This document shows positions 1 to 64,000 of a stretch of DNA of 64,000 nucleotides, in pieces. Source of the stretch: Citrifermentans bremense (lineage in GTDB: Bacteria > Desulfobacterota > Desulfuromonadia > Geobacterales > Geobacteraceae); contig NZ_AP023213.1 in the NCBI RefSeq assembly GCF_014218275.1, forward strand, positions 970,001-1,034,000, given 5' to 3'. A program made the position numbers and the translations under genes. The notes beneath the pieces were generated by a model that saw only the letters and a program-made list of their open reading frames with translations, ran no database searches and was not told where the DNA came from. How positions within the stretch are numbered: position 1 is the first letter of the stretch; each line of letters starts with the position of its first letter.

Positions 1-1925
<1,925 letters not shown>

Positions 1926-1941
1926 AAAAAATTCTTGGAGA

Positions 1942-1964
1942 GGGGGGTGGGTCTCCCACCCCCC
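1942..1964 (+). other. Hairpin in the 23S-5S spacer
   Basis: A perfect 10-bp G/C-rich stem (GGGGGGTGGG paired with CCCACCCCCC) closes a three-base loop just after the 23S end. No T-run follows, so it is more likely an rRNA processing or stabilising structure than a terminator. That role is inferred. Confidence 0.6.
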
Positions 1965-2060
1965 GATCATAAACTGCTGATGCGTAAAACCTACAAAAAC
2001 ACGAAAATGCGATTGTTGAGAAATATATTGCGAGAGCCGTAAAGGTTCGAGCTAAGAGTT

Positions 2061-2178
<118 letters not shown>

Positions 2179-2190
2179 ATTTAATAGAGA

Positions 2191-2222
2191 AGCCCCGTCA
2201 GGAATACCTGGCGGGGCTTTTC
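2191..2222 (+). terminator. Rho-independent terminator of the rRNA operon
   Basis: A 12-bp stem (AGCCCCGTCAGG with CCTGGCGGGGCT, one G-T pair) around loop AATA is followed by a short T-run. It lies 12 bases after the 5S end. Confidence 0.9.
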
Positions 2223-2281
2223 GCGTTCAGGAATCTGTGCTGACTGTCATAGACCCAGCTGGCTCAGATAGAGGGATTACA

Positions 2282-2310
2282 TTGACACAGGCCAACTTAT
2301 GATGTAACAA
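2282..2310 (+). promoter_or_regulatory. Probable sigma-70 promoter for the first chemotaxis receptor
   Basis: A perfect -35 box TTGACA is followed after 17 bases by a weak -10 box TAACAA. Transcription would begin near 2317, which favours the start codon at 2342 over the in-frame ATG at 2324. Confidence 0.45.
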
Positions 2311-2341
2311 TCGCAATATTTGCATGCATCCGGGGCAATCT

Positions 2342-4033
2342 ATGTTCTTCAGAAAATACCTCTCTTCTTTGCGCAGCACCCATATCTTCATGGTCTGCTT
2401 CGGCCTTCTGATGGGGATCGTATTCCCATTCTATTCGTGGTTCTTCTTTGGTCGCCAGGCGTTCGCGCCGTTGTACGTCTTTGGCTGCATTGCCGCCGGT
2501 TTCATCGTGGGCAGCTTTTGCTACCACATAATCAAAGAAGCACTCAGGCTCTATGTCGAGCATCAGCTGCAAATCCTTGGCAGAATCACCAACGAGGCCT
2601 CCACTAAGGTAACACTTGACAAGGGTGACGAGCTCACGCAGCTCATGGATTGCAACGAGGCCCTGATGAACAGGGTGCTGGTCATGGTGGAAAATGTCTC
2701 GCGGCTGGCCGCCGACATATCTGCCAGGCAGGCACGGCTTAGCTCTGATTTCAGCAGGACAGTGCATAACAACGTGCAGCAGGCCGCCAAAGAGAAGGAG
2801 ACAATCAGGGCCGTTGATGACATGAATGCTTTCTTCAAGGACCTGCTTCGCGAAATCAAGGACATCGCTTCACGAACTGATGAGCGTGCTTCCATATCGA
2901 CCGAAATGAGCGCCGCCACCGACGCCATTGCCCTCAGCATCCAGGAGTATTCCGCATCCGTCATGGAAACCTCTGCTTCTATCGAGGAGATGGCGACCAG
3001 CATCAAAGGGACCTCGACCAACATCGAGGCGCTCACCGCGTCAACGGAGCAGACCTTTAACTCCATCAACGCCATTGGCAGTTCCATCACGGATATTCGC
3101 GACAAGGCTCGTCGCACTTTTGACTGCTCGGATAAGGTTCGGGTCCAGGCAGTTGAAGGCATGGAGGCGATGGCTGCGACTCTCGCTGCGATGGGCGAGA
3201 TTGAGGATCACAGCGACCGGTCCGTCAATGCAATAAACAGGCTTTCTTCGCATTCCTTGCGGGTGGGAGAATTCCTGGAGGTGATAAAGGAAGTGGTCAC
3301 GCAGACGAACCTTCTCTCCCTGAACGCATCCATTATCGCAGCGCAGGCTGGCGACCGCGGCAAGGCGTTTGCCGTCGTCGCTGAAGAGGTCCGCGCCCTC
3401 GCAAAGAGAACTTCTGCATCTACTGATGAAATAGAGGAGTTGGTAGGCAACATACAGAAAGAAACAGTTGCGGCAGAAACCGCGGCCAGGCTTGGCAAGG
3501 AAAAGGTCGCCGAAGGGGTGAAGGTCTCAGAAAAGGCTGATGCAGCCTTGCACCGGATAGAAGAAAGTGCGGCGGAGGCTTCCAGGATGGTCCAGCAGAT
3601 CGCCGCAGCCACCGACGAGCAGGCGTCCGGAAGCAGGTTGATAACCGAAGAAGCCGAGAAGAACCTGTCTCGCGTGAAGCAGTTCAGGCGGGCCATCCAG
3701 GAGGAGGAGACCGGAGCACAGCTCATCGTCCGCAGCCTGGACCGGATGCGCAGCTTGTCCGAAAAGATCACCCACTCAACAGACGAGCAGGCACGAGGCA
3801 ACCGCCTATACCTGAAGAGTGTCCAGGATGACAACGACAAGGTCAAAAGGTTGAAGGAGACCTGCATGGAGCAGATTGCCATCGGGGAAATGCTGCGCAA
3901 CGATGTAGCCGAGGTGGACCAGTTGATAGAAGGCACCGCTGAAGAAGCAAAAACGATGCTCGGTGAGATCGAGACCATCAGCAACCTGATCAACGACATG
4001 CACCGCGAAATGGAGAGCTTCAGGAAGTTGTAG
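2342..4033 (+). CDS. Methyl-accepting chemotaxis protein without a periplasmic sensor domain
   Basis: This is a chemoreceptor that would signal to CheA/CheW from the inner membrane. Two hydrophobic segments sit close together near the N-terminus with only a few residues between them, so there is no periplasmic ligand domain. The rest is a long helical coiled coil. The signalling hairpin tip is clear (TQTNLLSLNASIIAAQAGDR, then GKAFAVVAEEVRALAKRT). No CheR-binding pentapeptide is seen; the protein ends ESFRKL. The start at 2342 is chosen because GGGG lies six bases upstream and the likely promoter would transcribe from about 2317. An in-frame ATG at 2324 would add six residues. The gene stands alone between the rRNA operon and a terminator. 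Its signal is unknown; cytoplasmic or membrane energy state is an inference. Confidence 0.93.
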   Translation: MFFRKYLSSLRSTHIFMVCFGLLMGIVFPFYSWFFFGRQAFAPLYVFGCIAAGFIVGSFCYHIIKEALRLYVEHQLQILGRITNEASTKVTLDKGDELTQLMDCNEALMNRVLVMVENVSRLAADISARQARLSSDFSRTVHNNVQQAAKEKETIRAVDDMNAFFKDLLREIKDIASRTDERASISTEMSAATDAIALSIQEYSASVMETSASIEEMATSIKGTSTNIEALTASTEQTFNSINAIGSSITDIRDKARRTFDCSDKVRVQAVEGMEAMAATLAAMGEIEDHSDRSVNAINRLSSHSLRVGEFLEVIKEVVTQTNLLSLNASIIAAQAGDRGKAFAVVAEEVRALAKRTSASTDEIEELVGNIQKETVAAETAARLGKEKVAEGVKVSEKADAALHRIEESAAEASRMVQQIAAATDEQASGSRLITEEAEKNLSRVKQFRRAIQEEETGAQLIVRSLDRMRSLSEKITHSTDEQARGNRLYLKSVQDDNDKVKRLKETCMEQIAIGEMLRNDVAEVDQLIEGTAEEAKTMLGEIETISNLINDMHREMESFRKL

Positions 4034-4058
4034 TACCTGCGGCTGTCTCAGCGAATTG

Positions 4059-4093
4059 AAAGCCCCGCCAGAGAGATCCGGCGGGGCTTTTTA
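4059..4093 (+). terminator. Rho-independent terminator after the chemoreceptor
   Basis: AAAGCCCCGCC pairs with GGCGGGGCTTTTT around a short loop. It lies about 25 bases after the stop codon. Confidence 0.9.
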
Positions 4094-4166
4094 GCGTCTG
4101 CATCCGCTGGGTGGGACACTCTTTTGCTGCTCCCTCCCACGCGACTCTTCGCCTTCTTGGTGCGCC

Positions 4167-4194
4167 TTGACAATGAAGTCTCATCTTGTAGATT
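4167..4194 (+). promoter_or_regulatory. Probable sigma-70 promoter for the DUF3943/M48 pair
   Basis: TTGACA and TAGATT are separated by 16 bases. They lie about 115 bases before the start codon at 4311, in the only intergenic gap upstream of that gene. Confidence 0.45.
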
Positions 4195-4310
4195 ATTACA
4201 GGCCAATGTTGCTGGCCCCACAATCACAAATTCCATTCTTTCTGGATTCCCGCCAAAAATAAGCTATCTAGCAGCAGAGCGCATTAGTCAATGTCGTAAG
4301 TGAGGGCGTT

Positions 4311-5951
4311 ATGAAGGACCCGCGCCGAAAGGACATAGCGACTTTTCTTGCCGCGGCAGTGCTGATACTGTTGTCATATCTCCCTGCAACGGTAGGCGCT
4401 ACTACTGGCGATGTCACAGACGCTGCAGTGCAGGTACGCCAAGATAGTATCCGCAACAGCAACACCAACCCAAGCACCCAGCAGGGGAGTTCGCTGTTTC
4501 TTTGGCGAGAACCTCAGTTCGAATCTCGAACGGTGTTGGCGCAGTTGCAAGGGCCGGATCCGTCCGAGCCCAAGGGGCAGTTGAAGACGGTTTTGTCCTG
4601 GGAGACCGGAGAGGGAAAGAGCTACCTTGTCCCGGCACTCGAGATACCGGGTTTCATCGTGCTCTTGAATGGCTTCGACCGGTTGGTTCTCAACGACAAG
4701 GAGAAGGACGGCAAAAAGGTATACTCCACCAACCTCTCCACCATCTGGGAGCACCTGCACCGGCAGAACTGGACCTTCGACCAGGACTCATTCAAGGTAA
4801 ACCAGTTCGGGCACCCTTACGAGGGCGCCACTATGTACGGGCTGGCACGCTCGTCTGGACTTAACTTCTGGCAGTCGCTTGTGTACAGCAACGTCGGGAG
4901 CTTTCTCTGGGAAATGGCAGGGGAAACGTCGCGTCCATCCATAAACGACCAGATCACCACAGGCAACGCAGGTAGTCTTCTGGGCGAGGCGCTCTTCCGC
5001 ATGGCAGGACTGGTGCTGGAGGACGCCGGCCCGAATCCCGCGCTGGGACACCAACTCGCAGCGGCAGCAATATCGCCTCCCACCGCTTTCAACCGTCTTG
5101 CCTTCGGGGAAAGGTTCAAGGAGGTCTACCCGAATCACCAGCCGGCGACTCTCTGGCGCTGCATGGCTGGGGGAAGCGCCAACGTGCACTCCCACAACCT
5201 GAGCCCAGTCGTCCAGCCGTCGAGCCGGGACGGCAACGCCATTGCCGAGTTCGCCATGGCGTATGGACTTCCCGGCAAACCAGGGTACAGCTACAACCGT
5301 CCGCTTGACTATTTCGATTTCCAGATCTCCACCCGCGCCAGAACCCACAACCTGGTCGAGTCGCTCACCATCAGGGGACTGCTCAAAGGGACCGATTACC
5401 ACGTAGGGGAAGACTACCGCGGTATCTGGGGGCTGTACGGAAGCTATGACTACATTTCGCCCTACCTGTTTCGCGTTTCCAGCACTGCGCTTTCACTAGG
5501 AACGACGGGGCAGTATTGGGCCGCTCCCGGCATTGCCGTCCAGGGTACGGTCATGGGCGGGGTCGGTTTCGGGGCCACCGGCCTAGAGACAGACGTCGCC
5601 GAGGAAAGGGGTTATCACTTCGGCGCCACTCCCCAAGGACTCCTCGCTTTGGGCGTGCTGCTTGGGGACAAGACGATCCTAGATGTAAGCAGCCGGGGGT
5701 ACTATGTAAGCGCGCTGGGCCCTGACAAATTGAAAGGGTCCGAATTCGTTTTCAGGGGGGCGGCTGCGTTGACCGTAAGGATATATGGTCACCACGCCGT
5801 GGGGCTGCACTATTCCGAGTCGATCCGGGACACAAACTATGCTAATATACCGTCGCGGTACCGGTCCGAAGGCACATTGAGCCTCGTCTACACCTTTCTC
5901 AGTGACATTAACCTGGGAGCAGTTGAGTGGCGAGATGCCTACCAACGCTGA
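4311..5951 (+). CDS. DUF3943-type outer membrane protein
   Basis: The 546-residue protein starts with a signal peptide (hydrophobic stretch at about residues 12-29). The middle part, roughly residues 110-260, resembles the DUF3943 family: aromatic- and Gly-rich, with conserved HPYEGATMYGLARSSG and NVGSFLWEMAGE segments. The C-terminal half has alternating hydrophobic strands typical of an outer-membrane beta-barrel. The start has GAGGG a few bases upstream. The function of the family is unknown. The gene is followed after 42 bases by a lipoprotein metalloprotease, probably in one transcript, which hints at an envelope maintenance role. That role is inferred. Confidence 0.8.
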   Translation: MKDPRRKDIATFLAAAVLILLSYLPATVGATTGDVTDAAVQVRQDSIRNSNTNPSTQQGSSLFLWREPQFESRTVLAQLQGPDPSEPKGQLKTVLSWETGEGKSYLVPALEIPGFIVLLNGFDRLVLNDKEKDGKKVYSTNLSTIWEHLHRQNWTFDQDSFKVNQFGHPYEGATMYGLARSSGLNFWQSLVYSNVGSFLWEMAGETSRPSINDQITTGNAGSLLGEALFRMAGLVLEDAGPNPALGHQLAAAAISPPTAFNRLAFGERFKEVYPNHQPATLWRCMAGGSANVHSHNLSPVVQPSSRDGNAIAEFAMAYGLPGKPGYSYNRPLDYFDFQISTRARTHNLVESLTIRGLLKGTDYHVGEDYRGIWGLYGSYDYISPYLFRVSSTALSLGTTGQYWAAPGIAVQGTVMGGVGFGATGLETDVAEERGYHFGATPQGLLALGVLLGDKTILDVSSRGYYVSALGPDKLKGSEFVFRGAAALTVRIYGHHAVGLHYSESIRDTNYANIPSRYRSEGTLSLVYTFLSDINLGAVEWRDAYQR

Positions 5952-5993
5952 CACAGGGTGCTCCATATCAATTTTAAGAAGCGAGGTAACCAG

Positions 5994-6800
5994 ATGAAAT
6001 TCCTTAAGTCGTTCCTTCTCTCCATGCTTGTCACAATTCCACTCATGTCAGGTTGTGCAGTCAACAAGTCGTCAGTGGGCGGCTTCAACCTCGTTTCTGT
6101 TGAGGAAGAGAAGCAGCTGGGTGACAAATTCGCTGTCGAGATTGAAAAACAGCACAAGGTGGTAAACGACCCGCAACTGCAGAGCTACATCGAGGGCGTG
6201 GGGAAGAAGCTGCTGACTGGGGTGAGGACGGTGGAATTCCCGTACACCTTCCAGGTGGTGCAGGATGAGACCATCAACGCCTTTGCCATCCCCGGGGGGC
6301 ACACCTATGTCAACACAGGGCTCATCAAGGCCGCGGGAAGCGAAACCGAGCTGGCAGCCGTCATCGCGCACGAGATAAACCACGTGGTCGCCAGGCATTC
6401 GACCCGGCAGATGACGCAGCAGTACGGTTATCAGCTCGTCACGAGCCTGCTGTTGGGGGGGAGCCAGGGTGAGCTCTCCAAGCTGGCCGCAGACATGTTC
6501 GGGAAGGCCGGGACCATGTACTACAGCCGCGAGATGGAGAGCCAGGCTGACTACCTGGGCGTCGAGACCATGTACAAGGCCGGGTACAACCCGCAGGGGA
6601 TGGTGACCTTCTTCAAGAAGCTGGCCGCGACGGGTGAGAGCAATCCAGGCAGCATAGCGCGTTTCTTTTCGTCGCACCCGGAGACGGTGGAGAGGATAAA
6701 GGCGATCCAGGGGGAGATATCCACCCTGCCGCCCAAGACCTACCTGCCCGATTCGACCTCGGCATTCAGCCAGGCAAAGGCGAGGGCCCAGAAATACTAG
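5994..6800 (+). CDS. M48-family zinc metalloprotease lipoprotein (LoiP/BepA-like)
   Basis: The protein has 268 residues. A lipoprotein signal ends in the lipobox LMSGC (Cys21), so it is probably anchored in an envelope membrane facing the periplasm. The zinc motif HEINH is at residues 126-130, and a downstream ESQAD supplies the likely third zinc ligand. This is the HEXXH gluzincin arrangement of family M48, whose members degrade misfolded envelope proteins. The start at 5994 has a GAGGT ribosome site; an upstream in-frame extension to 5958 has none. It follows the DUF3943 gene closely. The substrate is not known. Confidence 0.92.
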   Translation: MKFLKSFLLSMLVTIPLMSGCAVNKSSVGGFNLVSVEEEKQLGDKFAVEIEKQHKVVNDPQLQSYIEGVGKKLLTGVRTVEFPYTFQVVQDETINAFAIPGGHTYVNTGLIKAAGSETELAAVIAHEINHVVARHSTRQMTQQYGYQLVTSLLLGGSQGELSKLAADMFGKAGTMYYSREMESQADYLGVETMYKAGYNPQGMVTFFKKLAATGESNPGSIARFFSSHPETVERIKAIQGEISTLPPKTYLPDSTSAFSQAKARAQKY

Positions 6801-6830
6801 CTTTCGGCTATCCGTTTTGATTGAGCTTCA

Positions 6831-6866
6831 AAGATCCCCTGTAGAGGCTTGCGGGGGATTTGTTTT
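6831..6866 (+). terminator. Likely terminator after the M48 protease
   Basis: ATCCCC pairs with GGGGAT, extended by G-U pairs, and is followed by TTGTTTT. It lies about 30 bases after the protease stop codon. Confidence 0.5.
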
Positions 6867-6906
6867 AACCGCTTGCGCGGGACTGCCACCGAGAACTGGA
6901 GATCAA

Positions 6907-8361
6907 ATGTCTGATGCAATCCGTGGGTTGGAACCCGAATCCTTCTGGCGCTGTTTCGCAGAAATAGCGAGGATCCCGAGGCCGTCAGGTCACGAGGCAA
7001 GAATAGGTGCCTTCATCCTGGACCGGGCCAGGAAACTGGGTCTCGAAGCGGTGCAGGATGACTGCGGCAACATCGTGGTGAGGAAACCCGCCTCGCCGGG
7101 CAAGGAGAAGGTCGCCGGCATCTGCCTGCAGTCCCACCTCGACATGGTGTGCGAGAAGAATGCGGACAAGGTGCACGACTTCCTGAACGACCCGATCGAA
7201 CTGGTACGCAGGGATCAGGTGATAACGGCAAACGGCACCACGCTGGGCGCTGATAACGGGGTCGGTGTTGCCGCCTCCCTCGCGCTCATGGAAGAGGGTT
7301 CCCTGCGGCACGGGCCGCTGGAATTCCTGTTCACGGTGGAGGAAGAGACGGGACTGACCGGCGCCAAGAACCTGAGCCCTGCCCTGGTGCGTAGCAGGAC
7401 CCTCCTCAACCTGGACTCGGAGGAAGAAGGGGCCCTCTACATCGGGTGCGCGGGGGGCAAGGATACGGTGGGATGCTGGAGTTTTGACGCGGAGGCGGCA
7501 CCGGCGGATGCCGTTGCGCTGGCTGTCGCCGTGAAGGGGCTAAGAGGCGGACATTCCGGATTGGAGATAGACAAGGGGCTGGGAAACGCCATCAAGCTGT
7601 TGAACCGCGCGCTCTGCGGGCTCTCCGAAATGGGGGCTAGGGTCGTTGCTATGAACGGGGGGAACATGCGCAACGCCATTCCCCGCGAGGCAGCGGCGAA
7701 GCTCTATCTGCCTGCAGCGAATTTGGCGCAGGCCGAGGCGCTGGTGTCGGAACTGGACCTGGTATTCAGGAAGGAACTGGGGACGATCGACCCGGGCGTC
7801 AAGCTGACCATAAGCCGTGAAGATCTGGGGGGGGCGAAGGTCATCGGGGCGGCGGTGCAGGAGAAGCTCCTCAAGGCCGTCTCCGCGCTCCCCAGCGGCG
7901 TTCAGCGCATGAGCCACGACATCACTGGGCTGGTGGAAACCTCCACCAATGTCAGCGTGATCAGCACCAGCGAGGGCGGCGTCACCCTGGTCACCAGCCA
8001 GCGCAGTTCCTCTGCCTCACGGTTGAGGGAAGTGGTCGAGAGCGTCGAGTCTATATTCGAGTTGGGCGGCGCGATGGTGGAGGTGAGCGAGGGGTATCCG
8101 GGATGGCAGCCGAACGTCGACTCGGCGATCCTGAAACTGGCACAGGATAGTTACCGGGCGCTCTACGGCCGGGACGCGGAAGTTAAGGCCATCCACGCCG
8201 GCCTGGAATGCGGCATCATCGGGGAGCGGATTCCTGGAATGGACATGGTTTCGCTGGGGCCCAACATGGAAAAAGTGCACTCTCCGGAGGAGAAGGTCTA
8301 CATCGACAGCGTGGCAAAGTTCTGGAACTTCCTGTTGGAGATTTTGAAGACCGCCCAGTGA
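6907..8361 (+). CDS. pepD: Cytosolic nonspecific dipeptidase / aminoacyl-histidine dipeptidase (PepD, M20C)
   Basis: The 484-residue protein matches the PepD family in length and motifs. Zinc-site segments of the M20 type are visible: SHLDMVCEKN (metal His and catalytic Asp), LGADNGVGVA, and VEEETGLTGA (catalytic and metal Glu). A lid/dimerisation segment starts near RGGHSGLEID, and the C-terminal HAGLECGIIGER supplies a further ligand. It would hydrolyse dipeptides in the cytoplasm. The start at 6907 follows a GGAG site six bases upstream. The longer frame beginning at a TTG (6817) crosses the upstream terminator and is rejected. Confidence 0.95.
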   Translation: MSDAIRGLEPESFWRCFAEIARIPRPSGHEARIGAFILDRARKLGLEAVQDDCGNIVVRKPASPGKEKVAGICLQSHLDMVCEKNADKVHDFLNDPIELVRRDQVITANGTTLGADNGVGVAASLALMEEGSLRHGPLEFLFTVEEETGLTGAKNLSPALVRSRTLLNLDSEEEGALYIGCAGGKDTVGCWSFDAEAAPADAVALAVAVKGLRGGHSGLEIDKGLGNAIKLLNRALCGLSEMGARVVAMNGGNMRNAIPREAAAKLYLPAANLAQAEALVSELDLVFRKELGTIDPGVKLTISREDLGGAKVIGAAVQEKLLKAVSALPSGVQRMSHDITGLVETSTNVSVISTSEGGVTLVTSQRSSSASRLREVVESVESIFELGGAMVEVSEGYPGWQPNVDSAILKLAQDSYRALYGRDAEVKAIHAGLECGIIGERIPGMDMVSLGPNMEKVHSPEEKVYIDSVAKFWNFLLEILKTAQ

Positions 8362-8365
8362 GAAT

Positions 8366-8629
8366 CTAACGGGATTCATGGTCCGATCCGTTCCTGACCT
8401 CACAGACGAAGGCGATGACCAGCGGGACGATGGCGTTGGTGCCCGATATCAGCACACGCTGGGTCATCTCCCGGCATCTCTGCCCGATTCTACATTCCAA
8501 AGAGACGTCATGCAGGCCGGCGCGGCACTGGAAAACTTTCAGTGTCTCGCCGGTTTTGTTTTCCCCCTGGTACAGCCCGTCGACTGAGACTCTTCCCCTG
8601 CGCAGACAGGAGACGGTGAAGAACTCCAT
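8366..8629 (-). CDS. Small cysteine-containing conserved-type protein, function unknown
   Basis: An 87-residue reading frame on the minus strand begins with ATG six bases after a strong AAAGGAG ribosome site, which is the main reason to accept it. It has five cysteines (positions 8, 35, 46, 52, 76), many charged residues and a hydrophobic stretch near residues 65-75. It ends four bases from the converging pepD stop. No family is recognised. A longer frame beginning at 8707 has no ribosome site. Confidence 0.6.
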   Translation of the reverse strand: MEFFTVSCLRRGRVSVDGLYQGENKTGETLKVFQCRAGLHDVSLECRIGQRCREMTQRVLISGTNAIVPLVIAFVCEVRNGSDHESR

Positions 8630-8711
8630 GGCAACTCCTTTGGGCTTATATTGGAAAAATTTTAAATATCCAGTATCGCCTGCTGGTTCGGGAGTGCAAG
8701 GGGACAACTTC

Positions 8712-8819
8712 GGGGGCTAGGGGCTAGGGGCTAGGGGCTAGGGGCTGGGAACTGGGAACTGGGAACTGGGAACTGGGAACTGGGAACTGGGAACGGGGAA
8801 CGGGGAACGGGGAACGGGG
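8712..8819. repeat. Three successive short tandem repeats (GGGGCTA, GGGAACT, GGGAACG)
   Basis: About five copies of GGGGCTA are followed by about six copies of GGGAACT and four of GGGAACG. The three seven-base units differ by only a few substitutions, so they look like one array that drifted. The array directly abuts the stop codon of the radical SAM gene at 8820. It is non-coding. Confidence 0.9.
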
Positions 8820-10493
8820 CTATAGGGTTTCTACCTTCAACCCCTCGCCGGGGGCGGAACGGTAGATGAAGGTGAACTCTACCGCGGCTTCGCCACAGGG
8901 GGTGCTGCGATAATCCCGGGCGAACCGGCGCCGGTAATACCTGACACGTTCCCCGGACTTGGCCGCAAGCCCCGCGGGTACTCCCTGTTCACCCTTGTCA
9001 ACGTTGGCTGTGAAGAAACTGGGGCACTGGCCGCCGGGATAGCCGATCATACAGTGGTCGAAGCAGAGGGCGTCACGAAAGAGCTCCAGCTCCTCTCCCG
9101 CGAGCCGACTGCAGCCAAAACGCCAGACGGATTCGAACAAGAGGTTCAGCGACACGTTTGCCAAGAGACCTTCGCTTTCGAAGAACTCCGCGGCATCCGC
9201 AAAAACCTGTGCCATCTCCTTACCGGCGCACAGCTGACGCAGCGAAGCTGCGAACCTGCCGCTGTTGTATAGGAGGTCCAGGAGGCGGCTGATGGCCTCT
9301 ATGCGGCGAATGTCGGTGAAGCTGAGCCACGGTGTTCGCAGCACCTTGTAGGGCGCCGCTTCGGCATAGGCATACCCTTCCTTGCGGGCGATGCCTCGCA
9401 TTGCTGTCCCCTTCAGAACCTTGAGCGGCTCGACCTGGATGTGGTTTCCCCCCAGCTCGAAAAGCCCCTGCAGGGATTCCAGGAAACCTTCCAGCGATTC
9501 CCCGGGAAGACCCGCGACCAGATCCAGGTGGACCGTCACCCTGGTCCTCTCTATGACTGCCCTGACGTTTCGATACAGCTTGTCCAGGCTCGACTTCCGT
9601 TGCACCTTGGCGAGGGTCTTTTCGCCACCTGACTGCACGCCGATCTCGAAGCGGAACATCCCGGCCGGCACCTCCGCAAGGAGCGCCAGGTTTTCCTCGG
9701 TGAGAAGCTCGGCGGCGATCTCGAAGTGAAACTTGCTGGACTTGTTCTCGGCGAGGATCAAGCGCCAGATGGCGTTGGCTCTTTGGGCGTCGAAGTTGAA
9801 GGTCCGGTCCGCAAGCTTCACGGTCTGGACCTCCTTATCCATGAGCAGGCGCAGGTCTGCTTCGATTCGCTCCATGGAAAAGGAGCGGACCCCATTCTCC
9901 AGGGAGGACATGCAGAAGGCGCAGGAGAAAGGACAGCCGCGGGAAGTCTCGTAGTAGACCAGCGGCTTGCCTAGGTCCACGAGCCCGGAGGCAAAGGGGG
10001 AGGGGATGGAGTCCAGCTTTGCTATCGTTCCGCGCTCCGGGTTGGCGACCACCTCGTCATGATCCCGATAGGTGATCCCCGGTATATCCTCAAGCGGCAT
10101 GCCGCCGTTTAGGGCCTCCAAGAGCTCCCGGCAGCTCTCCTCTCCCTCTCCACGCACGATGCAGTCTACGGCGCCGTTGCGCCCCATGATCTCGAAAGAT
10201 CCGTAGGAGACCTCGGGGCCGCCCAGGACGATGAAGGTGCCGGGAAGAAGCTGCTTCAGGTCGGAAGCAAGCTTCAAGGTGAGATCGGTATTCCAGATGT
10301 AGCAGGAGAAGAGCAGGACGTCCGGCGCCTCGGCGAACAGCTTCGCGAGGAGTTGGTCCTGCTGCTCGTTCACCGTGAGCTCGAGGATTCGGAACTCCAT
10401 CCCCGGGAGGTCGGCGCAGGCTGAGGCGAGATAGGGAAGGGCCAGCGAGGCATGGACGTACTTTGCGTGCAGCGTGGAGAGCAGGATCTTCAT
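8820..10493 (-). CDS. B12-binding domain radical SAM protein with DUF4080-like C-terminus
   Basis: The 557-residue protein has an N-terminal cobalamin-binding-type Rossmann region (residues about 1-130, including [10 protein letters not shown]). A radical SAM core follows with the cluster motif CPFSCAFC (Cys187, Cys191, Cys194), and the C-terminal third is typical of the DUF4080 group. It is probably cytoplasmic. Members of this architecture are often methyltransferases or ring-forming enzymes, but the substrate cannot be told here. The start codon is the ATG at 10493, which opens [20 protein letters not shown], a typical beginning for this family. It is divergent from another radical SAM gene 162 bases away, and both are bracketed by tandem repeats. 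Confidence 0.88.
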
Positions 10494-10655
10494 GGGCGGG
10501 GATTGTAGCCGATACTGGAGATATTTGCCACGGAAAGTACGAGATGAAGCTCTTGTTCCCCTTCTTCTTGCCGGGGGAGGCGATTTTTGCTACTGTGCCT
10601 CTTTGCAACAGATTAAGGCGGAGGTGCTGTCAGCGCACCTTCCATCGGGATAGAT

Positions 10656-11996
10656 ATGAAAACGAAACGACTTCCTAAGCTCCTCTACGCCGACGGCCAG
10701 GGGAACATTTACGATCACCCGTACCTGACCATGGCCGGGATGAGCGCCAACGAAGCGGTGCTCCCGGAATCGGTGGAACTGATCCCCCTGCCGGAGGACA
10801 GCCGGCTTTTCACCATACCGGATACCCCCCCGATCGCCTGGGACGAGCGGCAGGGGAGCTTCGTCACCGTGAGCCGCGTCAAGGAGGGAAGGCGCAGCAT
10901 CCCGGTTCAGGCCGTATCCGCCTTCATGGCGCCGGGGTACATGCGGACGCTCTTGCCCGCCTGCGACTACAGCCAGAAGAAGGTGCACCTGCCGCTTTGG
11001 TCCTACACTGCCGTCGGCTGGGACGAGGAGACGGAGCGCTTCGTGGTGGCCGCGACGCGGGTGGACGACAACGAGAACTGGCTCCCCAAGAACTACGACG
11101 ATAGAAAGCTCGATCCCCTGGTGCGCCGCATGCTGGCGCAGTTCCCCAAAAACAGGCTCATCGAGCAGCTCTCCCGCTGTGCCGTGGACTATCACTGCTT
11201 CGCCGCCAAGAACCTTTTCTTCCGCAGATGGGAGGCGCCGATTCCGACCTCGCCGGTCTGCAATTCCCGCTGCCTTGGCTGCATCAGCCTCCAGCCCTCG
11301 GACTGCTGCCCCTCGAACCACGAGCGGATTCCCTTTGTGCCTACGCCGGAGGAGATCGTCGAGTTGATGCTGCCGCACCTTCTGGAAGCGCCCGAGCCGA
11401 TCGTCTCCTACGGGCAGGGGTGCGAGGGGGATCCCATCATGCAGGCGGACACGGTGGCCGAGGCGACGAGGAGGCTCAAGGCGGGGAGTTCGCGCGGGAC
11501 GGTGAACTTCAACTCCAACGGTTCCATGCCGGAGCGGGTCAGGATGCTTTGCGACGCGGGGATGGACTCGATGCGCTTTTCCATGAACTCGGTCCAGGAG
11601 AAATTCTACAACGGCTACTATCGTCCAACGGGGTACCGCTTCGCGGACGTGGTCGAGTCGGTGAAGGCCGCCAAGCAGAAGGGGCTTTTCACCATGATCA
11701 ACTACCTGGTCTCCCCTGGCGTGACCGACAGCCCTTCCGAGGTGGAGGCTCTGCTGAAATTCATCGAAGCGACCGGCGTGGACATGCTGCAGATGAGGAA
11801 CCTCTCCATCGATCCCGCTTTCTATAACGAGCGGATGGGAGTTGAAGAGCGGGGGATCGGCATGTACCGGATGCTGCAGCAGGTGAAGAAGGAGTTTCCG
11901 AAGATCCAGTACGGCTACTTCAACCGCACCAAAGAAAGGTTCTATCCGGAAGGGTATGAGAAGGGGTGGCCGATTAAAGGCAAAAGGCGGGGCTAG
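10656..11996 (+). CDS. Radical SAM protein, substrate unknown
   Basis: The 446-residue protein carries the SAM-cluster motif CNSRCLGC (Cys202, Cys206, Cys209), followed by CC at 217-218, which could add iron-sulfur ligands. About 200 residues precede the core. The core shows the expected glycine-rich strand YGQGCEGDP and NFNSNGS. The ribosome site before 10656 is weak. The gene ends only 17 bases before a run of 17 AAAGGC repeats. It is divergent from a B12-type radical SAM gene; joint regulation is possible but unproven. Confidence 0.85.
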   Translation: MKTKRLPKLLYADGQGNIYDHPYLTMAGMSANEAVLPESVELIPLPEDSRLFTIPDTPPIAWDERQGSFVTVSRVKEGRRSIPVQAVSAFMAPGYMRTLLPACDYSQKKVHLPLWSYTAVGWDEETERFVVAATRVDDNENWLPKNYDDRKLDPLVRRMLAQFPKNRLIEQLSRCAVDYHCFAAKNLFFRRWEAPIPTSPVCNSRCLGCISLQPSDCCPSNHERIPFVPTPEEIVELMLPHLLEAPEPIVSYGQGCEGDPIMQADTVAEATRRLKAGSSRGTVNFNSNGSMPERVRMLCDAGMDSMRFSMNSVQEKFYNGYYRPTGYRFADVVESVKAAKQKGLFTMINYLVSPGVTDSPSEVEALLKFIEATGVDMLQMRNLSIDPAFYNERMGVEERGIGMYRMLQQVKKEFPKIQYGYFNRTKERFYPEGYEKGWPIKGKRRG

Positions 11997-12012
11997 GGAC
12001 TGGGGGCTAGGG

Positions 12013-12114
12013 AAAGGCAAAGGCAAAGGCAAAGGCAAAGGCAAAGGCAAAGGCAAAGGCAAAGGCAAAGGCAAAGGCAAAGGCAAAGGCAAAGGCAAAG
12101 GCAAAGGCAAAGGC
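12013..12114. repeat. Perfect hexanucleotide microsatellite, 17 copies of AAAGGC
   Basis: Seventeen uninterrupted AAAGGC units occupy 102 bases. They read as Lys-Gly repeats on the plus strand and Leu-Pro repeats on the minus strand, but neither frame is a believable gene. Matching GGGGCTA-type motifs flank the array in opposite orientation (about 11990-12010 and 12135-12165), so transcripts from either side could fold around it. Confidence 0.95.
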
Positions 12115-12167
12115 GGGACTGAGGATTGGTTTTTCTAGCCCCTAGCCCCTGCCCCCTAGCCCCTACC

Positions 12168-12671
12168 TCATTTCAGCAGCGGCTCCAGTCTTTTCAGGTC
12201 GAAGCCTTCCACCACCCTGCCGTAGATGACAAAGGTGGGGGTGGAGGTCATCTTGTTGGCGCGGGCGATCTCTTCGTGCTCTTTTTGTAGTTTCTTCCCT
12301 TTCGCGGTGATCTTAGACAGCTTCTTCATATCGAAATCGTCGGAGGTCACTTCACGCATCGCTTTTGCCTTATCTCTGGCGGAAAGTATGTACTGCACCT
12401 TGCCCTTGGAGTCAGGGTGCCTGGCCAGGGGCATGAAGAAGATGTAGCGGGTGACGTCGCTTCTCTTCTGAAAATACGCCTCGGCTTTACGGCAGAAGGG
12501 ACAGTCGGGATCGGTAAACTCGATCACCATGATATTTCCACTTCCCACCTTCACGGCCTTGTCCAGATCCAGATCGCTTTGCGCGAAAGCTGTTGTCACC
12601 AACAGCGACACCAGTATCAGGACCGCCATTCCAACCAGCTGTTTCAGACCATGTAGAGTTATCTTATTCAT
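12168..12671 (-). CDS. Periplasmic DsbC/DsbG-like thioredoxin-fold protein
   Basis: The 167-residue protein has an N-terminal signal peptide or anchor ending near AFA (residue 30). A thioredoxin fold follows with active site CPFC at residues 57-60 and the cis-proline loop TSTPTFV. It probably handles disulfides or cytochrome apoprotein thiols in the periplasm. It lacks the N-terminal dimerisation domain of classic DsbC. The start ATG at 12671 has GAGGTG just upstream and overlaps the end of acyP by eight bases, suggesting translational coupling. A GTG two codons earlier is possible. Confidence 0.85.
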   Translation of the reverse strand: MNKITLHGLKQLVGMAVLILVSLLVTTAFAQSDLDLDKAVKVGSGNIMVIEFTDPDCPFCRKAEAYFQKRSDVTRYIFFMPLARHPDSKGKVQYILSARDKAKAMREVTSDDFDMKKLSKITAKGKKLQKEHEEIARANKMTSTPTFVIYGRVVEGFDLKRLEPLLK

Positions 12672-12948
12672 CGCCACCTCTTATCTCGAAACCGGTGAAC
12701 TCTCCGGAATACTCACCCTTCTGCTCGCTCAATTCGTCCACCCGGGCCAGTTCGGGCCCTCTCCGACACCACTCAACCATCGCCTCCACATCGTCCGACT
12801 CCCCCTCGAAGCATGCCTTGACCGAGCCGTCGGAGAGGTTAGCCACCCACCCCGAGACCCTGTGCCTCGTTGCAGCGCGCATCGTGTGGTAACGAAAGGA
12901 GACGCCCTGGACTCTCCCCCGCACTATGACGGTCGATCTTGTCTTCAC
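12664..12948 (-). CDS. acyP: Acylphosphatase
   Basis: The 94-residue length fits the family. The signature VRGRVQGVSFR (with the substrate-binding Arg19) and GWVANLSDGSV (catalytic Asn near residue 37) are both present. It would hydrolyse acyl phosphates in the cytoplasm. It overlaps proC upstream by four bases and the thioredoxin-fold gene downstream by eight, so the three genes form one tight operon. Confidence 0.95.
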   Translation of the reverse strand: MKTRSTVIVRGRVQGVSFRYHTMRAATRHRVSGWVANLSDGSVKACFEGESDDVEAMVEWCRRGPELARVDELSEQKGEYSGEFTGFEIRGGDE

Positions 12949-13748
12949 TTTTGCCCCAGTTCCTTCGATCTGGCGACGCAGACGTCCACGGCGTTGATGG
13001 TGGCGGCGCGGAACCCGTCCCGGTCGAGGGAATGCATGGCGGCAATGGTGGTACCACCCGGGGAAGCCACGTTGCTCTTCAGCACCGCCGGGTGCTCGTG
13101 GGTCTCAAGAAGGAGCTTCGCCGTGCCGTACACGGTCTGCGTCGCCAGTTGCGTCGCCACGTCCCGCGTCAGCCCGTGCTTCACCCCCGCGTCGCTCAAA
13201 GCCTCGATGAAGGTGAGCACGTAGGCGGGGCCGCTGCCGGAAACACCGGTGACGGCATCGAGCAGTTTCTCGTCGACCACGCAGGTGGTGCCGACCAGGT
13301 CGAAGATCCTGCGCGCAAGGATCAAGTCGTCTTCGGTGGCGTTGTCGCCGCGGGATAGGGCGGAGGCGCCGCTAAGAACCAGGGCAGGCGTATTGGGCAT
13401 CACCCTGACGACACGGGCGCCGGTCCCAAGCAAGCCCTCGATGGCCGCGCTCTTCACTCCCGCCATGATGGAGATGAACAGCTTGTCGACAAAACCGGCC
13501 CCCACCGATCCCAGCACCTGGCCCGCTACCTGCGGCTTTACGGCGAGGATTATGGTGTCGCTCATCTGGATCAGTGCCTGGTTGTCGTTGATGGCCTTGA
13601 TCCCGTACCTGTCTGCAAGCAGCTTCCTGCGCGGTTCAGATGGCTCGGACACGGCCAGTTCTCCTGCTGGGACTCCGCCGGCGAGAAGACCCTTGATGAT
13701 CGCCTCGGCCATATTCCCGCCCCCGATGAAACCTGTTCTCTTGTCCAT
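12945..13748 (-). CDS. proC: Pyrroline-5-carboxylate reductase
   Basis: The 267-residue protein opens with a nucleotide-binding loop GFIGGGNMAEAIIKG. It ends with the family's conserved segment GVSGSGPAYVLTFIEALSDA and a helix containing SPGGTTIAAM. It reduces pyrroline-5-carboxylate to proline with NAD(P)H, the last step of proline synthesis. It is the first gene of the proC-acyP-thioredoxin operon. Confidence 0.97.
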   Translation of the reverse strand: MDKRTGFIGGGNMAEAIIKGLLAGGVPAGELAVSEPSEPRRKLLADRYGIKAINDNQALIQMSDTIILAVKPQVAGQVLGSVGAGFVDKLFISIMAGVKSAAIEGLLGTGARVVRVMPNTPALVLSGASALSRGDNATEDDLILARRIFDLVGTTCVVDEKLLDAVTGVSGSGPAYVLTFIEALSDAGVKHGLTRDVATQLATQTVYGTAKLLLETHEHPAVLKSNVASPGGTTIAAMHSLDRDGFRAATINAVDVCVARSKELGQK

Positions 13749-13871
13749 GCCTGCGCCTCCAGTTATTCTGTCATTTCAGGAAGTATTTAGTTCAAGATAG
13801 GTAATAAATCCGCCTCCAAATGTCAATAGAATTGAGTCGCTTTAATTATGTCTCCGGCTGACCGTATCAAG

Positions 13872-13899
13872 TTGTCACTGCGATTTCACAGGCTAGACT
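13872..13899 (+). promoter_or_regulatory. Possible sigma-70 promoter for the MFS gene
   Basis: TTGTCA and TAGACT are 16 bases apart. The predicted start would leave a very short leader before the GGAGG at 13908, which lowers confidence. Confidence 0.3.
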
Positions 13900-13918
13900 G
13901 AAGGCTTGGAGGTTCGCG

Positions 13919-15097
13919 ATGTTCAAAGGCATCACCGGCAACGTTCTGATACTGGGGCTGGTCAGTTTCTTTACCGATGTCTCCAGCGAAATGATTTACC
14001 CGCTGCTGCCGCTGTTTCTGACCGGTGTGCTGGGGGCGGGACCGGCTTTTCTCGGCACCATAGAGGGAATCGCTGAATCCACCTCGTCGCTTTTGAAGCT
14101 TCTATCGGGCATCGTCTCGGATCGCGTCAAGCGCCGCAAGCGTCTGGTGCTGATCGGGTATACCCTTTCCTCGCTGATGCGCCCGCTGATCGGCAGCGCC
14201 GGCTCAGCCTTCACAGTGCTGCTGATCCGTACCGGGGACCGCATCGGCAAGGGGATACGCACCTCGCCAAGGGACGCGCTCATCGCCGACTCCGTCGAGC
14301 CTTCCCTGCGCGGCAAGGCCTACGGCTTCCATCGCTCCATGGACCATGCGGGCGCTCTCGTCGGTCCCCTGGTGGCAACGTTTCTGTTGAGCTACTTCGT
14401 CACCGACCTTAGGACTGTCTTCTGGCTTGCCGCAATTCCCGGGCTCCTTGCCGTGCTCCTCATCGCCTGGAAGGTGAGGGAGGCCGAAAGGGCGGAACTT
14501 CCTAAAGAGCAGTTGCAACTAACCCTGCTCCCTGCCGGACCGCTGCGGAGATACCTGCTGGTCCTGTTCCTGTTCACCCTCGGCAACTCTTCCGATGCCT
14601 TTTTGCTCTTAAAGGCGGGCACCCTTGGGGTTCCGCCCCACAGGATACCGCTCCTGTGGTCGTTTTTTCACCTGGTGAAGATGATGTCCAGCATGCCTTT
14701 CGGTGCGCTGTCGGACCGCATCGGCAGGAAGGGGGTGATCGTCGCGGGATGGTGCGTGTACTCGCTTGCCTACGTCGGGTTCGGTTTTGCCACCAACGAG
14801 GTGCAGGTCTGGCTGCTGTTCGTGTTCTACGGGCTATTCTTCGGCCTTACCGAAGGGGTGGAAAAGGCGTATCTCGTGGACATGTCGGATGCGAGGCTGC
14901 GCGGCGCCGCCTTTGGTTGGTACAACTTCGCCGTCGGCGCCGGGGCGCTTCCGGCAAGCCTGCTGTTCGGCCTCATCTGGCAGCATTCCGGGGCCGTCGC
15001 ACCCTTCATCTTCGGAGCCGCGCTGTCGGGAGCGGCCATGCTCTTGTTGTTGGTACTGGTAAAACCTGCCGCCGTAACCGGACCCAATGCCCGCTAG
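13919..15097 (+). CDS. Major facilitator superfamily transporter
   Basis: The 392-residue protein has about twelve hydrophobic segments, as expected for MFS permeases of the inner membrane. The loop motif between helices 2 and 3 is visible (SDRVKRRKRLVLIGY), with a second copy in the C-terminal half (SDRIGRKGVIVAG). A strong GGAGG lies six bases before the ATG. The substrate is not predictable. It is divergent from proC. Confidence 0.9.
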   Translation: MFKGITGNVLILGLVSFFTDVSSEMIYPLLPLFLTGVLGAGPAFLGTIEGIAESTSSLLKLLSGIVSDRVKRRKRLVLIGYTLSSLMRPLIGSAGSAFTVLLIRTGDRIGKGIRTSPRDALIADSVEPSLRGKAYGFHRSMDHAGALVGPLVATFLLSYFVTDLRTVFWLAAIPGLLAVLLIAWKVREAERAELPKEQLQLTLLPAGPLRRYLLVLFLFTLGNSSDAFLLLKAGTLGVPPHRIPLLWSFFHLVKMMSSMPFGALSDRIGRKGVIVAGWCVYSLAYVGFGFATNEVQVWLLFVFYGLFFGLTEGVEKAYLVDMSDARLRGAAFGWYNFAVGAGALPASLLFGLIWQHSGAVAPFIFGAALSGAAMLLLLVLVKPAAVTGPNAR

Positions 15098-15395
15098 CCC
15101 CCGCCTGAAGCACCTTGCCGCCGCTTATCCCAAATTCCTTGTGGTGCACTGCGCTCACCCTCACACAATTGTATTAACTGTGGCGGTGGGCTTAACAATG
15201 ATGCAGCCAAATAATAATATTCGAATTTATATATTGTGATGAAGTCATTCAGCCTGTGTTGTCGAAGGAATTTTTTTCAATCAACTCCAAATTTCTCCAC
15301 GCACTGTTTCCCCCCGTATCGATCTTTGGGTTTTTTTCCAGCCGGAGGTTTTTTTTCCTAAAGAACTCAGAACGCCCGCCGAAATAGTCACCTGT

Positions 15396-15465
15396 ACTGT
15401 GAATACCACTCTTTAACTGTCAAAGTTGACGTTGATACTGTCAAAAAAATTACTGGTACTGTCAA
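15396..15465 (+). promoter_or_regulatory. Four helically phased ACTGTCAA-type repeats, candidate activator sites
   Basis: ACTGTGAA at 15396 is followed by three exact ACTGTCAA copies at 15416, 15437 and 15458. The last three are exactly 21 bases apart and the first is 20 bases away, that is two DNA turns. All have the same orientation. They lie roughly 80-150 bases upstream of a sigma-54-like promoter, where enhancer-binding proteins usually act. The binding protein is unknown. Confidence 0.65.
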
Positions 15466-15540
15466 CTTTTATACTCTCTGCCAGAACGAAGTGGTTCCAG
15501 ATAGATACAAGTTCTTCGAAACTTCGGGCATTTGTCCTCT

Positions 15541-15556
15541 TGGTAAGGAGATTGCA
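15541..15556 (+). promoter_or_regulatory. Candidate sigma-54 (-24/-12) promoter
   Basis: TGGTAAGGAGATTGCA has GG and GC separated by exactly ten bases and a good TTGCA -12 element. The -24 part matches TGGCAC only partly. Transcription would start near 15567, giving a leader of about 425 bases before the decaheme gene. Confidence 0.45.
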
Positions 15557-15993
15557 ATAGTTGCAAATGCAATGTTCCGGTTTGGTTACTTTCAGTTAAT
15601 GTTGTAGGTTGTCTGTTTTTTTATTAAATGTCGTTAACGAAACGGCTTCTACTGACATAAGTTGGTTAAATGTTTTGATCAGGCAACTTGCACAGCGAAA
15701 AATGTATTGTAATGTTAACTCCAGTGTCACCTTTGTTGAGTTAACTGCTGTCACCGCCCAAAACTTAACGATGACTAATTTTCCTATAGTCAATACTTCA
15801 TCACCAACTAACAGTCCAATCGTCGGCACTTCGAAAGGGATGCAGGTCTCCCTGCCGTCAGACCTGATCGATTTGTTCTCACTGTGAAGGCTACAGGTCG
15901 ATCGAATACTTTATGAAAGGAGATGTAGAGGAGTTGGTGCAGGTGTAACGAATTGTGGGAATTGCAGTTAACAACAACAACAGGAGGAAGGAC

Positions 15994-18117
15994 ATGCAAT
16001 TCAATCTGAAAAGTTTCTTCGCAGTTTCTCTCCTTGCAGGCGCTCTCGCGATGAGCGGCTGCAGCGGCGACGACGGTGCAACCGGCGCAACTGGCGCAAC
16101 CGGCCCGCAGGGCCCGGCAGGCCCGGTAACCCTGACCCAGCAGTCATGTGTCGTCTGCCACAGCGCAGGTGACGAGGCGGACCAGGTCGCAATGCACGGG
16201 TTCGTGTACGACGCAGCCACCGGGACCCGCTTCCTGAAGCCCAGGTCCAACGACACCGACCTTGCCCTCAGCGCCATTACGGTTGCGGCTGACGCAACCA
16301 GCCATCCGGTGATCAACTTCACGGTCAAAAAAGGCAGCACTGCACTCACCGCAGTTACTGCAGCAGATGTACGTATCTACATCGGTACCATCGTCCCGGC
16401 CGGGACCGCGACCGACAGGGGCACCTTCGACAACGCCCACATCGAGACCTGGGCCTATGCGACTGGCGCAGACCTTACTCTGACCAACCTTGGAAACGGC
16501 AATTATAGTGCTGTCGTTGCCAACGTCTTCGGCACTCCTACCGCCGGATACAGAAACGCGAACTACGATCCGACCCTTCAGCAGCGCGTCATTGTTCGTG
16601 TAAACCCGAGTACTGCAATGCTCGGCACTTCCGTGATCAACGTCAATAACGGCGTAGGCGTCGTCGACCTGACCGCCGAGCCGGCTGCGAACACTGCTGC
16701 GGTACTGGAAGCCAACCCGCAGAACCAGATCGTCACCGTCGACGCCTGCAAGAAATGTCACGGCGCACCGCTGCTCGCGGCGGCTCACGGCAACCCGAAC
16801 GGTTACCGCAACACCCTGGTCTGCGTGATGTGTCACTCGCCGCTGTACCACGATCCGGCAGCTCCGGAGATCAACTTCACCAAGTTCATCCACGAGATTC
16901 ACGCTGCTAAAGACGTCGCCGAGTTCCCCACCCGCATCTTCGGTGGCGGCTACACCCAGGTAACCTACCCGCGCCCGCTGGGCGACTGCGTCGCCTGCCA
17001 CAGCAACCCTGCTGGTGTTGCCCTTGGCACCGGCGACAAGCTTGCTAACTACAAAGTTGCAACCCTTGAAGCCTGCGGCAGCTGCCACAACAGCGCCACC
17101 TTCGACCTGACCACCGGCGCAGGCCATGTAGGCGGCGCACAGGTCAACAGCGCAGCCTGCGCTCTGTGCCACCCGACCACCGCCATCGACGGCTACCACA
17201 CCCCGGCACCTGCAGCGAAAGACGTGCGTGAGTACAACGTGACCATGACCCTTGATGCACCGGCAAACGGTACTCACTACGTGACCGGCGAAACTCCCAA
17301 GGTTACCGTGACCCTCAAGAACAAATCTGACAACTCCGCAGTCGCTGGTACCGTTTACACCACTGCCAAGGACGCTGTTGCTGTCGCAGGCGGCGGCCTC
17401 TCCAAAGCACAGATCTACGTCTACGGCCCGCGTTCCAACGCCAAGCCGGTGCTGACCAAGGCAGCAGCAACCCTCACCAACGGCGTGCCGAAACAGGCGC
17501 AGCCCCTGTTCGTAGACGCAACCGACGCGAACATTCAGACCACTTCGGCCGGCTTCGTCTATAAGCTGAACCCGGTCACCGCAGACATGAGCGGAACCTA
17601 CTTTGTCCGTGCAACCATCGCAGATTACGGCTACAAGGCTGACAGCGACTACAAGATCGACTCCACCGCGTTCCAGACCATCCAGATCAACACCGCGACT
17701 GCAGAGCAGAAAATTTCCGGCAATACCTGCGTCGACTGCCATGGCCCGGGCCTCCTGGAGGCTCACAACGCACGTCACTCCGTCGTCTTCAACACCGACG
17801 AGTGCATCTCCTGCCACGACAAGTCCGGTAACTATGCTGACCCGCTGGACAACCGTGTACATGCCATCCACTCCGCTTCCGCCACCGGCGACAAGCATGG
17901 CATCGACTGGAAGGACGTCTCCTACCCGCAGGGGCTCCGTTCCTCCGATACCGCAACCGTCAAGGCTGCTGGTGCACCGCGCTGCAGCGGCTGCCACACC
18001 GGCACCTCCGGTGTAGGCGTCCAGTGGAAAACCAGCATTTCGCAGAACTCCTGCGCAGGCTGCCACGCCGACAAGCCGGGCGCAACCGACCACTTCCTGC
18101 AGAACGGTGGCCGTTAA
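15994..18117 (+). CDS. OmcA/MtrC-type decaheme c-type cytochrome lipoprotein
   Basis: The 707-residue precursor has a lipoprotein signal (AMSGC, Cys23) and exactly ten CXXCH heme sites. The first is CVVCH at residue 52 and the last CAGCH near the C-terminus. They are split into two groups by a beta-rich stretch (about residues 420-580), as in the OmcA/MtrC family of cell-surface electron-transfer cytochromes. Between the lipid anchor and the first heme is a collagen-like Gly-X-Y run of about six triplets. The start has a strong AGGAGGAAG site; the upstream extension to 15955 is rejected. It probably faces outward on the outer membrane and passes electrons to metals or partners. It converges on a beta-barrel/cytochrome module on the minus strand. 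Confidence 0.93.
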   Translation: MQFNLKSFFAVSLLAGALAMSGCSGDDGATGATGATGPQGPAGPVTLTQQSCVVCHSAGDEADQVAMHGFVYDAATGTRFLKPRSNDTDLALSAITVAADATSHPVINFTVKKGSTALTAVTAADVRIYIGTIVPAGTATDRGTFDNAHIETWAYATGADLTLTNLGNGNYSAVVANVFGTPTAGYRNANYDPTLQQRVIVRVNPSTAMLGTSVINVNNGVGVVDLTAEPAANTAAVLEANPQNQIVTVDACKKCHGAPLLAAAHGNPNGYRNTLVCVMCHSPLYHDPAAPEINFTKFIHEIHAAKDVAEFPTRIFGGGYTQVTYPRPLGDCVACHSNPAGVALGTGDKLANYKVATLEACGSCHNSATFDLTTGAGHVGGAQVNSAACALCHPTTAIDGYHTPAPAAKDVREYNVTMTLDAPANGTHYVTGETPKVTVTLKNKSDNSAVAGTVYTTAKDAVAVAGGGLSKAQIYVYGPRSNAKPVLTKAAATLTNGVPKQAQPLFVDATDANIQTTSAGFVYKLNPVTADMSGTYFVRATIADYGYKADSDYKIDSTAFQTIQINTATAEQKISGNTCVDCHGPGLLEAHNARHSVVFNTDECISCHDKSGNYADPLDNRVHAIHSASATGDKHGIDWKDVSYPQGLRSSDTATVKAAGAPRCSGCHTGTSGVGVQWKTSISQNSCAGCHADKPGATDHFLQNGGR

Positions 18118-18143
18118 CAAGTAAGTCTTAAAGAGGCAGCAAC

Positions 18144-18213
18144 GGGGCGGGCCGCAAGGCCCGCCCCATCTCTTACCAACCATGCGACGCCTCAAGCCTG
18201 AGGCGCTTTTTTT
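18144..18213 (+). terminator. Two hairpins ending the decaheme transcript
   Basis: A perfect 10-bp stem (GGGGCGGGCC with GGCCCGCCCC, loop GCAA) is followed at 18188-18213 by a 7-bp stem (CGCCTCA with TGAGGCG) and a run of eight T. The second is a clear Rho-independent terminator. Confidence 0.9.
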
Positions 18214-18264
18214 TGTGCGGAGGGTGACCCTTCCGTGACATCACTACTGAAATGAGGGATGACC

Positions 18265-18993
18265 ATGAAGCAAATGAAGACTGTTCTTATGGGGTGCATG
18301 TTGCTCGTTTCCCTCGCCGGGTGCGGCGAGAAGTCGAAGCTGGAGGGGACCGTGGTGGACGGCAAGGCGCAACCGCTTGCGGGCGTCCGGGTCGTGGCGA
18401 AGAACGTGAAAAGCGGCAGCGAACAGTACGAAGCGACAACGGCAGCCGATGGCAAATTCCAGTTCGCCAAGATAGACGCAGCTGCCGACTACGAGTTGAT
18501 CCCGTATCTGGGCAACAAGGCCAAGGGGCGCTCCTTTACCTTCAAGACCGCGCCCAAGGGGCAGACCATGATCCTGCCTCAGGTGCTGCCGGTCCTGTTC
18601 GCGCCCACCAAGGACGGGCTCCTGGTGCGCAATACCATCTCGGGGGTGTTGTGGGTGAGGGATGCCTCAAAGTGTGGAGCGATGGACTGGAACGCCGCGA
18701 TGGCGCTCCCGAAGAATTTCAACTACGCAGGCTTTTCCGACTGGCGACTGCCGACTAAGGATGAGCTCAGAGCCCTTACTGCATTTGCGAAGGGAAAGCC
18801 TGGTGGGGCAAAACCGTTTGAAACCCTCAACGACGAGTTGTTCACCAACGTAAGGCCAGATTTCTACTGGACGGACAACGACAAGGGTGAAAACAAGGAG
18901 TTTGCCTGGGCTATCAACATGGCCACCGGAGAGGTTTCCGACGATCAGAAGACGATTAAGCACCAGGTCATACTGGTGCGCTCGGAGAAATGA
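18265..18993 (+). CDS. Lipoprotein with carboxypeptidase-regulatory-like and DUF1566 domains
   Basis: The 242-residue protein has a lipobox LAGC (Cys20). It is followed by a small beta domain of the carboxypeptidase regulatory type (about residues 25-100, with EGTVVDGKAQPLAGV). A C-terminal DUF1566/Lcl-type domain follows, with the hallmark FSDWRLPTKDEL and a final ITLxR-like strand. It is an envelope protein of unknown function. The ATG at 18265 is preferred because GAGGG lies six bases upstream; another ATG at 18259 overlaps that site. It lies between the decaheme gene and the convergent conduit module. Confidence 0.82.
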   Translation: MKQMKTVLMGCMLLVSLAGCGEKSKLEGTVVDGKAQPLAGVRVVAKNVKSGSEQYEATTAADGKFQFAKIDAAADYELIPYLGNKAKGRSFTFKTAPKGQTMILPQVLPVLFAPTKDGLLVRNTISGVLWVRDASKCGAMDWNAAMALPKNFNYAGFSDWRLPTKDELRALTAFAKGKPGGAKPFETLNDELFTNVRPDFYWTDNDKGENKEFAWAINMATGEVSDDQKTIKHQVILVRSEK

Positions 18994-19030
18994 CACCCGA
19001 TGCGCTGAAAGCTTAACCCAGGAACAAATA

Positions 19031-19066
19031 AAAGGCCCCTCTCTAATCGAGAGGGGCCTTTTTTAC
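19031..19066. terminator. Bidirectional terminator
   Basis: AAAGGCCCCTCTC pairs with GAGAGGGGCCTTT around TAATC, with T-runs readable on both strands. It separates the plus-strand lipoprotein from the minus-strand cytochrome that ends at 19087. Confidence 0.93.
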
Positions 19067-19086
19067 TGCCTTTGTCGTTGCTAGTT

Positions 19087-20052
19087 CTAGTTGTTGATCC
19101 AGTTGCGCGGGTTGTTGCCGTTAGCCGCATGGCAGGTGCTGGTGCAGCTGCCGGAAGGAACGACAGCAGTGTAGGCCGTGTAGCTGGTGATCTTCGTGCT
19201 GCCGCCGCCGATGGTAGTTGACGGCTCTGCGCCGAAAGCCGGAGTGGCCAGGCTGGTGAAGTGGCTGGCCAGGCTGGCAGTATTATGGCAGTCGGTGCAG
19301 ACGATGGGCGTAGAGGTGTTCGGCACCAGCAGGTGCAGGTGGATTTCGTGCAGGTTAGCTCCGTTGTAGGTCCCGGAGAAATAGCTGTTGTACTGCGGCG
19401 TCTGGGCAGCGGTACCCTGGTCGTGGCAGGAGACGCAGTCGGTAGCCAGGTCTATGGAGCCGCCGTACCACTTGGGCGTGTTTTTCCCGCCGTGGCAGAT
19501 TACGCCGGAACAGGTCCCGTTGGCGGCATCGTAGCCGAAGCTTGGGGCGGTCTTAGCCTTGAGCGACGCGGGGAAGTTCACGGTCGCGCCGGCAATGCCG
19601 CCTGTTGCGGTCGCCTTGGCGTGATTGTCTGTGCCGAAACCTGCGCCGGTATGGCACGACGCGCAGTTGGTCCCCAAGAGCTGCAGATGCAGGGTGTGGA
19701 GGCCGGAGCGGTTCGGCGCGGCGGCCCCGGCAGGCGGGGTGCTGTGGCAGGAGTCGCACCCTGCGGCAGCCACGGGGTTCGTGGCATGGCAGACGAATCC
19801 GAACTGTGCCGTCTGGGGGGTGCTGAAGCAGCCGACCCTGGTGATGCCGCCGGTCAGGTCCTCGCCATGGCACTGGGTGCATTGCGCCGGGGACGCATTG
19901 GCTATCGCCCCGTGCGCCTTGACCCAATTGGCAGGGTGCTTGCCGTTGCTGTCCACCATGGGGGCGCTGTCGTTGGCCCCGCTGCAGGCGGCAAGGGCCG
20001 CTGCTGCAACGGTTAAGGAGGCCATTTTCAACCACGATATCCGACTTTGCAT
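19087..20052 (-). CDS. Multiheme cytochrome lipoprotein with irregular heme motifs (module A)
   Basis: The 321-residue protein has a lipobox ending at Cys23 (AAC). It has five canonical sites (CTQCH, CDSCH, CASCH, CVSCH, CTDCH) plus CSGVICH (CX4CH), CTSTCH (CX3CH) and a possible CX12CH (CFSTPQTAQFGFVCH). The order CX4CH, then CXXCH about 20 residues later, is the pattern known from Geobacter CxxxxCH...CXXCH cytochromes. The start at 20052 has AGGAGAG upstream; the longer frame to 20280 lies within the preceding gene. It is the third gene of a beta-barrel/pentaheme/multiheme operon, probably part of an outer-membrane electron conduit. A homologue lies at 26305-27159. Confidence 0.88.
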   Translation of the reverse strand: MQSRISWLKMASLTVAAAALAACSGANDSAPMVDSNGKHPANWVKAHGAIANASPAQCTQCHGEDLTGGITRVGCFSTPQTAQFGFVCHATNPVAAAGCDSCHSTPPAGAAAPNRSGLHTLHLQLLGTNCASCHTGAGFGTDNHAKATATGGIAGATVNFPASLKAKTAPSFGYDAANGTCSGVICHGGKNTPKWYGGSIDLATDCVSCHDQGTAAQTPQYNSYFSGTYNGANLHEIHLHLLVPNTSTPIVCTDCHNTASLASHFTSLATPAFGAEPSTTIGGGSTKITSYTAYTAVVPSGSCTSTCHAANGNNPRNWINN

Positions 20053-20066
20053 ATAGTCTCTCCTAT

Positions 20067-20543
20067 CTATCTCGTATGGCACACTACGCAGCGTTGGTTG
20101 TTGGCCCTGCCGTGGCAGCGGTAGCAGCTGGCGGGGTCGAGCTTGCCCTCGATCTTGTGCAGGGTCATGAAGTCGCCGCGGTGCGGCATCTCGCGGTCGG
20201 GGCGGTTTCCGAATTTCACCGACGGCTTCATCTCCACCTTGTGGGTGTGGCAATCGGCGCAGAACGAGGGCTTGTGGCAAGTGGCGCAGACCTTGTCATC
20301 GGTTGCGGCGTAGAACCTGTGGTTCTTGACGAATTCCGAGGAGTGGTTGAACGCGGTCAGCGGTTTCATCGACCCCTTCTGGGTGTCCTCGTGGCACTCG
20401 GAGCAGCTGACGCGGCCGGTGCCGAGTTCCTCAGGGTGGGAGGCCGGGAGGCTTTCCATGGTGCCCATCTGCGAGCAGGCAGCAAATATGACCGTCAGCC
20501 CGGCCAGTGCCAGGAGCGGGAATAGCTTGGTGGGGCGTATCAT
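20067..20543 (-). CDS. Pentaheme c-type cytochrome lipoprotein (module A)
   Basis: The 158-residue protein has a lipoprotein signal (AAC, Cys23) and five CXXCH motifs: CSECH, CATCH, CADCH, CYRCH, CVVCH. Its ATG overlaps the stop of the beta-barrel gene (ATGA), so they are translationally coupled. It closely resembles the protein at 27147-27581, sharing CHKxSFCxDCHxHK and PHRGDF/Y segments. By analogy with porin-cytochrome conduits it would carry electrons through or next to the barrel. Five hemes in about 135 residues is shorter than the decaheme MtrA type. Confidence 0.92.
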   Translation of the reverse strand: MIRPTKLFPLLALAGLTVIFAACSQMGTMESLPASHPEELGTGRVSCSECHEDTQKGSMKPLTAFNHSSEFVKNHRFYAATDDKVCATCHKPSFCADCHTHKVEMKPSVKFGNRPDREMPHRGDFMTLHKIEGKLDPASCYRCHGRANNQRCVVCHTR

Positions 20544-21889
20544 TTCGCATCTCCTTTTCCGCTGTAGTTCATGTTGTAGGTAAGACGGACCAGACCTTTG
20601 AGGTCGTCGTTATACTGCGGGTTCTGACCGTAGCTCAGGTCGCCGGAGAGGGCCAGGGCCGGCGTGATGTGGTAGCCTACCGAACCGATGGTCTCCCAGG
20701 CGCTCTTTTCGTTGTTGATCTTCTCTTTGAAGAAGTAGCCGATGGCGTCGAGGGCGCCGAAGAAGGTCTTGGTGTCCCTCATGGTGTAGCAGCGCACCTC
20801 GTGGAAGGAGGCGGAGTCGTCGGTTGCCGGATTGATGGCGAAGCCGGAATCCGCGTTGAGGTAGTGGTAGCCGATGCCGCTTCTCATGGTGTTGTCCATG
20901 TGGGTGAAGCGGACGTTAGCCCCGAAACGGTCGGCACTGCCGATATCCCTGGAGTAGTGCTTGTAGTCGGCGGAAACCTCCGTCCCTTGCCCCAGCTCGT
21001 AGGAGCCGCTCAAGCCGGTGGTGCGCGACTTTTCGCTCAGGTCCCCGACCATGCTGGCGAAGAGGGCCGAGCTGTAGAAGTAGTTGCGCTCGTGGTGTTC
21101 GCTGAACTCGGCGGCTACCAAGAGTTTCTTTGCCGGCTTCAGGTTCAAAAGATAGGTGTGCTCGGCTATGCCGCTGGTTTCTGTGTTGTAACTCGTGTGC
21201 CCGATCAGTTCCACCGCGCGCACCGGGCTGAACCAGATGTCCCCTCCGACGAGCCTGTGGTCGCCGAGCCGTGCGCCTCTTTCAAGGGCGATGTTGCCGG
21301 GCCGGTCCAGCGAGGGGGCGCCGCTTTCGTAGACACCCGACACGCCTACCTCGAGCATCCCGCCGAACCGGTAGCCCAGGCGGCCTCCGAAAATGCCGTT
21401 CCCCTTGCCGTCGGTGTTCTCGTTGGCAAGGTGCTGGGTGTGCACCGGCGCACCGCCGAAGGCGGAAACCCGGAACCCGTAGGGAAGGTCGGTGCTCGCG
21501 CTGACGCCGTCCACGTGCTCGTTCACGATCCCGTCGGTGACCATGAAGCGGCCGGCGCGTGCCTGCGCGTTGGCGTTTTTGAAGCGGTACATCAGGTAGC
21601 CGTAGGTTAGGCTGGCATCGGTCTTGCCGTTGTTGAAACTGTCGTCGGCGAGGTCTAGTCTGCCCCAACCGTAGAGGTGGGCGGAAAGGTTGCCGTCGCC
21701 AAGCTTCTCCGCGTCGAGAGCCAGGAACTCGGTGACCGGTGCCAAGTCCTTGCTGGCAAACCCGGCGCGGTCATCCTGGTAGACCCGCAGAATTGAGGTG
21801 GAGTTCAGCGAGCCATCCGCAGCGAATGCCGCTGCGGGTAGGGACAGGAAAAACGCTGCTGACAACAGGTGACAAGCGGTTTTTTTCAT
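20540..21889 (-). CDS. Outer-membrane beta-barrel of an electron conduit module (module A)
   Basis: The 449-residue protein starts with a signal peptide ending AFA-AD. The rest is alternating amphipathic strands ending in an aromatic-rich strand, typical of a large beta-barrel. It contains one Cys in the mature part and no heme motif. It shares a segment pattern with the protein at 27581-28882 (GWGRLDL, YGYLMYRF, a TDLPYGFRVSAF-like strand). It is the first gene of the operon, with AGGAG shortly before the ATG. It probably forms the sheath for a cytochrome chain, in the manner of MtrB or the Geobacter Ext and Omb proteins; that comparison is from gene context. Confidence 0.85.
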   Translation of the reverse strand: MKKTACHLLSAAFFLSLPAAAFAADGSLNSTSILRVYQDDRAGFASKDLAPVTEFLALDAEKLGDGNLSAHLYGWGRLDLADDSFNNGKTDASLTYGYLMYRFKNANAQARAGRFMVTDGIVNEHVDGVSASTDLPYGFRVSAFGGAPVHTQHLANENTDGKGNGIFGGRLGYRFGGMLEVGVSGVYESGAPSLDRPGNIALERGARLGDHRLVGGDIWFSPVRAVELIGHTSYNTETSGIAEHTYLLNLKPAKKLLVAAEFSEHHERNYFYSSALFASMVGDLSEKSRTTGLSGSYELGQGTEVSADYKHYSRDIGSADRFGANVRFTHMDNTMRSGIGYHYLNADSGFAINPATDDSASFHEVRCYTMRDTKTFFGALDAIGYFFKEKINNEKSAWETIGSVGYHITPALALSGDLSYGQNPQYNDDLKGLVRLTYNMNYSGKGDAK

Positions 21890-22069
21890 AGGAGCTCTCC
21901 TGCACTGGAATAAAGAAACATCGTTGGACTAATTTCTGGGTTTTGTTGTATAGAAGCGGTATAAAGATGACGCTGTGGTGGTTTATTGCGGTGCCGCAGG
22001 CATATCTTCTGTATCAGGTGTCATGGCTGCTGGCAAAGGACCGAATTTATATACTACAAAAGTGTTACT

Positions 22070-22097
22070 ATATTAAGTAAAAACTTGTGATTGTCAA
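22070..22097 (-). promoter_or_regulatory. Probable sigma-70 promoter of module A
   Basis: On the minus strand TTGACA is followed after 16 bases by TAATAT. Transcription would start near 22063, leaving a leader of about 175 bases before the beta-barrel gene. The gap 21890-22203 otherwise shows only A/T-rich DNA shared with the divergent gene. Confidence 0.45.
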
Positions 22098-22203
22098 AAT
22101 TTGTTGTATTAATCAATTCCAATTGAGAATGGGCGCAGCCCGATTGACTTTCTATGGCGAGGACGATCCTCGGGGTCCGGTATCGAGACAAGGCATTAAT
22201 TTT

Positions 22204-22824
22204 ATGTGCTTGAGACATGTGAGACTATTCGTGCTAGGGTTGATGCTGCTGACTGTCTGTGCGCCGCTTCAGGCAGTAGCTGGCGGTTTGCAGCAGCTTT
22301 CTTCGCCGATCGAGACGCCGAAACTGTCACAGCCGATGACCTCGCTGGATCTGTTTGATACCGGCAATTTCCTCACACATGCAGGCGTGAAATTCTCAGC
22401 GGCCGAAAAGGTGAGCCTGGAACCGGAACTCGGCGTCGGTTACAGTTCTCGCGAGCAGGAGTTCCACGGCGGGGTCGAACAGTCGACCCACCGGGTGCAC
22501 GCCCAAGCCGGTTGGCGCCTGTCTCTTGCCGACAGTTTTTACCTTTCGGCCGCGGCCAAGCTTCCCGTGATGACCGTGGAGAAGAAGGGGCTTACTGGCG
22601 GGGCGGAACTGGGGATCCGTCCCGATGTGGACACACGCACCGGCTACGATTTCATCGCCCCCTCGCGCAGCTCTGTCCGGTGGACCGGGGAAGTCGGCAT
22701 CCGCCTGTTGCCGCGGGCCGACCTCATGTTGTACTACGACCAGAACCCCCTCGACGGCTGGTCCTTCACCGACCAGCATCAGGAGGAGCGGATCGGGACC
22801 AGGTTCATCATCCGGTTCGAGTAG
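22204..22824 (+). CDS. Small exported beta-strand protein upstream of glpK, function unknown
   Basis: The 206-residue product (from ATG 22204) has a signal peptide ending near AVAG. After it come alternating strands (GVGYSSREQEF, RVHAQAGWRLSL, FYLSAAAKLPV, IRLLPRADLMLYYDQ) that suggest a small outer-membrane barrel. The last residues are RFIIRFE rather than the usual terminal Phe. The ribosome site is weak and the frame stays open upstream to 22087, so the start is uncertain. glpK begins 17 bases downstream, suggesting co-transcription. A role in glycerol or lipid entry is possible but unproven. Confidence 0.7.
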   Translation: MCLRHVRLFVLGLMLLTVCAPLQAVAGGLQQLSSPIETPKLSQPMTSLDLFDTGNFLTHAGVKFSAAEKVSLEPELGVGYSSREQEFHGGVEQSTHRVHAQAGWRLSLADSFYLSAAAKLPVMTVEKKGLTGGAELGIRPDVDTRTGYDFIAPSRSSVRWTGEVGIRLLPRADLMLYYDQNPLDGWSFTDQHQEERIGTRFIIRFE

Positions 22825-22841
22825 GCCCAAAAGGAGGAGAC

Positions 22842-24329
22842 GTGGAATACCTCTTGTCCATAGATCAGGGGACCACCAGCAGCAGGGCGACCCTTTACGC
22901 CGCCTCGGGTGCAGCGCTCGCGTCCGCGTCCCGGTCGCTCACCCAGCACTACCCGAATCCGGGGTGGGTGGAGCACGACCCGCAGGAGATCTGGGAAGGG
23001 CAGCTCGCCTGCATCAGCGAGGTCATCGCCAAGGCGGGTGTCGAGCCGTCCCAGGTGGCCGGCATCGGCATCACCAACCAGCGCGAGACCACGGTCATCT
23101 GGGAGCGCGCGACCGGCCGGCCGCTGCACCGCGCCATCGTCTGGCAGGACCGCCGCACCGCCGAGCTGACCGAGTCGCTAAAAGGGCAGGGGCTGGAGTC
23201 CATGGTGCGCGAGCGGACCGGGCTTTTGCTCGACCCTTACTTCTCGGCGACGAAGCTCTCCTGGCTTTTGGACCGGGTGGACGGGCTGCGGCTGCGGGCC
23301 GAGAGGGGGGAGATCTGCTTTGGCACGGTCGACAGCTGGCTCATCTTCAAGCTGAGCGTCGGCAAAAGCCACCTCACCGACATCTCCAACGCCAGCCGCA
23401 CCATGCTCTTCAACATAAAAACGCTTGAGTGGGACGAAGAGCTGCTGCGGCTTTTCCGCATTCCGCGCGCGCTCCTTCCAGAGGTCCGGGGGAGCGCTGC
23501 AGGGTTCGGCCATGCATCGGCCCAGGTGGTCGGCGCCGAGATCCCCATTTCTGGGGTGGCGGGGGACCAGCAGGCGGCCCTTTTCGGACAGGGGTGCTTC
23601 GCCCCGGGCATGGCCAAGGCCACCTTCGGCACCGGAGCCTTCGTGGTCATGAACAGCGGGGTGCGCCCCGGCCTTAGCGACGGCGCACTTTGCACCATCG
23701 CCTGGCAGCTCCCCGGCGAGGCGGTGCAGTACGCGCTGGAGGGCTCCATCTTCATTGCGGGGGCTGCGGTGCAGTGGCTGCAGGAGGGGCTGGGGTTGAT
23801 CGGAAGCGCCAAGGAGGTGGAGGCGCTCGCCGCGACGGTCCCAGACTCGGCCGGTGTCTATTTCGTCCCGGCGCTCTCAGGCCTGGGAACCCCCTACTGG
23901 GACCCCTACGCCAGGGGGGTGATCGCCGGGCTTACCAGGGGGAGCACCAAGGCGCACCTGGCGCGCGCCGCGCTGGAGGCGATCGCCTTCCAGACCCTCG
24001 ACGCCATCCGCGCCATGGAGAAGGCGAGCGGCATCCCCCTCAAGGAGCTCCGAGTGGACGGGGGGGCGGCGGCGAACAACCTGCTGCTGCAGATCCAGGC
24101 CGACCTTTTGGGTGTCCCGGTGCTTCGCCCGCGCTGCACCGAGAGCACTTCGCTTGGGGCGGCGTTTCTGGCCGGGATCGGGGCAGGGGTGCTGGATACC
24201 TCCGCCATAGCGGCGCAGTGGGCGCTGGACCGCCGCTTCGAGCCTGAAATGGAGCGGCAGCGGCGCGAGGAGCTGCACCGGGGATGGCAGAAGTGCGTGC
24301 GGCTTTCGCTTGGGTGGGAAAAGAACTAA
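22842..24329 (+). CDS. glpK: Glycerol kinase
   Basis: The 495-residue protein shows FGGY-kinase features: the N-terminal phosphate loop SIDQGTTSSRA, the glycerol-binding NQRETTVIWER region, and FGTGAFVVMNSG and DGGAAANNLLLQ in the C-terminal ATPase half. It phosphorylates glycerol to glycerol-3-phosphate in the cytoplasm. Translation starts at GTG 22842 behind AAGGAGGAG. The open frame extends far upstream within the preceding gene, but that part is not real. It works with glpD downstream. Confidence 0.97.
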   Translation: MEYLLSIDQGTTSSRATLYAASGAALASASRSLTQHYPNPGWVEHDPQEIWEGQLACISEVIAKAGVEPSQVAGIGITNQRETTVIWERATGRPLHRAIVWQDRRTAELTESLKGQGLESMVRERTGLLLDPYFSATKLSWLLDRVDGLRLRAERGEICFGTVDSWLIFKLSVGKSHLTDISNASRTMLFNIKTLEWDEELLRLFRIPRALLPEVRGSAAGFGHASAQVVGAEIPISGVAGDQQAALFGQGCFAPGMAKATFGTGAFVVMNSGVRPGLSDGALCTIAWQLPGEAVQYALEGSIFIAGAAVQWLQEGLGLIGSAKEVEALAATVPDSAGVYFVPALSGLGTPYWDPYARGVIAGLTRGSTKAHLARAALEAIAFQTLDAIRAMEKASGIPLKELRVDGGAAANNLLLQIQADLLGVPVLRPRCTESTSLGAAFLAGIGAGVLDTSAIAAQWALDRRFEPEMERQRREELHRGWQKCVRLSLGWEKN

Positions 24330-24336
24330 AGGCTCT

Positions 24337-24547
24337 CACCACAGAGGAGCACTGAGGAACACAGAGGAAGGACAAAAACTATGAGCATTGAACAGGGATG
24401 AAGGGGATACAGGGGATAACTGCAAGAAACAAAAATTTATTGTTCAACCGGAAGCTCTTATCTGGTCTAATCCTTTTCATCCGTTTTAAAAGCCTTTGCT
24501 GGTATGGTTTTGTTTCTCCTCTGTGACCCTCTGTGTCCTCTGTGGTG
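24337..24547. repeat. Large imperfect palindromic element with CACAGAGGA repeats
   Basis: The left arm (24337-24379) contains CACCACAGAGGA and further ACACAGAGGA units. The right arm (24513-24547) contains the inverse, TCCTCTGTGGTG, preceded by more copies. Inside, GGATGAAGGGGAT (near 24396) is mirrored by ATCCTTTTCATCC (near 24470). Together they form a nested palindrome of about 210 bases. Similar CACAGAGGA-rich intergenic repeats are common in Geobacter genomes, from memory. It fills the glpK-glpD gap and ends shortly before the glpD ribosome site. Confidence 0.8.
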
Positions 24548-24573
24548 CATGATTGTGATGTTTGGAGGTTTAG

Positions 24574-26187
24574 GTGACTGACAGGAAAGAGCGTCTGGAT
24601 AGGCTGAAGTCGGGGGAGATCTTCGATCTGCTCGTGGTGGGGGGAGGCGCCACCGGCTGTGGCATTGCGCTCGACGCCGCAAGCCGTGGTCTGAAGGTGG
24701 CGCTGGCCGAGCGGCGGGATTTCGCCGGTGGCACCAGCGGCAGGAGCACGAAGCTTCTGCACGGCGGGGTGCGCTACCTGGAGGCGGCTGTCCTGCACCG
24801 GGACAAGGTCCAGTTCAACCTGGTGCGTGACGCGCTGCACGAGCGCGGCGTGCTCCTGAAGATAGCACCCCACCTGTGCCAGCGCCTGACCCTGGTCACG
24901 CCCCTGTACCGGCTGGCGCAGGTCCCGTACATCTGGGCCGGGCTCAAGTTCTACGACCTCCTGGCCCGCCGGGCGGGGCTGGGTCACAGCCGCTACCTCT
25001 CTCCCTCGGATATGCTCCGGCGTTTCCCGCAGATAAAGAGAGAGGGGCTCAAAGGTGGGGTCCTTTACTACGACGGGCAGTTCAACGACGCCCGCATGAA
25101 CCTCGCGCTGGCGCGGACCGCTCTGAGGGAGGGGGCGGCCCTCAGCAACTACCTGGAGGTGATCAGCCTGGTCAGGGAAAAGGGGAGGGTGGCCGGCGCA
25201 ATCGTGCGGGACCCGCTGGGGGGGGCATCGTGGCAGATCCGCGCCCGCTGCGTGGTTAACGCCTGCGGCCCCTCCGCGGACCTCCTGCGCCGGATGGACG
25301 ATCCTACGGCGGCGCCGCTTTTGCGGGTGAGCCGCGGCACACACATAGTGCTCCCGGGAAAGTTCGCTCCGGCGGATACCGGGATCATGATCCCCAAGAC
25401 CGACGACGGGCGGGTGATCTTCATCCTTCCCTGGCAGGGGATGTGCCTGGTGGGTACCACTGAGGAACCGGCAACGGCCGGGGTCCCGCCGGTCGCCGAG
25501 GAAAAGGACGTGGAGTACCTTTTGCGCCACCTGCGGCGTTACTTCAACCTGAAGGTGGACGAGGGGGACATCATGGCGCGCTGGGCGGGGCTGAGGCCGC
25601 TGGTGCACGACCCGTACACCGCGGACTCGGCGGAGCTTGCCCGCGACCATGTCATAAGCTGTTCCCCAACCGGCCTCATCACCATCGTTGGTGGCAAGTG
25701 GACCACCTACCGGAAGATGGCGCTCGACACGGTTGATTACGCGGTTGCCACGCTCGGGCTCGCCGCAAACTGCGAATGCCGCACCGACCGGATCGTGCTG
25801 GAAGGGGGCGAGGGGGTTCAGGAGCAGGGGGCGACCGAGCTGGCGAGGAAGTTTCGGCTTTCCCCCGACGTAGCACTGCATCTGTACGGCTCCTACGGGG
25901 CCCTCGCGGCGGATGTGGCGCAGTTTTGCCAGGGGGAACTGGCGGACCGGCTGGTGCCGCCGCATCCCTACCTCAAGGGGGAGGTGCTTTACGCGGTGCG
26001 TTACGAGATGGCGCTCTCCCCTTTGGATTTCCTGGAGCGGCGGATTCCGCTTGCGCTTTTGGACCGCAGGGGGGCGCAGGTCGCGGCGCCGGTGGTGCTG
26101 GAAATGATGGCGCAGGAGCTGGGATGGAGCCAGGCGCGGGTGGCACACGAACGTTCGGAGCTGAACGACCTGTTGGAGCGCGGCTGA
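24574..26187 (+). CDS. glpD: Aerobic-type glycerol-3-phosphate dehydrogenase
   Basis: The 537-residue flavoprotein begins with the FAD-binding loop VVGGGATGCGIALDAASRG and has the GlpD landmark GGTSGRSTKLLHGGVRYLE. It has a C-terminal helical domain of the usual length. It oxidises glycerol-3-phosphate to dihydroxyacetone phosphate and passes electrons to the quinone pool at the inner membrane. The start is GTG 24574 after GGAGG. It is probably co-transcribed with glpK despite the palindromic repeat between them. Confidence 0.96.
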   Translation: MTDRKERLDRLKSGEIFDLLVVGGGATGCGIALDAASRGLKVALAERRDFAGGTSGRSTKLLHGGVRYLEAAVLHRDKVQFNLVRDALHERGVLLKIAPHLCQRLTLVTPLYRLAQVPYIWAGLKFYDLLARRAGLGHSRYLSPSDMLRRFPQIKREGLKGGVLYYDGQFNDARMNLALARTALREGAALSNYLEVISLVREKGRVAGAIVRDPLGGASWQIRARCVVNACGPSADLLRRMDDPTAAPLLRVSRGTHIVLPGKFAPADTGIMIPKTDDGRVIFILPWQGMCLVGTTEEPATAGVPPVAEEKDVEYLLRHLRRYFNLKVDEGDIMARWAGLRPLVHDPYTADSAELARDHVISCSPTGLITIVGGKWTTYRKMALDTVDYAVATLGLAANCECRTDRIVLEGGEGVQEQGATELARKFRLSPDVALHLYGSYGALAADVAQFCQGELADRLVPPHPYLKGEVLYAVRYEMALSPLDFLERRIPLALLDRRGAQVAAPVVLEMMAQELGWSQARVAHERSELNDLLERG

Positions 26188-26244
26188 TCAGGGGATTGCA
26201 CCTCTGCGCGCCAGTAAAGGCGCGAGATTTATCTGCAAACAAGA

Positions 26245-26279
26245 GGGGGGCTCCCGGATCGGTTCCGGGGCCCCCCTTT
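26245..26279. terminator. Terminator between convergent glpD and module B
   Basis: GGGGGGCTCCCGGA pairs with TTCCGGGGCCCCCC around a short loop, followed by TTT on the plus strand and a CTCTTGTTT tail on the minus strand. Confidence 0.85.
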
Positions 26280-26304
26280 GGCTTGCCTCATCTTTAGCCC
26301 GGCG

Positions 26305-27159
26305 TCAGAAATGGCACGCGGCGCAGGAGCGTCCGGTGTTGCTGACCTGGGCCCTCGCGGTTCCCGTGGTGAACATGGCGAAGCCGGCGAACCCGGTCTG
26401 GCCGAAGTTGGGCGTGGTGGGGGTGGTTCCGGTTATCCTGGTGCTTCCCGCCCCTACGTGGATCGTCTCGGTGGTGCCTGCGCCATGGCAGATCGGTATC
26501 GAGCACTCGGCGGGTCCGTAGGTCTCGACGTACTGGCCGTGGGCCGGGAGGATGGTCGGGACGGGGATCCCGGCCCTGGCGGTGAGCCTGGGCGGCAGCC
26601 AGCTTATCGGGTGGACCGAGAAGGCGTTGCCGATGTGGCAGCTGGAATCGACGGCGCCGGGCTGGTCGTCGAAGCAGGATGGACCGGAGTTCGCGACGCC
26701 GCGGTAGTCGCTGCCGTGGCAGTAGGCGGTGGCGCAGCTAGCGGTTACCTGGGTGGCCGGGCCGATCAGCGTGGTGCCGAGGGTGCCTGCCCCCAGTGTC
26801 CCTATGTCCGCCAGAGTGCGCCCCGTGACCAGCACTTTCTGCCGGATCCATTCACCGTGATGTGCGTAGTCGTGCCCATCCCACTCGAGCGGGTGCACGT
26901 CGGTTGGGCTGCCAAGATGGCAACTGGTGCAGGCGACCTTGGAGATGCCGCCGGTCAGATCCGTGCCGTGGCACGGGGTGCAGTCCTGAAGGTGCCCGAA
27001 GGCGGCTACCGCATGCCGGGCCGGAAGCCAGTCTTCGGGATGCGCGCCGAGGTCGGGGTCGTAGCTTGTGTGCGAGTTGTTATCCCCGCAACCGGCGAGC
27101 AGCAGGAGCAAAAGGCACCAAAGCATGACAGCTTGAGCTGGTCTGGTTATCGATGGCAT
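26305..27159 (-). CDS. Multiheme cytochrome lipoprotein with irregular heme motifs (module B)
   Basis: The 284-residue protein has lipobox LAGC (Cys24). It has three CXXCH sites (CTPCH, CTSCH, CAACH), two CX4CH sites (CATAYCH, CSIPICH) and one possible CX11CH (CFDDQPGAVDSSCH). Its N-terminal third matches the module A protein (HP-D/N-W, then CxxCHGxDLTGGI). The start at 27159 has GAGAGGTG seven bases upstream and overlaps the pentaheme gene by 13 bases. It is probably a surface or periplasmic lipoprotein component of an electron conduit. Confidence 0.87.
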   Translation of the reverse strand: MPSITRPAQAVMLWCLLLLLLAGCGDNNSHTSYDPDLGAHPEDWLPARHAVAAFGHLQDCTPCHGTDLTGGISKVACTSCHLGSPTDVHPLEWDGHDYAHHGEWIRQKVLVTGRTLADIGTLGAGTLGTTLIGPATQVTASCATAYCHGSDYRGVANSGPSCFDDQPGAVDSSCHIGNAFSVHPISWLPPRLTARAGIPVPTILPAHGQYVETYGPAECSIPICHGAGTTETIHVGAGSTRITGTTPTTPNFGQTGFAGFAMFTTGTARAQVSNTGRSCAACHF

Positions 27160-27581
27160 GTCTTGCACCTCTCGTTGTTTTCTCTCCCGTGGCACTTAAC
27201 GCAGGAGGCGGGATTGATCCTGCCGTCGATCCTGTGCCGGCTGAGGTAATCGCCCCGGTGAGGCAGGTTCAGCTCGGGCCTCTCCTTGTACTTGTCGTTG
27301 GGCTTGATTTCCTCCTTGTGGGCATGGCAGTCGACACAGAAGGATTCCTTGTGGCAGGTGGAGCAGGCGGCCCGCTGCTGTGCTGCGTAGAACTTATGTT
27401 TCAGGTAGAAGTCCTGTGCCTGGTGGTTCAGCGCGGTCCAGTTGTCGGTGTGGCATTCCGCGCACCGCGGGAGTCCCGTCACCTCCTCGGGATGCACCCT
27501 GGCTATGCTGTTGGTGTTGGCGCAGGCGTAAAGAAAGGACAGCATCGCTCCCATCAGAACCATCAACGATATCTTTTTCAC
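27147..27581 (-). CDS. Pentaheme c-type cytochrome lipoprotein (module B)
   Basis: The 144-residue protein has lipobox LYAC (Cys20) and five CXXCH motifs: CAECH (residue 40), CSTCH, CVDCH, CVKCH, CKTCH. The start is a GTG whose G is shared with the TAG stop of the beta-barrel gene, behind AAAGGAGG, so translation is coupled. It is the paralogue of 20067-20543. It probably relays electrons at the periplasmic face of the barrel. Confidence 0.93.
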   Translation of the reverse strand: MKKISLMVLMGAMLSFLYACANTNSIARVHPEEVTGLPRCAECHTDNWTALNHQAQDFYLKHKFYAAQQRAACSTCHKESFCVDCHAHKEEIKPNDKYKERPELNLPHRGDYLSRHRIDGRINPASCVKCHGRENNERCKTCHR

Positions 27582-28882
27582 TATTGCCCCTCCTTTCCGA
27601 AGCCAAAGGCATAACTAAGTTTCACCAAGCCGCGCAATTCGTTGTCGAAGTCGGTGCTCCGCTGGTAGTCGACATCCGCTGCGACTCTCAGGCTCCGGTT
27701 GAAGTTGTATCCGGCTGCGGCGGCCAGGGAGTAGGTATTGGTCCTCCCGGTGATGCTGCTGTCGAAATCAACGTCGAAGAAATCGAGGGTAAGGTCGGCC
27801 GGCCCGAACTTCTGCGTGGCCCAGGCCCGGTACTGGTTGTAGCGCAAGGGGCCTGTGTCGCCGTCCATGCGGTGGAAGGAGGCGCCGGCGGTCAGGGCGG
27901 TGGGCGTGGTGAAGCTGGCTGTCACTCCGTAGTAATCGGCGTTGCCGGCGATCTCGTACTCGTAGCGGTTGTACTCCAGCGCGACGTTTATGTTCTTCGT
28001 CGGCATGAAGCCGACGCTCCCCCCGACATTCCAGAGTTCCTCGTTGGGGTCGAGAATGCCGTTGGTCAGGCTGAGTGCGCTGGTCGTTACATGGTAGAAG
28101 TAATCCCGATAGCTGATGCGCTGCATGGAGGCGCTCAGCCTCAAGGCGTCCATGGGGGTCACGCTCAGGGTGTAGGCGTGCTCGGCCCAGCCGTTACTGA
28201 GCGAGTTGTAGCTGGAGCGGCCGCTTATATCCAGTTGCGGTATCGGGTGCAGCCAGACGTCCACCCCCTCCTCCTCGCGCAGACCTTCGGCGTCGCTCTC
28301 GTTTCTGAGAGCCGAGAGGCCGATCGAGTAGTACTTGGGGAGCGTGTGGGCGATCCTGCCGCCGTACATGAGTTCTCCCCCCTCGAAGTTGGGGTCGGTG
28401 GTGACGGGGGTGCCGACGAAGGTCGCCGCGGTAAAGCCGGCGGCGAGGTCCGTCCTCAGGTACAGGCCATCCAGCCTTTCGGTGGCGACACCCTCCACGA
28501 TCCACTGGCGTCCGGCGTTGAACTGAAGGTTGTTCTTGTTGGCCCGGTAGCTAAGGAAGCCGTACTGGATGTCGCCATCGCTCCTTCTTTGGCTGCTTCT
28601 GTCACCAAGGTCGATGCGTCCCCAGCCGCCGAGCTGAACCGATATGGTCCCCTGGCTGCCGGTGTCGCTTGCTGAGAGGTTCAGGTATTCGTAGAGCGGG
28701 AAAAGTTGGTCATCCCGCGTGTTTTCCCTCATGCGCAGGATGGTCAGGGAATCACCGGAAATCGAGGTGGCGTTAGCCGCCGCGTGGTCGAAGACGAGCA
28801 GGGAACAGGAAAGAAGTACCGCTCCCGCAAGTTTCAAAGCACAGGGCCGGACGGCTCCCGTTATTTTGTTTTGGATTTTCAA
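27581..28882 (-). CDS. Outer-membrane beta-barrel of an electron conduit module (module B)
   Basis: The 433-residue protein has a signal peptide ending near AANA (residue 38). It then has many amphipathic strands, including GGWGRIDLGD, QYGFLSYRA and TDLAAGFTAATF, in the same order as the module A barrel. There are no heme motifs. A strong GAAAGGAGGAAAT site precedes the ATG. It lies downstream of the decaheme gene but is separated from it by two hairpins, one of which is terminator-like. Its partners are the pentaheme and irregular-heme lipoproteins that follow. Confidence 0.86.
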   Translation of the reverse strand: MKIQNKITGAVRPCALKLAGAVLLSCSLLVFDHAAANATSISGDSLTILRMRENTRDDQLFPLYEYLNLSASDTGSQGTISVQLGGWGRIDLGDRSSQRRSDGDIQYGFLSYRANKNNLQFNAGRQWIVEGVATERLDGLYLRTDLAAGFTAATFVGTPVTTDPNFEGGELMYGGRIAHTLPKYYSIGLSALRNESDAEGLREEEGVDVWLHPIPQLDISGRSSYNSLSNGWAEHAYTLSVTPMDALRLSASMQRISYRDYFYHVTTSALSLTNGILDPNEELWNVGGSVGFMPTKNINVALEYNRYEYEIAGNADYYGVTASFTTPTALTAGASFHRMDGDTGPLRYNQYRAWATQKFGPADLTLDFFDVDFDSSITGRTNTYSLAAAAGYNFNRSLRVAADVDYQRSTDFDNELRGLVKLSYAFGFGKEGQ

Positions 28883-28938
28883 GACATTTCCTCCTTTCTT
28901 GATTCCGTCTCTGGTTGCTGGTGGGGAAATGCAGTTGC

Positions 28939-28970
28939 AAATAAAACCGGGGGCAGATGGGCCCCCGGTT
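28939..28970 (-). terminator. Intra-operon terminator between decaheme and barrel genes
   Basis: On the minus strand a 10-bp stem AACCGGGGGC / GCCCCCGGTT with a 6-base loop is followed by TTATTT. It lies 57 bases upstream of the barrel start codon and could reduce read-through from the decaheme gene. Confidence 0.75.
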
Positions 28971-28994
28971 CTGCAGGTGTTTCAAGGAGCGGTC

Positions 28995-29023
28995 GGCCGG
29001 GGCACGGCAAACGTGCCCCGGCC
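28995..29023 (-). terminator. Second hairpin after the decaheme gene
   Basis: A perfect 12-bp stem (GGCCGGGGCACG with CGTGCCCCGGCC, five-base loop) lies about 20 bases after the decaheme stop codon. It has no T-run, so it may protect the upstream mRNA 3' end rather than terminate. Confidence 0.6.
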
Positions 29024-29041
29024 GGTTTCGATGCCTTTTGG

Positions 29042-31699
29042 TTACCTCTGGTGGACCTCTACCACGTCGGCTACCCGCCCTTCGCCGTGGCAGAGCGCGC
29101 ATTGCTCGGTCGCCGAGGGGAAGGTATTGCGAGGCACACCCATATCGGTGTAGGTCGGGCCGTTCAGGGCGGCGCCAAGCTGTGCGCCGTTAGCCTGCAT
29201 GTGCGCCTTGGCCAGTGCGCTGTCGTGGCAACTGACGCAGGAGGCGGTGATGGGCCCAACAACCAGGTCGTCATCGTTGGGTACGGTTGTGCGGGCCGCG
29301 GTGATGTTTGCCGTGGTCGCCCCGGCTACGACGGCGGCGCTCCTGGTCACGTGGGTGGACGGCAGCACGTTGGCCGGCAGGTTCGCCTTGTAGGTCTGGC
29401 GGTTGGTGCCCGCGGGAGCGCTTAAGTGGCAGGCGTCGCAATTGGACAGAAGGTTCGGGAATGCGATCTCTGCCGCATCAATAACCGCCAGCCTGTCGCC
29501 GCGCACGTCCCGGAAGGGCGTGGTGCGTGAATCGCCCGCATGGATGCCGTGGATCATGTCCTTGAAGTTGTTAGAGGTCTCCGGGAAGAGAAGAGCGTAT
29601 CCCGGGGTGGTGACACTGAAGGCCGGATCCCAGCGGAGCAGGATCTCGCGCTGCAGGTCCGTGAAGCCGGCAAGCCTTGCGTCGGTGATGATGCGGCCGC
29701 TGGTGGAGAGGTTCGGGTTGTGGCAGGTTACGCAGACCTGGGTCTGGTACACCCGCTGGCCGCCGTGGGCCTCGAAGAACTCGTGGCACCTGGCGCACTT
29801 GTCGGGGTCGACAACCGTGCGGCGCGCCGTGTCGCCGGTGACAGGGATGATGACCGCCTTGGTGTGGCGTCCGGCGATCGACGGATCAAAACCGGTCTGG
29901 GTGAAATAGCTCTGCATGGCTACGGCGCGCATCTTGGCTCCGACCGGGAAGGCGGCCGCCGATTTGATGGTCGCCATGTAGAAGCCGTTGCTGTCCGGGC
30001 CCGAAATGCTGCCGACGGCTGCGTTCGTGGTCGTGTTCAGCAGCGATGCGATGGAAATCGAGTCTGGCTGCGCTGCCGCTTTGCCAAGGTTGTTGTAGTC
30101 CGCCGGTACTGCGGCGCCGGTCTCCAACTGGGGCCTTGCATAGGCCAAAAGGAATGCGGGGCCGCCGGTGAAGCCGGCAAGCGGCGCGGTGAGGCCGGGC
30201 GCGGCTGTGGCCAGCGTGACGGGGGTACCGTTGCCGAGGATGCGGAAGACGACGGTTAAGTCGTTGGTAGTCCCGTTGACGGTCGCGCTGCTCAACTGGT
30301 ACTCGAAGTTGGTCAGCCCGGCGATCGGCTGCGGGGTGAGCGGGCTCGCCAGCGCCCTCGCGTGCGACGTCTGAATACCCGTCGGGGTATGGCAGCCGGT
30401 GCAGGCGGAGTCGTTGGTCTGGACCAGGTTGCCGTCGTGGTTCAGGCCGGTCGAGAAATGGACGTTGTCGTGGCAGGAACCGCAGGCCTTGCGGCTGGGC
30501 ATGGTGTTCCAGTTGTTCCCCTGCGGCGTCACCGCCAGTTGCTGAGCCGTATCACCCCTGTGGCACTTGCGGCAAAGAGCCGGATCCTGAGGGTAGACTA
30601 TTTCGTTGAACGATAGCCCAGCATAGTTCGAGCCGGTCTGGGTCAGGTTGCTCCCCATGTGGATCTTGTGCACCATGGTTACGAACTCACCCATGACCTG
30701 GACGTCGCCGGTGTTCACGTCGGCGGTTGCGCTGTCAGCAGTCACATAGACGTTGCCGGTGAAGCCACCGTTGACGGGAACCGAGATGGCGCGGCCGTAG
30801 GCACGCTGGCTGGTATGGCAGATCGTGCAGAAGCGGGTGTCGACGCGGTCGGAATGTGGCGTGGTGATCCCGAGCCCGTATCCCCTGTCGTTGAGGTTGT
30901 TGGGATCGCCCGGGTTTCCGTGACACTCGTTGCAGTACTTAGTGAGCACGATGTTGCGTTCCTGTGCGCCCGAGGTCGAGGAGGTGACCACTTGGCCGGT
31001 TGCAGGAACGAAGTCGTAGACGATGTTGATCGCATTTTTGAACCTTATCGCCGGGGAGGTGTTGAGGACGGTCCCGCCATACTGGATTACCAGGCGGTGA
31101 GTAAGGTTCGGCTGGTAGGTGAGGTCTCCCAGGTCGCTTCTGCGGTTGTTGCCGCTGAAGGTCATGGCGTTCACCTGGCTCTGGATTTGGGTGATGTCGC
31201 GGGCGAAGGTGTACTGGTAGGTGCCGTCGCCGTTGTCGATAAGGGTCCCTTCACGATCGCTGGTAGGGCGCGAGGCTGCCGCCGGTGTGGTCGAGCCTGC
31301 GGCCGGAACGGTGGTGACGATGTAGTTCACCCAGTGAGACGGACTGCCGTTGGCGCCGGGTACCAGTTTAGCCAGGTTGAAGCCGAGGTTTTGCAGTTGG
31401 CCTGTCGAGTTCTTGGTGCCAATGCCGACCACGGGGTTGCCGTTGCTGTCGACGATCTTGAACTTGACCACCGGTGGGCTGCTGATGGAGACGCTGGTTA
31501 CCGTGCTGTTGGTCTGATCGAAGCTGAGATCCGCCTGCTGCTGGGGGGTAAGGGACGTTATGTTGGTGAATGAGGTGGCATTCTGGCCGGGTTCACCTCG
31601 CTCACCCTTGTCCCCTTCACAGCCACCGAGAAACAGTGCGGCTGCCGCGGTTGAGGCAATTAAAAAGGTCGAAAACTTCTTCCAAAGCGTGCGTTGCAT
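29042..31699 (-). CDS. OmcA/MtrC-type decaheme c-type cytochrome lipoprotein (module B)
   Basis: The 885-residue precursor has lipobox LGGC (Cys27) and ten CXXCH sites: CNECH, CTICH, CRKCH, CGSCH, CTGCH, then after a beta-rich stretch CARCH, CVTCH, CDACH, CVSCH, CALCH. The 5+5 split with beta domains is that of the OmcA/MtrC surface cytochromes. A short collagen-like run GDKGERGEPG follows the lipid anchor. AAGGAGGAATT precedes the ATG. It is longer than the one at 15994 because of a larger N-terminal beta domain. It probably acts as the terminal reductase of the module encoded just downstream. Confidence 0.93.
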   Translation of the reverse strand: MQRTLWKKFSTFLIASTAAAALFLGGCEGDKGERGEPGQNATSFTNITSLTPQQQADLSFDQTNSTVTSVSISSPPVVKFKIVDSNGNPVVGIGTKNSTGQLQNLGFNLAKLVPGANGSPSHWVNYIVTTVPAAGSTTPAAASRPTSDREGTLIDNGDGTYQYTFARDITQIQSQVNAMTFSGNNRRSDLGDLTYQPNLTHRLVIQYGGTVLNTSPAIRFKNAINIVYDFVPATGQVVTSSTSGAQERNIVLTKYCNECHGNPGDPNNLNDRGYGLGITTPHSDRVDTRFCTICHTSQRAYGRAISVPVNGGFTGNVYVTADSATADVNTGDVQVMGEFVTMVHKIHMGSNLTQTGSNYAGLSFNEIVYPQDPALCRKCHRGDTAQQLAVTPQGNNWNTMPSRKACGSCHDNVHFSTGLNHDGNLVQTNDSACTGCHTPTGIQTSHARALASPLTPQPIAGLTNFEYQLSSATVNGTTNDLTVVFRILGNGTPVTLATAAPGLTAPLAGFTGGPAFLLAYARPQLETGAAVPADYNNLGKAAAQPDSISIASLLNTTTNAAVGSISGPDSNGFYMATIKSAAAFPVGAKMRAVAMQSYFTQTGFDPSIAGRHTKAVIIPVTGDTARRTVVDPDKCARCHEFFEAHGGQRVYQTQVCVTCHNPNLSTSGRIITDARLAGFTDLQREILLRWDPAFSVTTPGYALLFPETSNNFKDMIHGIHAGDSRTTPFRDVRGDRLAVIDAAEIAFPNLLSNCDACHLSAPAGTNRQTYKANLPANVLPSTHVTRSAAVVAGATTANITAARTTVPNDDDLVVGPITASCVSCHDSALAKAHMQANGAQLGAALNGPTYTDMGVPRNTFPSATEQCALCHGEGRVADVVEVHQR

Positions 31700-31823
31700 A
31701 ATTCCTCCTTGTCTCTGGTCAGATGCCTATGTTGCCATGAAGGCTGCTGCTGAACCGGGAAGAGAGAGCCGTAGCGAGCGCATCGTGCTGTTTCAGGGGA
31801 GAGACTTTCGGGGAGGGGATGCT

Positions 31824-31853
31824 TTATGAGCTATCGCACTTCACGTCAATCAT
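31824..31853 (-). CDS. Possible nine-residue leader peptide before the decaheme gene
   Basis: ATG at 31853 follows a near-perfect AGGAGGTG site with a five-base gap. It opens a nine-codon frame (MIDVKCDSS) ending in TAA. The decaheme ATG lies about 125 bases downstream. Such a strong ribosome site before a tiny frame suggests a translated leader, but it might be chance or a remnant. Confidence 0.35.
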   Translation of the reverse strand: MIDVKCDSS

Positions 31854-32173
31854 GTGACCACCTCCTGATTTTTATTAGACATTTCAAACACAGTACAGTA
31901 ACTTAACAGTTGTTCATGAAATGGCAAGGGCGTAGGGCGAGTTTTTTTAGCTGGTCTTAATGTGTAAGAGGGGCCGGGCGGCGCGGCTGCAGACAGGGGG
32001 GGGCGGGCGGTCACTGGAAGCTGAATCGTTGTGGCCGATGGCTGCTATAGTATTGGCCAATATTGTCTTGAGCTAAGGGGGGAGCTGGGCTAGAATCGGC
32101 TTGATGGGGTGGCAATGAAATGCGAAACGGAGGTGGCCGACACTATAAAAGCAGTTAAAAGGGGTGGTTTTAG
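31854..32173. other. Divergent intergenic region
   Basis: No gene is seen. On the minus strand it includes ACTGTTAA and CTGTACTGTG (31891-31910), similar to the repeats before the other decaheme gene. A perfect 12-bp palindrome TATTGGCCAATA lies at 32051-32062. No clear -35/-10 pair was found for either direction. Confidence 0.5.
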
Positions 32174-32386
32174 ATGGGAATACTGGTGATTTTCAACAAC
32201 GGAGAAGAAAGGAACGTGCCGTCATATATGCTCGACTACCTGATCCGGGAGAAGAAGATAGTGGCATTTCTAAGGTCTTCGGGATGGGTCCAGATCGGGC
32301 GCGATCCCATACGCAAGGCGCAGCAACCGCTGACCAGGTCCGGCGAGAGATGGAGCGATTTCCTCTTCAAGAGGAACCAGGCCTGA
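32174..32386 (+). CDS. Small RSSGWV-motif protein (GSU3473-like), function unknown
   Basis: The 70-residue protein has a GGGGTGG site before its ATG. Its core FLRSSGWVQIGRDPIR is shared with the minus-strand protein at 35508-35708 (FLRSSGWVTVGVDPVR). The two also align around a preceding ML-xx-LI segment. I believe this is a small Geobacter-specific family, remembered as GSU3473-like; no function is known. It is hydrophilic with no signal peptide, so probably cytoplasmic. Confidence 0.75.
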   Translation: MGILVIFNNGEERNVPSYMLDYLIREKKIVAFLRSSGWVQIGRDPIRKAQQPLTRSGERWSDFLFKRNQA

Positions 32387-32582
32387 TGCCGCAACGCTGA
32401 CTCCCTACCAGTTTTAAAATCCATGAGCATAGGCTCCTCGCGGGGGGCAGCCATTATCAGGGGCAGCATGGAGAACTTCCGGGGGGAGTTTGACTTTCAT
32501 AGGATGCTGCATAGAATCGTAATGGGTTTTTTTCGAATGAACTTTTCAGTCACATGGTGGGTTGGTGCGGCAGGAGGATGTC

Positions 32583-32792
32583 ATGGCGACGAATATAGAG
32601 CATGACGAAAGCGGTTTCACCTGTGAATGTGGCATGCGTAACGATTACCCAAGCTATGTGCAGGCGCACTGGAGTGTACGACTGGCATATACCTGCGCGT
32701 GCCAGAGACAGTATGTTCTTTACAAGGGGACCGTGGTGAAGACATCGCGGGAACTCCCGGAGGTATATGACAGCGAGGCCTTCGGCGACTGA
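32583..32792 (+). CDS. Small four-cysteine protein, probable zinc-binding, function unknown
   Basis: The 69-residue protein starts at ATG 32583 after AGGAGG. It has two CXC pairs (Cys14/Cys16 and Cys38/Cys40) about 22 residues apart, a spacing compatible with a zinc ribbon. No signal peptide is present. The remaining sequence is not recognised. It stands alone; the 196 bases upstream hold no other believable gene. Confidence 0.7.
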   Translation: MATNIEHDESGFTCECGMRNDYPSYVQAHWSVRLAYTCACQRQYVLYKGTVVKTSRELPEVYDSEAFGD

Positions 32793-33145
32793 ACTTCCGC
32801 TGCAGATGCCTTGCCCGCCGACTCACCCCTGTGACTTCAGGGGATTCGCGCAAACCCTGTATCGCTAAAAGGGCCGGTGCCATGGTCATAACCCGCTACG
32901 GCACCGGCTCTTCCTGCCTGTTGTCCCTCCCGTTCTACTCTCCAGCCTAAGACCACAGTTGTTTGGCTGCTATTTTGCATTCTCTGCACGGGAAAGGGTC
33001 GCCCAAGGGTGCTACCCTAGTGGATGCCCTGAGTTTTTAGCCGGTTACAAAGTTCCACGGTGACGGCCCGTTGACTTGCTGTCAAAAACACCACTGCGAG
33101 AACTGGCAGTGAGGCAGGTAGCGCTACACCTTTCATGGGGAAGAT
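32793..33145. other. Intergenic region with an inverted repeat
   Basis: GGCCGGTGCC and GGCACCGGCTC (about 32873-32911) can form a long hairpin that may end the upstream transcript, though the T-run is poor. The rest holds the 16-base motif listed separately. No gene is seen. Confidence 0.5.
33096..33111 (+). promoter_or_regulatory. Shared 16-base upstream motif, copy 1
   Basis: GCGAGAACTGGCAGTG lies 34 bases before the NlpC/P60 start. The identical 16 bases occur at 34637, 41 bases before the cupin start. Here it also contributes to an inverted repeat CACTGC/GCAGTG. It is probably a promoter or operator element. Confidence 0.5.
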
Positions 33146-33883
33146 ATGAGCATTGATCCTTTACAGGGGGCGATGACGCCCGCTACAGCTTCAGGAATAC
33201 CCAGCAGCAAACATCGGGGCCACGACAGATCCTCTTTCGGCGCACTCCTTGATGCGATAGACGGCCCTTTGGAGGGCAAGACGGTAGCGGCGTCGCAGGC
33301 CGCGGCCGAACTGCTCCGCATGGAGATGATGCAAAGCTCGCTCTCCATATCTGGCGATGCCGCCGCACCCGCCGGGGACTCAACTCGTGCCGTGCGGAAT
33401 TTCCTGGCGCATCTCGGTGCCGCGAAGGATTCCTCCTTGAAGCAGGCATGTGCCGTTCCGGCGCCCTTCGCCGCACCCGTGGAGCCACCGCAGGCTTCCA
33501 TGTCGGTTGACCCGGGCGAACTCGACTCCATCGGCGCGACCGCGGCGCAGTACCTTGGTACGCCCTACCGTTTCGGCGGGGAAGGGGCTGCCGGTATCGA
33601 TTGCTCCAGCTTCGTCCAGCAGGTCTACCGCGAACATCAGGTCGATCTCCCCCGGACTGCCCGGGAGCAGATCCAGGTCGGCACTGATGTCCCCGAGGGC
33701 GACCTGCGCAAGGGCGACCTGGTCTTTTTCCAGACCTACGCTTCCTATCCTTCACACGTCGGGATTTATCTTGGGGACGGCAAGATGATCCATGCCTCCT
33801 CGGGAAAGGGAGAAGTGACCATCTCGGACCTGAACAGCGACTATTACCGACACCGGTATCTCGGCGCCAGACGCGTAGTCTGA
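33146..33883 (+). CDS. NlpC/P60-family cysteine peptidase
   Basis: The C-terminal half of this 245-residue protein is an NlpC/P60 domain. It has the catalytic Cys153 in GIDCSSFVQQVY, His204 in SHVGIYLGDG and a second His at 216. Such enzymes cut the D-Glu to diamino-acid link in peptidoglycan stems. The N-terminal 130 residues are Ala-rich and unrecognised, and no signal peptide is evident, so the export route is unclear. A strong terminator follows. A GGGGAAG site precedes the ATG. Confidence 0.88.
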   Translation: MSIDPLQGAMTPATASGIPSSKHRGHDRSSFGALLDAIDGPLEGKTVAASQAAAELLRMEMMQSSLSISGDAAAPAGDSTRAVRNFLAHLGAAKDSSLKQACAVPAPFAAPVEPPQASMSVDPGELDSIGATAAQYLGTPYRFGGEGAAGIDCSSFVQQVYREHQVDLPRTAREQIQVGTDVPEGDLRKGDLVFFQTYASYPSHVGIYLGDGKMIHASSGKGEVTISDLNSDYYRHRYLGARRVV

Positions 33884-33911
33884 TGCCATCTCTGAGGTAT
33901 GCCTTGCACGC

Positions 33912-33949
33912 AAAAGGGGCGGACACCAAAAAGGTGCCGCCCCTTTTTT
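33912..33949. terminator. Bidirectional terminator
   Basis: AAAAGGGGCGGACACC pairs with GGTGCCGCCCCTTTT, with T-runs on both sides. It serves the NlpC/P60 gene and the convergent FMN reductase gene. Confidence 0.93.
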
Positions 33950-33966
33950 GCCCTTCTGGTCGCGGC

Positions 33967-34521
33967 CTATTGGGCTTGGCGCTTCACCCAAAGCACGTAT
34001 CGATCCATCCATCCCTGCAGGAAGCGCACGGTGTCAGCGCTGGTGATGTTGCCTGCCTCGTCGAAGAAGCCTTCCTTCACCTGGATGAACACCTCCGGTT
34101 GCCCCATCGTCGGGGCGTCGAGGTAAGCCAGACAGTTGCGCAGGTGCTGTTGCGCCAAAGCCGAACCGATCGCTCCGATGGACGCCCCCAGAATGCCCAC
34201 GGGTTTGCCGGTCCAGGCGCTGTCTCCGTAAGGGCGAGAAGCGTTGTCTAGGGCGTTTTTAAGAACCCCTGGAATCGAGCGGTTGTATTCAGGGGTGACG
34301 AAGATGACGGCCGAGGCGGATTTTATCTCGTTCTTGAACCGTATCACCGATGCGGCCTGATTTGCATCGTCGTCCTGATTGTAAAGCGGGAGGTCACCTA
34401 TCTGAAGTTGCTTGAAAGAGAACTCAGCAGGCCCCAACTTTATCAGCGCTTGGGCAAGCTTTCTATTGATCGAGTCCTTGCGAAGGCTCCCAACGATAAC
34501 CGCTACCTGGTACTGGCTCAT
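33967..34521 (-). CDS. NADPH-dependent FMN reductase family protein
   Basis: The 184-residue flavodoxin-fold protein has the FMN phosphate loop GSLRKDSINRKLA and the family signature PEYNRSIPGVLKNALD. Relatives reduce FMN, azo dyes, quinones or chromate using NAD(P)H in the cytoplasm; the exact substrate is not predictable. The ATG follows GAGGAG. It is divergent from the cupin gene across 172 bases. Confidence 0.92.
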   Translation of the reverse strand: MSQYQVAVIVGSLRKDSINRKLAQALIKLGPAEFSFKQLQIGDLPLYNQDDDANQAASVIRFKNEIKSASAVIFVTPEYNRSIPGVLKNALDNASRPYGDSAWTGKPVGILGASIGAIGSALAQQHLRNCLAYLDAPTMGQPEVFIQVKEGFFDEAGNITSADTVRFLQGWMDRYVLWVKRQAQ

Positions 34522-34636
34522 GTCGATCTCCTCGTATCGCTATAGTTGATAACTTCCGTACTTTGGTTACAACTATACCAGTTACCTGCCGCAGCGCGAC
34601 CTTCAGTGTGAAACCTATGTGTCTGGTGGGGCATCG

Positions 34637-34652
34637 GCGAGAACTGGCAGTG
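34637..34652 (+). promoter_or_regulatory. Shared 16-base upstream motif, copy 2
   Basis: GCGAGAACTGGCAGTG is identical to 33096-33111 and lies at a similar distance from the next plus-strand gene. The flanking bases differ, so the two are not simply a duplicated intergenic region. Confidence 0.5.
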
Positions 34653-34693
34653 TGATTTGTTTGTAAGACAAAACCTGAAGGAGGAAAGTCAGT

Positions 34694-35116
34694 ATGAAGA
34701 TCGAGGCGAAAAACTTCACCGCGATGGATCTGGGTCCTTTCGAAAGCCTGTTGCAGCGCGACTTCATGGGGTTTGCCGGCAAATTCTTCATCGGCGGGGA
34801 ACTGGGCCTGACCGGCTGTGAAGTCTCGCTGAACCGCCTGCCGGCAGGCAAGGGAATGCCTTTCGTGCACAGTCACAAGAAAAACGAGGAACTCTATATT
34901 ATCCTGCGCGGCAGCGGCACCTTTTACGCAGACGGAGAAGAGTTCCCGGTGACCGAAGGAAGCCTGATCCGTGTGGCTCCGGCAGGTGAGCGCGCCTGGA
35001 AGGCCGGCGAAGAAGACCTTTACTTCATCTGCATCCAGGCCGAAGCCGGAAGCCTCAGCCAGGCGACACTGGAGGACGGCAACCGTCTTGCCACCAAAGC
35101 GTCCTGGATGAAATAA
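34694..35116 (+). CDS. Single-domain cupin protein
   Basis: The 140-residue protein has a cupin core. HSHKKNEELYIILRGSG supplies two His and a Glu of metal-binding motif 1, and a later PVTEGSLIRVAPAGER covers motif 2, where the usual His is not obvious. A strong AAGGAGGAAAG precedes the ATG. Cytoplasmic; ligand or reaction unknown. It is divergent from an FMN reductase and might respond to the same signal. Confidence 0.88.
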   Translation: MKIEAKNFTAMDLGPFESLLQRDFMGFAGKFFIGGELGLTGCEVSLNRLPAGKGMPFVHSHKKNEELYIILRGSGTFYADGEEFPVTEGSLIRVAPAGERAWKAGEEDLYFICIQAEAGSLSQATLEDGNRLATKASWMK

Positions 35117-35144
35117 AGATCCGGGACCTTTGGCGCCGAGTCAT

Positions 35145-35268
35145 CATTTTTGCAGATCGAGTTTGTCGTCGTCTTTCAGCGCGACGATCCGGTCGCCGAC
35201 GGAGAACCTGCGCTCCTCTTTCCGGAACTGTTGAGGGACTGGGGAACCGTAGTTCACGCGAAAGAGTA
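35145..35268 (-). pseudogene. Possible remnant of a larger gene (short open fragment)
   Basis: About 41 codons on the minus strand read as protein-like sequence (FRKEERRFSVGDRIVALKDD) ending in TGA. It has no start codon with a ribosome site. The GDRIVALKDDDKL string resembles a small beta-barrel segment of larger nucleic-acid enzymes such as mobilisation helicases. I cannot place it firmly; it may be a decayed fragment or chance. Confidence 0.3.
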
Positions 35269-35417
35269 GTCTATTGGCCAGCTAATTTTTTATTCGGCGT
35301 TATGGCTTCACGCTCATTTGAGGGTTTAACATACTGTCGCGCTCTTAGAAGGGAAAAATGAGGGGGCTGACGCACATTCCGCAATCCAGTCTAAAGCCAG
35401 CTGTAAAAGCGATCGCT

Positions 35418-35461
35418 GATAGAAGAGGGGGCGGCGCCTATCCGGCCCCGCCCCCTCTATC
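35418..35461. repeat. Long G/C-rich inverted repeat
   Basis: GATAGAAGAGGGGGCGG is mirrored by CCGCCCCCTCTATC across a short loop region. There is no T-run. It lies in the gap between the cupin gene and the next minus-strand gene, where I see no other feature. Confidence 0.6.
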
Positions 35462-35507
35462 GCCTCTCTAAAGTTTGTCGACAAGAGTATCACCAATAGC
35501 CCGTCAG

Positions 35508-35708
35508 TCAGTGGCTAGGCGTCGATCTCCTTTCACTGCCACGATATTCGCGATTCGGTGTGGCGGCCCGCACCGGGTCCACCCCTACCGTTACCCATCC
35601 CGAACTGCGCAGAAATCTGGCGACAACCCCTGCTTCTATCAAACTGTGGAGCATAAAATCATTCACATAATCATACCTATTGTTTGTCCACTTGACCTGA
35701 ACTAGCAT
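35508..35708 (-). CDS. Small RSSGWV-motif protein (GSU3473-like), second copy
   Basis: The 66-residue protein contains FLRSSGWVTVGVDPVR, matching the protein at 32174-32386. A GGAAG site precedes its ATG. The N-terminal half is more divergent and the C-terminus is charged (YRGSERRS). Function unknown; two copies within 3.5 kb suggest local duplication or a functional pair. Confidence 0.7.
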   Translation of the reverse strand: MLVQVKWTNNRYDYVNDFMLHSLIEAGVVARFLRSSGWVTVGVDPVRAATPNREYRGSERRSTPSH

Positions 35709-35738
35709 AGCGCTTCCTAGGTTTTATGAAAATAGGGC

Positions 35739-36308
35739 TTATGCGGTTTTGCGCAGTTTGCCATAGGCGGCGAGCCCGAGGAAGCCGGCGCCAAGGAGCA
35801 TTATGGTGCCCGGTTCAGGGACAGGGGCGCTGCCGCTATCGCCGTAGGCAGTTAGTTCGGATGACGCAAGGTAGAAGTCGCCAAAGCTAAAAGGCGCTTG
35901 GGAAACATTTACACATAGACTACCATCAGCCCATAGATCAACGTTCCCCACTAAATTGCCCGTATAAGTATTGGATGTGAGGGCGAAATTATAGGAGTAA
36001 ATACCGCCGGTGCTCCAGATTGTAGCAGCTTCGCTACCGTCCGGAATAGGTATAAAACCCAAAAAATAAGTGGGTTTATTGTCATCGTAGAGCGAAATTT
36101 TTAGGTCGTAGGACGAGATAGTGTCGTTGCCGCCCATGAAAAAACTCTTGAAGCCGTCGTCAGCGATGCTATGTGTGTAGGAGTAGGCAGGAGGAATCAA
36201 GATGTCAGGGTTGAAGTCTATCTTGTCGGACCACGTTGTTGGAATCGCCCATGCACTCACTGCTGACATCATCGCAAGTCCCACCAGTAACGCAGCAATT
36301 CTTTTCAT
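35739..36308 (-). CDS. PEP-CTERM sorting domain protein
   Basis: The 189-residue protein has a signal peptide ending near AWA. A central beta-rich domain is not recognised. The C-terminal sorting signal is complete: PVPEPGTIMLLGAGFLGLAA, then a basic tail KLRK. Such proteins are processed by exosortase and linked to exopolysaccharide or biofilm matrix; no exosortase gene lies in this window. The ATG at 36308 follows AGGAGG; the longer frame to 36344 is rejected. Its A/T content is higher than that of its neighbours. Confidence 0.88.
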   Translation of the reverse strand: MKRIAALLVGLAMMSAVSAWAIPTTWSDKIDFNPDILIPPAYSYTHSIADDGFKSFFMGGNDTISSYDLKISLYDDNKPTYFLGFIPIPDGSEAATIWSTGGIYSYNFALTSNTYTGNLVGNVDLWADGSLCVNVSQAPFSFGDFYLASSELTAYGDSGSAPVPEPGTIMLLGAGFLGLAAYGKLRKTA

Positions 36309-36640
36309 GCTATGCCTCCTGTGTTTTTGATAGACAACCAGCAACTTTCAGCAAATATTTTGCCAAACCTGTATCTATGTGATTTTAAAGATAATCTTAT
36401 GCAGAAGCAAAAATATAAGAAGAGGGGTTGCAAAGTATTTCGACACCTGATCGTGGGGGCTGTGGCAGGGTAACCTATCAGTAATATAGCTCTTTCATGT
36501 TACGCCAGGGTGTTTTGTGTCGTTCCCTGCTGTGTCGAGAACCTTTACGCCCCCCTGCAGGTATCGACTGCTGATCCGTCGAGGCATGCCCCAGGATTTT
36601 TTGAAACTGAATCCGATCATGCGCCATGTCAGACTCCCTT
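36309..36640. other. Intergenic region, no gene seen
   Basis: The region upstream of the PEP-CTERM gene is A/T-rich near 36350-36420 and then featureless. No believable frame, RNA or promoter pair was identified. Confidence 0.5.
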
Positions 36641-36684
36641 CTGGTCCTACCTAGACTTCCAGAACCCGATTTAGGTAGGACCAG
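36641..36684. repeat. Perfect 13-bp inverted repeat
   Basis: CTGGTCCTACCTA (36641-36653) is repeated exactly in inverse at 36672-36684, with an 18-base loop. No T-run follows. It could be an operator, an RNA stem or the mark of a past insertion. Confidence 0.7.
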
Positions 36685-36687
36685 GAA

Positions 36688-36726
36688 TAAAAAGCCCGCT
36701 AAATCTGTCTCAGATCATAGCGGGCT
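36688..36726 (-). terminator. Rho-independent terminator after hpnH
   Basis: On the minus strand AGCCCGCT pairs with AGCGGGCT, with an inner stem ATCTG/CAGAT, followed by TTTTTATT. It lies about 80 bases after the hpnH stop codon. Confidence 0.9.
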
Positions 36727-36808
36727 CTTTGCGGGGCGCCACGTGTAAATGCTTGTATTTATGTATCTTTCAGTCGGCGTGAAACGTCCTGAAACGTGGT
36801 GAAAAGGT

Positions 36809-37807
36809 CTAGGTCAAGTTCCAGCAGAACATTTCCCACATATCTTTCCAGCTCTTGCCGATTTCGCCTACGACGGTCGGCTCGAAGCCGCAGTGCATCA
36901 TGCACTGGGCGCAGCGCTGATCTTTCCCTACTCCGTATTTCTCCCACTGCGTCTTTTCCATCATCTCGGCGAAACTCCCGTAATGCTCGTCGGTGATCAG
37001 GTAGCAAGGCGCCTTCCAGCCGCGCGGGTTCCTGGTCGGGTTCCCCCACGGGGTGCAGTCGAGCTCCTTCGCCCCTTTGAGGAAACGCAAATACATGGGC
37101 GTGGAGAAAAACCGGAAACGCTTGCTCATCTCGAAGACTTCTTCGAACTTCTTCTGGATTTCCCGCCGCTCCAAAAAGAGCTTCTCGCCTACTGCCTCGT
37201 AGCCGAATCCCGGCGCTACCAGGAAGCCGTCCACCCCGATGTCTTTCAGGTGCGAGAAGAGCATCTCTATCTCGATCAGGTCGGTCTCTTTGAAGATGGT
37301 GGTGTTGGTGCAGAGCCTGAAGCCCAGCTGCTTCGCTTTCCGGATGGCTGACATCGCGATCTTGAAGGTGCCGGCGCGCTCAAGGATCCGGTCGTGGGTC
37401 TCTTCCATGCCGTCCATGTGCACGTTGATGACCAGGTTCGGGTGCGGCTTCATGCTGTCCAGCGCCTTTTCGAGCAGCAGCGCGTTGGTGCAGAGGTAGA
37501 TGTGCTTGCCGCACGCCAGTACTTCGTCGATGAGCTGGAAGATGTGCGGATAGAGAAAGGGCTCTCCGCCGGTTATGGTGACTACCGGTGCCGGGCATTC
37601 ATCAACCGAGTCCAGGCACTGCTTCAGCGTCATCATGTCCTGGATAGTGTCGGCGTACTCCCTGATCCTGCCGCAGCCGGAGCAGGCGAGGTTGCATAGA
37701 TGCGTCGGCTCAAGCATCAGGACCAGCGGGTACTTCTCGATCTTGTTCAGCTTGTTGGAAACGATGTACCTGGTCAGATCATAGTTCAATCGCATTGGAA
37801 AACGCAT
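36809..37807 (-). CDS. hpnH: Adenosyl-hopene transferase, radical SAM (HpnH)
   Basis: The 332-residue protein has the radical SAM motif CNLACSGC (Cys38, Cys42, Cys45), the glycine-rich TITGGEPFLYP, and a Cys-rich C-terminal segment (CAQCMMHCG). Length and sequence match HpnH, which joins adenosine to the hopene side chain, the first step toward extended hopanoids. It is the last gene of the minus-strand hopanoid group shc-hpnA-dxs-hpnH. Confidence 0.95.
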   Translation of the reverse strand: MRFPMRLNYDLTRYIVSNKLNKIEKYPLVLMLEPTHLCNLACSGCGRIREYADTIQDMMTLKQCLDSVDECPAPVVTITGGEPFLYPHIFQLIDEVLACGKHIYLCTNALLLEKALDSMKPHPNLVINVHMDGMEETHDRILERAGTFKIAMSAIRKAKQLGFRLCTNTTIFKETDLIEIEMLFSHLKDIGVDGFLVAPGFGYEAVGEKLFLERREIQKKFEEVFEMSKRFRFFSTPMYLRFLKGAKELDCTPWGNPTRNPRGWKAPCYLITDEHYGSFAEMMEKTQWEKYGVGKDQRCAQCMMHCGFEPTVVGEIGKSWKDMWEMFCWNLT

Positions 37808-37857
37808 GATAGGTAGGCTTCCTTTATGGCTGTGGATTTGCGGACGATGACAAGGCT

Positions 37858-37899
37858 GCGGGACAGGCCTGTGAAAATGATCCTCTAAGCCTGTCCCGC
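37858..37899 (-). terminator. Hairpin between dxs and hpnH
   Basis: GCGGGACAGGC and GCCTGTCCCGC form a perfect 11-bp stem with a 20-base loop. No good T-run follows on the minus strand, so it may attenuate or stabilise rather than stop transcription. Confidence 0.5.
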
Positions 37900-37926
37900 G
37901 TCAGGTGAATCCAGGGGTACTTGCAG

Positions 37927-39834
37927 CTATTTGACCACGGCGAGCTGCGGAGAAGTCCCGCTCTCCCCTTTGAGGAACGTCTCGCAGGTGGCGGCTATGC
38001 CGGCGGCGTCAAGACCAAGGTCCGCTCTCAATTGGGCCTGGGTCCCCTGCTCGATGAAGCGGTCGGGGATGCCGATCCTCTTTATCCGGACCGCGTTCAG
38101 CACCGCGTCGGAAAGCACTTCCAGGACGGCGCTGCCGAAGCCACCCAAGAGGGCGTTCTCTTCTACGGTGACGATGCAGCCGGTCTTCTTGGCCTGGGCC
38201 AGGATCAGTTCCGAATCGATCGGTTTTATGAACCGGGCGTTGACCACGGAGGCAAAGATCCCTTTCTGCCTGAGCTGGGCCGCGGCCTCAAGCGCCGGAT
38301 GGACCGTGGAGCCTATGGCGACTATGGTCAGGTCGCCGCCGTCGACCAGGATCTCGCCTTTGCCGATGGGGAGCTCCTGCAGCTCCTGGTCCAGGGGGAC
38401 ACCGAAGCCGGCGCCGCGCGGATAGCGCAGAGACATCGGCCGCCCGGAGTAGAGGGCGGTCTTCAGCATGTGCTGCAGCTCGTTCTCGTCTTTGGGTGCC
38501 ATTACGGTCAGTTCCGGGAGGTGGCGCAGGTACGAGATGTCGAAGCTGCCGTGGTGCGTCGGGCCGTCGTCGCCGACGAGCCCTGCGCGGTCGAGGGCGA
38601 GGGTGACCGGGAGCTTCTGCAGGCAGATGTCGTGGAAGACCTGGTCGTAGGCGCGCTGGGTGAAGGTCGAGTAGATGGCGGCGACCGGGCGGAACCCTTC
38701 CACCGCGAGCCCCGCCGCGAAGGTGAGCGCGTGCTGCTCGGCTATCCCAACATCGAAGAAACGGTCCGGGAAGCGCTCGGCGAACGGGGTGAGGCCGGTG
38801 CCGTCCGGCATGGCGGCAGTGATGGCCAGGACCTTCGGGTCCAGCTCGCCCAGCTTCACCATGGTGTCGCCGAAGACGCTGGTGTAGGAGGGAGGAGGGA
38901 GCTTGGCCGGGGAGGCGCTCGCCGGCCTGGTGGGCGCCACACCGTGGAACTTGTCCGGCATGGTCTCGGCAGGAGGGTACCCCTTTCCCTTCTTGGTCAT
39001 CACGTGCAAAAGGATCGGCCCTTCGAGCCGTTTCACGTTTTCCAGCACCCCAAGGAGGGTGGGGAGGTCGTGCCCGGCGATGGGCCCCACGTACTCGAAG
39101 CCAAGCCCCTCGAATAGGGTGCCGGGGGTGAGGAAGCCCTTGAGCGAATTCTCCGCCTTCTTCGCGAAGTGCAGGATGTTGCCGCCGATGGCCGGGATGT
39201 TGGCCATGACCGCCTCCATCTCCTTCTTCAGGCTTCTGTAGTAGCCGCCGGTCATCTTGCGCGAGATGAAGGAGGAGAGGGCGCCGACGTTCTTGGAGAT
39301 GGACATCTCGTTGTCGTTCAAAACCACGATCAGGTTTTTCTTTAGATGCCCCGCCTGGTTCAACGCCTCGAAGGCCATGCCGCCGGTAAGAGAGCCGTCC
39401 CCTATCACGGAGATGATGCGGGCGTCATCCTCTTTGAGCCCATGGGCTACCGCCATGCCTAGCCCGGCGGAGATGGAGGTAGAGGAGTGTCCCACGCCGA
39501 AGGCGTCGTGGGGGGATTCGCTGCGCTTGGGAAAGCCGCTGATCCCCTTGTAGCAGCGCTGGGTGTGGAAGCTGTCACGGCGGCCGGTCAGGATCTTGTG
39601 GGTGTAGGCCTGGTGCCCGACGTCCCAGATGATCTTGTCCTTCGGGGAGTCAAAGCAGTAGTGCAAAGCGATGGTCAGCTCCACCGCCCCCAGGTTGGAG
39701 GCCAGGTGCCCGCCGGTCCTGGTCACCGTCTCCAGGAGAAAAGCGCGCACCTCTTCGGCAAGGGGAGTCAGCTCCTCGGCATCGAGCTTCTTCAGGTCGT
39801 CGGGACCGTTGATCTTGCTTAGCAGTCTGTACAT
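37927..39834 (-). CDS. dxs: 1-deoxy-D-xylulose-5-phosphate synthase
   Basis: The 635-residue enzyme has the thiamine-diphosphate site ([15 protein letters not shown]), the active-site HPSK-less N-terminal [12 protein letters not shown], and transketolase-type C-terminal domains. It condenses pyruvate and glyceraldehyde-3-phosphate, the entry step of the MEP isoprenoid pathway. Its position among hopanoid genes makes sense because hopene needs six C5 units. AAGGAG precedes the ATG. Confidence 0.97.
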
Positions 39835-39928
39835 GGATCTCCTTGAGAACCCGTAGCGATATCAATGCAAAAAAGAGAAAACCTTGAACCCAAAACCAAG
39901 AGCCAAACCGAATGGTTCCGTATTGTGG

Positions 39929-40924
39929 CTAACGGTTCTGGTTGACGTAGCCGTTGTCGCGGAACCACTCTACGGCGCGCTCCAGCGCTCCTTCAACCGG
40001 CGGCAGCGGCAAGCCCAACTCGTTCACTGCCTTGCCCGGATCGAAAAACATGAACTTCGCGGCCATCTGCACTCCCGCAAGCGGAATCAGCGGCTCTTTG
40101 CCGGTGACGGCTGAGAGCGCATGGTTGGCGTAGGCTGCCATCAGTATCGGGTAGTAGGGGAGCTTCACCCGCGGCGCCTTCAACCCGGTGATGCCTGACA
40201 GGATCTCGAAGATCTCCGCCAGGGTCAGGTTCCGGTTCCCCAGGATGTACTTTTCCCCGACCCGCCCTTTCTGCGCCGCCAGGAGGTGTCCCCTGGCGCA
40301 CGCCTCCACGTCTATCAGGTTCAGCCCTGTATCGAGATAGGCGGGCATCCGGCCGTTCAAAAAGTCGACGATGATCTTGCCGGTCGGCGTCGGCTTCACA
40401 TCCATCGGCCCAACCGGAGTGGAGGGGTTCACGATCACCAGCGGCAGCCCCTTCGCCAGGAAGGACTCTGCCGCCCGCTCTGCCAGGAACTTGCTCTTCT
40501 TGTAGTCCCCCACCATATGGCAGAAGTCTACGGGTGTGCTCTCGGTGCCGGGGGTGCCGTCGCCGGGGTTGCCCAGGGTCCCGACGCTGCTGGTGTAGAC
40601 CACCTTCTCGACTCCGACGGCGAGCGCCGCCGACATTATCGCCCGGGTCCCTTTGACGTTGACATCGTACATGGCCTGCGGGGTACGTGTCCAGAGCCTG
40701 TAGTCGGCGGCTGCGTGGAAAAGCGCCTGGCAGCCGCCGAGCGCCTTCACCAGAGCCTCGCGGTCGCTCAGGTCCCCTTCCCGGATTTCTATGTCGAGCC
40801 CGGAGAGGTTCCGGCGGTCCGAGCCCGGCCGCGCCAGCACCCGCACCTCCCAGCCGTCCTTCAGGAGTTCGCGCACGATGCTCGCGCCGATGAACCCGGT
40901 GGCTCCGGTGACGAACGCTTTCAC
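39929..40924 (-). CDS. hpnA: Hopanoid-associated sugar epimerase (HpnA), SDR family
   Basis: The 331-residue extended short-chain dehydrogenase has the NAD loop TGATGFIGASIVREL and an active-site YKKSK. It matches the hopanoid-linked HpnA group by context and length. It begins at GTG 40924, shortly after the shc stop codon, with CGGAG upstream. The enzyme probably modifies the sugar or polyol side chain; its exact reaction is not established. Confidence 0.88.
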   Translation of the reverse strand: MKAFVTGATGFIGASIVRELLKDGWEVRVLARPGSDRRNLSGLDIEIREGDLSDREALVKALGGCQALFHAAADYRLWTRTPQAMYDVNVKGTRAIMSAALAVGVEKVVYTSSVGTLGNPGDGTPGTESTPVDFCHMVGDYKKSKFLAERAAESFLAKGLPLVIVNPSTPVGPMDVKPTPTGKIIVDFLNGRMPAYLDTGLNLIDVEACARGHLLAAQKGRVGEKYILGNRNLTLAEIFEILSGITGLKAPRVKLPYYPILMAAYANHALSAVTGKEPLIPLAGVQMAAKFMFFDPGKAVNELGLPLPPVEGALERAVEWFRDNGYVNQNR

Positions 40925-40937
40925 CCGCGCGCTCCGG

Positions 40938-42980
40938 TCACGGCTGCGTCCTGGTGAGGGTGCGGTAGGTCCCAAGCGCCATGAGCGGGAAGCAGTTGCG
41001 GTAGATGTGGTACTTGATCATGAAGTACTTGGGGAACCCGGTCCCGGTGTACTGCTGCTCGTCCCAGGTCCCGTCGCTGTTCTGGGTCGAGATCAGGTAC
41101 TGCACCCCCCGCACCACGGTCGCCGAGTGCATCTCGCCGGCAGCCAAAAGACCCAGGAGCGCCCACCCCGTCTGCGAAGCGGTGCTCTCGCCGACGCCTG
41201 CCAGCGTCCGGTCGTGGTACGACTGGCAGGTCTCCCCCCAGCCGCCGTCTATGTTCTGGCGCGACTTGATCCAGTTCACTGCCTTGCGTATGTAGGGCTG
41301 ATCCATGTCCTCGCCGATGGCGGCGAGCCCGCAAAGCACCGACCAGGTGCCGTACAGGTAGTTCACCCCCCAGCGCCCCCACCAGGGCCCTTCCGGCTCC
41401 TGGTTCTTCTTCAGGAACTCGATGGCGCGCTGCGCCGCCGGGAAGGTGATGGGGTAGTCGAAGGTTCCCATGAGCTCCAGCATCCGGCCGCTCAGGTCCG
41501 CGGTCGGGGGATCGATGAGCGCCTCCAGGTCGGCAAAGGGGATCTTGTTCAGGACGTGCCTGGTGTTGTCCTTGTCGAACGCCCCCCAGCCGCCGTTCTT
41601 GCTCTGCATCCCCAGGCACCAGTTGATGCCGCGCTTGATGGCGGCGTCCATGGCTTTGCGGTCCTTCACCTGGATACCCTTGAGAGCGATCATGACGAAG
41701 CCGGAATCGTCCACGTCCGGATACCAGTCGTTCAGGAACTCGAAGGCCCACCCACCCGGCTCCAGGTCGGGAGACTTGACGCGCCAGTCCCCCGGCCGGG
41801 TCACCTCCTTGTCCAGAAGCCACTGGGCCCCTTTCGCCAGGGAAGGGTGGTCGGGGGGGACACCGGCATCCACAAGCGCCTTGAGCGCCAAAGCCGTGTC
41901 CCACACTGGCGAGACGCACGACTGAAGCACCAGCTGGTCCTCAGTCTCGATGCAGAAGTTCGCCAACGCCCTCAACCCCTGCTCCACGGCGGGATGGTCG
42001 TTCTGGTACCCCAGCACGTTGAGCGCCAGGATGGCGTTCAGCATAGCTGGCTGGATGCCCCCCCAGTCGCCGGTCGCTTCCTGGTGCTCCAGCACCCACT
42101 CCTCCGCCTTGGCAAGCGCCGCCTTCTTGAACGGCCGCAACGGGCTCTTCTCGTACACCTTGAGCAAGCGGTCCAGCCCGATGAAGAAATTCTCCCAGGT
42201 GAGGATGCCGCCGCCCTTGGCGAAGCTGTAGTCCGCCGGGGTGGGCTGACGCACGAAGAGCTCCTGCACGCGGGCCGAAGGTGGGACCCTGCGCACCGGG
42301 CGGCTGTGCATCACCACGGAAAGGGGGATGATGGTAGCCCTCGCCCAGCTGGAGAACTCGTACACGTTGATGTAGGCCCAGTTGGGAAGGAGGTTCAGCT
42401 CCACCGGCATGCTCGGCACACCCCGCCAGTCGAACTCTCCGAAGAGCGCCAGGAAGATCTTGGTGAAGACCCGGCTCTTGATGATCCCCCCCTGCTCCAG
42501 GATGAAGGCCCGCGCGCGGGCAAGGGCCGGGTGCTCCGCCGGGTAGCCGGAGAGCTTCAGGGCGAAGTAGGCTTCTATCGTGGTCGACAGGTCGCCCGGG
42601 CCGCCGTAATAGATGGTCCAGAAACCCTCTTCTGTCTGTTTCGAGAGCAGGTAGTTTGACATCTTGCGCTGGCGCTCATGATCAACGAGCCCCAGGAAAT
42701 GGAACAGCATGATGTATTCGGCGGTGATAGTGACATTGGATTCGAGCTCTGCCCACCAGTAACCTTTAGGCAGCTGCTCCTTAAAGAAGAAGTCGCGGCT
42801 TCCCTCAATGGCCACATCCAAGGGGCTCTTTGCCCTGCCCGTTTTACGCTTCCAGATCGAAGCAGGAAGGTGGTGCACCTTTGCTCCAACCTGTTGCTCG
42901 ACGCTTTGCTCCGGCTCAGCAACGGTACCGTTGAACGAGGTGAGTGCGTGTGATATGGGGTGCTTGAATGGGGAGGTCAC
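40938..42980 (-). CDS. shc: Squalene-hopene cyclase
   Basis: The 680-residue protein has the catalytic aspartate motif DVDD (residues about 422-425) and several QW repeats (for example GWGAFDKDN and GGWGETCQSY). It cyclises squalene to hopene on the inner membrane. The start is taken as GTG 42980, because AAGGAG lies six bases upstream; a GTG 11 codons earlier has no such site. It is first in the minus-strand hopanoid group and divergent from hpnN. Confidence 0.96.
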   Translation of the reverse strand: MTSPFKHPISHALTSFNGTVAEPEQSVEQQVGAKVHHLPASIWKRKTGRAKSPLDVAIEGSRDFFFKEQLPKGYWWAELESNVTITAEYIMLFHFLGLVDHERQRKMSNYLLSKQTEEGFWTIYYGGPGDLSTTIEAYFALKLSGYPAEHPALARARAFILEQGGIIKSRVFTKIFLALFGEFDWRGVPSMPVELNLLPNWAYINVYEFSSWARATIIPLSVVMHSRPVRRVPPSARVQELFVRQPTPADYSFAKGGGILTWENFFIGLDRLLKVYEKSPLRPFKKAALAKAEEWVLEHQEATGDWGGIQPAMLNAILALNVLGYQNDHPAVEQGLRALANFCIETEDQLVLQSCVSPVWDTALALKALVDAGVPPDHPSLAKGAQWLLDKEVTRPGDWRVKSPDLEPGGWAFEFLNDWYPDVDDSGFVMIALKGIQVKDRKAMDAAIKRGINWCLGMQSKNGGWGAFDKDNTRHVLNKIPFADLEALIDPPTADLSGRMLELMGTFDYPITFPAAQRAIEFLKKNQEPEGPWWGRWGVNYLYGTWSVLCGLAAIGEDMDQPYIRKAVNWIKSRQNIDGGWGETCQSYHDRTLAGVGESTASQTGWALLGLLAAGEMHSATVVRGVQYLISTQNSDGTWDEQQYTGTGFPKYFMIKYHIYRNCFPLMALGTYRTLTRTQP

Positions 42981-43213
42981 TACGTACTCCTTTTTGCCAG
43001 AATTGGTGGGCACTAATAGAGTGTAGCCGCTTTGTTTATACTTTACAAGTGGCGAAACTTAACATGGTTTTCCTAAAAGGTACACTGTTTTTTTGGTGGT
43101 GAAAGATTTTTTTCCTAATGAAAACAATAGTTTGATCCGGGTGTTGATTGTGGTGGCTGTGTGTGCTAGGTTGCTAGCGCCTGAACTTTTGTACACAAAA
43201 CTGACGAGGTTCT

Positions 43214-45865
43214 ATGAAAGAAACGGCAAAAAAAGGCAGCCTCCTCTTCTCCCTTTCCTCCCGCCGTCCCTGGCTGGTACTGGCGGCGGCGCTGCTGCTG
43301 ACTGTGCTTTCCCTGTGGCTCACCTGGCAGCGCATGGAGTTTCTGACTGGCAGAGACGACCTCATGCCGCAGAACACCTCCTTCAACCGCGACTTCCAGA
43401 AGTTCAAGGCCGATTTCGGCGACATGGAGGAAATAGCGGTCGTCATCGAGGGGAACGACCCCGAGCGGGTGGGCGCCTTCGGAAGCAAGCTTTACGACAC
43501 GCTCTCCAGGGACAACAAGGTATTCTCCGACGTCTTCTATCCCTACGCCCTCCCCTTTTTCCAGAAAAACGGCCTGCTCTTCATGCCGCTAGAGGACATA
43601 AAGGAACTGCACCATAACCTCGCTCTAGCTGCGCCCGCCTTGAAAGCTCTCTCTGCCTCCCCCTCGGTGCAGACGCTCTTCACGCACCTGACAAAGAGCA
43701 TGGAGCGCTATGTCGCAGGGGACGACTCGCAGCTGCCCAGTCTCCTCTTCATGCTGGACAAACTGGGCGCAGGCTTCAAGAGCTTCGGCGGCGGGAAGGG
43801 GACTCCCCCGTCGCTGGAAACGGTCTTCATGAACCCCGACTCCTCCTTCGCCAAGGCGGGAAGACAGCAGATCCTTACCGCGCTCCCGGTGCGGGATCTG
43901 CAGGGGTTCGTCCCGGCGGGGAAGGCGATAGAGAAGGTGCGCGCCGAGGTGGCGAGGCTGAAAGCGCTCCCGGAATTCAAGGGGGTGACGGTCGGGCTGA
44001 CCGGAACGCCGGTGCTGGAAAATGAGGAGATGGCGACGAGCCAGAACGACATCGCGCTTGCCACTGCGGTCTCCCTGGCGCTGACGGTGATCCTTTTGCT
44101 TTTCGCCTTCCGCGGCGTGCTGAACGTGCTGGCGGCAATGGCGTCGCTGCTGGTCGCGATCTCGCTCTCCTTCGGTTTCGCCACCTTGGCCGTAGGCCAC
44201 CTGAACATCCTCTCCATGGTCTTCGCCGTAATGCTGATAGGGATAGGAATCGAGTACGGGATCCAGGTCGTGCTCCGCTACCAGGAGGAGTTGAACCTGG
44301 GGGCGGGGGAATTGCCTGCCATCAGGACCGGACTTGAAAAAAACGTATGGGCCATCGTCATGGCCGCAGCTACTGTGGCGGCAGCCTTTCTCACCTTCGT
44401 TCTCACCGACTTCAGAGGTATCGCGGAGCTCGGCATCATCGCGGCGGGGGGCGTTGCCATCTGCGTCCTGGTCACCTTCACCGTTCTTCCCGCCATGCTG
44501 GTGCTCCTCTCCCGGCACAGGAAGCCGCACGCGCGCCAAGGGGTGACGCACCTCTCCGAGCACGGCTTTATCCCAAGGCTCCTCTTCGGGCGCCCCAGGC
44601 TGGTCATCGCCCTCACCGTTCTCTGCTGCCTCGCGTCGCTTTATCCCCTTTCCCGGATCGTCTTCGATTACAACCTGATGAACCTCCAGGCGGAGGGGCT
44701 CGAATCGGTCACCTACGCCTACAAGCTGATGAAGAGCAAGGAAAACAGCGGCTATTTCGCCGTGGTCACCGCCAAAGACGAGGCCGAGGCGCGGGAGAAG
44801 AGCGCGCGGCTGGAAGCGCTGCCGACGGTCGATCATGTGGTGAGCCTGCATACCCTGGTACCTGACCACCAGCCGGAGAAGTTAGCAGAACTGGCCGCCA
44901 TCAGGCGCGAGCTTGCCGACGTCAAGCCCTCCCCCTATGAGGAAGAGCTCTCGCTCATGGAACTGCCGACCGTATTCGAAAATTTCAGGAACGCTGCGGT
45001 CGCGCTCAAGGGGAAGCTGGAAAAGGAGCGCCGTCCCGAGGCGGCGCAGGTAGCATCTTTCGTCGCCATACTGGACAAGTTCTTCGCCGGGCTGGAAAAG
45101 GAGCGGGACCGCAACGCCGTAGGGATGCTGCAGGAGTTCCAGGGGGGGATGTTCAGGGAGCTGCCGCAGAAGATAGAGGCACTGAAGCAGAGCCTGGACG
45201 CCTCGCTGGTCACCGCGGCCGATATCCCGGAGCAGCTTCGTGCGCGCTTCGTCGGGAAGAGCGGGCGACTGCTGCTGCAGGTGGCTCCCAAGTGGGAGAT
45301 CTTCAACCGCGAGCCGCTCGAGGAGTTCCTGAGCCAGGTGAAGAGCGTCGATCCGCATGCAACCGGGCAGCCGGTGATGGTGTACGAGTCCATGACCATC
45401 ATGCGCGACGCCTACCGGCTCGCCTTCATCTACGCCTTCGCCGCCATCGTCGTGATCCTTTTGGTCGCCTTCAGGAGCGTCAAATTCGCCGCCATAGGAC
45501 TCGTCCCGCTCATCGTCGGCGTACTGTTCATGGTGAGCGGCATGTGGCTTTTCGGGATCGACTTCAACTCCGCGAACATAATCGTGATGCCCCTGGTGCT
45601 CGGTATCGCTGTCGACTCAGGCATCTACATCATCAACCGCTTCCGGCGTGAAGAGGGGAGCGCCGCGGCGGTTGTTTTGAGCAGCACCGGGGTGGGCGTG
45701 CTTCTCAACACCCTTACCATCATGGCGAGCTTCGGGGCCCTCATGGTGGCGCACCACCAGGGTGTCTTCAGCATCGGGGCCGTCATGTCCCTGGGAATGG
45801 TCGCCTGCCAGTTGGCCTTCATGGTCACGCTCCCGGCGGTGCTTACCCTGGCTGGTAAAAAATGA
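43214..45865 (+). CDS. hpnN: Hopanoid-associated RND/MMPL-type transporter (HpnN)
   Basis: The 883-residue inner-membrane protein has an N-terminal helix, a large periplasmic loop and a block of five to six helices (about residues 280-430). The same plan is then repeated, as in RND/MMPL exporters. The motifs GIGIEYGIQVVLRYQEE and GIAVDSGIYIINRFRRE are the paired helix-4 segments. HpnN moves hopanoids to the outer membrane in other bacteria. A GAGG site precedes the ATG. The 200-base gap to shc holds the two divergent promoters, not resolved here. Confidence 0.94.
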   Translation: MKETAKKGSLLFSLSSRRPWLVLAAALLLTVLSLWLTWQRMEFLTGRDDLMPQNTSFNRDFQKFKADFGDMEEIAVVIEGNDPERVGAFGSKLYDTLSRDNKVFSDVFYPYALPFFQKNGLLFMPLEDIKELHHNLALAAPALKALSASPSVQTLFTHLTKSMERYVAGDDSQLPSLLFMLDKLGAGFKSFGGGKGTPPSLETVFMNPDSSFAKAGRQQILTALPVRDLQGFVPAGKAIEKVRAEVARLKALPEFKGVTVGLTGTPVLENEEMATSQNDIALATAVSLALTVILLLFAFRGVLNVLAAMASLLVAISLSFGFATLAVGHLNILSMVFAVMLIGIGIEYGIQVVLRYQEELNLGAGELPAIRTGLEKNVWAIVMAAATVAAAFLTFVLTDFRGIAELGIIAAGGVAICVLVTFTVLPAMLVLLSRHRKPHARQGVTHLSEHGFIPRLLFGRPRLVIALTVLCCLASLYPLSRIVFDYNLMNLQAEGLESVTYAYKLMKSKENSGYFAVVTAKDEAEAREKSARLEALPTVDHVVSLHTLVPDHQPEKLAELAAIRRELADVKPSPYEEELSLMELPTVFENFRNAAVALKGKLEKERRPEAAQVASFVAILDKFFAGLEKERDRNAVGMLQEFQGGMFRELPQKIEALKQSLDASLVTAADIPEQLRARFVGKSGRLLLQVAPKWEIFNREPLEEFLSQVKSVDPHATGQPVMVYESMTIMRDAYRLAFIYAFAAIVVILLVAFRSVKFAAIGLVPLIVGVLFMVSGMWLFGIDFNSANIIVMPLVLGIAVDSGIYIINRFRREEGSAAAVVLSSTGVGVLLNTLTIMASFGALMVAHHQGVFSIGAVMSLGMVACQLAFMVTLPAVLTLAGKK

Positions 45866-45887
45866 GGCTAACGGTTTTGGGGTGGCG

Positions 45888-46475
45888 ATGAAGAAGAAGG
45901 AATCGTTACGCGGCGCGGTGCCGCTCTCTCACTTTTACCTGAGACAGGTGGTGCGCCCGGGGGACCTGGTGCTGGACGCGACCTGCGGCAACGGGTTCGA
46001 CACGCTGCTTTTGGCGGAGCTTGCAGGGGAGGGGGGGCAGATCTGGGCCTTCGACATCCAGCCCCGCGCCATCGCCGCGACCCGCACGCTCCTGGAGCGG
46101 GAAGGGCGCCTGGCGGCCGTGCACCTATTGGAGGTGGGGCACGAGAGGTTGGCTGAGTTCGTCCCTGCCGGGCTCGCTGCGGCCGTGTTCAACCTGGGGT
46201 ACCTCCCCGGCGGCGAGACTTCTCTGGTCACGGACCCGGTACGGACCGTGTCGGCGCTGGCGCAGGCGGCGAAGCTCCTCAAGTCCGGGGGGATCCTCAC
46301 GGTAGCCCTGTACACCGGGCACGAAGGGGGCCCCGAGGAGGCGCAGGCCGTGCACGAGTGGGGCGCCTCGCTTTCCCCCAGGGAGTACAACGTCTGGTGC
46401 AGCCGGCAGTTGAACCGGCCGCCGGTGGCGCCGTACCTGGTCCTGGTGGAGCGGATACGAGGAGGGTCATGCTAG
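45888..46475 (+). CDS. SAM-dependent methyltransferase of the YtqB/MnmM type
   Basis: The 195-residue protein has the SAM-binding motif LDATCGNGFDTLLLAE and the hallmark FNLGYLPGG, which define the YtqB/rRNA-methylase-like family. Characterised members (MnmM) methylate the wobble 5-aminomethyl-2-thiouridine of tRNA. GGGGTGG lies just before the ATG. It sits between hpnN and hpnI and overlaps hpnI by seven bases. Whether it is only a passenger in the hopanoid operon is unknown. Confidence 0.87.
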   Translation: MKKKESLRGAVPLSHFYLRQVVRPGDLVLDATCGNGFDTLLLAELAGEGGQIWAFDIQPRAIAATRTLLEREGRLAAVHLLEVGHERLAEFVPAGLAAAVFNLGYLPGGETSLVTDPVRTVSALAQAAKLLKSGGILTVALYTGHEGGPEEAQAVHEWGASLSPREYNVWCSRQLNRPPVAPYLVLVERIRGGSC

Positions 46476-47623
46476 AGCATATACTTCCATTCCTGATAAC
46501 TGCGCCGGCGCTCGGCTATGCCGTTTTCACGCTCCACTGCGGCCGCAACTTCTTCGCAGGGCAGCTGCCGCTTCCGGACCACGCACCTCCCGTCTCCATC
46601 CTGAAGCCGGTCAAGGGGGTGGACGGCGACAGCTTCGAAAATTTCGCCTCCTTCTGCCGCCAGGATTACCCGCAGTACCAGATCGTCTTCGCGGCGGCAT
46701 CTGCTGCCGATCCCGTCATCCCCATCATCGAGCGCCTCATGGCGGCCTTCCCGCAGGTAGACATATCCCTTGTCGTCGACGGCGCCATCCACGGCGCCAA
46801 CTACAAGGTGTGCAACCTGATGCATGCCTACGCGAAAGCCAAGTACCCGCTGCTCATCGTCTGCGACAGCGACATCCGGGTCGAAAGCCATTATCTGCGC
46901 CGGGTCTGCGCGCCATTTTCGGATCCCCAGGTGGGGCTTGTGACATCGCTTTACCGCAGCTCCAGCGTGAAGGGGGTCGGCTGCGCCATAGAGGCGCTCG
47001 GCTTTTGCTGCGAGATGGTCCCGAACGTGATGGCTGCCGTGAAGCTTGAAGGGCTGAGCTTTGCCCTGGGCGCCTCAATGGCGCTGCGCCGGGAGGCGCT
47101 GGAGCGGATAGGAGGGTTCGAGGCGCTGGTCGACTACCTGGCGGACGACTACCAGCTGGGGAACATGATCCACAAGAAAGGGTTCCGCCTGGAGCTTTCC
47201 CCGCACTTCGTGGAGAGCGCCATGCGCGGCGATGAGACGGTCTCGGAGGTGATGGCGAGGCAGCTTCGCTGGGGGAGGACCATGCGGGTCTCCCGCCCCG
47301 GCGGCTATCTTGCATCAGGGATCACGCTCCCGTTCCCGGCGGCCCTTTTGGCGCTCATCGTATCTGCCTTTTCAGCGTGGGGCGTTGCGGCAGCCGCCCT
47401 CCTTTATCTCGTGCGGGGCGCGGTGTCGGTGAGCTACAGCAGGTCTCTGGTAAAGGACCGGCTCCTGCCGCGCTGGCTTTGGCTCCTGCCGCTGCGCGAC
47501 GGGCTCGCTTTCGCGGTGTGGGCGCTGTCGCTTCTGGGAAACCGGGTGCGCTGGCGTGGAGAGCTGTTCCTGCTTGAGAAGGGGGGAAAGATAGTGGAGT
47601 TGGGAGCCGTTCCGGAACGATAG
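46469..47623 (+). CDS. hpnI: Hopanoid glycosyltransferase (HpnI), GT2/GT21 type
   Basis: The 384-residue protein has an N-terminal membrane anchor and a GT-A domain with VCDSDIRV (metal DXD), LADDYQLG and the RQLRWGRT (Q/RXXRW) motif. C-terminal membrane helices follow. It resembles ceramide glucosyltransferases and the hopanoid N-acetylglucosaminyl transferase HpnI. Translation starts at ATG 46469 with GAGGAGGG upstream, overlapping the preceding gene. hpnK and hpnJ are not in the window. Confidence 0.9.
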   Translation: MLEHILPFLITAPALGYAVFTLHCGRNFFAGQLPLPDHAPPVSILKPVKGVDGDSFENFASFCRQDYPQYQIVFAAASAADPVIPIIERLMAAFPQVDISLVVDGAIHGANYKVCNLMHAYAKAKYPLLIVCDSDIRVESHYLRRVCAPFSDPQVGLVTSLYRSSSVKGVGCAIEALGFCCEMVPNVMAAVKLEGLSFALGASMALRREALERIGGFEALVDYLADDYQLGNMIHKKGFRLELSPHFVESAMRGDETVSEVMARQLRWGRTMRVSRPGGYLASGITLPFPAALLALIVSAFSAWGVAAAALLYLVRGAVSVSYSRSLVKDRLLPRWLWLLPLRDGLAFAVWALSLLGNRVRWRGELFLLEKGGKIVELGAVPER

Positions 47624-47648
47624 CGTCCAGGTACCCACCCTCGTCCAT

Positions 47649-47727
47649 GCTCCCGCCCCCGGAGGGGGGGGGTAGGGGAGGGGGACGGTCTGGCCGCTTT
47701 GCTTCCCCCCCTCCTGGGGGAGGAGCG
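47649..47727. repeat. Imperfect inverted repeat of C/G runs
   Basis: CTCCCGCCCCCGGAGGGGGG is mirrored by CCCCCCCTCCTGGGGGAGG. It lies between convergent hpnI and the DUF2905 gene and may act as a bidirectional terminator or be an intergenic repeat. Confidence 0.65.
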
Positions 47728-47759
47728 GTGAGCAGGGTGACGAGTGGCCGGGGGGCATG

Positions 47760-47972
47760 TTATCTGCGGAAGAACCAGAGGATGAACGAGAGAATCAGCG
47801 AGATGATGATGCTGGTGGCAAGCGGGAAGTAAAAGGTGAAGTTATCCCGTTTCACGTAGATGTCCCCGGGGAGCCTCCCAAGCCACGGGAAGCGGCCGGC
47901 GAAGGTGAAGAGCACGCCGATGGCGGCGATGATCAGACCCAGGATGATGAGCGATTTCCCGAAGGAGGGCAT
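47760..47972 (-). CDS. DUF2905 family small membrane protein
   Basis: The 70-residue protein has two hydrophobic helices (about residues 8-25 and 48-66) separated by the conserved FPWLGRLPGDIYVKRDN segment that marks DUF2905. It is an inner-membrane protein of unknown function. AGAGG precedes the ATG. It lies downstream of queH but is separated by a terminator. Confidence 0.9.
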   Translation of the reverse strand: MPSFGKSLIILGLIIAAIGVLFTFAGRFPWLGRLPGDIYVKRDNFTFYFPLATSIIISLILSFILWFFRR

Positions 47973-48016
47973 GGTCTAACCTCTATAAAGGGTGTTTTTT
48001 GACGGCTACGAAAAGT

Positions 48017-48053
48017 AAAAGGGGACGGGCACCTGCGGAGCCAGTCCCCTTTT
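48017..48053 (-). terminator. Terminator after queH
   Basis: AAAAGGGGAC pairs with GTCCCCTTTT, and on the minus strand TTTTACTTTT follows. It separates queH from the DUF2905 gene. Confidence 0.85.
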
Positions 48054-48070
48054 AGCCGTCGCCGGGCCTG

Positions 48071-48601
48071 TTACTTCCTGACGTACCTTTCCTTCTCGCT
48101 GTAGATGCAGCCGCAGTACTTCTGGCGGTACAGCCCCATCTCCTTGGAAAGGTTTATCCCTTCCTGCCAGCCGCTCCTGAAGTCCTGGTAGTGGAATTTC
48201 ACGCCGTAGCGCTCTGCGAGTTTATCGCCGAACTCTCGGATCAACTCCTGGTTTTGGTACCTGCTGTAAAGCAAGGTGGACGAGAAGCTGGGGAAACCCA
48301 TCAGGGCGGCAGCCTTTGCGGTCTCCTCCAACCGGGAGCGGTAGCAGTAGGCGCAGCGGGACGCTGGTTCCCCCGCCACCTGCGACAGGAATTCTTCGAG
48401 CTGGTACTCCTCCCGGTAATGCACCTTCAGCTCCACCATCTCGGCGTACTTCTTCAGTGCCTCCATCCGGAGCTTGTACTCGGTGTAGGGGTGTATGTTG
48501 TGGTTGTAAAAAAGGCCGGTGACATCCACCCCGCTCGACCTCAACTCCTTCACGGGGTAGATGGCGCACGGCCCGCAGCATATGTGCAGTAACAGTTTCA
48601 T
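48071..48601 (-). CDS. queH: Epoxyqueuosine reductase QueH
   Basis: The 176-residue protein has the QueH cysteine set: CCGPC at residues 8-12, CAYC in the middle and CGC near the C-terminus. These bind an iron-sulfur cluster and a second iron. It reduces epoxyqueuosine to queuosine in tRNA. The start at 48601 has AGGAAAG upstream; the longer frame to 48727 is rejected because it would run into the cytochrome gene. It follows the cytochrome gene by seven bases, which may be only chance. Confidence 0.94.
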   Translation of the reverse strand: MKLLLHICCGPCAIYPVKELRSSGVDVTGLFYNHNIHPYTEYKLRMEALKKYAEMVELKVHYREEYQLEEFLSQVAGEPASRCAYCYRSRLEETAKAAALMGFPSFSSTLLYSRYQNQELIREFGDKLAERYGVKFHYQDFRSGWQEGINLSKEMGLYRQKYCGCIYSEKERYVRK

Positions 48602-48608
48602 GTCTTTC

Positions 48609-50456
48609 CTAAGGGCGCGCTCCGCCCGGTCCACCCAGGAGGTAATTGATTGCGTCTGCCTTGACCTTGGCGAACTCGGCCGCGTAGCCGGGGCCAGGGA
48701 GCTGCGCCGCGATGTAGTTGCCGCCAAGGATGGGGTTGCTGAGCGACACCTTGCCGGTCTTGCTGTTCACGGCGAGGGTGGCGTTGGTGATGGCGTCTTC
48801 CACGTCGTCGTCAAGCGCATGGTTGCTGAGCCAGTCGATGGAATCGTAGATGAGCCGCTTGGTGTAGATCCCGTTGTGAGCGAAGGCGCCGGGGTCGTTT
48901 TGGAGCAGTCCCGAGTTGAAGAACGCGCCCATGGTGTTGGCGCCTCCCCCGGCGAAGAAGGCGTTGTAATCCGAGTTCTTGTTAGCCAGGGGACGCACCT
49001 TCGAACGCGTCGGGTTCAGCGTGTCGTCCGGCAGCGACGGGTCGGTCTTAAGCACGTTCAGCATGGCGATCGCCGCGGCGAACCCTTCTTTCTCGGTCTG
49101 CAGGAAGTTGGCGCTCATCGCCGGTGCCTGGGAAACCTGGCCGTTATGGCAACGGGCACAGGTCCGGCTGGTTATCGAGGATATCTTCCCGGTGCTGTCC
49201 TCGGCCACCGGCATGAAGAGGTGCGTGTTGTCGCTGTTCATGTGGCAGGAGACGCAGGGACCGTCGTAGCCGGTGCCGTGATCGTTGGCTATGCCGATCT
49301 TTGCATGGAGGAAGAGGGTCGGGACGTAGTTTCTGCCCGGGAACTCGTACCCCCCCTTTCTGAAGAGGTTGGCTGCGGCCGCGCGGTCGTGGGCGCTCGG
49401 GCTGTTGGTGTTGCTGAAATCGATCCCCGCGAGGACTGCGTCGTAGATCATCGAGCCTATGCCGCGCCCGCTATGGCAGGGGATGCAGACGTTGGAAGCA
49501 GCCGCGTCGGAATAGAGAGTCGCCTTGTTGTTCAGCTTCACCGTGGGGGAGCTGTTCGACGAGGAGAAGTTGTAGTAGATGGTGACCGGCGGCACCGAGC
49601 GGGTAGCCCAGCTGTAGGCGCGGCCCGCGCCGTTGTCATGGCAGACGTTGCAGGTGGTCACTTCCTTGGTCTTATCCGGGGAGGGGGTGTCCGCCGGCTG
49701 CGCCGCTCCCGGTGCGACGGTGCGGGGGTAGTTCTGCACCACCTGGTATCCCGGGCCGGCGAAGGGGCGGACGTCCTGGAAGCTGCTGGTCACGAAGTGG
49801 ATGTAGCCGGTCGCGGTGTGGCAGCGCACGCAGTAGTACTCGAAGGTGCTCTCCGCCGGTTGGTAGCTGCCGCGCGTCTTGAAGTCGTACCTGGTCCTCG
49901 CCCCTGTCAGGACGTCGGCGTGGCCGGTCGTGGCCCAGTCTCGGTTCACGTTGATGGCGGAAGTGGGATCGTGGGGGTTGTGGCAGTTGCGGCAGTTCCC
50001 CACGTAGTTGGAGCTGACGTAGCTGGCGCGGTACCCGCTGTTGCCAAAGCTCGCGGTCATGTTGCCGAAGTGCTGCGGCGCCTGCGCCACCATCACGTCG
50101 CGCGGATGTGACAGCCCGTGGCATTTGCCGCACTTGCCGGTGGAGTCGGGGTTCTTGGTCGCCAATCCGCTTCCGCCGCCGTGGCATTGGGAACAGGAGT
50201 TGGGATGGCCGGCGTGGGGCTCATGGCAGTCGGCGCATCCCGCCCCGTTTTTGAGGTTATGTGCGGAAGCGCGCCATTCGTCGGCGATGAGCGCCCCCGT
50301 CCCCGGGGAGGTCCAGGTGCCGTGGCAGCTCAGATTCATGCATCCCTGGGATGCCGCAAGCTTCGAAGTCGGCGCGCCGTTCTCGTTGGAACCGCCGCCG
50401 CAACCGGTGAAAAGCACCGGCACGAGGATGAGGAAAAGGAGAGTTTTTAGCTGCAT
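48609..50456 (-). CDS. Ten-heme-motif cytochrome lipoprotein
   Basis: The 615-residue precursor has lipobox FTGC (Cys19). Nine CXXCH sites are present (CADCH, CSQCH, CGKCH, CRNCH, CVRCH, CNVCH, CIPCH, CVSCH, CARCH), preceded by one CX4CH site, CMNLSCH. All lie in the first two thirds; the last 180 residues lack hemes. It is unlike the OmcA/MtrC proteins of this window. A role in extracellular or outer-membrane electron transfer is likely but inferred. It is divergent from the heme-porin gene at 50718 across 261 bases. Confidence 0.9.
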   Translation of the reverse strand: MQLKTLLFLILVPVLFTGCGGGSNENGAPTSKLAASQGCMNLSCHGTWTSPGTGALIADEWRASAHNLKNGAGCADCHEPHAGHPNSCSQCHGGGSGLATKNPDSTGKCGKCHGLSHPRDVMVAQAPQHFGNMTASFGNSGYRASYVSSNYVGNCRNCHNPHDPTSAINVNRDWATTGHADVLTGARTRYDFKTRGSYQPAESTFEYYCVRCHTATGYIHFVTSSFQDVRPFAGPGYQVVQNYPRTVAPGAAQPADTPSPDKTKEVTTCNVCHDNGAGRAYSWATRSVPPVTIYYNFSSSNSSPTVKLNNKATLYSDAAASNVCIPCHSGRGIGSMIYDAVLAGIDFSNTNSPSAHDRAAAANLFRKGGYEFPGRNYVPTLFLHAKIGIANDHGTGYDGPCVSCHMNSDNTHLFMPVAEDSTGKISSITSRTCARCHNGQVSQAPAMSANFLQTEKEGFAAAIAMLNVLKTDPSLPDDTLNPTRSKVRPLANKNSDYNAFFAGGGANTMGAFFNSGLLQNDPGAFAHNGIYTKRLIYDSIDWLSNHALDDDVEDAITNATLAVNSKTGKVSLSNPILGGNYIAAQLPGPGYAAEFAKVKADAINYLLGGPGGARP

Positions 50457-50575
50457 AGCATGACCTCCGGGAATTTTAGACGCTACCTTATAGCATTTCC
50501 CAGAATAAAAATGTAGTCAAAAATGAAGATTAGCTCACAAGGCGGAGACTTTTACTCTCATAGACTTTTGTTAAG

Positions 50576-50605
50576 TTGACTTCACATCTGCAATATTGTA
50601 ATAAT
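50576..50605 (+). promoter_or_regulatory. Probable sigma-70 promoter of the heme-porin operon
   Basis: TTGACT is followed after 18 bases by AATAAT (five of six consensus bases). The start would lie near 50612, about 105 bases before the coding start at 50718. Confidence 0.45.
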
Positions 50606-50717
50606 CTACTCTCGCTGCTTCCTGCGCTTTCTATGCAATTTTTTGAATAAGGCGAATTGTTATTTATTAGTTTATTTTTATCTGACTTTGATTTTTTTAA
50701 TACTGCAGGAGACGAAC

Positions 50718-52034
50718 ATGTTCTTAAAGAGACAAACAGCAGCTGCCATGCTCACCCTGGGCTTTGTTCTTTCGCCTCTGCTTGTTCCCGAAAACGCCGA
50801 CGCGATACCCGCCTTCAGCCGGCAACACAAGACCGAGTGCTCCACCTGCCACACGATATACCCGGAGTTGAACGAATTCGGTGACGCCTTCCTCAAGAAC
50901 AGCTACGTCTGGCCCCACAAGAAAAAAGGCGCGAATCAGCCCAGCGCCGGGGCACAAGGGGGCGAACCGGCCGGCAACGAATGGGCAACCATCTCGGGCC
51001 TGCCCCAGTACGTCCCCATCTCTCTCACCGCGACCGCCGACTTGGCCTATGACGACGACGCCTTCGACGGCAACAAGCTCAACCTCTCCACGAGGTCTCT
51101 GACGCTGCACGCCGGCGGCTCTTTCCGGGACGTGGCAGGCTTCTTCGCCACCTACAACCTCTATTCCCAGGGTGGGTTCCACACGACCTCGGCGCCGTTT
51201 ACCCCTGCCAGCAACACCAACAACCCGCCCAACAACGATCCCGACATCGACGAGCTGTTCTTCGTCTGGCGCCACGCGCTAGACTCGCCGGTGAACCTCA
51301 AGGTGGGGCGTTTCGAGCCCAAACTGTCGCTTTGGAAGAAGAGCAACCGCATCCTCCCCGTTCCGTCCTATGCCTCCACCACCTACCTGGTGGGCATTTC
51401 GCCCTTCAGCAGCGACGCGACCGAGGACGGGGTGGAACTGAACGCGGTGGTGGGCAACCGCCTGTTCGTCGCGGCAGGGGTCGTCGACAGGGACGGCCAG
51501 GACCGGGAGGACGGCTACGGGCATATTTCCTACAAGTTCGGCGGGACCAACCTGAAAGGGGAGGAGCCCGAGGTGGATCTTGAAAGCGACAGCGTCTGGG
51601 ACTTCCTGTCCGTCACCTGCGGCGTCTTTGGCTACTGGGGGCAAAACGGCGAGATCAACAACGGCATCGCCCAGAACCTCAACAACTTCCGCCGCATCGG
51701 CGCCGAGGCCGACATCCTTTACAAGCGGCTGCACCTGAAGGGGAGCGGCAGCTTCGGCAGGGATTCCAACCCGACATTCTCCGTGGCGCGGCGGGAGGTC
51801 GACAGCCGGGCGTACACGCTGGAAGGCGAGTACTACCTGGGGGCGCCAATCAACCTGGTACCGCTCTTCCGCTACGAGCATCTGGACACCGGCGAGGGGG
51901 GGACCAAGCGTTTCATCCCCGCGCTGGCCTACTCCCCGCTGCAGAACTTGAAGCTTTCCCTGGAATACATCCGCAGCAATGCGCCGGAAGGAAACAGCAA
52001 CACAGCCTTCGCCTCTCTCGCCTTCAGTTTGTAG
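50718..52034 (+). CDS. Monoheme cytochrome-porin fusion, Cyc2-like outer membrane protein
   Basis: The 438-residue protein has a signal peptide ending ADA-IP. A single heme site CSTCH (residues 41-45) follows in the context PAFSRQHKTECSTCH, then PELNEFGDAFLKN. The remaining 370 residues are amphipathic strands of an outer-membrane barrel ending in Phe-Ser-Leu. This layout, a small heme domain fused to a porin, and the PxFxRQ...CxxCH...PxLNxFGxxF pattern resemble Cyc2, the iron-oxidase family; the similarity is from memory. AGGAG precedes the ATG, and the upstream extension to 50643 is rejected. It is first in an operon with a monoheme cytochrome and a chemoreceptor. Confidence 0.82.
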   Translation: MFLKRQTAAAMLTLGFVLSPLLVPENADAIPAFSRQHKTECSTCHTIYPELNEFGDAFLKNSYVWPHKKKGANQPSAGAQGGEPAGNEWATISGLPQYVPISLTATADLAYDDDAFDGNKLNLSTRSLTLHAGGSFRDVAGFFATYNLYSQGGFHTTSAPFTPASNTNNPPNNDPDIDELFFVWRHALDSPVNLKVGRFEPKLSLWKKSNRILPVPSYASTTYLVGISPFSSDATEDGVELNAVVGNRLFVAAGVVDRDGQDREDGYGHISYKFGGTNLKGEEPEVDLESDSVWDFLSVTCGVFGYWGQNGEINNGIAQNLNNFRRIGAEADILYKRLHLKGSGSFGRDSNPTFSVARREVDSRAYTLEGEYYLGAPINLVPLFRYEHLDTGEGGTKRFIPALAYSPLQNLKLSLEYIRSNAPEGNSNTAFASLAFSL

Positions 52035-52108
52035 CGGGGACGCCGAAGAAAACCAAAGATGGCGGTATTGCCGCCGTTTATTCACCGTCGGGAGGATTTA
52101 AAAAGAAA

Positions 52109-52468
52109 ATGAAAAAGTTCCTCGTCACCACGCTTATTATCGCAGCGACCGCAACCACTGCCCATGCCGGGCTCAAAGTCGTCGGCAGGGGGGACGCCAT
52201 GCGCCTCGACCCCTCCTCCTACCCGCCGGCGATGAAGGCGAACTACGACATCATGAGAGTGAGGTGCGTCAAGTGCCACACCCTGGAGCGCACCATCGTC
52301 GCCATCCAGACCGGCGTCGCCCCCATCTCGGGGCAGCCCTTCGACCGCAGCGCCACCAAGGCCTACGGCATCAAGATGCTCAGAAAGCCCGACTCCAACA
52401 TGTCCAAGCCGGAAGTGAAGGCCACGGTCGACCTGATGAACTACCTCCTGAGCGAAGCGGGGCAATAA
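52109..52468 (+). CDS. Periplasmic monoheme c-type cytochrome
   Basis: The 119-residue precursor has a signal peptide ending AHA (residue 20) and one heme site CVKCH (residues 53-57). Met residues in [12 protein letters not shown] can supply the axial ligand. It is probably a small soluble electron carrier working with the heme-porin upstream. A GGGAGGATT sequence lies a little upstream of the ATG. The chemoreceptor gene starts four bases after its stop codon. Confidence 0.88.
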
Positions 52469-52472
52469 CGCG

Positions 52473-54677
52473 ATGAAAGACCTCACGCTGCGTACCCGGC
52501 TGATAATCGCCTTCCTGATCATGGCCCTTTTGGTCGCGTTCACCGGCGGTTTCGGCGCGCTGGGCATGAAAAGGGTCGGCGGACAGATCCAGACCATCCT
52601 GGAGCAGCTCTCCAAGCAGCAGAAGCTGGTGCTGCTCATGGGGGTGACCCAGAAGTACTGCCACGTGAGCCTGATGCAGGCTGCGCTGGTGCGTACCGAC
52701 CCCGATAAGGTGGAGGAATACGTCGAGGACTACCGCATGAAGCGGGACACCCTCTTGAGCCAGGCGCAGATCATCCTGGACGGGAACAAGAAGCTCGGCG
52801 TGCTTCCGGCGGCAAAGGGGAGCGTGGTGGAGAAGCGGACCAGGGAATTCCTGGTTAGCTGGGCCGCCTTCGAGCAGGTGGCGGACGAGCTTATCGCCAG
52901 AAAGGAGCAGCTCTTCAAGGGGGTAACCCCCGGGGTGCTGAACCAGGCAGCCAAGGACGCGCTGGCCGACGAGAAGCTGAACCAGCTGGCCAACGAGGCG
53001 ATCACCGAGGCCAACGACAAGGCGAAGGCCGATCTGGACGACATCCTGGTGGAGGTCGGCAACCAGATGAACCAGGCCAACGCCCAGGTGACCGAGATCC
53101 AGAAGTCCGCAGGGGTCACCTTCGCGGTGGTAATTCTTCTGGCCGTCGCCGTGGCCTTGGCCCTCGGCATCATGATCACGCGCAACATCGTCTCCAGGGT
53201 CAGCGCCATCGGCGAAGCGGTGAACCGCGGGGCCGAGGGCGACCTCACCGCGACCACCTCGCTGGACTCGCACGACGAGATCGGCAAGCTGGGAAGCAAT
53301 TTCAACGAGATGGTGGACAAGCTCTCCGGCATGATCGGGAAGGTGCTCCGCTCCGCGGCGGAACTGGCCGGGATCTCCGACACCATGGCCCAGGCCTCGC
53401 ACTCCGTGGTCGCTTCGGCCAAGACCCAGGCGGAAAGCGTCTCCAAGACTTCCGCAGCCATCGTGCAGATAACCACCTCGGTGAAAGGGGTCGCCCACGG
53501 CGTCGATTCCCTCTCCATCTCGGCTTCCGAGAGCTCCTCCTCGATCCTGGAGATGGCCTCGAGCGTCGAGGAGGTGGTCCAGAACATGGAGAACCTGGCC
53601 CTGTCGGTGAACGAGGTCAGCTCCTCCATCGTGGAGATGGGCGCTTCCATCAAGCAGGTGGGCAACGGCGTAGTGAGCCTCATGGAGGTATCCACCGCCA
53701 CCGCTTCCTCGGTGATGGAGATGGACAGCTCCATCAAGCAGGTCGAGAGAAACGCCAACGAGACCGCGGCGATCTCCAAGGCGGTGCGCGTGGACGCCGA
53801 GACCGGCCGCGAGGCGGTCGAGGCGGTGATCAACGGGATGCAGGAGATAAAGCGCGCCTCCCTGATCACCAGCGAGGTGATAGCCACCCTGTCCGAGCGT
53901 GCCGCGGACATCGGCGACATCCTGTCGGTCATCGACGAGGTGGCCGAGCAGACCAACCTCCTGGCGCTGAACGCGGCGATCATCGCGGCCCAGGCCGGCG
54001 AGCACGGCAAGGGCTTCGCCGTCGTGGCGGACGAGATCAAGGAACTCTCCGAGCGCACCTCCAGTTCCACCCGCGAGATCTCCCAGGTGATCCGGGCGGT
54101 CCAGGACGAGACCCGCAGGGCCGTCGAGGCGATCGATCAGGCCGAGCGCTCCATCGGTGACGGGGAGCTCCTATCCCAGAAATCGGGCGAGGCGCTGGCG
54201 AAGATCGTCGTCGGGGTCAACGAGGCTACCGCCCAGGTGGGGGAGATCGCCCGCACCACGGTCGAGCAGGCCAAGGGAAGCCAGATGATCCGCGAGGCGA
54301 TGGAGCAGGTCTCCGAGATGGTGGCGCAGATCGCCAAGGCGACCAAGGAGCAGGGACAGGGGAGCGAGCTCATCATGGGAGCGGTGGAGCACATGAAGGG
54401 GCTCACCTCCCAGGTGCTATCCTCCACTCGCGAGCAGAACAAGGTCGGCAACCTGATCGCCCAGTCCACCGAGAGCATCACCGAGATGATCCGCCACATA
54501 AAGCGCGCCTGCGACGAGCAGACCCGCGGCAGCGAGCAGATCGTGGTCTCGGTGGAGGACATCCAGCAGGCGACCGACGCGAACCTCGAGGCGACGCGGG
54601 TCATGGACGAGGCGGTCTACAAGCTGTTCCGCCAGACCGAGCTTTTGAAAAAGGAAGTGGAAGCGTTCAGGATCTGA
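52473..54677 (+). CDS. Methyl-accepting chemotaxis protein co-encoded with cytochromes
   Basis: The 734-residue receptor has a first membrane helix (residues about 9-31), a helical periplasmic domain (32-212) and a second membrane helix (213-236). A HAMP domain and a long cytoplasmic signalling coil follow, with the tip [20 protein letters not shown]. Cys63-His64 lie in the first sensor helix. No CXXCH or CheR pentapeptide is present. It begins four bases after the monoheme cytochrome gene, so it is almost certainly in the same operon. It may report the redox state of those cytochromes to the flagellar or pilus motility system; this is inference. Confidence 0.94.
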
Positions 54678-54707
54678 ATTCCTTCCCCAGGCAAACCGGC
54701 AACCTTC

Positions 54708-54791
54708 CCAGCCCTCCCCGCGGGGGCTGGGGATTTCACCCGCCCAGAGAGCCCCATCCGCATCCCCCTTTTTCTTCAGGGGGACTTTTTG
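54708..54791 (+). terminator. Tandem terminator hairpins after the chemoreceptor
   Basis: CCAGCCC pairs with GGGCTGG at 54708-54730. A second stem TCCCCCT/AGGGGGA at 54763-54784 is followed by TTTTTGTTTTT. The second is a clear Rho-independent terminator. Confidence 0.85.
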
Positions 54792-54896
54792 TTTTTGCAG
54801 TTTCCCGGTTTTTTCGTTAAATAATCTGCTGTCCGGATGGGCCGCTGCGGCCCTCACCTGTTCCGGCGTGCGATTTTCACCAAAAGGAGGAACCTG

Positions 54897-55703
54897 ATGG
54901 GCAGGATTTCAGATAGGTTTGCAAGCTTGAAAGAGCGGGGCGAAAAGGCGCTGGTGACCTTTGTCACCGCCGGCGACCCGGACCTGGCAACGACCGAAAA
55001 GGTGGTGCTCGAACTGGAGAGGGCGGGGGCCGACCTGATCGAACTGGGGGTTCCCTTTTCAGACCCCATGGCCGACGGGCCGACCATCCAGCTCTCCTCG
55101 GACCGCGCCCTTGCCTCGGGCACCACGCTCCCGGCGATACTGGAGCTGGTGACAAGGCTGAGAGAAAAGACCCAGGTCCCGATCGTGCTGATGGGGTACT
55201 TCAACCCCATCTTCGCCTACGGTTCCGAGCGCTTCGCCTTCGACGCGGCACAGGCAGGTGTCGACGCGTTGCTGGTGGTGGATCTTCCCCCGGAGGAGGC
55301 CGCGGAGCTCAAGGGAGCGACCGACAGCTGCGGAATAGACCTCATATTCCTGCTCACGCCGACCTCCGACGCATCCCGAATCGCGTCCGTCAGGCGCCAG
55401 GGGAGCGGCTTCATCTACTACGTTTCCGTCACCGGCGTCACCGGCGCCAGGAGCGCTGTGGCCGACACGCTGGCGGCCCGGGTCACCGAGGTGCGCGGGG
55501 CCCTGGAGCTGCCGCTCGTGGTAGGTTTCGGGATCTCCACCCCCGAACAGGCGCAGGAGGTGGCACGGATGGCCGACGGCGTGGTGGTGGGAAGCGCGCT
55601 GGTCAAGTATTTCGAGAAGTACCAGGGGGCCGAGCTCCTGAAAGAGCTGGGAGGCTTCGTCGCCGCGCTAAAACAAGGGGTGCTGAAGGGGACCCTGCAG
55701 TAA
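54897..55703 (+). CDS. trpA: Tryptophan synthase alpha subunit
   Basis: The 268-residue TIM barrel has the catalytic Glu49 ([12 protein letters not shown]) and Asp60 (MADGPTIQ) at the same numbers as in E. coli. It also has the loop VTGVTGAR and the phosphate site GFGISTPEQ. It cleaves indole-3-glycerol phosphate to indole, which passes to TrpB. ATG 54897 follows AAGGAGGAA. No trpB is adjacent in the window; accD follows, an order seen in related bacteria. Confidence 0.97.
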
Positions 55704-55748
55704 CCGCTTTTATTTCGGCTGGTTATCTTGCCAAATCCACCGTTTTAT

Positions 55749-55777
55749 TTGACATAGCTGGTGCGATCTGGTAAGTA
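55749..55777 (+). promoter_or_regulatory. Possible sigma-70 promoter for accD
   Basis: TTGACA is followed after 17 bases by TAAGTA, in the 133-base gap between trpA and accD. The -10 box is weak. Confidence 0.4.
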
Positions 55778-55836
55778 TCAGCGCCAGATTTACGACTTTT
55801 TAAAACAATAGGGGCTTACCCCAGAAGAGGGCACAT

Positions 55837-56685
<849 letters not shown>

Positions 56686-56708
56686 AGGGAGGCGTCACCC
56701 GAACCACG

Positions 56709-56745
56709 GGCGCCGGATCAGCTGTTGGCTGGCCGGCGCCTTTTT
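56709..56745 (+). terminator. Terminator after accD
   Basis: GGCGCCGG pairs with CCGGCGCC around 16 bases and is followed by TTTTTGTTT, about 25 bases after the stop codon. Confidence 0.85.
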
Positions 56746-56863
56746 GTTTGCTGCGCCCACCAGACGCTGCACCAGAATTAACGTTCCCCTTCGCTAAGGC
56801 TCATAGAGGAATACCGGGGAGCAAGAGTTATCTTCCCACTAATGAACATGCGTGGTGTACGTT

Positions 56864-56883
56864 CCCCCCTTTGCGAAGGGGGG
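56864..56883. repeat. Short palindromic intergenic repeat
   Basis: CCCCCCTT and AAGGGGGG surround TGCG. Such C-run/G-run palindromes recur in G/C-rich genomes. Otherwise the gap 56746-56993 shows no gene or promoter. Confidence 0.6.
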
Positions 56884-56993
56884 CAGGGGGGATTTGCCTC
56901 TCGATGCACCTCGCCCGGCCCGGAGCGCTGCCCGCCCGCCGGCCCCTATTTTATGGACTTTTTCATGCACTTTACCTATAATCCCCGCCTGTC

Positions 56994-58268
56994 ATGACCT
57001 ACGCCGAAACGCTCAGCCATATCTACGCCCTGGGGCGTTTCGGGATGAAGCCGGGGCTCTCCCGGATCTCCCCGCTTCTCGCCGCCCTGGGAAATCCGCA
57101 AGAGCGGTTCCGGTGCGTCCACGTGGTCGGCACCAACGGCAAGGGATCTACTGCCTCCTTTCTCAGTTCCATACTCAGCGCCGGAGGGTACCGGACCGGG
57201 CTCTTCACCTCGCCGCACCTGATCTCCTTCACCGAGCGCATCCGCATAGACGGCAACGAAATAAGCGAAGAAGAAGTGGTACTCTTGACCGCGCGCGTCA
57301 TGGCCGCCGCGCCGCCGGAGAGCACCTTTTTCGAGATAGTGACCGCCCTGGCCGTCTTGTACTTCGCGGAGAAGGGGGTCGAGGTCGCGGTGTTCGAGGC
57401 GGGGATGGGCGGGAGCCTTGACGCAACCAACGCCCTGGATGGCATCCTCTGCGCGGTGACGCCGGTATCGCTGGAGCATACCGAGTACCTGGGGGAGAGC
57501 CTCGCGGAGATCGCCCGCGAGAAGTCAGGGATCTGCAAGCCGGGCGCCCCGCTGGTGTCGGCCTCCCAGCACCCCGAGGCCGAGGCGGCGATCGCGCGTC
57601 GCGCCGAAGAGATCGGTTCCCCCCTGTACCGCCAGAAGGAGTCCTTCGACGCCTTCTGGCAGGAGCGCAGGCTCTGCTACCGCGGCATCGGGGTGACGCT
57701 GGACGGCATGGAGGTCGGGCTTTACGGACGCTACCAAAGCGGCAACGCGGCGCTGGCCTTGGCTGCGGTCGAACTTCTCGGGGGGCTCGGATTCCCGCTG
57801 CCGCCGCAGGCGATGAGGGCGGGCGTTGCGCGCGCCTTCTGGCCCGGCAGGATGGAGCTCCTCCCAGGGGCGCCGCGCGTGCTTTTGGACGGTGCCCACA
57901 ACCCGGCCGGGGCCGAGGCCCTCGCCGAGGCGCTCGCCGACATCCCGCGCGCGAGGCTCCTCGTGGTGGTGGGGGTGATGGGGGACAAGGAACTCTCCGG
58001 GATACTGGGGCCGCTGCTTCCACTGGCCGATGAAGTTTTCTGCGTGACACCCGCCCTGGAAAGGGCGCTTGCAGGCGAGGAGATCGCCCGCTTCTGCCTT
58101 GCCGCCGGAGTGATGGCGCAGGACGCAGGTTCCGTGATGCAGGGGCTGGAACAGGCGCAAAGCGCCGCCTTTGACGAAGACCTGATACTGGTCTGCGGTT
58201 CCCTATTCACCGTGGGCGAGGCCCGCGGCTACCTGCTCGCGCGCCGTTTCGAGCCCTTTCGCGGGTGA
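56994..58268 (+). CDS. folC: Bifunctional folylpolyglutamate/dihydrofolate synthase
   Basis: The 424-residue Mur-ligase-type protein has the ATP loop VVGTNGKGSTASFLSS, the SPHLISFTERIRI segment, EAGMGGSLDATN and the C-terminal LDGAHNPAG. It adds glutamate to (dihydro)folates in the cytoplasm. No good ribosome site is seen before ATG 56994, so the start is less sure than the identity. lptD follows 70 bases later. Confidence 0.95.
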   Translation: MTYAETLSHIYALGRFGMKPGLSRISPLLAALGNPQERFRCVHVVGTNGKGSTASFLSSILSAGGYRTGLFTSPHLISFTERIRIDGNEISEEEVVLLTARVMAAAPPESTFFEIVTALAVLYFAEKGVEVAVFEAGMGGSLDATNALDGILCAVTPVSLEHTEYLGESLAEIAREKSGICKPGAPLVSASQHPEAEAAIARRAEEIGSPLYRQKESFDAFWQERRLCYRGIGVTLDGMEVGLYGRYQSGNAALALAAVELLGGLGFPLPPQAMRAGVARAFWPGRMELLPGAPRVLLDGAHNPAGAEALAEALADIPRARLLVVVGVMGDKELSGILGPLLPLADEVFCVTPALERALAGEEIARFCLAAGVMAQDAGSVMQGLEQAQSAAFDEDLILVCGSLFTVGEARGYLLARRFEPFRG

Positions 58269-58338
58269 CGGGGGACGGGGGCTTGCCGCGGAGGTTCTGC
58301 GGAAAGATCACTGCTAAAGATCTGTTTTTTGGAGTGCA

Positions 58339-60393
58339 ATGAAAGCTGCAAAAGCCGGCTGGCTTCTCACATACCTGCTGTTACTGGCGGCCCCCGCAAT
58401 GGGCGAACCTGCCGTCCCCGTCGATAAAGAGGTGACGCTGCAGGCCAACGACCTATCCATCGACGTTCCGACACAGGTCTACCGCGCCCAGGGGGAGGTA
58501 CGCATCACCCAGGACGGGCTTTCCCTGCTCGCCGACAGCGTGGTCTACCACCGGCTCACCGGCGAGGCGAAGGCGCAGGGGGGCGTGCTCATGGAGCGCA
58601 GCGGCGACACCATGAAGGGAGACAGCCTCTCCCTGAACCTCTTGTCCCAGGAGGGGGTGCTTCTAAACGGGCAGCTTTTCGTCAAGAGGTCTAACATGCG
58701 GTTGCGCGCGGAGCGCCTGGAGAAGACGGGCCCCGCCGACTACAAGATGACCAAGGGGAGCTTCACCACCTGCGACGGCGACAAACCCAGCTGGAGGTTC
58801 GAGGCGAGGCAGGTGAAAGTCACCCTTGAGGATTTCGCCACCGCTAAGGACGCCGTCTTCTACGCCGGCGACGTCCCCGTCTTCTACACCCCGTACCTCA
58901 TCTTTCCGGCCAACACCGAAAGGCAGTCCGGCCTTTTGCTCCCCAGGCTCGGCTATTCCTCCAAGAAGGGGTTCTATTACGACCAGCCTTACTACTGGGC
59001 CATAAATCCGAGCCAGGAGGCGACCTTCGACCTGGACCTGGAAAGCTCACGAGGGGTCGGCGCAGGGGTGGATTACCGCTACCTGAGGCCGCACGGAAGC
59101 TCTGGGAGGTTGCAGGCCTTCGGCATCTACGATACCCAGAAATCCGAGTTCCGCGGCGAGGTGGACCAGCGGCACCTGGAGTTCCTCACCCCGAGGCTCA
59201 CCCTGGCCTCCAACATCCATCTCATCACCGACCGCCGCTATTTCCTGGACTACGGCGAGCTTTCCGGAGAGTACAACCGGCAGTACCTGGAGTCGACGGT
59301 CTCCTTCGACCAGCGCTGGGAGCGTAGCGCCCTGTTCGGAGAGCTGCGCTACACCAACGACCTCGAGGCCCCCAACAACGACACCACCTTGCAAAGGCTC
59401 CCCACCGTCGGTTTCATCGAGGCCGGCGAGAAGGTGGGGCCGGCTTACTTTTCCATGGATAGCCGGTTCACCAACTTTCAGCGGGAGGCGGGAGCCACCG
59501 GCCAGCGCCTGCAGCTGCATCCCCGGCTCGCCTGGTACGCCAAGCCAGCCGGCTTCCTCGACCTCTCCCTTTACGGAGGCTATCAGCAGCGCATGTACAA
59601 CGCGCAAGGGGAGGAAAGCGAAACCGGGTGGCGGCAGCTGGGGCAGGCGGACGCAGGGGGAACGCTTTCTCTGCCGCTGGAGCGGGTGTACGACGGGCGG
59701 CTGCGGCACCTTCTGATCCCTGCGGTCGAGTACAGCTTCGTACAGCAGCGGCACGACGAGGACCTTCCCTTCTTCGATTACGACGACCGGGTGCTCGGTC
59801 AAAATGCCGCCAGGTGGTCGCTCACCAACGTGGTGACCCGGAAGTACGCAGAGCCCGACGGGGTTCCCGAGTACCGCGATCTTCTCTACCTGAAGCTCTC
59901 CCAGGGGTACTGGTTTTCCGGTCAGCGTCGAGACCTCCTCACCCTGGTGGACGAGGGGCACCGGCTCACGGACCTGATGCTGGAGGGGGTGATCACCCCG
60001 GTGCAGCGACTCTCGGTGGCCCTCGATACCCGGTACAACACGACCGACAGCAGTTTCTCGACGGCAAATACGGTTATCGAGCTGAAGGGAGAGGGGCGCG
60101 ACAAGGCGAAGTTGGGATACCGCCACAGCCGCGGGGAAGTCGACTACCTCGAGGCCGGCTTCACCTTGCCCGCAGCAAGGGACATCACGACCGACATGCT
60201 GTGGCGCTATTCCGCGGACAGCGGAAAGCTTCTGGAGTCCCGCTACGCGGTCGAGTACCGGCGCCAGTGCTGGAGCGTTACCTTCACCTATAGCGAGCGG
60301 GTCAGCAGCCGCAACGTCCCCGGGGAGCAACAGTTCAGCGTCAACTTCACGCTGGCCGGAATAGGTTCGCTCGGCCCCTTGCGGGCGTTCTAG
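58339..60393 (+). CDS. lptD: LPS-assembly protein LptD
   Basis: The 684-residue protein has a signal peptide ending MGEP, an N-terminal OstA/LptA-like jellyroll (about residues 30-170) with KGSFTTCDGDKPSW, and a large C-terminal beta-barrel ending in Phe. With LptE it inserts lipopolysaccharide into the outer leaflet. It keeps only two mature cysteines (FTTC and RRQC), fewer than the four of E. coli LptD, so one disulfide at most. GGAGTG precedes the ATG. Confidence 0.95.
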   Translation: MKAAKAGWLLTYLLLLAAPAMGEPAVPVDKEVTLQANDLSIDVPTQVYRAQGEVRITQDGLSLLADSVVYHRLTGEAKAQGGVLMERSGDTMKGDSLSLNLLSQEGVLLNGQLFVKRSNMRLRAERLEKTGPADYKMTKGSFTTCDGDKPSWRFEARQVKVTLEDFATAKDAVFYAGDVPVFYTPYLIFPANTERQSGLLLPRLGYSSKKGFYYDQPYYWAINPSQEATFDLDLESSRGVGAGVDYRYLRPHGSSGRLQAFGIYDTQKSEFRGEVDQRHLEFLTPRLTLASNIHLITDRRYFLDYGELSGEYNRQYLESTVSFDQRWERSALFGELRYTNDLEAPNNDTTLQRLPTVGFIEAGEKVGPAYFSMDSRFTNFQREAGATGQRLQLHPRLAWYAKPAGFLDLSLYGGYQQRMYNAQGEESETGWRQLGQADAGGTLSLPLERVYDGRLRHLLIPAVEYSFVQQRHDEDLPFFDYDDRVLGQNAARWSLTNVVTRKYAEPDGVPEYRDLLYLKLSQGYWFSGQRRDLLTLVDEGHRLTDLMLEGVITPVQRLSVALDTRYNTTDSSFSTANTVIELKGEGRDKAKLGYRHSRGEVDYLEAGFTLPAARDITTDMLWRYSADSGKLLESRYAVEYRRQCWSVTFTYSERVSSRNVPGEQQFSVNFTLAGIGSLGPLRAF

Positions 60394-60467
60394 ATTACCT
60401 GGCAGCGACAGACTTCCGCCACCGGTGCTCGTTGCATCTTCCCAAGTTGGCGCATACCGCGGAGAAG

Positions 60468-60497
60468 TTGACACGCCTGTCTTTTCCGGTGTATCAA
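60468..60497 (+). promoter_or_regulatory. Possible sigma-70 promoter of the rfb group
   Basis: TTGACA is followed after 18 bases by TATCAA. It lies about 65 bases before rfbB, in the 169-base gap after lptD. Confidence 0.4.
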
Positions 60498-60562
60498 GGA
60501 AGGCCGTCTGAAAGAAGCGGCTAGTAAGGCCGGCCGGCAAACGGCTTGGCTTTGGAGGCTCC

Positions 60563-61630
60563 ATGCAGGATTTGTTCACCCCGACTTCGCTCCTGGTGAC
60601 AGGCGGCGCCGGGTTCATCGGTTCCAACTTCATAAACCACTTCATGGCGGGCAACAAAGGCTGCAGGGTCGTGAACCTGGACCTTCTGACCTACGCCGGG
60701 AACCTGAAGAACCTGGCCGCCGTCGAGGGTAACCCCGACTACCGCTTCGTGAAAGGTGACATCTGCGACGCCCGCCTGGTGGCGGGGCTTTTGGCCGAAG
60801 AGAAGGTGGACGCCGTGGTGCACTTCGCCGCCGAATCCCACGTCGACCGTTCCATCATCGGCCCCGACATCTTCGTGAGGACCAACGTCCTGGGGACCCA
60901 GACGCTCCTCGAGGCGAGCCGCCTGCACGCCGAGGGCGTGCCCGGTTTCCGCTTCCTGCAGGTCTCGACCGACGAGGTGTACGGCAGCCTCGGCGCGCAG
61001 GGGTATTTCACCGAAGAAACGCCGCTTGCGCCCAACTCCCCCTACTCGGCCAGCAAGGCGGGGGCGGACCTTTTGGTCCGCGCCTACTCCGAGACCTTCG
61101 GCCTCGCCACTTTGAACACCCGCTGCTCCAACAACTACGGACCCTACCATTTCCCGGAGAAGCTGATTCCCCTCATGATTCACAACATCCTGAAAAAGAA
61201 GCCGCTGCCGGTGTACGGCGACGGGCTGAACGTGCGGGACTGGCTGCACGTGAAGGACCACTCCGCCGCCATCGAGCGGGTGCTCAAGCAGGGAAAACCG
61301 GGGGAGATCTTCAACGTCGGCGGCAACAACGAGTGGAAGAACATAGACATCGTGAACCTGGTCTGCGACCTCATGGACCAAAGGCTCGGGCGTCCCGCAG
61401 GCGAGAGCAGGGGGCTGATCACCTTCGTAAAGGACCGCAAGGGGCACGACCGGCGCTACGCCATCGACGCCTCGAAGCTCAAGCGAGAGCTTTCCTGGGA
61501 ACCGAGCTACACCTTCGAGTGCGGCATCGCCGAGACCATCGACTGGTACCTGGCGAATCAGGGGTGGGTCGAGGAAGTCGTTTCCGGCGCCTACCGCGAA
61601 TACTACGAAAAACAGTACGGGCAGCAGTAA
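60563..61630 (+). CDS. rfbB: dTDP-glucose 4,6-dehydratase
   Basis: The 355-residue extended SDR protein has the NAD loop TGGAGFIGSNF, the catalytic STDEVYG, the PYSASKAGADLLV (Tyr-x3-Lys) site and the RCSNNYGPYHFPEKLIP substrate loop. It turns dTDP-glucose into the 4-keto-6-deoxy sugar for rhamnose and related surface sugars. GGAGG precedes the ATG. rfbD follows 24 bases later. Confidence 0.97.
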   Translation: MQDLFTPTSLLVTGGAGFIGSNFINHFMAGNKGCRVVNLDLLTYAGNLKNLAAVEGNPDYRFVKGDICDARLVAGLLAEEKVDAVVHFAAESHVDRSIIGPDIFVRTNVLGTQTLLEASRLHAEGVPGFRFLQVSTDEVYGSLGAQGYFTEETPLAPNSPYSASKAGADLLVRAYSETFGLATLNTRCSNNYGPYHFPEKLIPLMIHNILKKKPLPVYGDGLNVRDWLHVKDHSAAIERVLKQGKPGEIFNVGGNNEWKNIDIVNLVCDLMDQRLGRPAGESRGLITFVKDRKGHDRRYAIDASKLKRELSWEPSYTFECGIAETIDWYLANQGWVEEVVSGAYREYYEKQYGQQ

Positions 61631-61654
61631 AAGGTACAGGGGGCGGGGGAACTG

Positions 61655-62488
61655 ATGATATTAGTGGTCGGCAGCAAAGGGATGCTGGGGCAGGAACTGA
61701 TGAAGGTCTTCGGCGACGCCGCACGCGGGGTCGACATCGACGACATCGACATCACCGATCTCGTCTCGGTGCAGCGGGTGCTGCTCACCCTCAAGCCCCG
61801 CATCGTCATCAACGCCGCCGCCTACACCGACGTCGACGGCTGTCAGACCGAGGTGGAAAAGGCCATGCAGGTCAACGGCGAAGGGGTAGCCTACCTGGCG
61901 CTGGGGACCAAGGAGATAGGGGCCAAGCTGGTCCAGGTCAGCAGCGACTACATCTTCGACGGCAAGAAGGGCGCCCCCTATTTAGAGGACGACCTGGCCT
62001 CGCCGCTTTCCATCTACGGCGAGTCCAAGCTCGCCGGCGAGATGAACGCCTGGTTCAACCCCGACCACCTGATCGTGAGGACCCAGTGGCTTTACGGCCA
62101 CGGCGGGAAGAACTTCGTGGAGACCATGCTTAAGCTTGCGGCAGAGAAGGACGAACTCTCGGTGGTGGACGACCAGGTAGGCTCCCCCACCTGGGCCTAC
62201 GATCTCGCCCTCGCCGTCAAGGCGCTCCTGGAGAAGGGATGCTCGGGGACCTACCATGCCGCGAACTCCGGCTCCGTCTCCTGGAACGGCTTCGCCAAGG
62301 AGATCTTCCGCCTGGCGGGCCTGGACATCAAGGTGAACCCCATGAGCACGCAGGAGCTTGGGCGCCCCGCGCCGCGTCCGCTCTACTCGACGCTCGATTG
62401 CAGCAAACTCGCGCAGGACGCGGGGGTAACGCTACAGCCCTGGCAGCAAGCCCTGGAGCGGTACCTGGAACAGCGGCCGGCACGGTAG
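61655..62488 (+). CDS. rfbD: dTDP-4-dehydrorhamnose reductase
   Basis: The 277-residue SDR protein has GSKGMLGQEL, NAAAYTDVDGCQ, the SSDYIFDG motif and YGESKLAGE (Tyr-x3-Lys), all typical of RmlD. It makes dTDP-L-rhamnose from the keto sugar. rfbA and rfbC are not in the window. It lies between rfbB and a cupin gene with short gaps. Confidence 0.96.
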   Translation: MILVVGSKGMLGQELMKVFGDAARGVDIDDIDITDLVSVQRVLLTLKPRIVINAAAYTDVDGCQTEVEKAMQVNGEGVAYLALGTKEIGAKLVQVSSDYIFDGKKGAPYLEDDLASPLSIYGESKLAGEMNAWFNPDHLIVRTQWLYGHGGKNFVETMLKLAAEKDELSVVDDQVGSPTWAYDLALAVKALLEKGCSGTYHAANSGSVSWNGFAKEIFRLAGLDIKVNPMSTQELGRPAPRPLYSTLDCSKLAQDAGVTLQPWQQALERYLEQRPAR

Positions 62489-62511
62489 CAGAAAAAACAT
62501 CTGGAGGGAAT

Positions 62512-62886
62512 ATGGAGCGCGGAGAGCGTCCCTGGGGAACATACACGGTATTGGACGAGAACAGCGGCTACAAGATCAAGCGCATCGAAGTTCTGCCGGG
62601 CCAGCGCCTGTCGCTGCAAAAGCATCACCACAGAAGCGAGCACTGGATTGTCGTATCAGGCACGGCCAAGGTCACCTGCGGCGACAGCGTCCGTATCGTC
62701 AACATCAACGAGTCCACCTTCATCCCCATCGGTGCGAGCCACCGCCTGGAAAACCCGGGGGTGATCCCGCTGATCATCATCGAGGTGCAAAGCGGCGAGT
62801 ACCTGGGCGAGGACGATATCGTCCGGTTCCAGGACGACTACCAGCGCGTCGAGGAGAGCGTCGACCCTAACAACCCGGCCCTTTAA
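62512..62886 (+). CDS. Stand-alone mannose-6-phosphate isomerase-like cupin (ManC C-terminal type)
   Basis: The 124-residue protein matches the C-terminal isomerase domain of ManC/type II PMI. It opens RPWGTYTVLDENSGYKIKR and has the metal-binding QKHHHRSEHWIVVSGTAKV and the IPIGASHRLENPG strand. The nucleotidyltransferase half is absent. GGAGGG precedes the ATG. It probably isomerises a sugar phosphate or a related nucleotide sugar; it is not an RfbC epimerase by motif. Its stop abuts the nhaA start. Confidence 0.92.
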   Translation: MERGERPWGTYTVLDENSGYKIKRIEVLPGQRLSLQKHHHRSEHWIVVSGTAKVTCGDSVRIVNINESTFIPIGASHRLENPGVIPLIIIEVQSGEYLGEDDIVRFQDDYQRVEESVDPNNPAL

Positions 62887-64000
62887 ATGAGAAAACAGCT
62901 GAGCCTGTTGCAGGAATTCTCGTTGCCGCTGGTGGCCGGCGTCGTCCTTGCCCTCGCCTGGGCCAACATCGCGCCGGAGCAGTACCACCACCTCCTGCAC
63001 GACCCCTTCCTGGCAGGTCTTTCCCTCCATTTCATAACCAACGACCTGTTCATGACCTTCTTCTTCGGCATGGCGGCAGTAGAGATCACCCAGAGCTGCC
63101 TTCCCGGAGGGGACCTGCATCCGCTGAAGCGCGCGGTGAATCCGCTTTTGGCCACCGCCGGCGGAGTGCTCGGGCCGGTGGCGGTCTACCTGATCTTGAA
63201 CCTGTGGTTCGGCGCTCCTGAGCTCGCCCGCGGGTGGGGCATTCCCACCGCCACCGACATCGCGCTCGCCTGGCTCGCCGCCCGGTTCATCTTCGGCAAG
63301 GGACACCCCGCCATATCCTTTCTGCTGCTTCTCGCCATAGCCGACGACGCTTTGGGGCTCGCGATCATCGCGGTTTTCTACGGCGATCCGAACACCCCGG
63401 CTGTACCTGCCTGGCTCTTGCTCACCTTGGCGGCTATGGCCGTTTGCTACGGGCTTCGCCTGCGGAGGGTGACCAGCTACTGGCCCTACCTCGTCCTCGG
63501 CGGGGTGCTGAGCTGGTCCGGGCTTTTCCTGGCGCATCTGCACCCGGCCCTGGCGCTGGTCTTCGTCATCCCATTCCTGCCGCATCCCTCCAGCGAAACG
63601 GCGCATATCTTCGAACTGGACCCCGCCGACCACACCCCGCTCTCCCGTTTCGAGCACGACTGGAAACTGTTCGTCGACCTGGGACTCTTCGTCTTCGGGC
63701 TGGTCAACGCCGGCGTATCCTTCGGCTCGGTCGGTACTGCCACCTGGCTTGTCCTCGCTTCGCTCATCGGGGGGAAAGTGGTGGGGATCGTTTCCTTCGC
63801 CCTTTTGGGGCGCGGCATAGGGTTCCCGCTCCCCGCCGGGATGGGGCTGCGCGAGCTTCTCGCCACTGGCTTGTTGGCTGGAATAGGTTTCACCGTGGCG
63901 CTCTTCGTGGCGGGGGAGGCGTTTTCCGACCCCGACCTTAGCGGTGCCGCCAAGATGGGGGCGATGCTGAGCCTCTTCGCCTTCGTGCCGGCCGCCGCGG
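62887..64000 (+). CDS. nhaA: Na+/H+ antiporter NhaA (3' end outside window)
   Basis: The first 371 residues are present. They show the NhaA plan of many membrane helices, with GIPTATDIALAW and the ion-site IADDALGLAII (the Asp pair of helix 5). The ATG follows the cupin TAA directly, so the gene is in the rfb transcript. It exchanges sodium for protons at the inner membrane. It begins MRKQLSLLQEFSLPLVAGVV and continues without interruption to the window edge. Confidence 0.93.
   Translation, partial: MRKQLSLLQEFSLPLVAGVVLALAWANIAPEQYHHLLHDPFLAGLSLHFITNDLFMTFFFGMAAVEITQSCLPGGDLHPLKRAVNPLLATAGGVLGPVAVYLILNLWFGAPELARGWGIPTATDIALAWLAARFIFGKGHPAISFLLLLAIADDALGLAIIAVFYGDPNTPAVPAWLLLTLAAMAVCYGLRLRRVTSYWPYLVLGGVLSWSGLFLAHLHPALALVFVIPFLPHPSSETAHIFELDPADHTPLSRFEHDWKLFVDLGLFVFGLVNAGVSFGSVGTATWLVLASLIGGKVVGIVSFALLGRGIGFPLPAGMGLRELLATGLLAGIGFTVALFVAGEAFSDPDLSGAAKMGAMLSLFAFVPAAA

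Follow-up and report, generated by a model that had tools for sequence, protein, structure and literature searches.

The stretch of the Citrifermentans bremense genome analysed here, 64,000 nt in length and referred to below as the window, carries on its forward strand genes for a Cyc2-like fused monoheme cytochrome-porin of 438 aa (50718..52034), a small monoheme cytochrome c of 119 aa (52109..52468) and a methyl-accepting chemoreceptor of 734 aa (52473..54677). The ORF coordinates place 74 bp between the porin and cytochrome genes and 4 bp between the cytochrome and receptor genes, exactly as a preliminary description of this DNA had claimed, and this spacing suggests that the three form an operon. 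That description did not include a gene lying divergently from the porin gene on the reverse strand (48609..50456), which encodes a decaheme lipoprotein-like cytochrome of 615 aa with nine CXXCH motifs and one CX4CH, profile matches to Cytochrom_c3_2 (5.9e-08) and Cytochrome_C7 (4.9e-07), and an LFTGC sequence, which we take to be lipobox-like. No solved relative of this protein was found at E<=0.001.

The divergent genes share a promoter region of 261 bp (50457..50717), within which positions 50570-50600, from GTTAAGTTGACTTCAC to GCAATATTGTA, are almost invariant in an 11-genome alignment; this box has one match in the window and none in 100 shuffles. A sigma-70-like TTGACT lies at 50576 and the second hexamer ends at 50605, promoter-like sites numbering two against 0.8 in shuffles. 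A flagellar sigma factor tying these genes to motility was considered and set aside, as the conserved box looks sigma-70-like, the sole promoter type scanned. Between the porin and cytochrome genes a hairpin (52057..52079, forward strand) might be an attenuator or processing site, its stability being indistinguishable from that of shuffles (z -1.0; 29/200 fold equally well), and a weak terminator-like hairpin follows the receptor gene (54763..54784, forward strand), such sites numbering six against 4.9 in shuffles. No known RNA element was recognised by Rfam at the gathering threshold between 44000 and 60000.

The porin reading frame runs from an ATG at 50718 to a stop ending at 52034, the ORF lister beginning further upstream, at a TTG at 50643. 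A single heme motif, CSTCH, lies close to the N-terminus, and structure prediction gives 16 beta strands with modest confidence (pLDDT 61.6, pTM 0.63; below 50 pLDDT for residues 19-96, which include the heme motif), in a fold whose structural matches are general porins. Neither the porin nor the monoheme cytochrome matches any Pfam or NCBIfam model at E<=1, and the porin has one match within its own genome. By hhalign the porin matches Cyc2-type proteins (probability 98.8, E 1.3e-16, 333 columns), the barrel part aligning weakly and the comparison set consisting of six plasmid-borne proteins assigned as Cyc2-type by motif and context; a gene for a c-type cytochrome comes next at five of these six plasmid loci and lies upstream at the sixth. 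As in Cyc2, going by the available part of Keffer et al. 2021 (PMC8406198), there is a signal-peptide-like start, one N-terminal CXXCH with PXL four residues on (here CSTCH-TIY-PEL) and a 16-stranded porin, and the length exceeds the minimum of at least 365 aa taken for such a fusion, the heme region being predicted with low confidence. Differences from Cyc2 lie in the linkage to a decaheme lipoprotein and a receptor, and in the upstream motif, given as AXPXFAR[QK][TY] in the same portion of PMC8406198 and reading AIPAFSRQH in the window. The strict form occurs at 0/56 named loci and a looser A-x-P-x-[FY]-[AST]-R at 55/56; among the Cyc2-type comparison rows, five cover this part of the protein and just two of these have the strict form. 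The porins of two relatives in family f6 read AIPAFARQY at this position, and the f6 pair has PER instead of PEL. The named loci were found by two peptide patterns, one of which contains PEL, so that their agreement in this motif is partly selected.

The small cytochrome has one heme motif, CVKCH, and an N-terminus that looks signal-peptide-like by eye. C53, C56, H57 and M90 are invariant in a 25-row alignment, and M90 and M98 are candidate distal heme ligands. Its solved relatives are generic cytochromes c alone, at E 0.3 or worse. It has 61 matches in 50 genomes, including extra copies without a receptor.

The receptor, one of 37 MCP frames in the C. bremense genome (counted from 40 matches), has the layout of a transmembrane chemoreceptor: hydrophobic stretches at residues 3-33 and 208-241, a periplasmic domain predicted to form a four-helix bundle, a HAMP domain (PF00672, 5.6e-10) and a long signalling domain (PF00015 MCPsignal, 1.6e-44). 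The Pfam models TarH (20.5, cut-off 25.2) and 4HB_MCP_1 (18.4, cut-off 27) both score under their cut-offs, and the nearest sensor folds are those of Vc1313, MCP2201 and Tsr, which are amino-acid or organic-acid receptors (all E > 0.01). The preliminary description had envisaged a complete electron route from outside the cell to the motility machinery. That claim is not supported as it stood, since the periplasmic domain contains CXXCH in 0/52 rows (several rows representing one genome twice) and is predicted to be a four-helix bundle, so electrons have no c-type heme path into the receptor, and their passage through a c-heme was rejected. A non-covalently bound heme in the receptor stays conceivable; transfer of the signal through contact is the likelier course. 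A conserved periplasmic cysteine, Cys63, was also discarded as a module-specific redox switch, the residue being Ser in two porin-less relatives (L100 and L101) and Cys in 2/4 unlinked homologues.

Conservation was assessed in 35 genomes of the same family (f1) and, separately, at the 57 named loci. The cytochrome and the receptor sensor are both present in 31 of the 35 family genomes and both missing from four, neither ever occurring alone (Fisher p 1.9e-5, uncorrected for kinship). In all 31 the two genes lie on one strand, adjacent or one gene apart and at most 1.1 kb from each other, so that the gene order, whose conservation the preliminary description had proposed to check, is not peculiar to C. 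bremense. The distance between matches is 7-15 bp in 21 genomes, 65-308 bp in six and 955-1074 bp in four (L082, L083, L090 and L098), where a PBP_like_2 binding-protein gene intervenes. Wherever a full match to the porin exists, counting the genome of the window itself, the porin adjoins the cytochrome (38/38 genomes), and a decaheme homologue is found at 52/57 named loci, some of which are cut by contig ends. Elsewhere in the class, in a different order, a divergent receptor gene of the same sensor family lies next to the porin and cytochrome genes. The trio is conserved across genera, more than chance would give. The cytochrome-receptor pair is also kept in genomes with no porin match (L096, L097, L099, L100 and L101, and L098 with its intervening binding-protein gene); this, together with the omitted decaheme lipoprotein, further undermines the description of the trio as a complete route.

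At 19/57 named loci a PATAN (DUF4388) protein and a multi-TM protein replace the receptor; the PATAN pair and the receptor occur together at 0/57, and on the porin tree the PATAN loci form one clade (support 100/100). Two loci (L102, L103) have the cytochrome and the PATAN pair with the porin absent. Another porin clade, of eight rows (100/100), combines the porin with the cytochrome, in most cases alongside the decaheme gene, and lacks any linked gene of the MCP or PATAN type. The cytochrome occurs with receptor homologues that are only distant and unlinked in 6/10 f3 genomes, a receptor homologue occurs without the cytochrome in 2/4 f2 genomes, and L106 has the cytochrome paired with a binding protein and no receptor. 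The cytochrome was found in 0/8 genomes of genus g12, and G. sulfurreducens and G. metallireducens are not named among the 57 loci, the two-pattern scan being one that may miss records; their PilA pilin, used as a marker, reached at best 88% identity in 48 family genomes.

Considering what this conservation means, the preferred reading, which in our judgement falls just short of probable, is that these genes specify a modular redox sensor of the periplasm, its receptor reading the cytochrome through direct contact. Outside the outer membrane, a shuttle, an electrode, Fe(II) or Fe(III) would trade electrons with the heme-porin and the decaheme lipoprotein, and this exchange would set the oxidation state of the dedicated periplasmic monoheme cytochrome. 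How the cytochrome docks on the receptor's four-helix-bundle domain would depend on whether it is oxidised or reduced; the receptor's signal would pass through HAMP to the CheA kinase, and the output may be swimming or some other Che-controlled behaviour. A more specific version, which we consider somewhat unlikely, is a dedicated wire from outside to receptor: decaheme protein and barrel would read the redox state of an electrode, a mineral or Fe(II), and a private cytochrome would carry it across the periplasm to a receptor that lacks c-heme and docks with the cytochrome. This front end would be modular, serving a chemotaxis array in one clade and a PATAN device in another. In cyanobacteria, PATAN-domain devices of this kind act on the motors of type IV pili.

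The most serious rival makes the porin and cytochrome an extracellular electron-transfer conduit that either oxidises Fe(II) or reduces Fe(III) or an electrode, and to which a co-regulated energy-taxis receptor is attached, the cytochrome serving mainly electron transport. We regard it as unlikely, and it stays in serious contention because of the eight-row porin clade without a linked signalling gene; the combination of decaheme lipoprotein, porin and periplasmic cytochrome resembles a conduit, and both the homology to Cyc2-type proteins and the cytochrome genes following at most of the plasmid loci are in keeping with it. Against this, the cytochrome-receptor pairing outlasts the porin, another signalling-type pair takes the receptor's place in one clade, and the periplasmic carrier has a single heme motif compared with the eight hemes of the characterised Pcc, according to the accessible text of PMC4245776. 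It is improbable, though in line with the nearest sensor folds and with the intervening binding-protein genes in four genomes, that the receptor instead responds to a small molecule, bound either by the four-helix bundle itself or by the PBP_like_2 protein, and that the cytochrome is co-transcribed without being the ligand; the conserved core includes the cytochrome (31/31) and not the binding protein, which, judging by L106, may accompany the cytochrome.

Common descent alone, with no functional coupling, would also keep such a neighbourhood together. On the receptor side trpA-accD-folC-lptD is conserved at most f1 and f3 loci examined, so that adjacency there is partly old synteny. However, this flank is missing from L077, L078, L101, L189 and L190, which span three families, with the order changed in f6, and at these five a gene from the same receptor family is still the neighbour of the cytochrome gene or, in divergent orientation, of the porin gene; the strict co-presence and co-absence of cytochrome and receptor in f1 likewise speak against descent alone, which we judge very improbable. 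A single receptor ortholog throughout is not borne out by the receptor tree, where the receptors of the five loci fall outside a 19-row core clade, the f2 and L077/L080/f6 receptors are interleaved with unlinked homologues, and linkage shows no extra clustering (five changes, shuffled mean 5.6). Scattered in this way, the linked receptors either go back to old paralogy, which would not favour coupling, or were recruited more than once from among related receptors, which would.

If the receptor does read the cytochrome, a soluble cytochrome as chemoreceptor ligand would be a new coupling of extracellular redox chemistry to behaviour, and a candidate means by which iron-reducing-type bacteria sense minerals or electrodes outside the cell; the wire version, if true, would make this receptor a candidate for the one that Geobacter-type bacteria have long been sought to possess for Fe(II) or minerals. 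Since gene linkage ties one receptor among the many MCP frames to envelope redox proteins, the matter becomes a single-gene question.

The preliminary description knew of no described system combining a heme-porin, a monoheme cytochrome and a chemoreceptor, and searches of CC-licensed PMC papers agree: going by titles and the opening lines of abstracts, no paper they listed deals with such a conserved gene set. The word "chemotaxis" is absent from the text of PMC10654088 and PMC4245776, whereas PMC10734462 and PMC9123188 each contain the terms Cyc2, porin, chemotaxis and methyl-accepting.

Several known systems share parts of the arrangement. To our knowledge, the porins of the Pcc and Ext conduits of Geobacter carry no fused heme. 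Going by the retrieved sections of PMC4245776 and PMC5585712, these conduits likewise join a porin, an outer-membrane multiheme protein and a periplasmic cytochrome; the protein at 48609..50456, with its ten heme motifs and LFTGC, has the sequence features of the second component, whereas the third is multiheme in Pcc and the linked small cytochrome is not. EsnABCD of G. sulfurreducens similarly links MCP-CheA-CheW signalling to electrode growth; in the excerpted text of PMC5585712, however, EsnA lacks a putative periplasmic domain and the named network has no porin or cytochrome. In Shewanella, the mtrBC/omcA cytochromes and an MCP are both required for accumulation at insoluble acceptors, so that outer-membrane cytochromes and a receptor are again both involved in congregation and energy taxis; there the MCP, SO_2240, is encoded apart from the cytochromes SO_1776-1779 and, in the accessible part of PMC5789149, is modelled as an energy-state sensor with no dedicated cytochrome. 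Among Geobacter-like bacteria, the c-type heme chemoreceptors GSU0582/GSU0935 and DcrA also feed redox input from the periplasm into an MCP. In those receptors, as the available pages of PMC8396549 describe them, the heme resides in the receptor's own PAS-like domain, whereas the receptor of the window has no periplasmic CXXCH and is predicted to have a four-helix bundle in place of a PAS-like fold, and the heme motif is carried by a separate protein.

In the window, a porin gene (50718-52034, + strand; 438 aa, one heme motif), a small cytochrome gene (52109-52468, + strand; 119 aa, one CVKCH) and a chemoreceptor gene (52473-54677, + strand; HAMP and MCP signalling domains) follow one another, separated by 74 and 4 bp. 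These ORF coordinates bear out the layout of the preliminary description, which overlooked a decaheme lipoprotein-like cytochrome gene (48609-50456, - strand; nine CXXCH and one CX4CH) on the opposite strand, 261 bp from the porin gene. In an alignment of 11 genomes (the window's, Citrifermentans bremense, G014, seven Geomonas and one MAG), a 31-bp block of this intergenic region (50570-50600) is almost invariant, with a sigma-70-like predicted promoter directed at the porin gene; another conserved block lies on the decaheme side.

We tentatively read the module as a redox sensor, at close to an even chance: its outer parts, the decaheme cytochrome and the porin, would set the redox state of a private cytochrome, and the receptor would read that state by contact and then signal to CheA. 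The small cytochrome has a signal-peptide-like N-terminus (by eye), and its conserved methionines could, judging from the sequence, supply a second heme ligand. The cytoplasmic part of the receptor is long: the HAMP end and the hairpin tip are ~207 residues apart, and another 242 follow the tip. At the tip (53949-54030) a 16-residue sequence differs from the NAAVEAARAGEQGRGF of the E. coli-type receptor, and a second MCP signalling domain lies within the window at 3128-3661 (genome 973128-973661). The genome has two flagellin-domain matches and 40 MCP-domain matches, corresponding to 37 frames by manual count, so swimming is possible. In G. sulfurreducens, the MCP-CheA-CheW network EsnABCD is reported to affect growth on electrodes (PMC5585712).

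The window's own genome and 57 relatives were searched separately with the cytochrome, the porin and the receptor sensor, and the coordinates were then compared. The three-gene order, whose conservation the preliminary description had proposed to check, is kept beyond the window. In the window's family (n = 35), the cytochrome occurs in 31 genomes, the receptor in the same 31 and neither in the other 4; the two genes lie on one strand, at most 1.1 kb apart, in 31/31, and a full porin match, present in 29 genomes, adjoins the cytochrome in all 29. Family f2 (n = 4) has the cytochrome in two genomes, each time beside a receptor, a receptor homologue without the cytochrome in the remaining two, and the porin in none. 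All ten f3 genomes have the cytochrome. In 4 of them the receptor is next to it, whereas the other 6 have only distant receptor homologues located elsewhere; the porin, found in 6 of the ten, adjoins the cytochrome in 6/6. Among nine f4 genomes the cytochrome was found in 7, including a weak match in G048 (E 5e-4, two stops), the porin in 3, always adjoining the cytochrome, and the receptor in none. Three genomes with a short N-terminal porin match only (G034, G045 and G053) were excluded before counting. Some cytochrome copies lie away from these loci, the search having given 61 matches across 50 genomes in all. When the family was sampled more widely, 36/48 genomes had the cytochrome, and a draw of 117 genomes across the class gave porin-profile matches in 37 and cytochrome-profile matches in 45, all of the window's order save two f6 genomes of another order.

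The signalling partner is not always a receptor. A scan of named contigs that used the porin alignment and two peptide patterns gave 84 stretches; the 57 that were confirmed come from Citrifermentans, Geomonas, Geomesophilobacter, Geotalea, Geomobilimonas, Oryzomonas, Geobacter sp. and MAGs. The receptor is present at 24 of these 57 loci; at 19 others there are instead genes for a DUF4388 protein, which we take to be the PATAN domain, and a 249-aa multi-TM protein. Two further loci have one gene of this pair, 12 have neither type of partner and 0/57 have receptor and pair together. The decaheme gene is present at 52/57, divergent at 26 and co-directional at 26. Against the Pfam cut-off of 25 bits for DUF4388, two of three scanned proteins fall narrowly above (29.5, 26.0) and one below (22.1). 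The DUF4388 protein has ~321 aa and its 249-aa neighbour is without family; the pair is followed by decaheme, porin and cytochrome genes, all in one direction (L088, L092, L095, L192; 19/57 named loci). PATAN regulators of Synechocystis are reported to interact with the pilus motor PilB (PMC10519157, PMC7690835). In a porin tree of 58 rows, rooted at midpoint only, the PATAN loci fall within one 22-row clade (100/100), 19 rows of which carry the PATAN label (two with one gene only); the 3 without are L154 and L158, whose contigs measure 3.6 and 5.5 kb, and L148, which lacks the pair in 4 kb of upstream sequence. Eight partnerless loci form a separate clade (100/100), and the rest are receptor loci, with the f6 pair on a long branch, plus L130, where the contig stops after the porin.

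Loss of the porin suggests which gene keeps company with the signalling gene. Cytochrome and receptor persist at L096, L097 (genome 81% complete), L099, L100 and L101, in each case with no porin match in the genome, and likewise at L098, with a binding-protein gene in between, while L102 and L103 have the cytochrome and PATAN pair without the porin; the cytochrome is thus what stays with the signalling gene. At L099 (genome G016), the stretch from queH to the cytochrome, in which other members of the genus carry decaheme and porin genes, showed neither; this is an apparent natural loss (8228-10660), with the cytochrome and contig-truncated receptor frames still open. Elsewhere, L086 has two tandem decaheme paralogues upstream of the porin (3785-7872), and G019 has the module split between two places, decaheme-porin-cytochrome (L081) and cytochrome-binding protein-receptor-trpA (L082).

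Set against this retention of the cytochrome, the partnerless clade is at least equally compatible with a respiratory conduit: its eight rows have porin and cytochrome, mostly the decaheme too, and MCP and PATAN genes are absent from the stretches examined. A porin-cytochrome conduit accompanied by a taxis receptor is accordingly a serious alternative to the redox sensor, if on balance an unlikely one. Among the neighbouring genes in this clade are those for an FAD-dependent oxidoreductase and parts of ABC transporters; L132 and L134 have response-regulator-like and kinase-like frames (labels by eye) a few kb downstream of the cytochrome, and a 7-heme frame downstream on the other strand. That the receptor binds a small ligand is less probable again. 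Its sensor is a predicted four-helix bundle (pLDDT 81.8), most like the sensor domains of Vc1313, MCP2201 and Tsr, every match falling short of E 0.01, and a motif check found no CXXCH in the periplasmic part, leaving room for non-covalent heme there. A PBP_like_2 binding protein is encoded between cytochrome and receptor at L082, L083 (match 1.7e-17), L090 and L098; at L083 a decaheme-porin pair is flanked by two cytochrome-PBP_like_2 units (8286-13990), likely a duplication. The receptor's conserved cysteine, considered as a module-specific redox switch, does not track the module, a point against the sensor reading.

Mere synteny, the least probable reading, draws on the genes after the receptor, trpA-accD-folC-lptD in most f1 and f3 loci examined (labels which, like queH, we presume): part of the cytochrome-receptor adjacency is therefore old synteny, which counts against over-reading the f1 numbers. 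At L077, L078, L101, L189 and L190 this flank is missing and a receptor is still there; L080, L099 and L100 stop too close to the receptor to judge. At L189 and L190 (f6) the receptor is divergent from the porin, which precedes the cytochrome, and no decaheme gene was seen within the 18 kb retrieved. A tree built from the N-terminal parts of 30 receptors unites 19 cytochrome-linked ones from f1 and f3, including the window's (97/98). The receptors of L077 and L080 share a different branch with the f6 pair and one unlinked homologue, those of f2 (L100, L101) lie among two unlinked homologues, and that of L078 is on its own. The window's sensor has 32% identity with f6 receptors and 36 to 47% with four unlinked homologues, and linkage to the cytochrome did not cluster on the tree beyond shuffles. 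Loci with other flanks therefore do not carry a strict orthologue of the window's receptor: either the cytochrome acquired related receptors as neighbours repeatedly, or an old linkage was lost in some paralogues. The tree cuts both ways and leaves the standing of the competing readings unchanged.

The porin invites comparison with Cyc2, for which Keffer et al. (PMC8406198) describe AXPXFAR[QK][TY] before CXXCH, PXL after it and a 16-strand porin. The heme segment in the window, AIPAFSRQH-KTE-CSTCH-TIY-PEL, shares the PEL after CSTCH and differs upstream; 16 strands are likewise predicted (AlphaFold2, alignment of 23 sequences) with modest confidence (mean pLDDT 61.6), the heme segment being poorly modelled and the Foldseek matches being ordinary porins. 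The strict upstream motif occurs at 0/56 named loci and a relaxed form at 55/56; the short porin frame of one further locus, L164, showed no heme motif of this kind, and two f6 porins have AIPAFARQY upstream, but PER downstream. A profile of 23 module porins matched a profile of six plasmid-borne proteins, which motif, context and mutual homology led us to treat as Cyc2-type, with probability 98.8 over 333 columns; the strict motif is present in 2/5 of the plasmid-borne rows that show the region. Judged by sequence, the window's porin is Cyc2-like, not Cyc2. Three plasmid-borne Cyc2-type genes (L168 3501-5459, L169 3327-7097, L170 3525-5609; hosts Caballeronia, Methylocystis and Ideonella) are each followed by c-type cytochrome genes, and the annotated Caballeronia start falls after the heme motif.

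By title and start of abstract, no paper retrieved had this gene set as its subject. A survey of chemotaxis genes in Geobacter, published in 2008, refers to heme MCPs, but its accessible text never uses the word cytochrome (PMC2577667). The nearest known systems, namely heme-bearing MCPs (PMC8396549), Shewanella congregation, which requires Mtr proteins and an MCP (PMC5789149), Cyc2 (PMC8406198) and the Geobacter porin-cytochrome conduits (PMC4245776, PMC5585712), each match the module in one feature.
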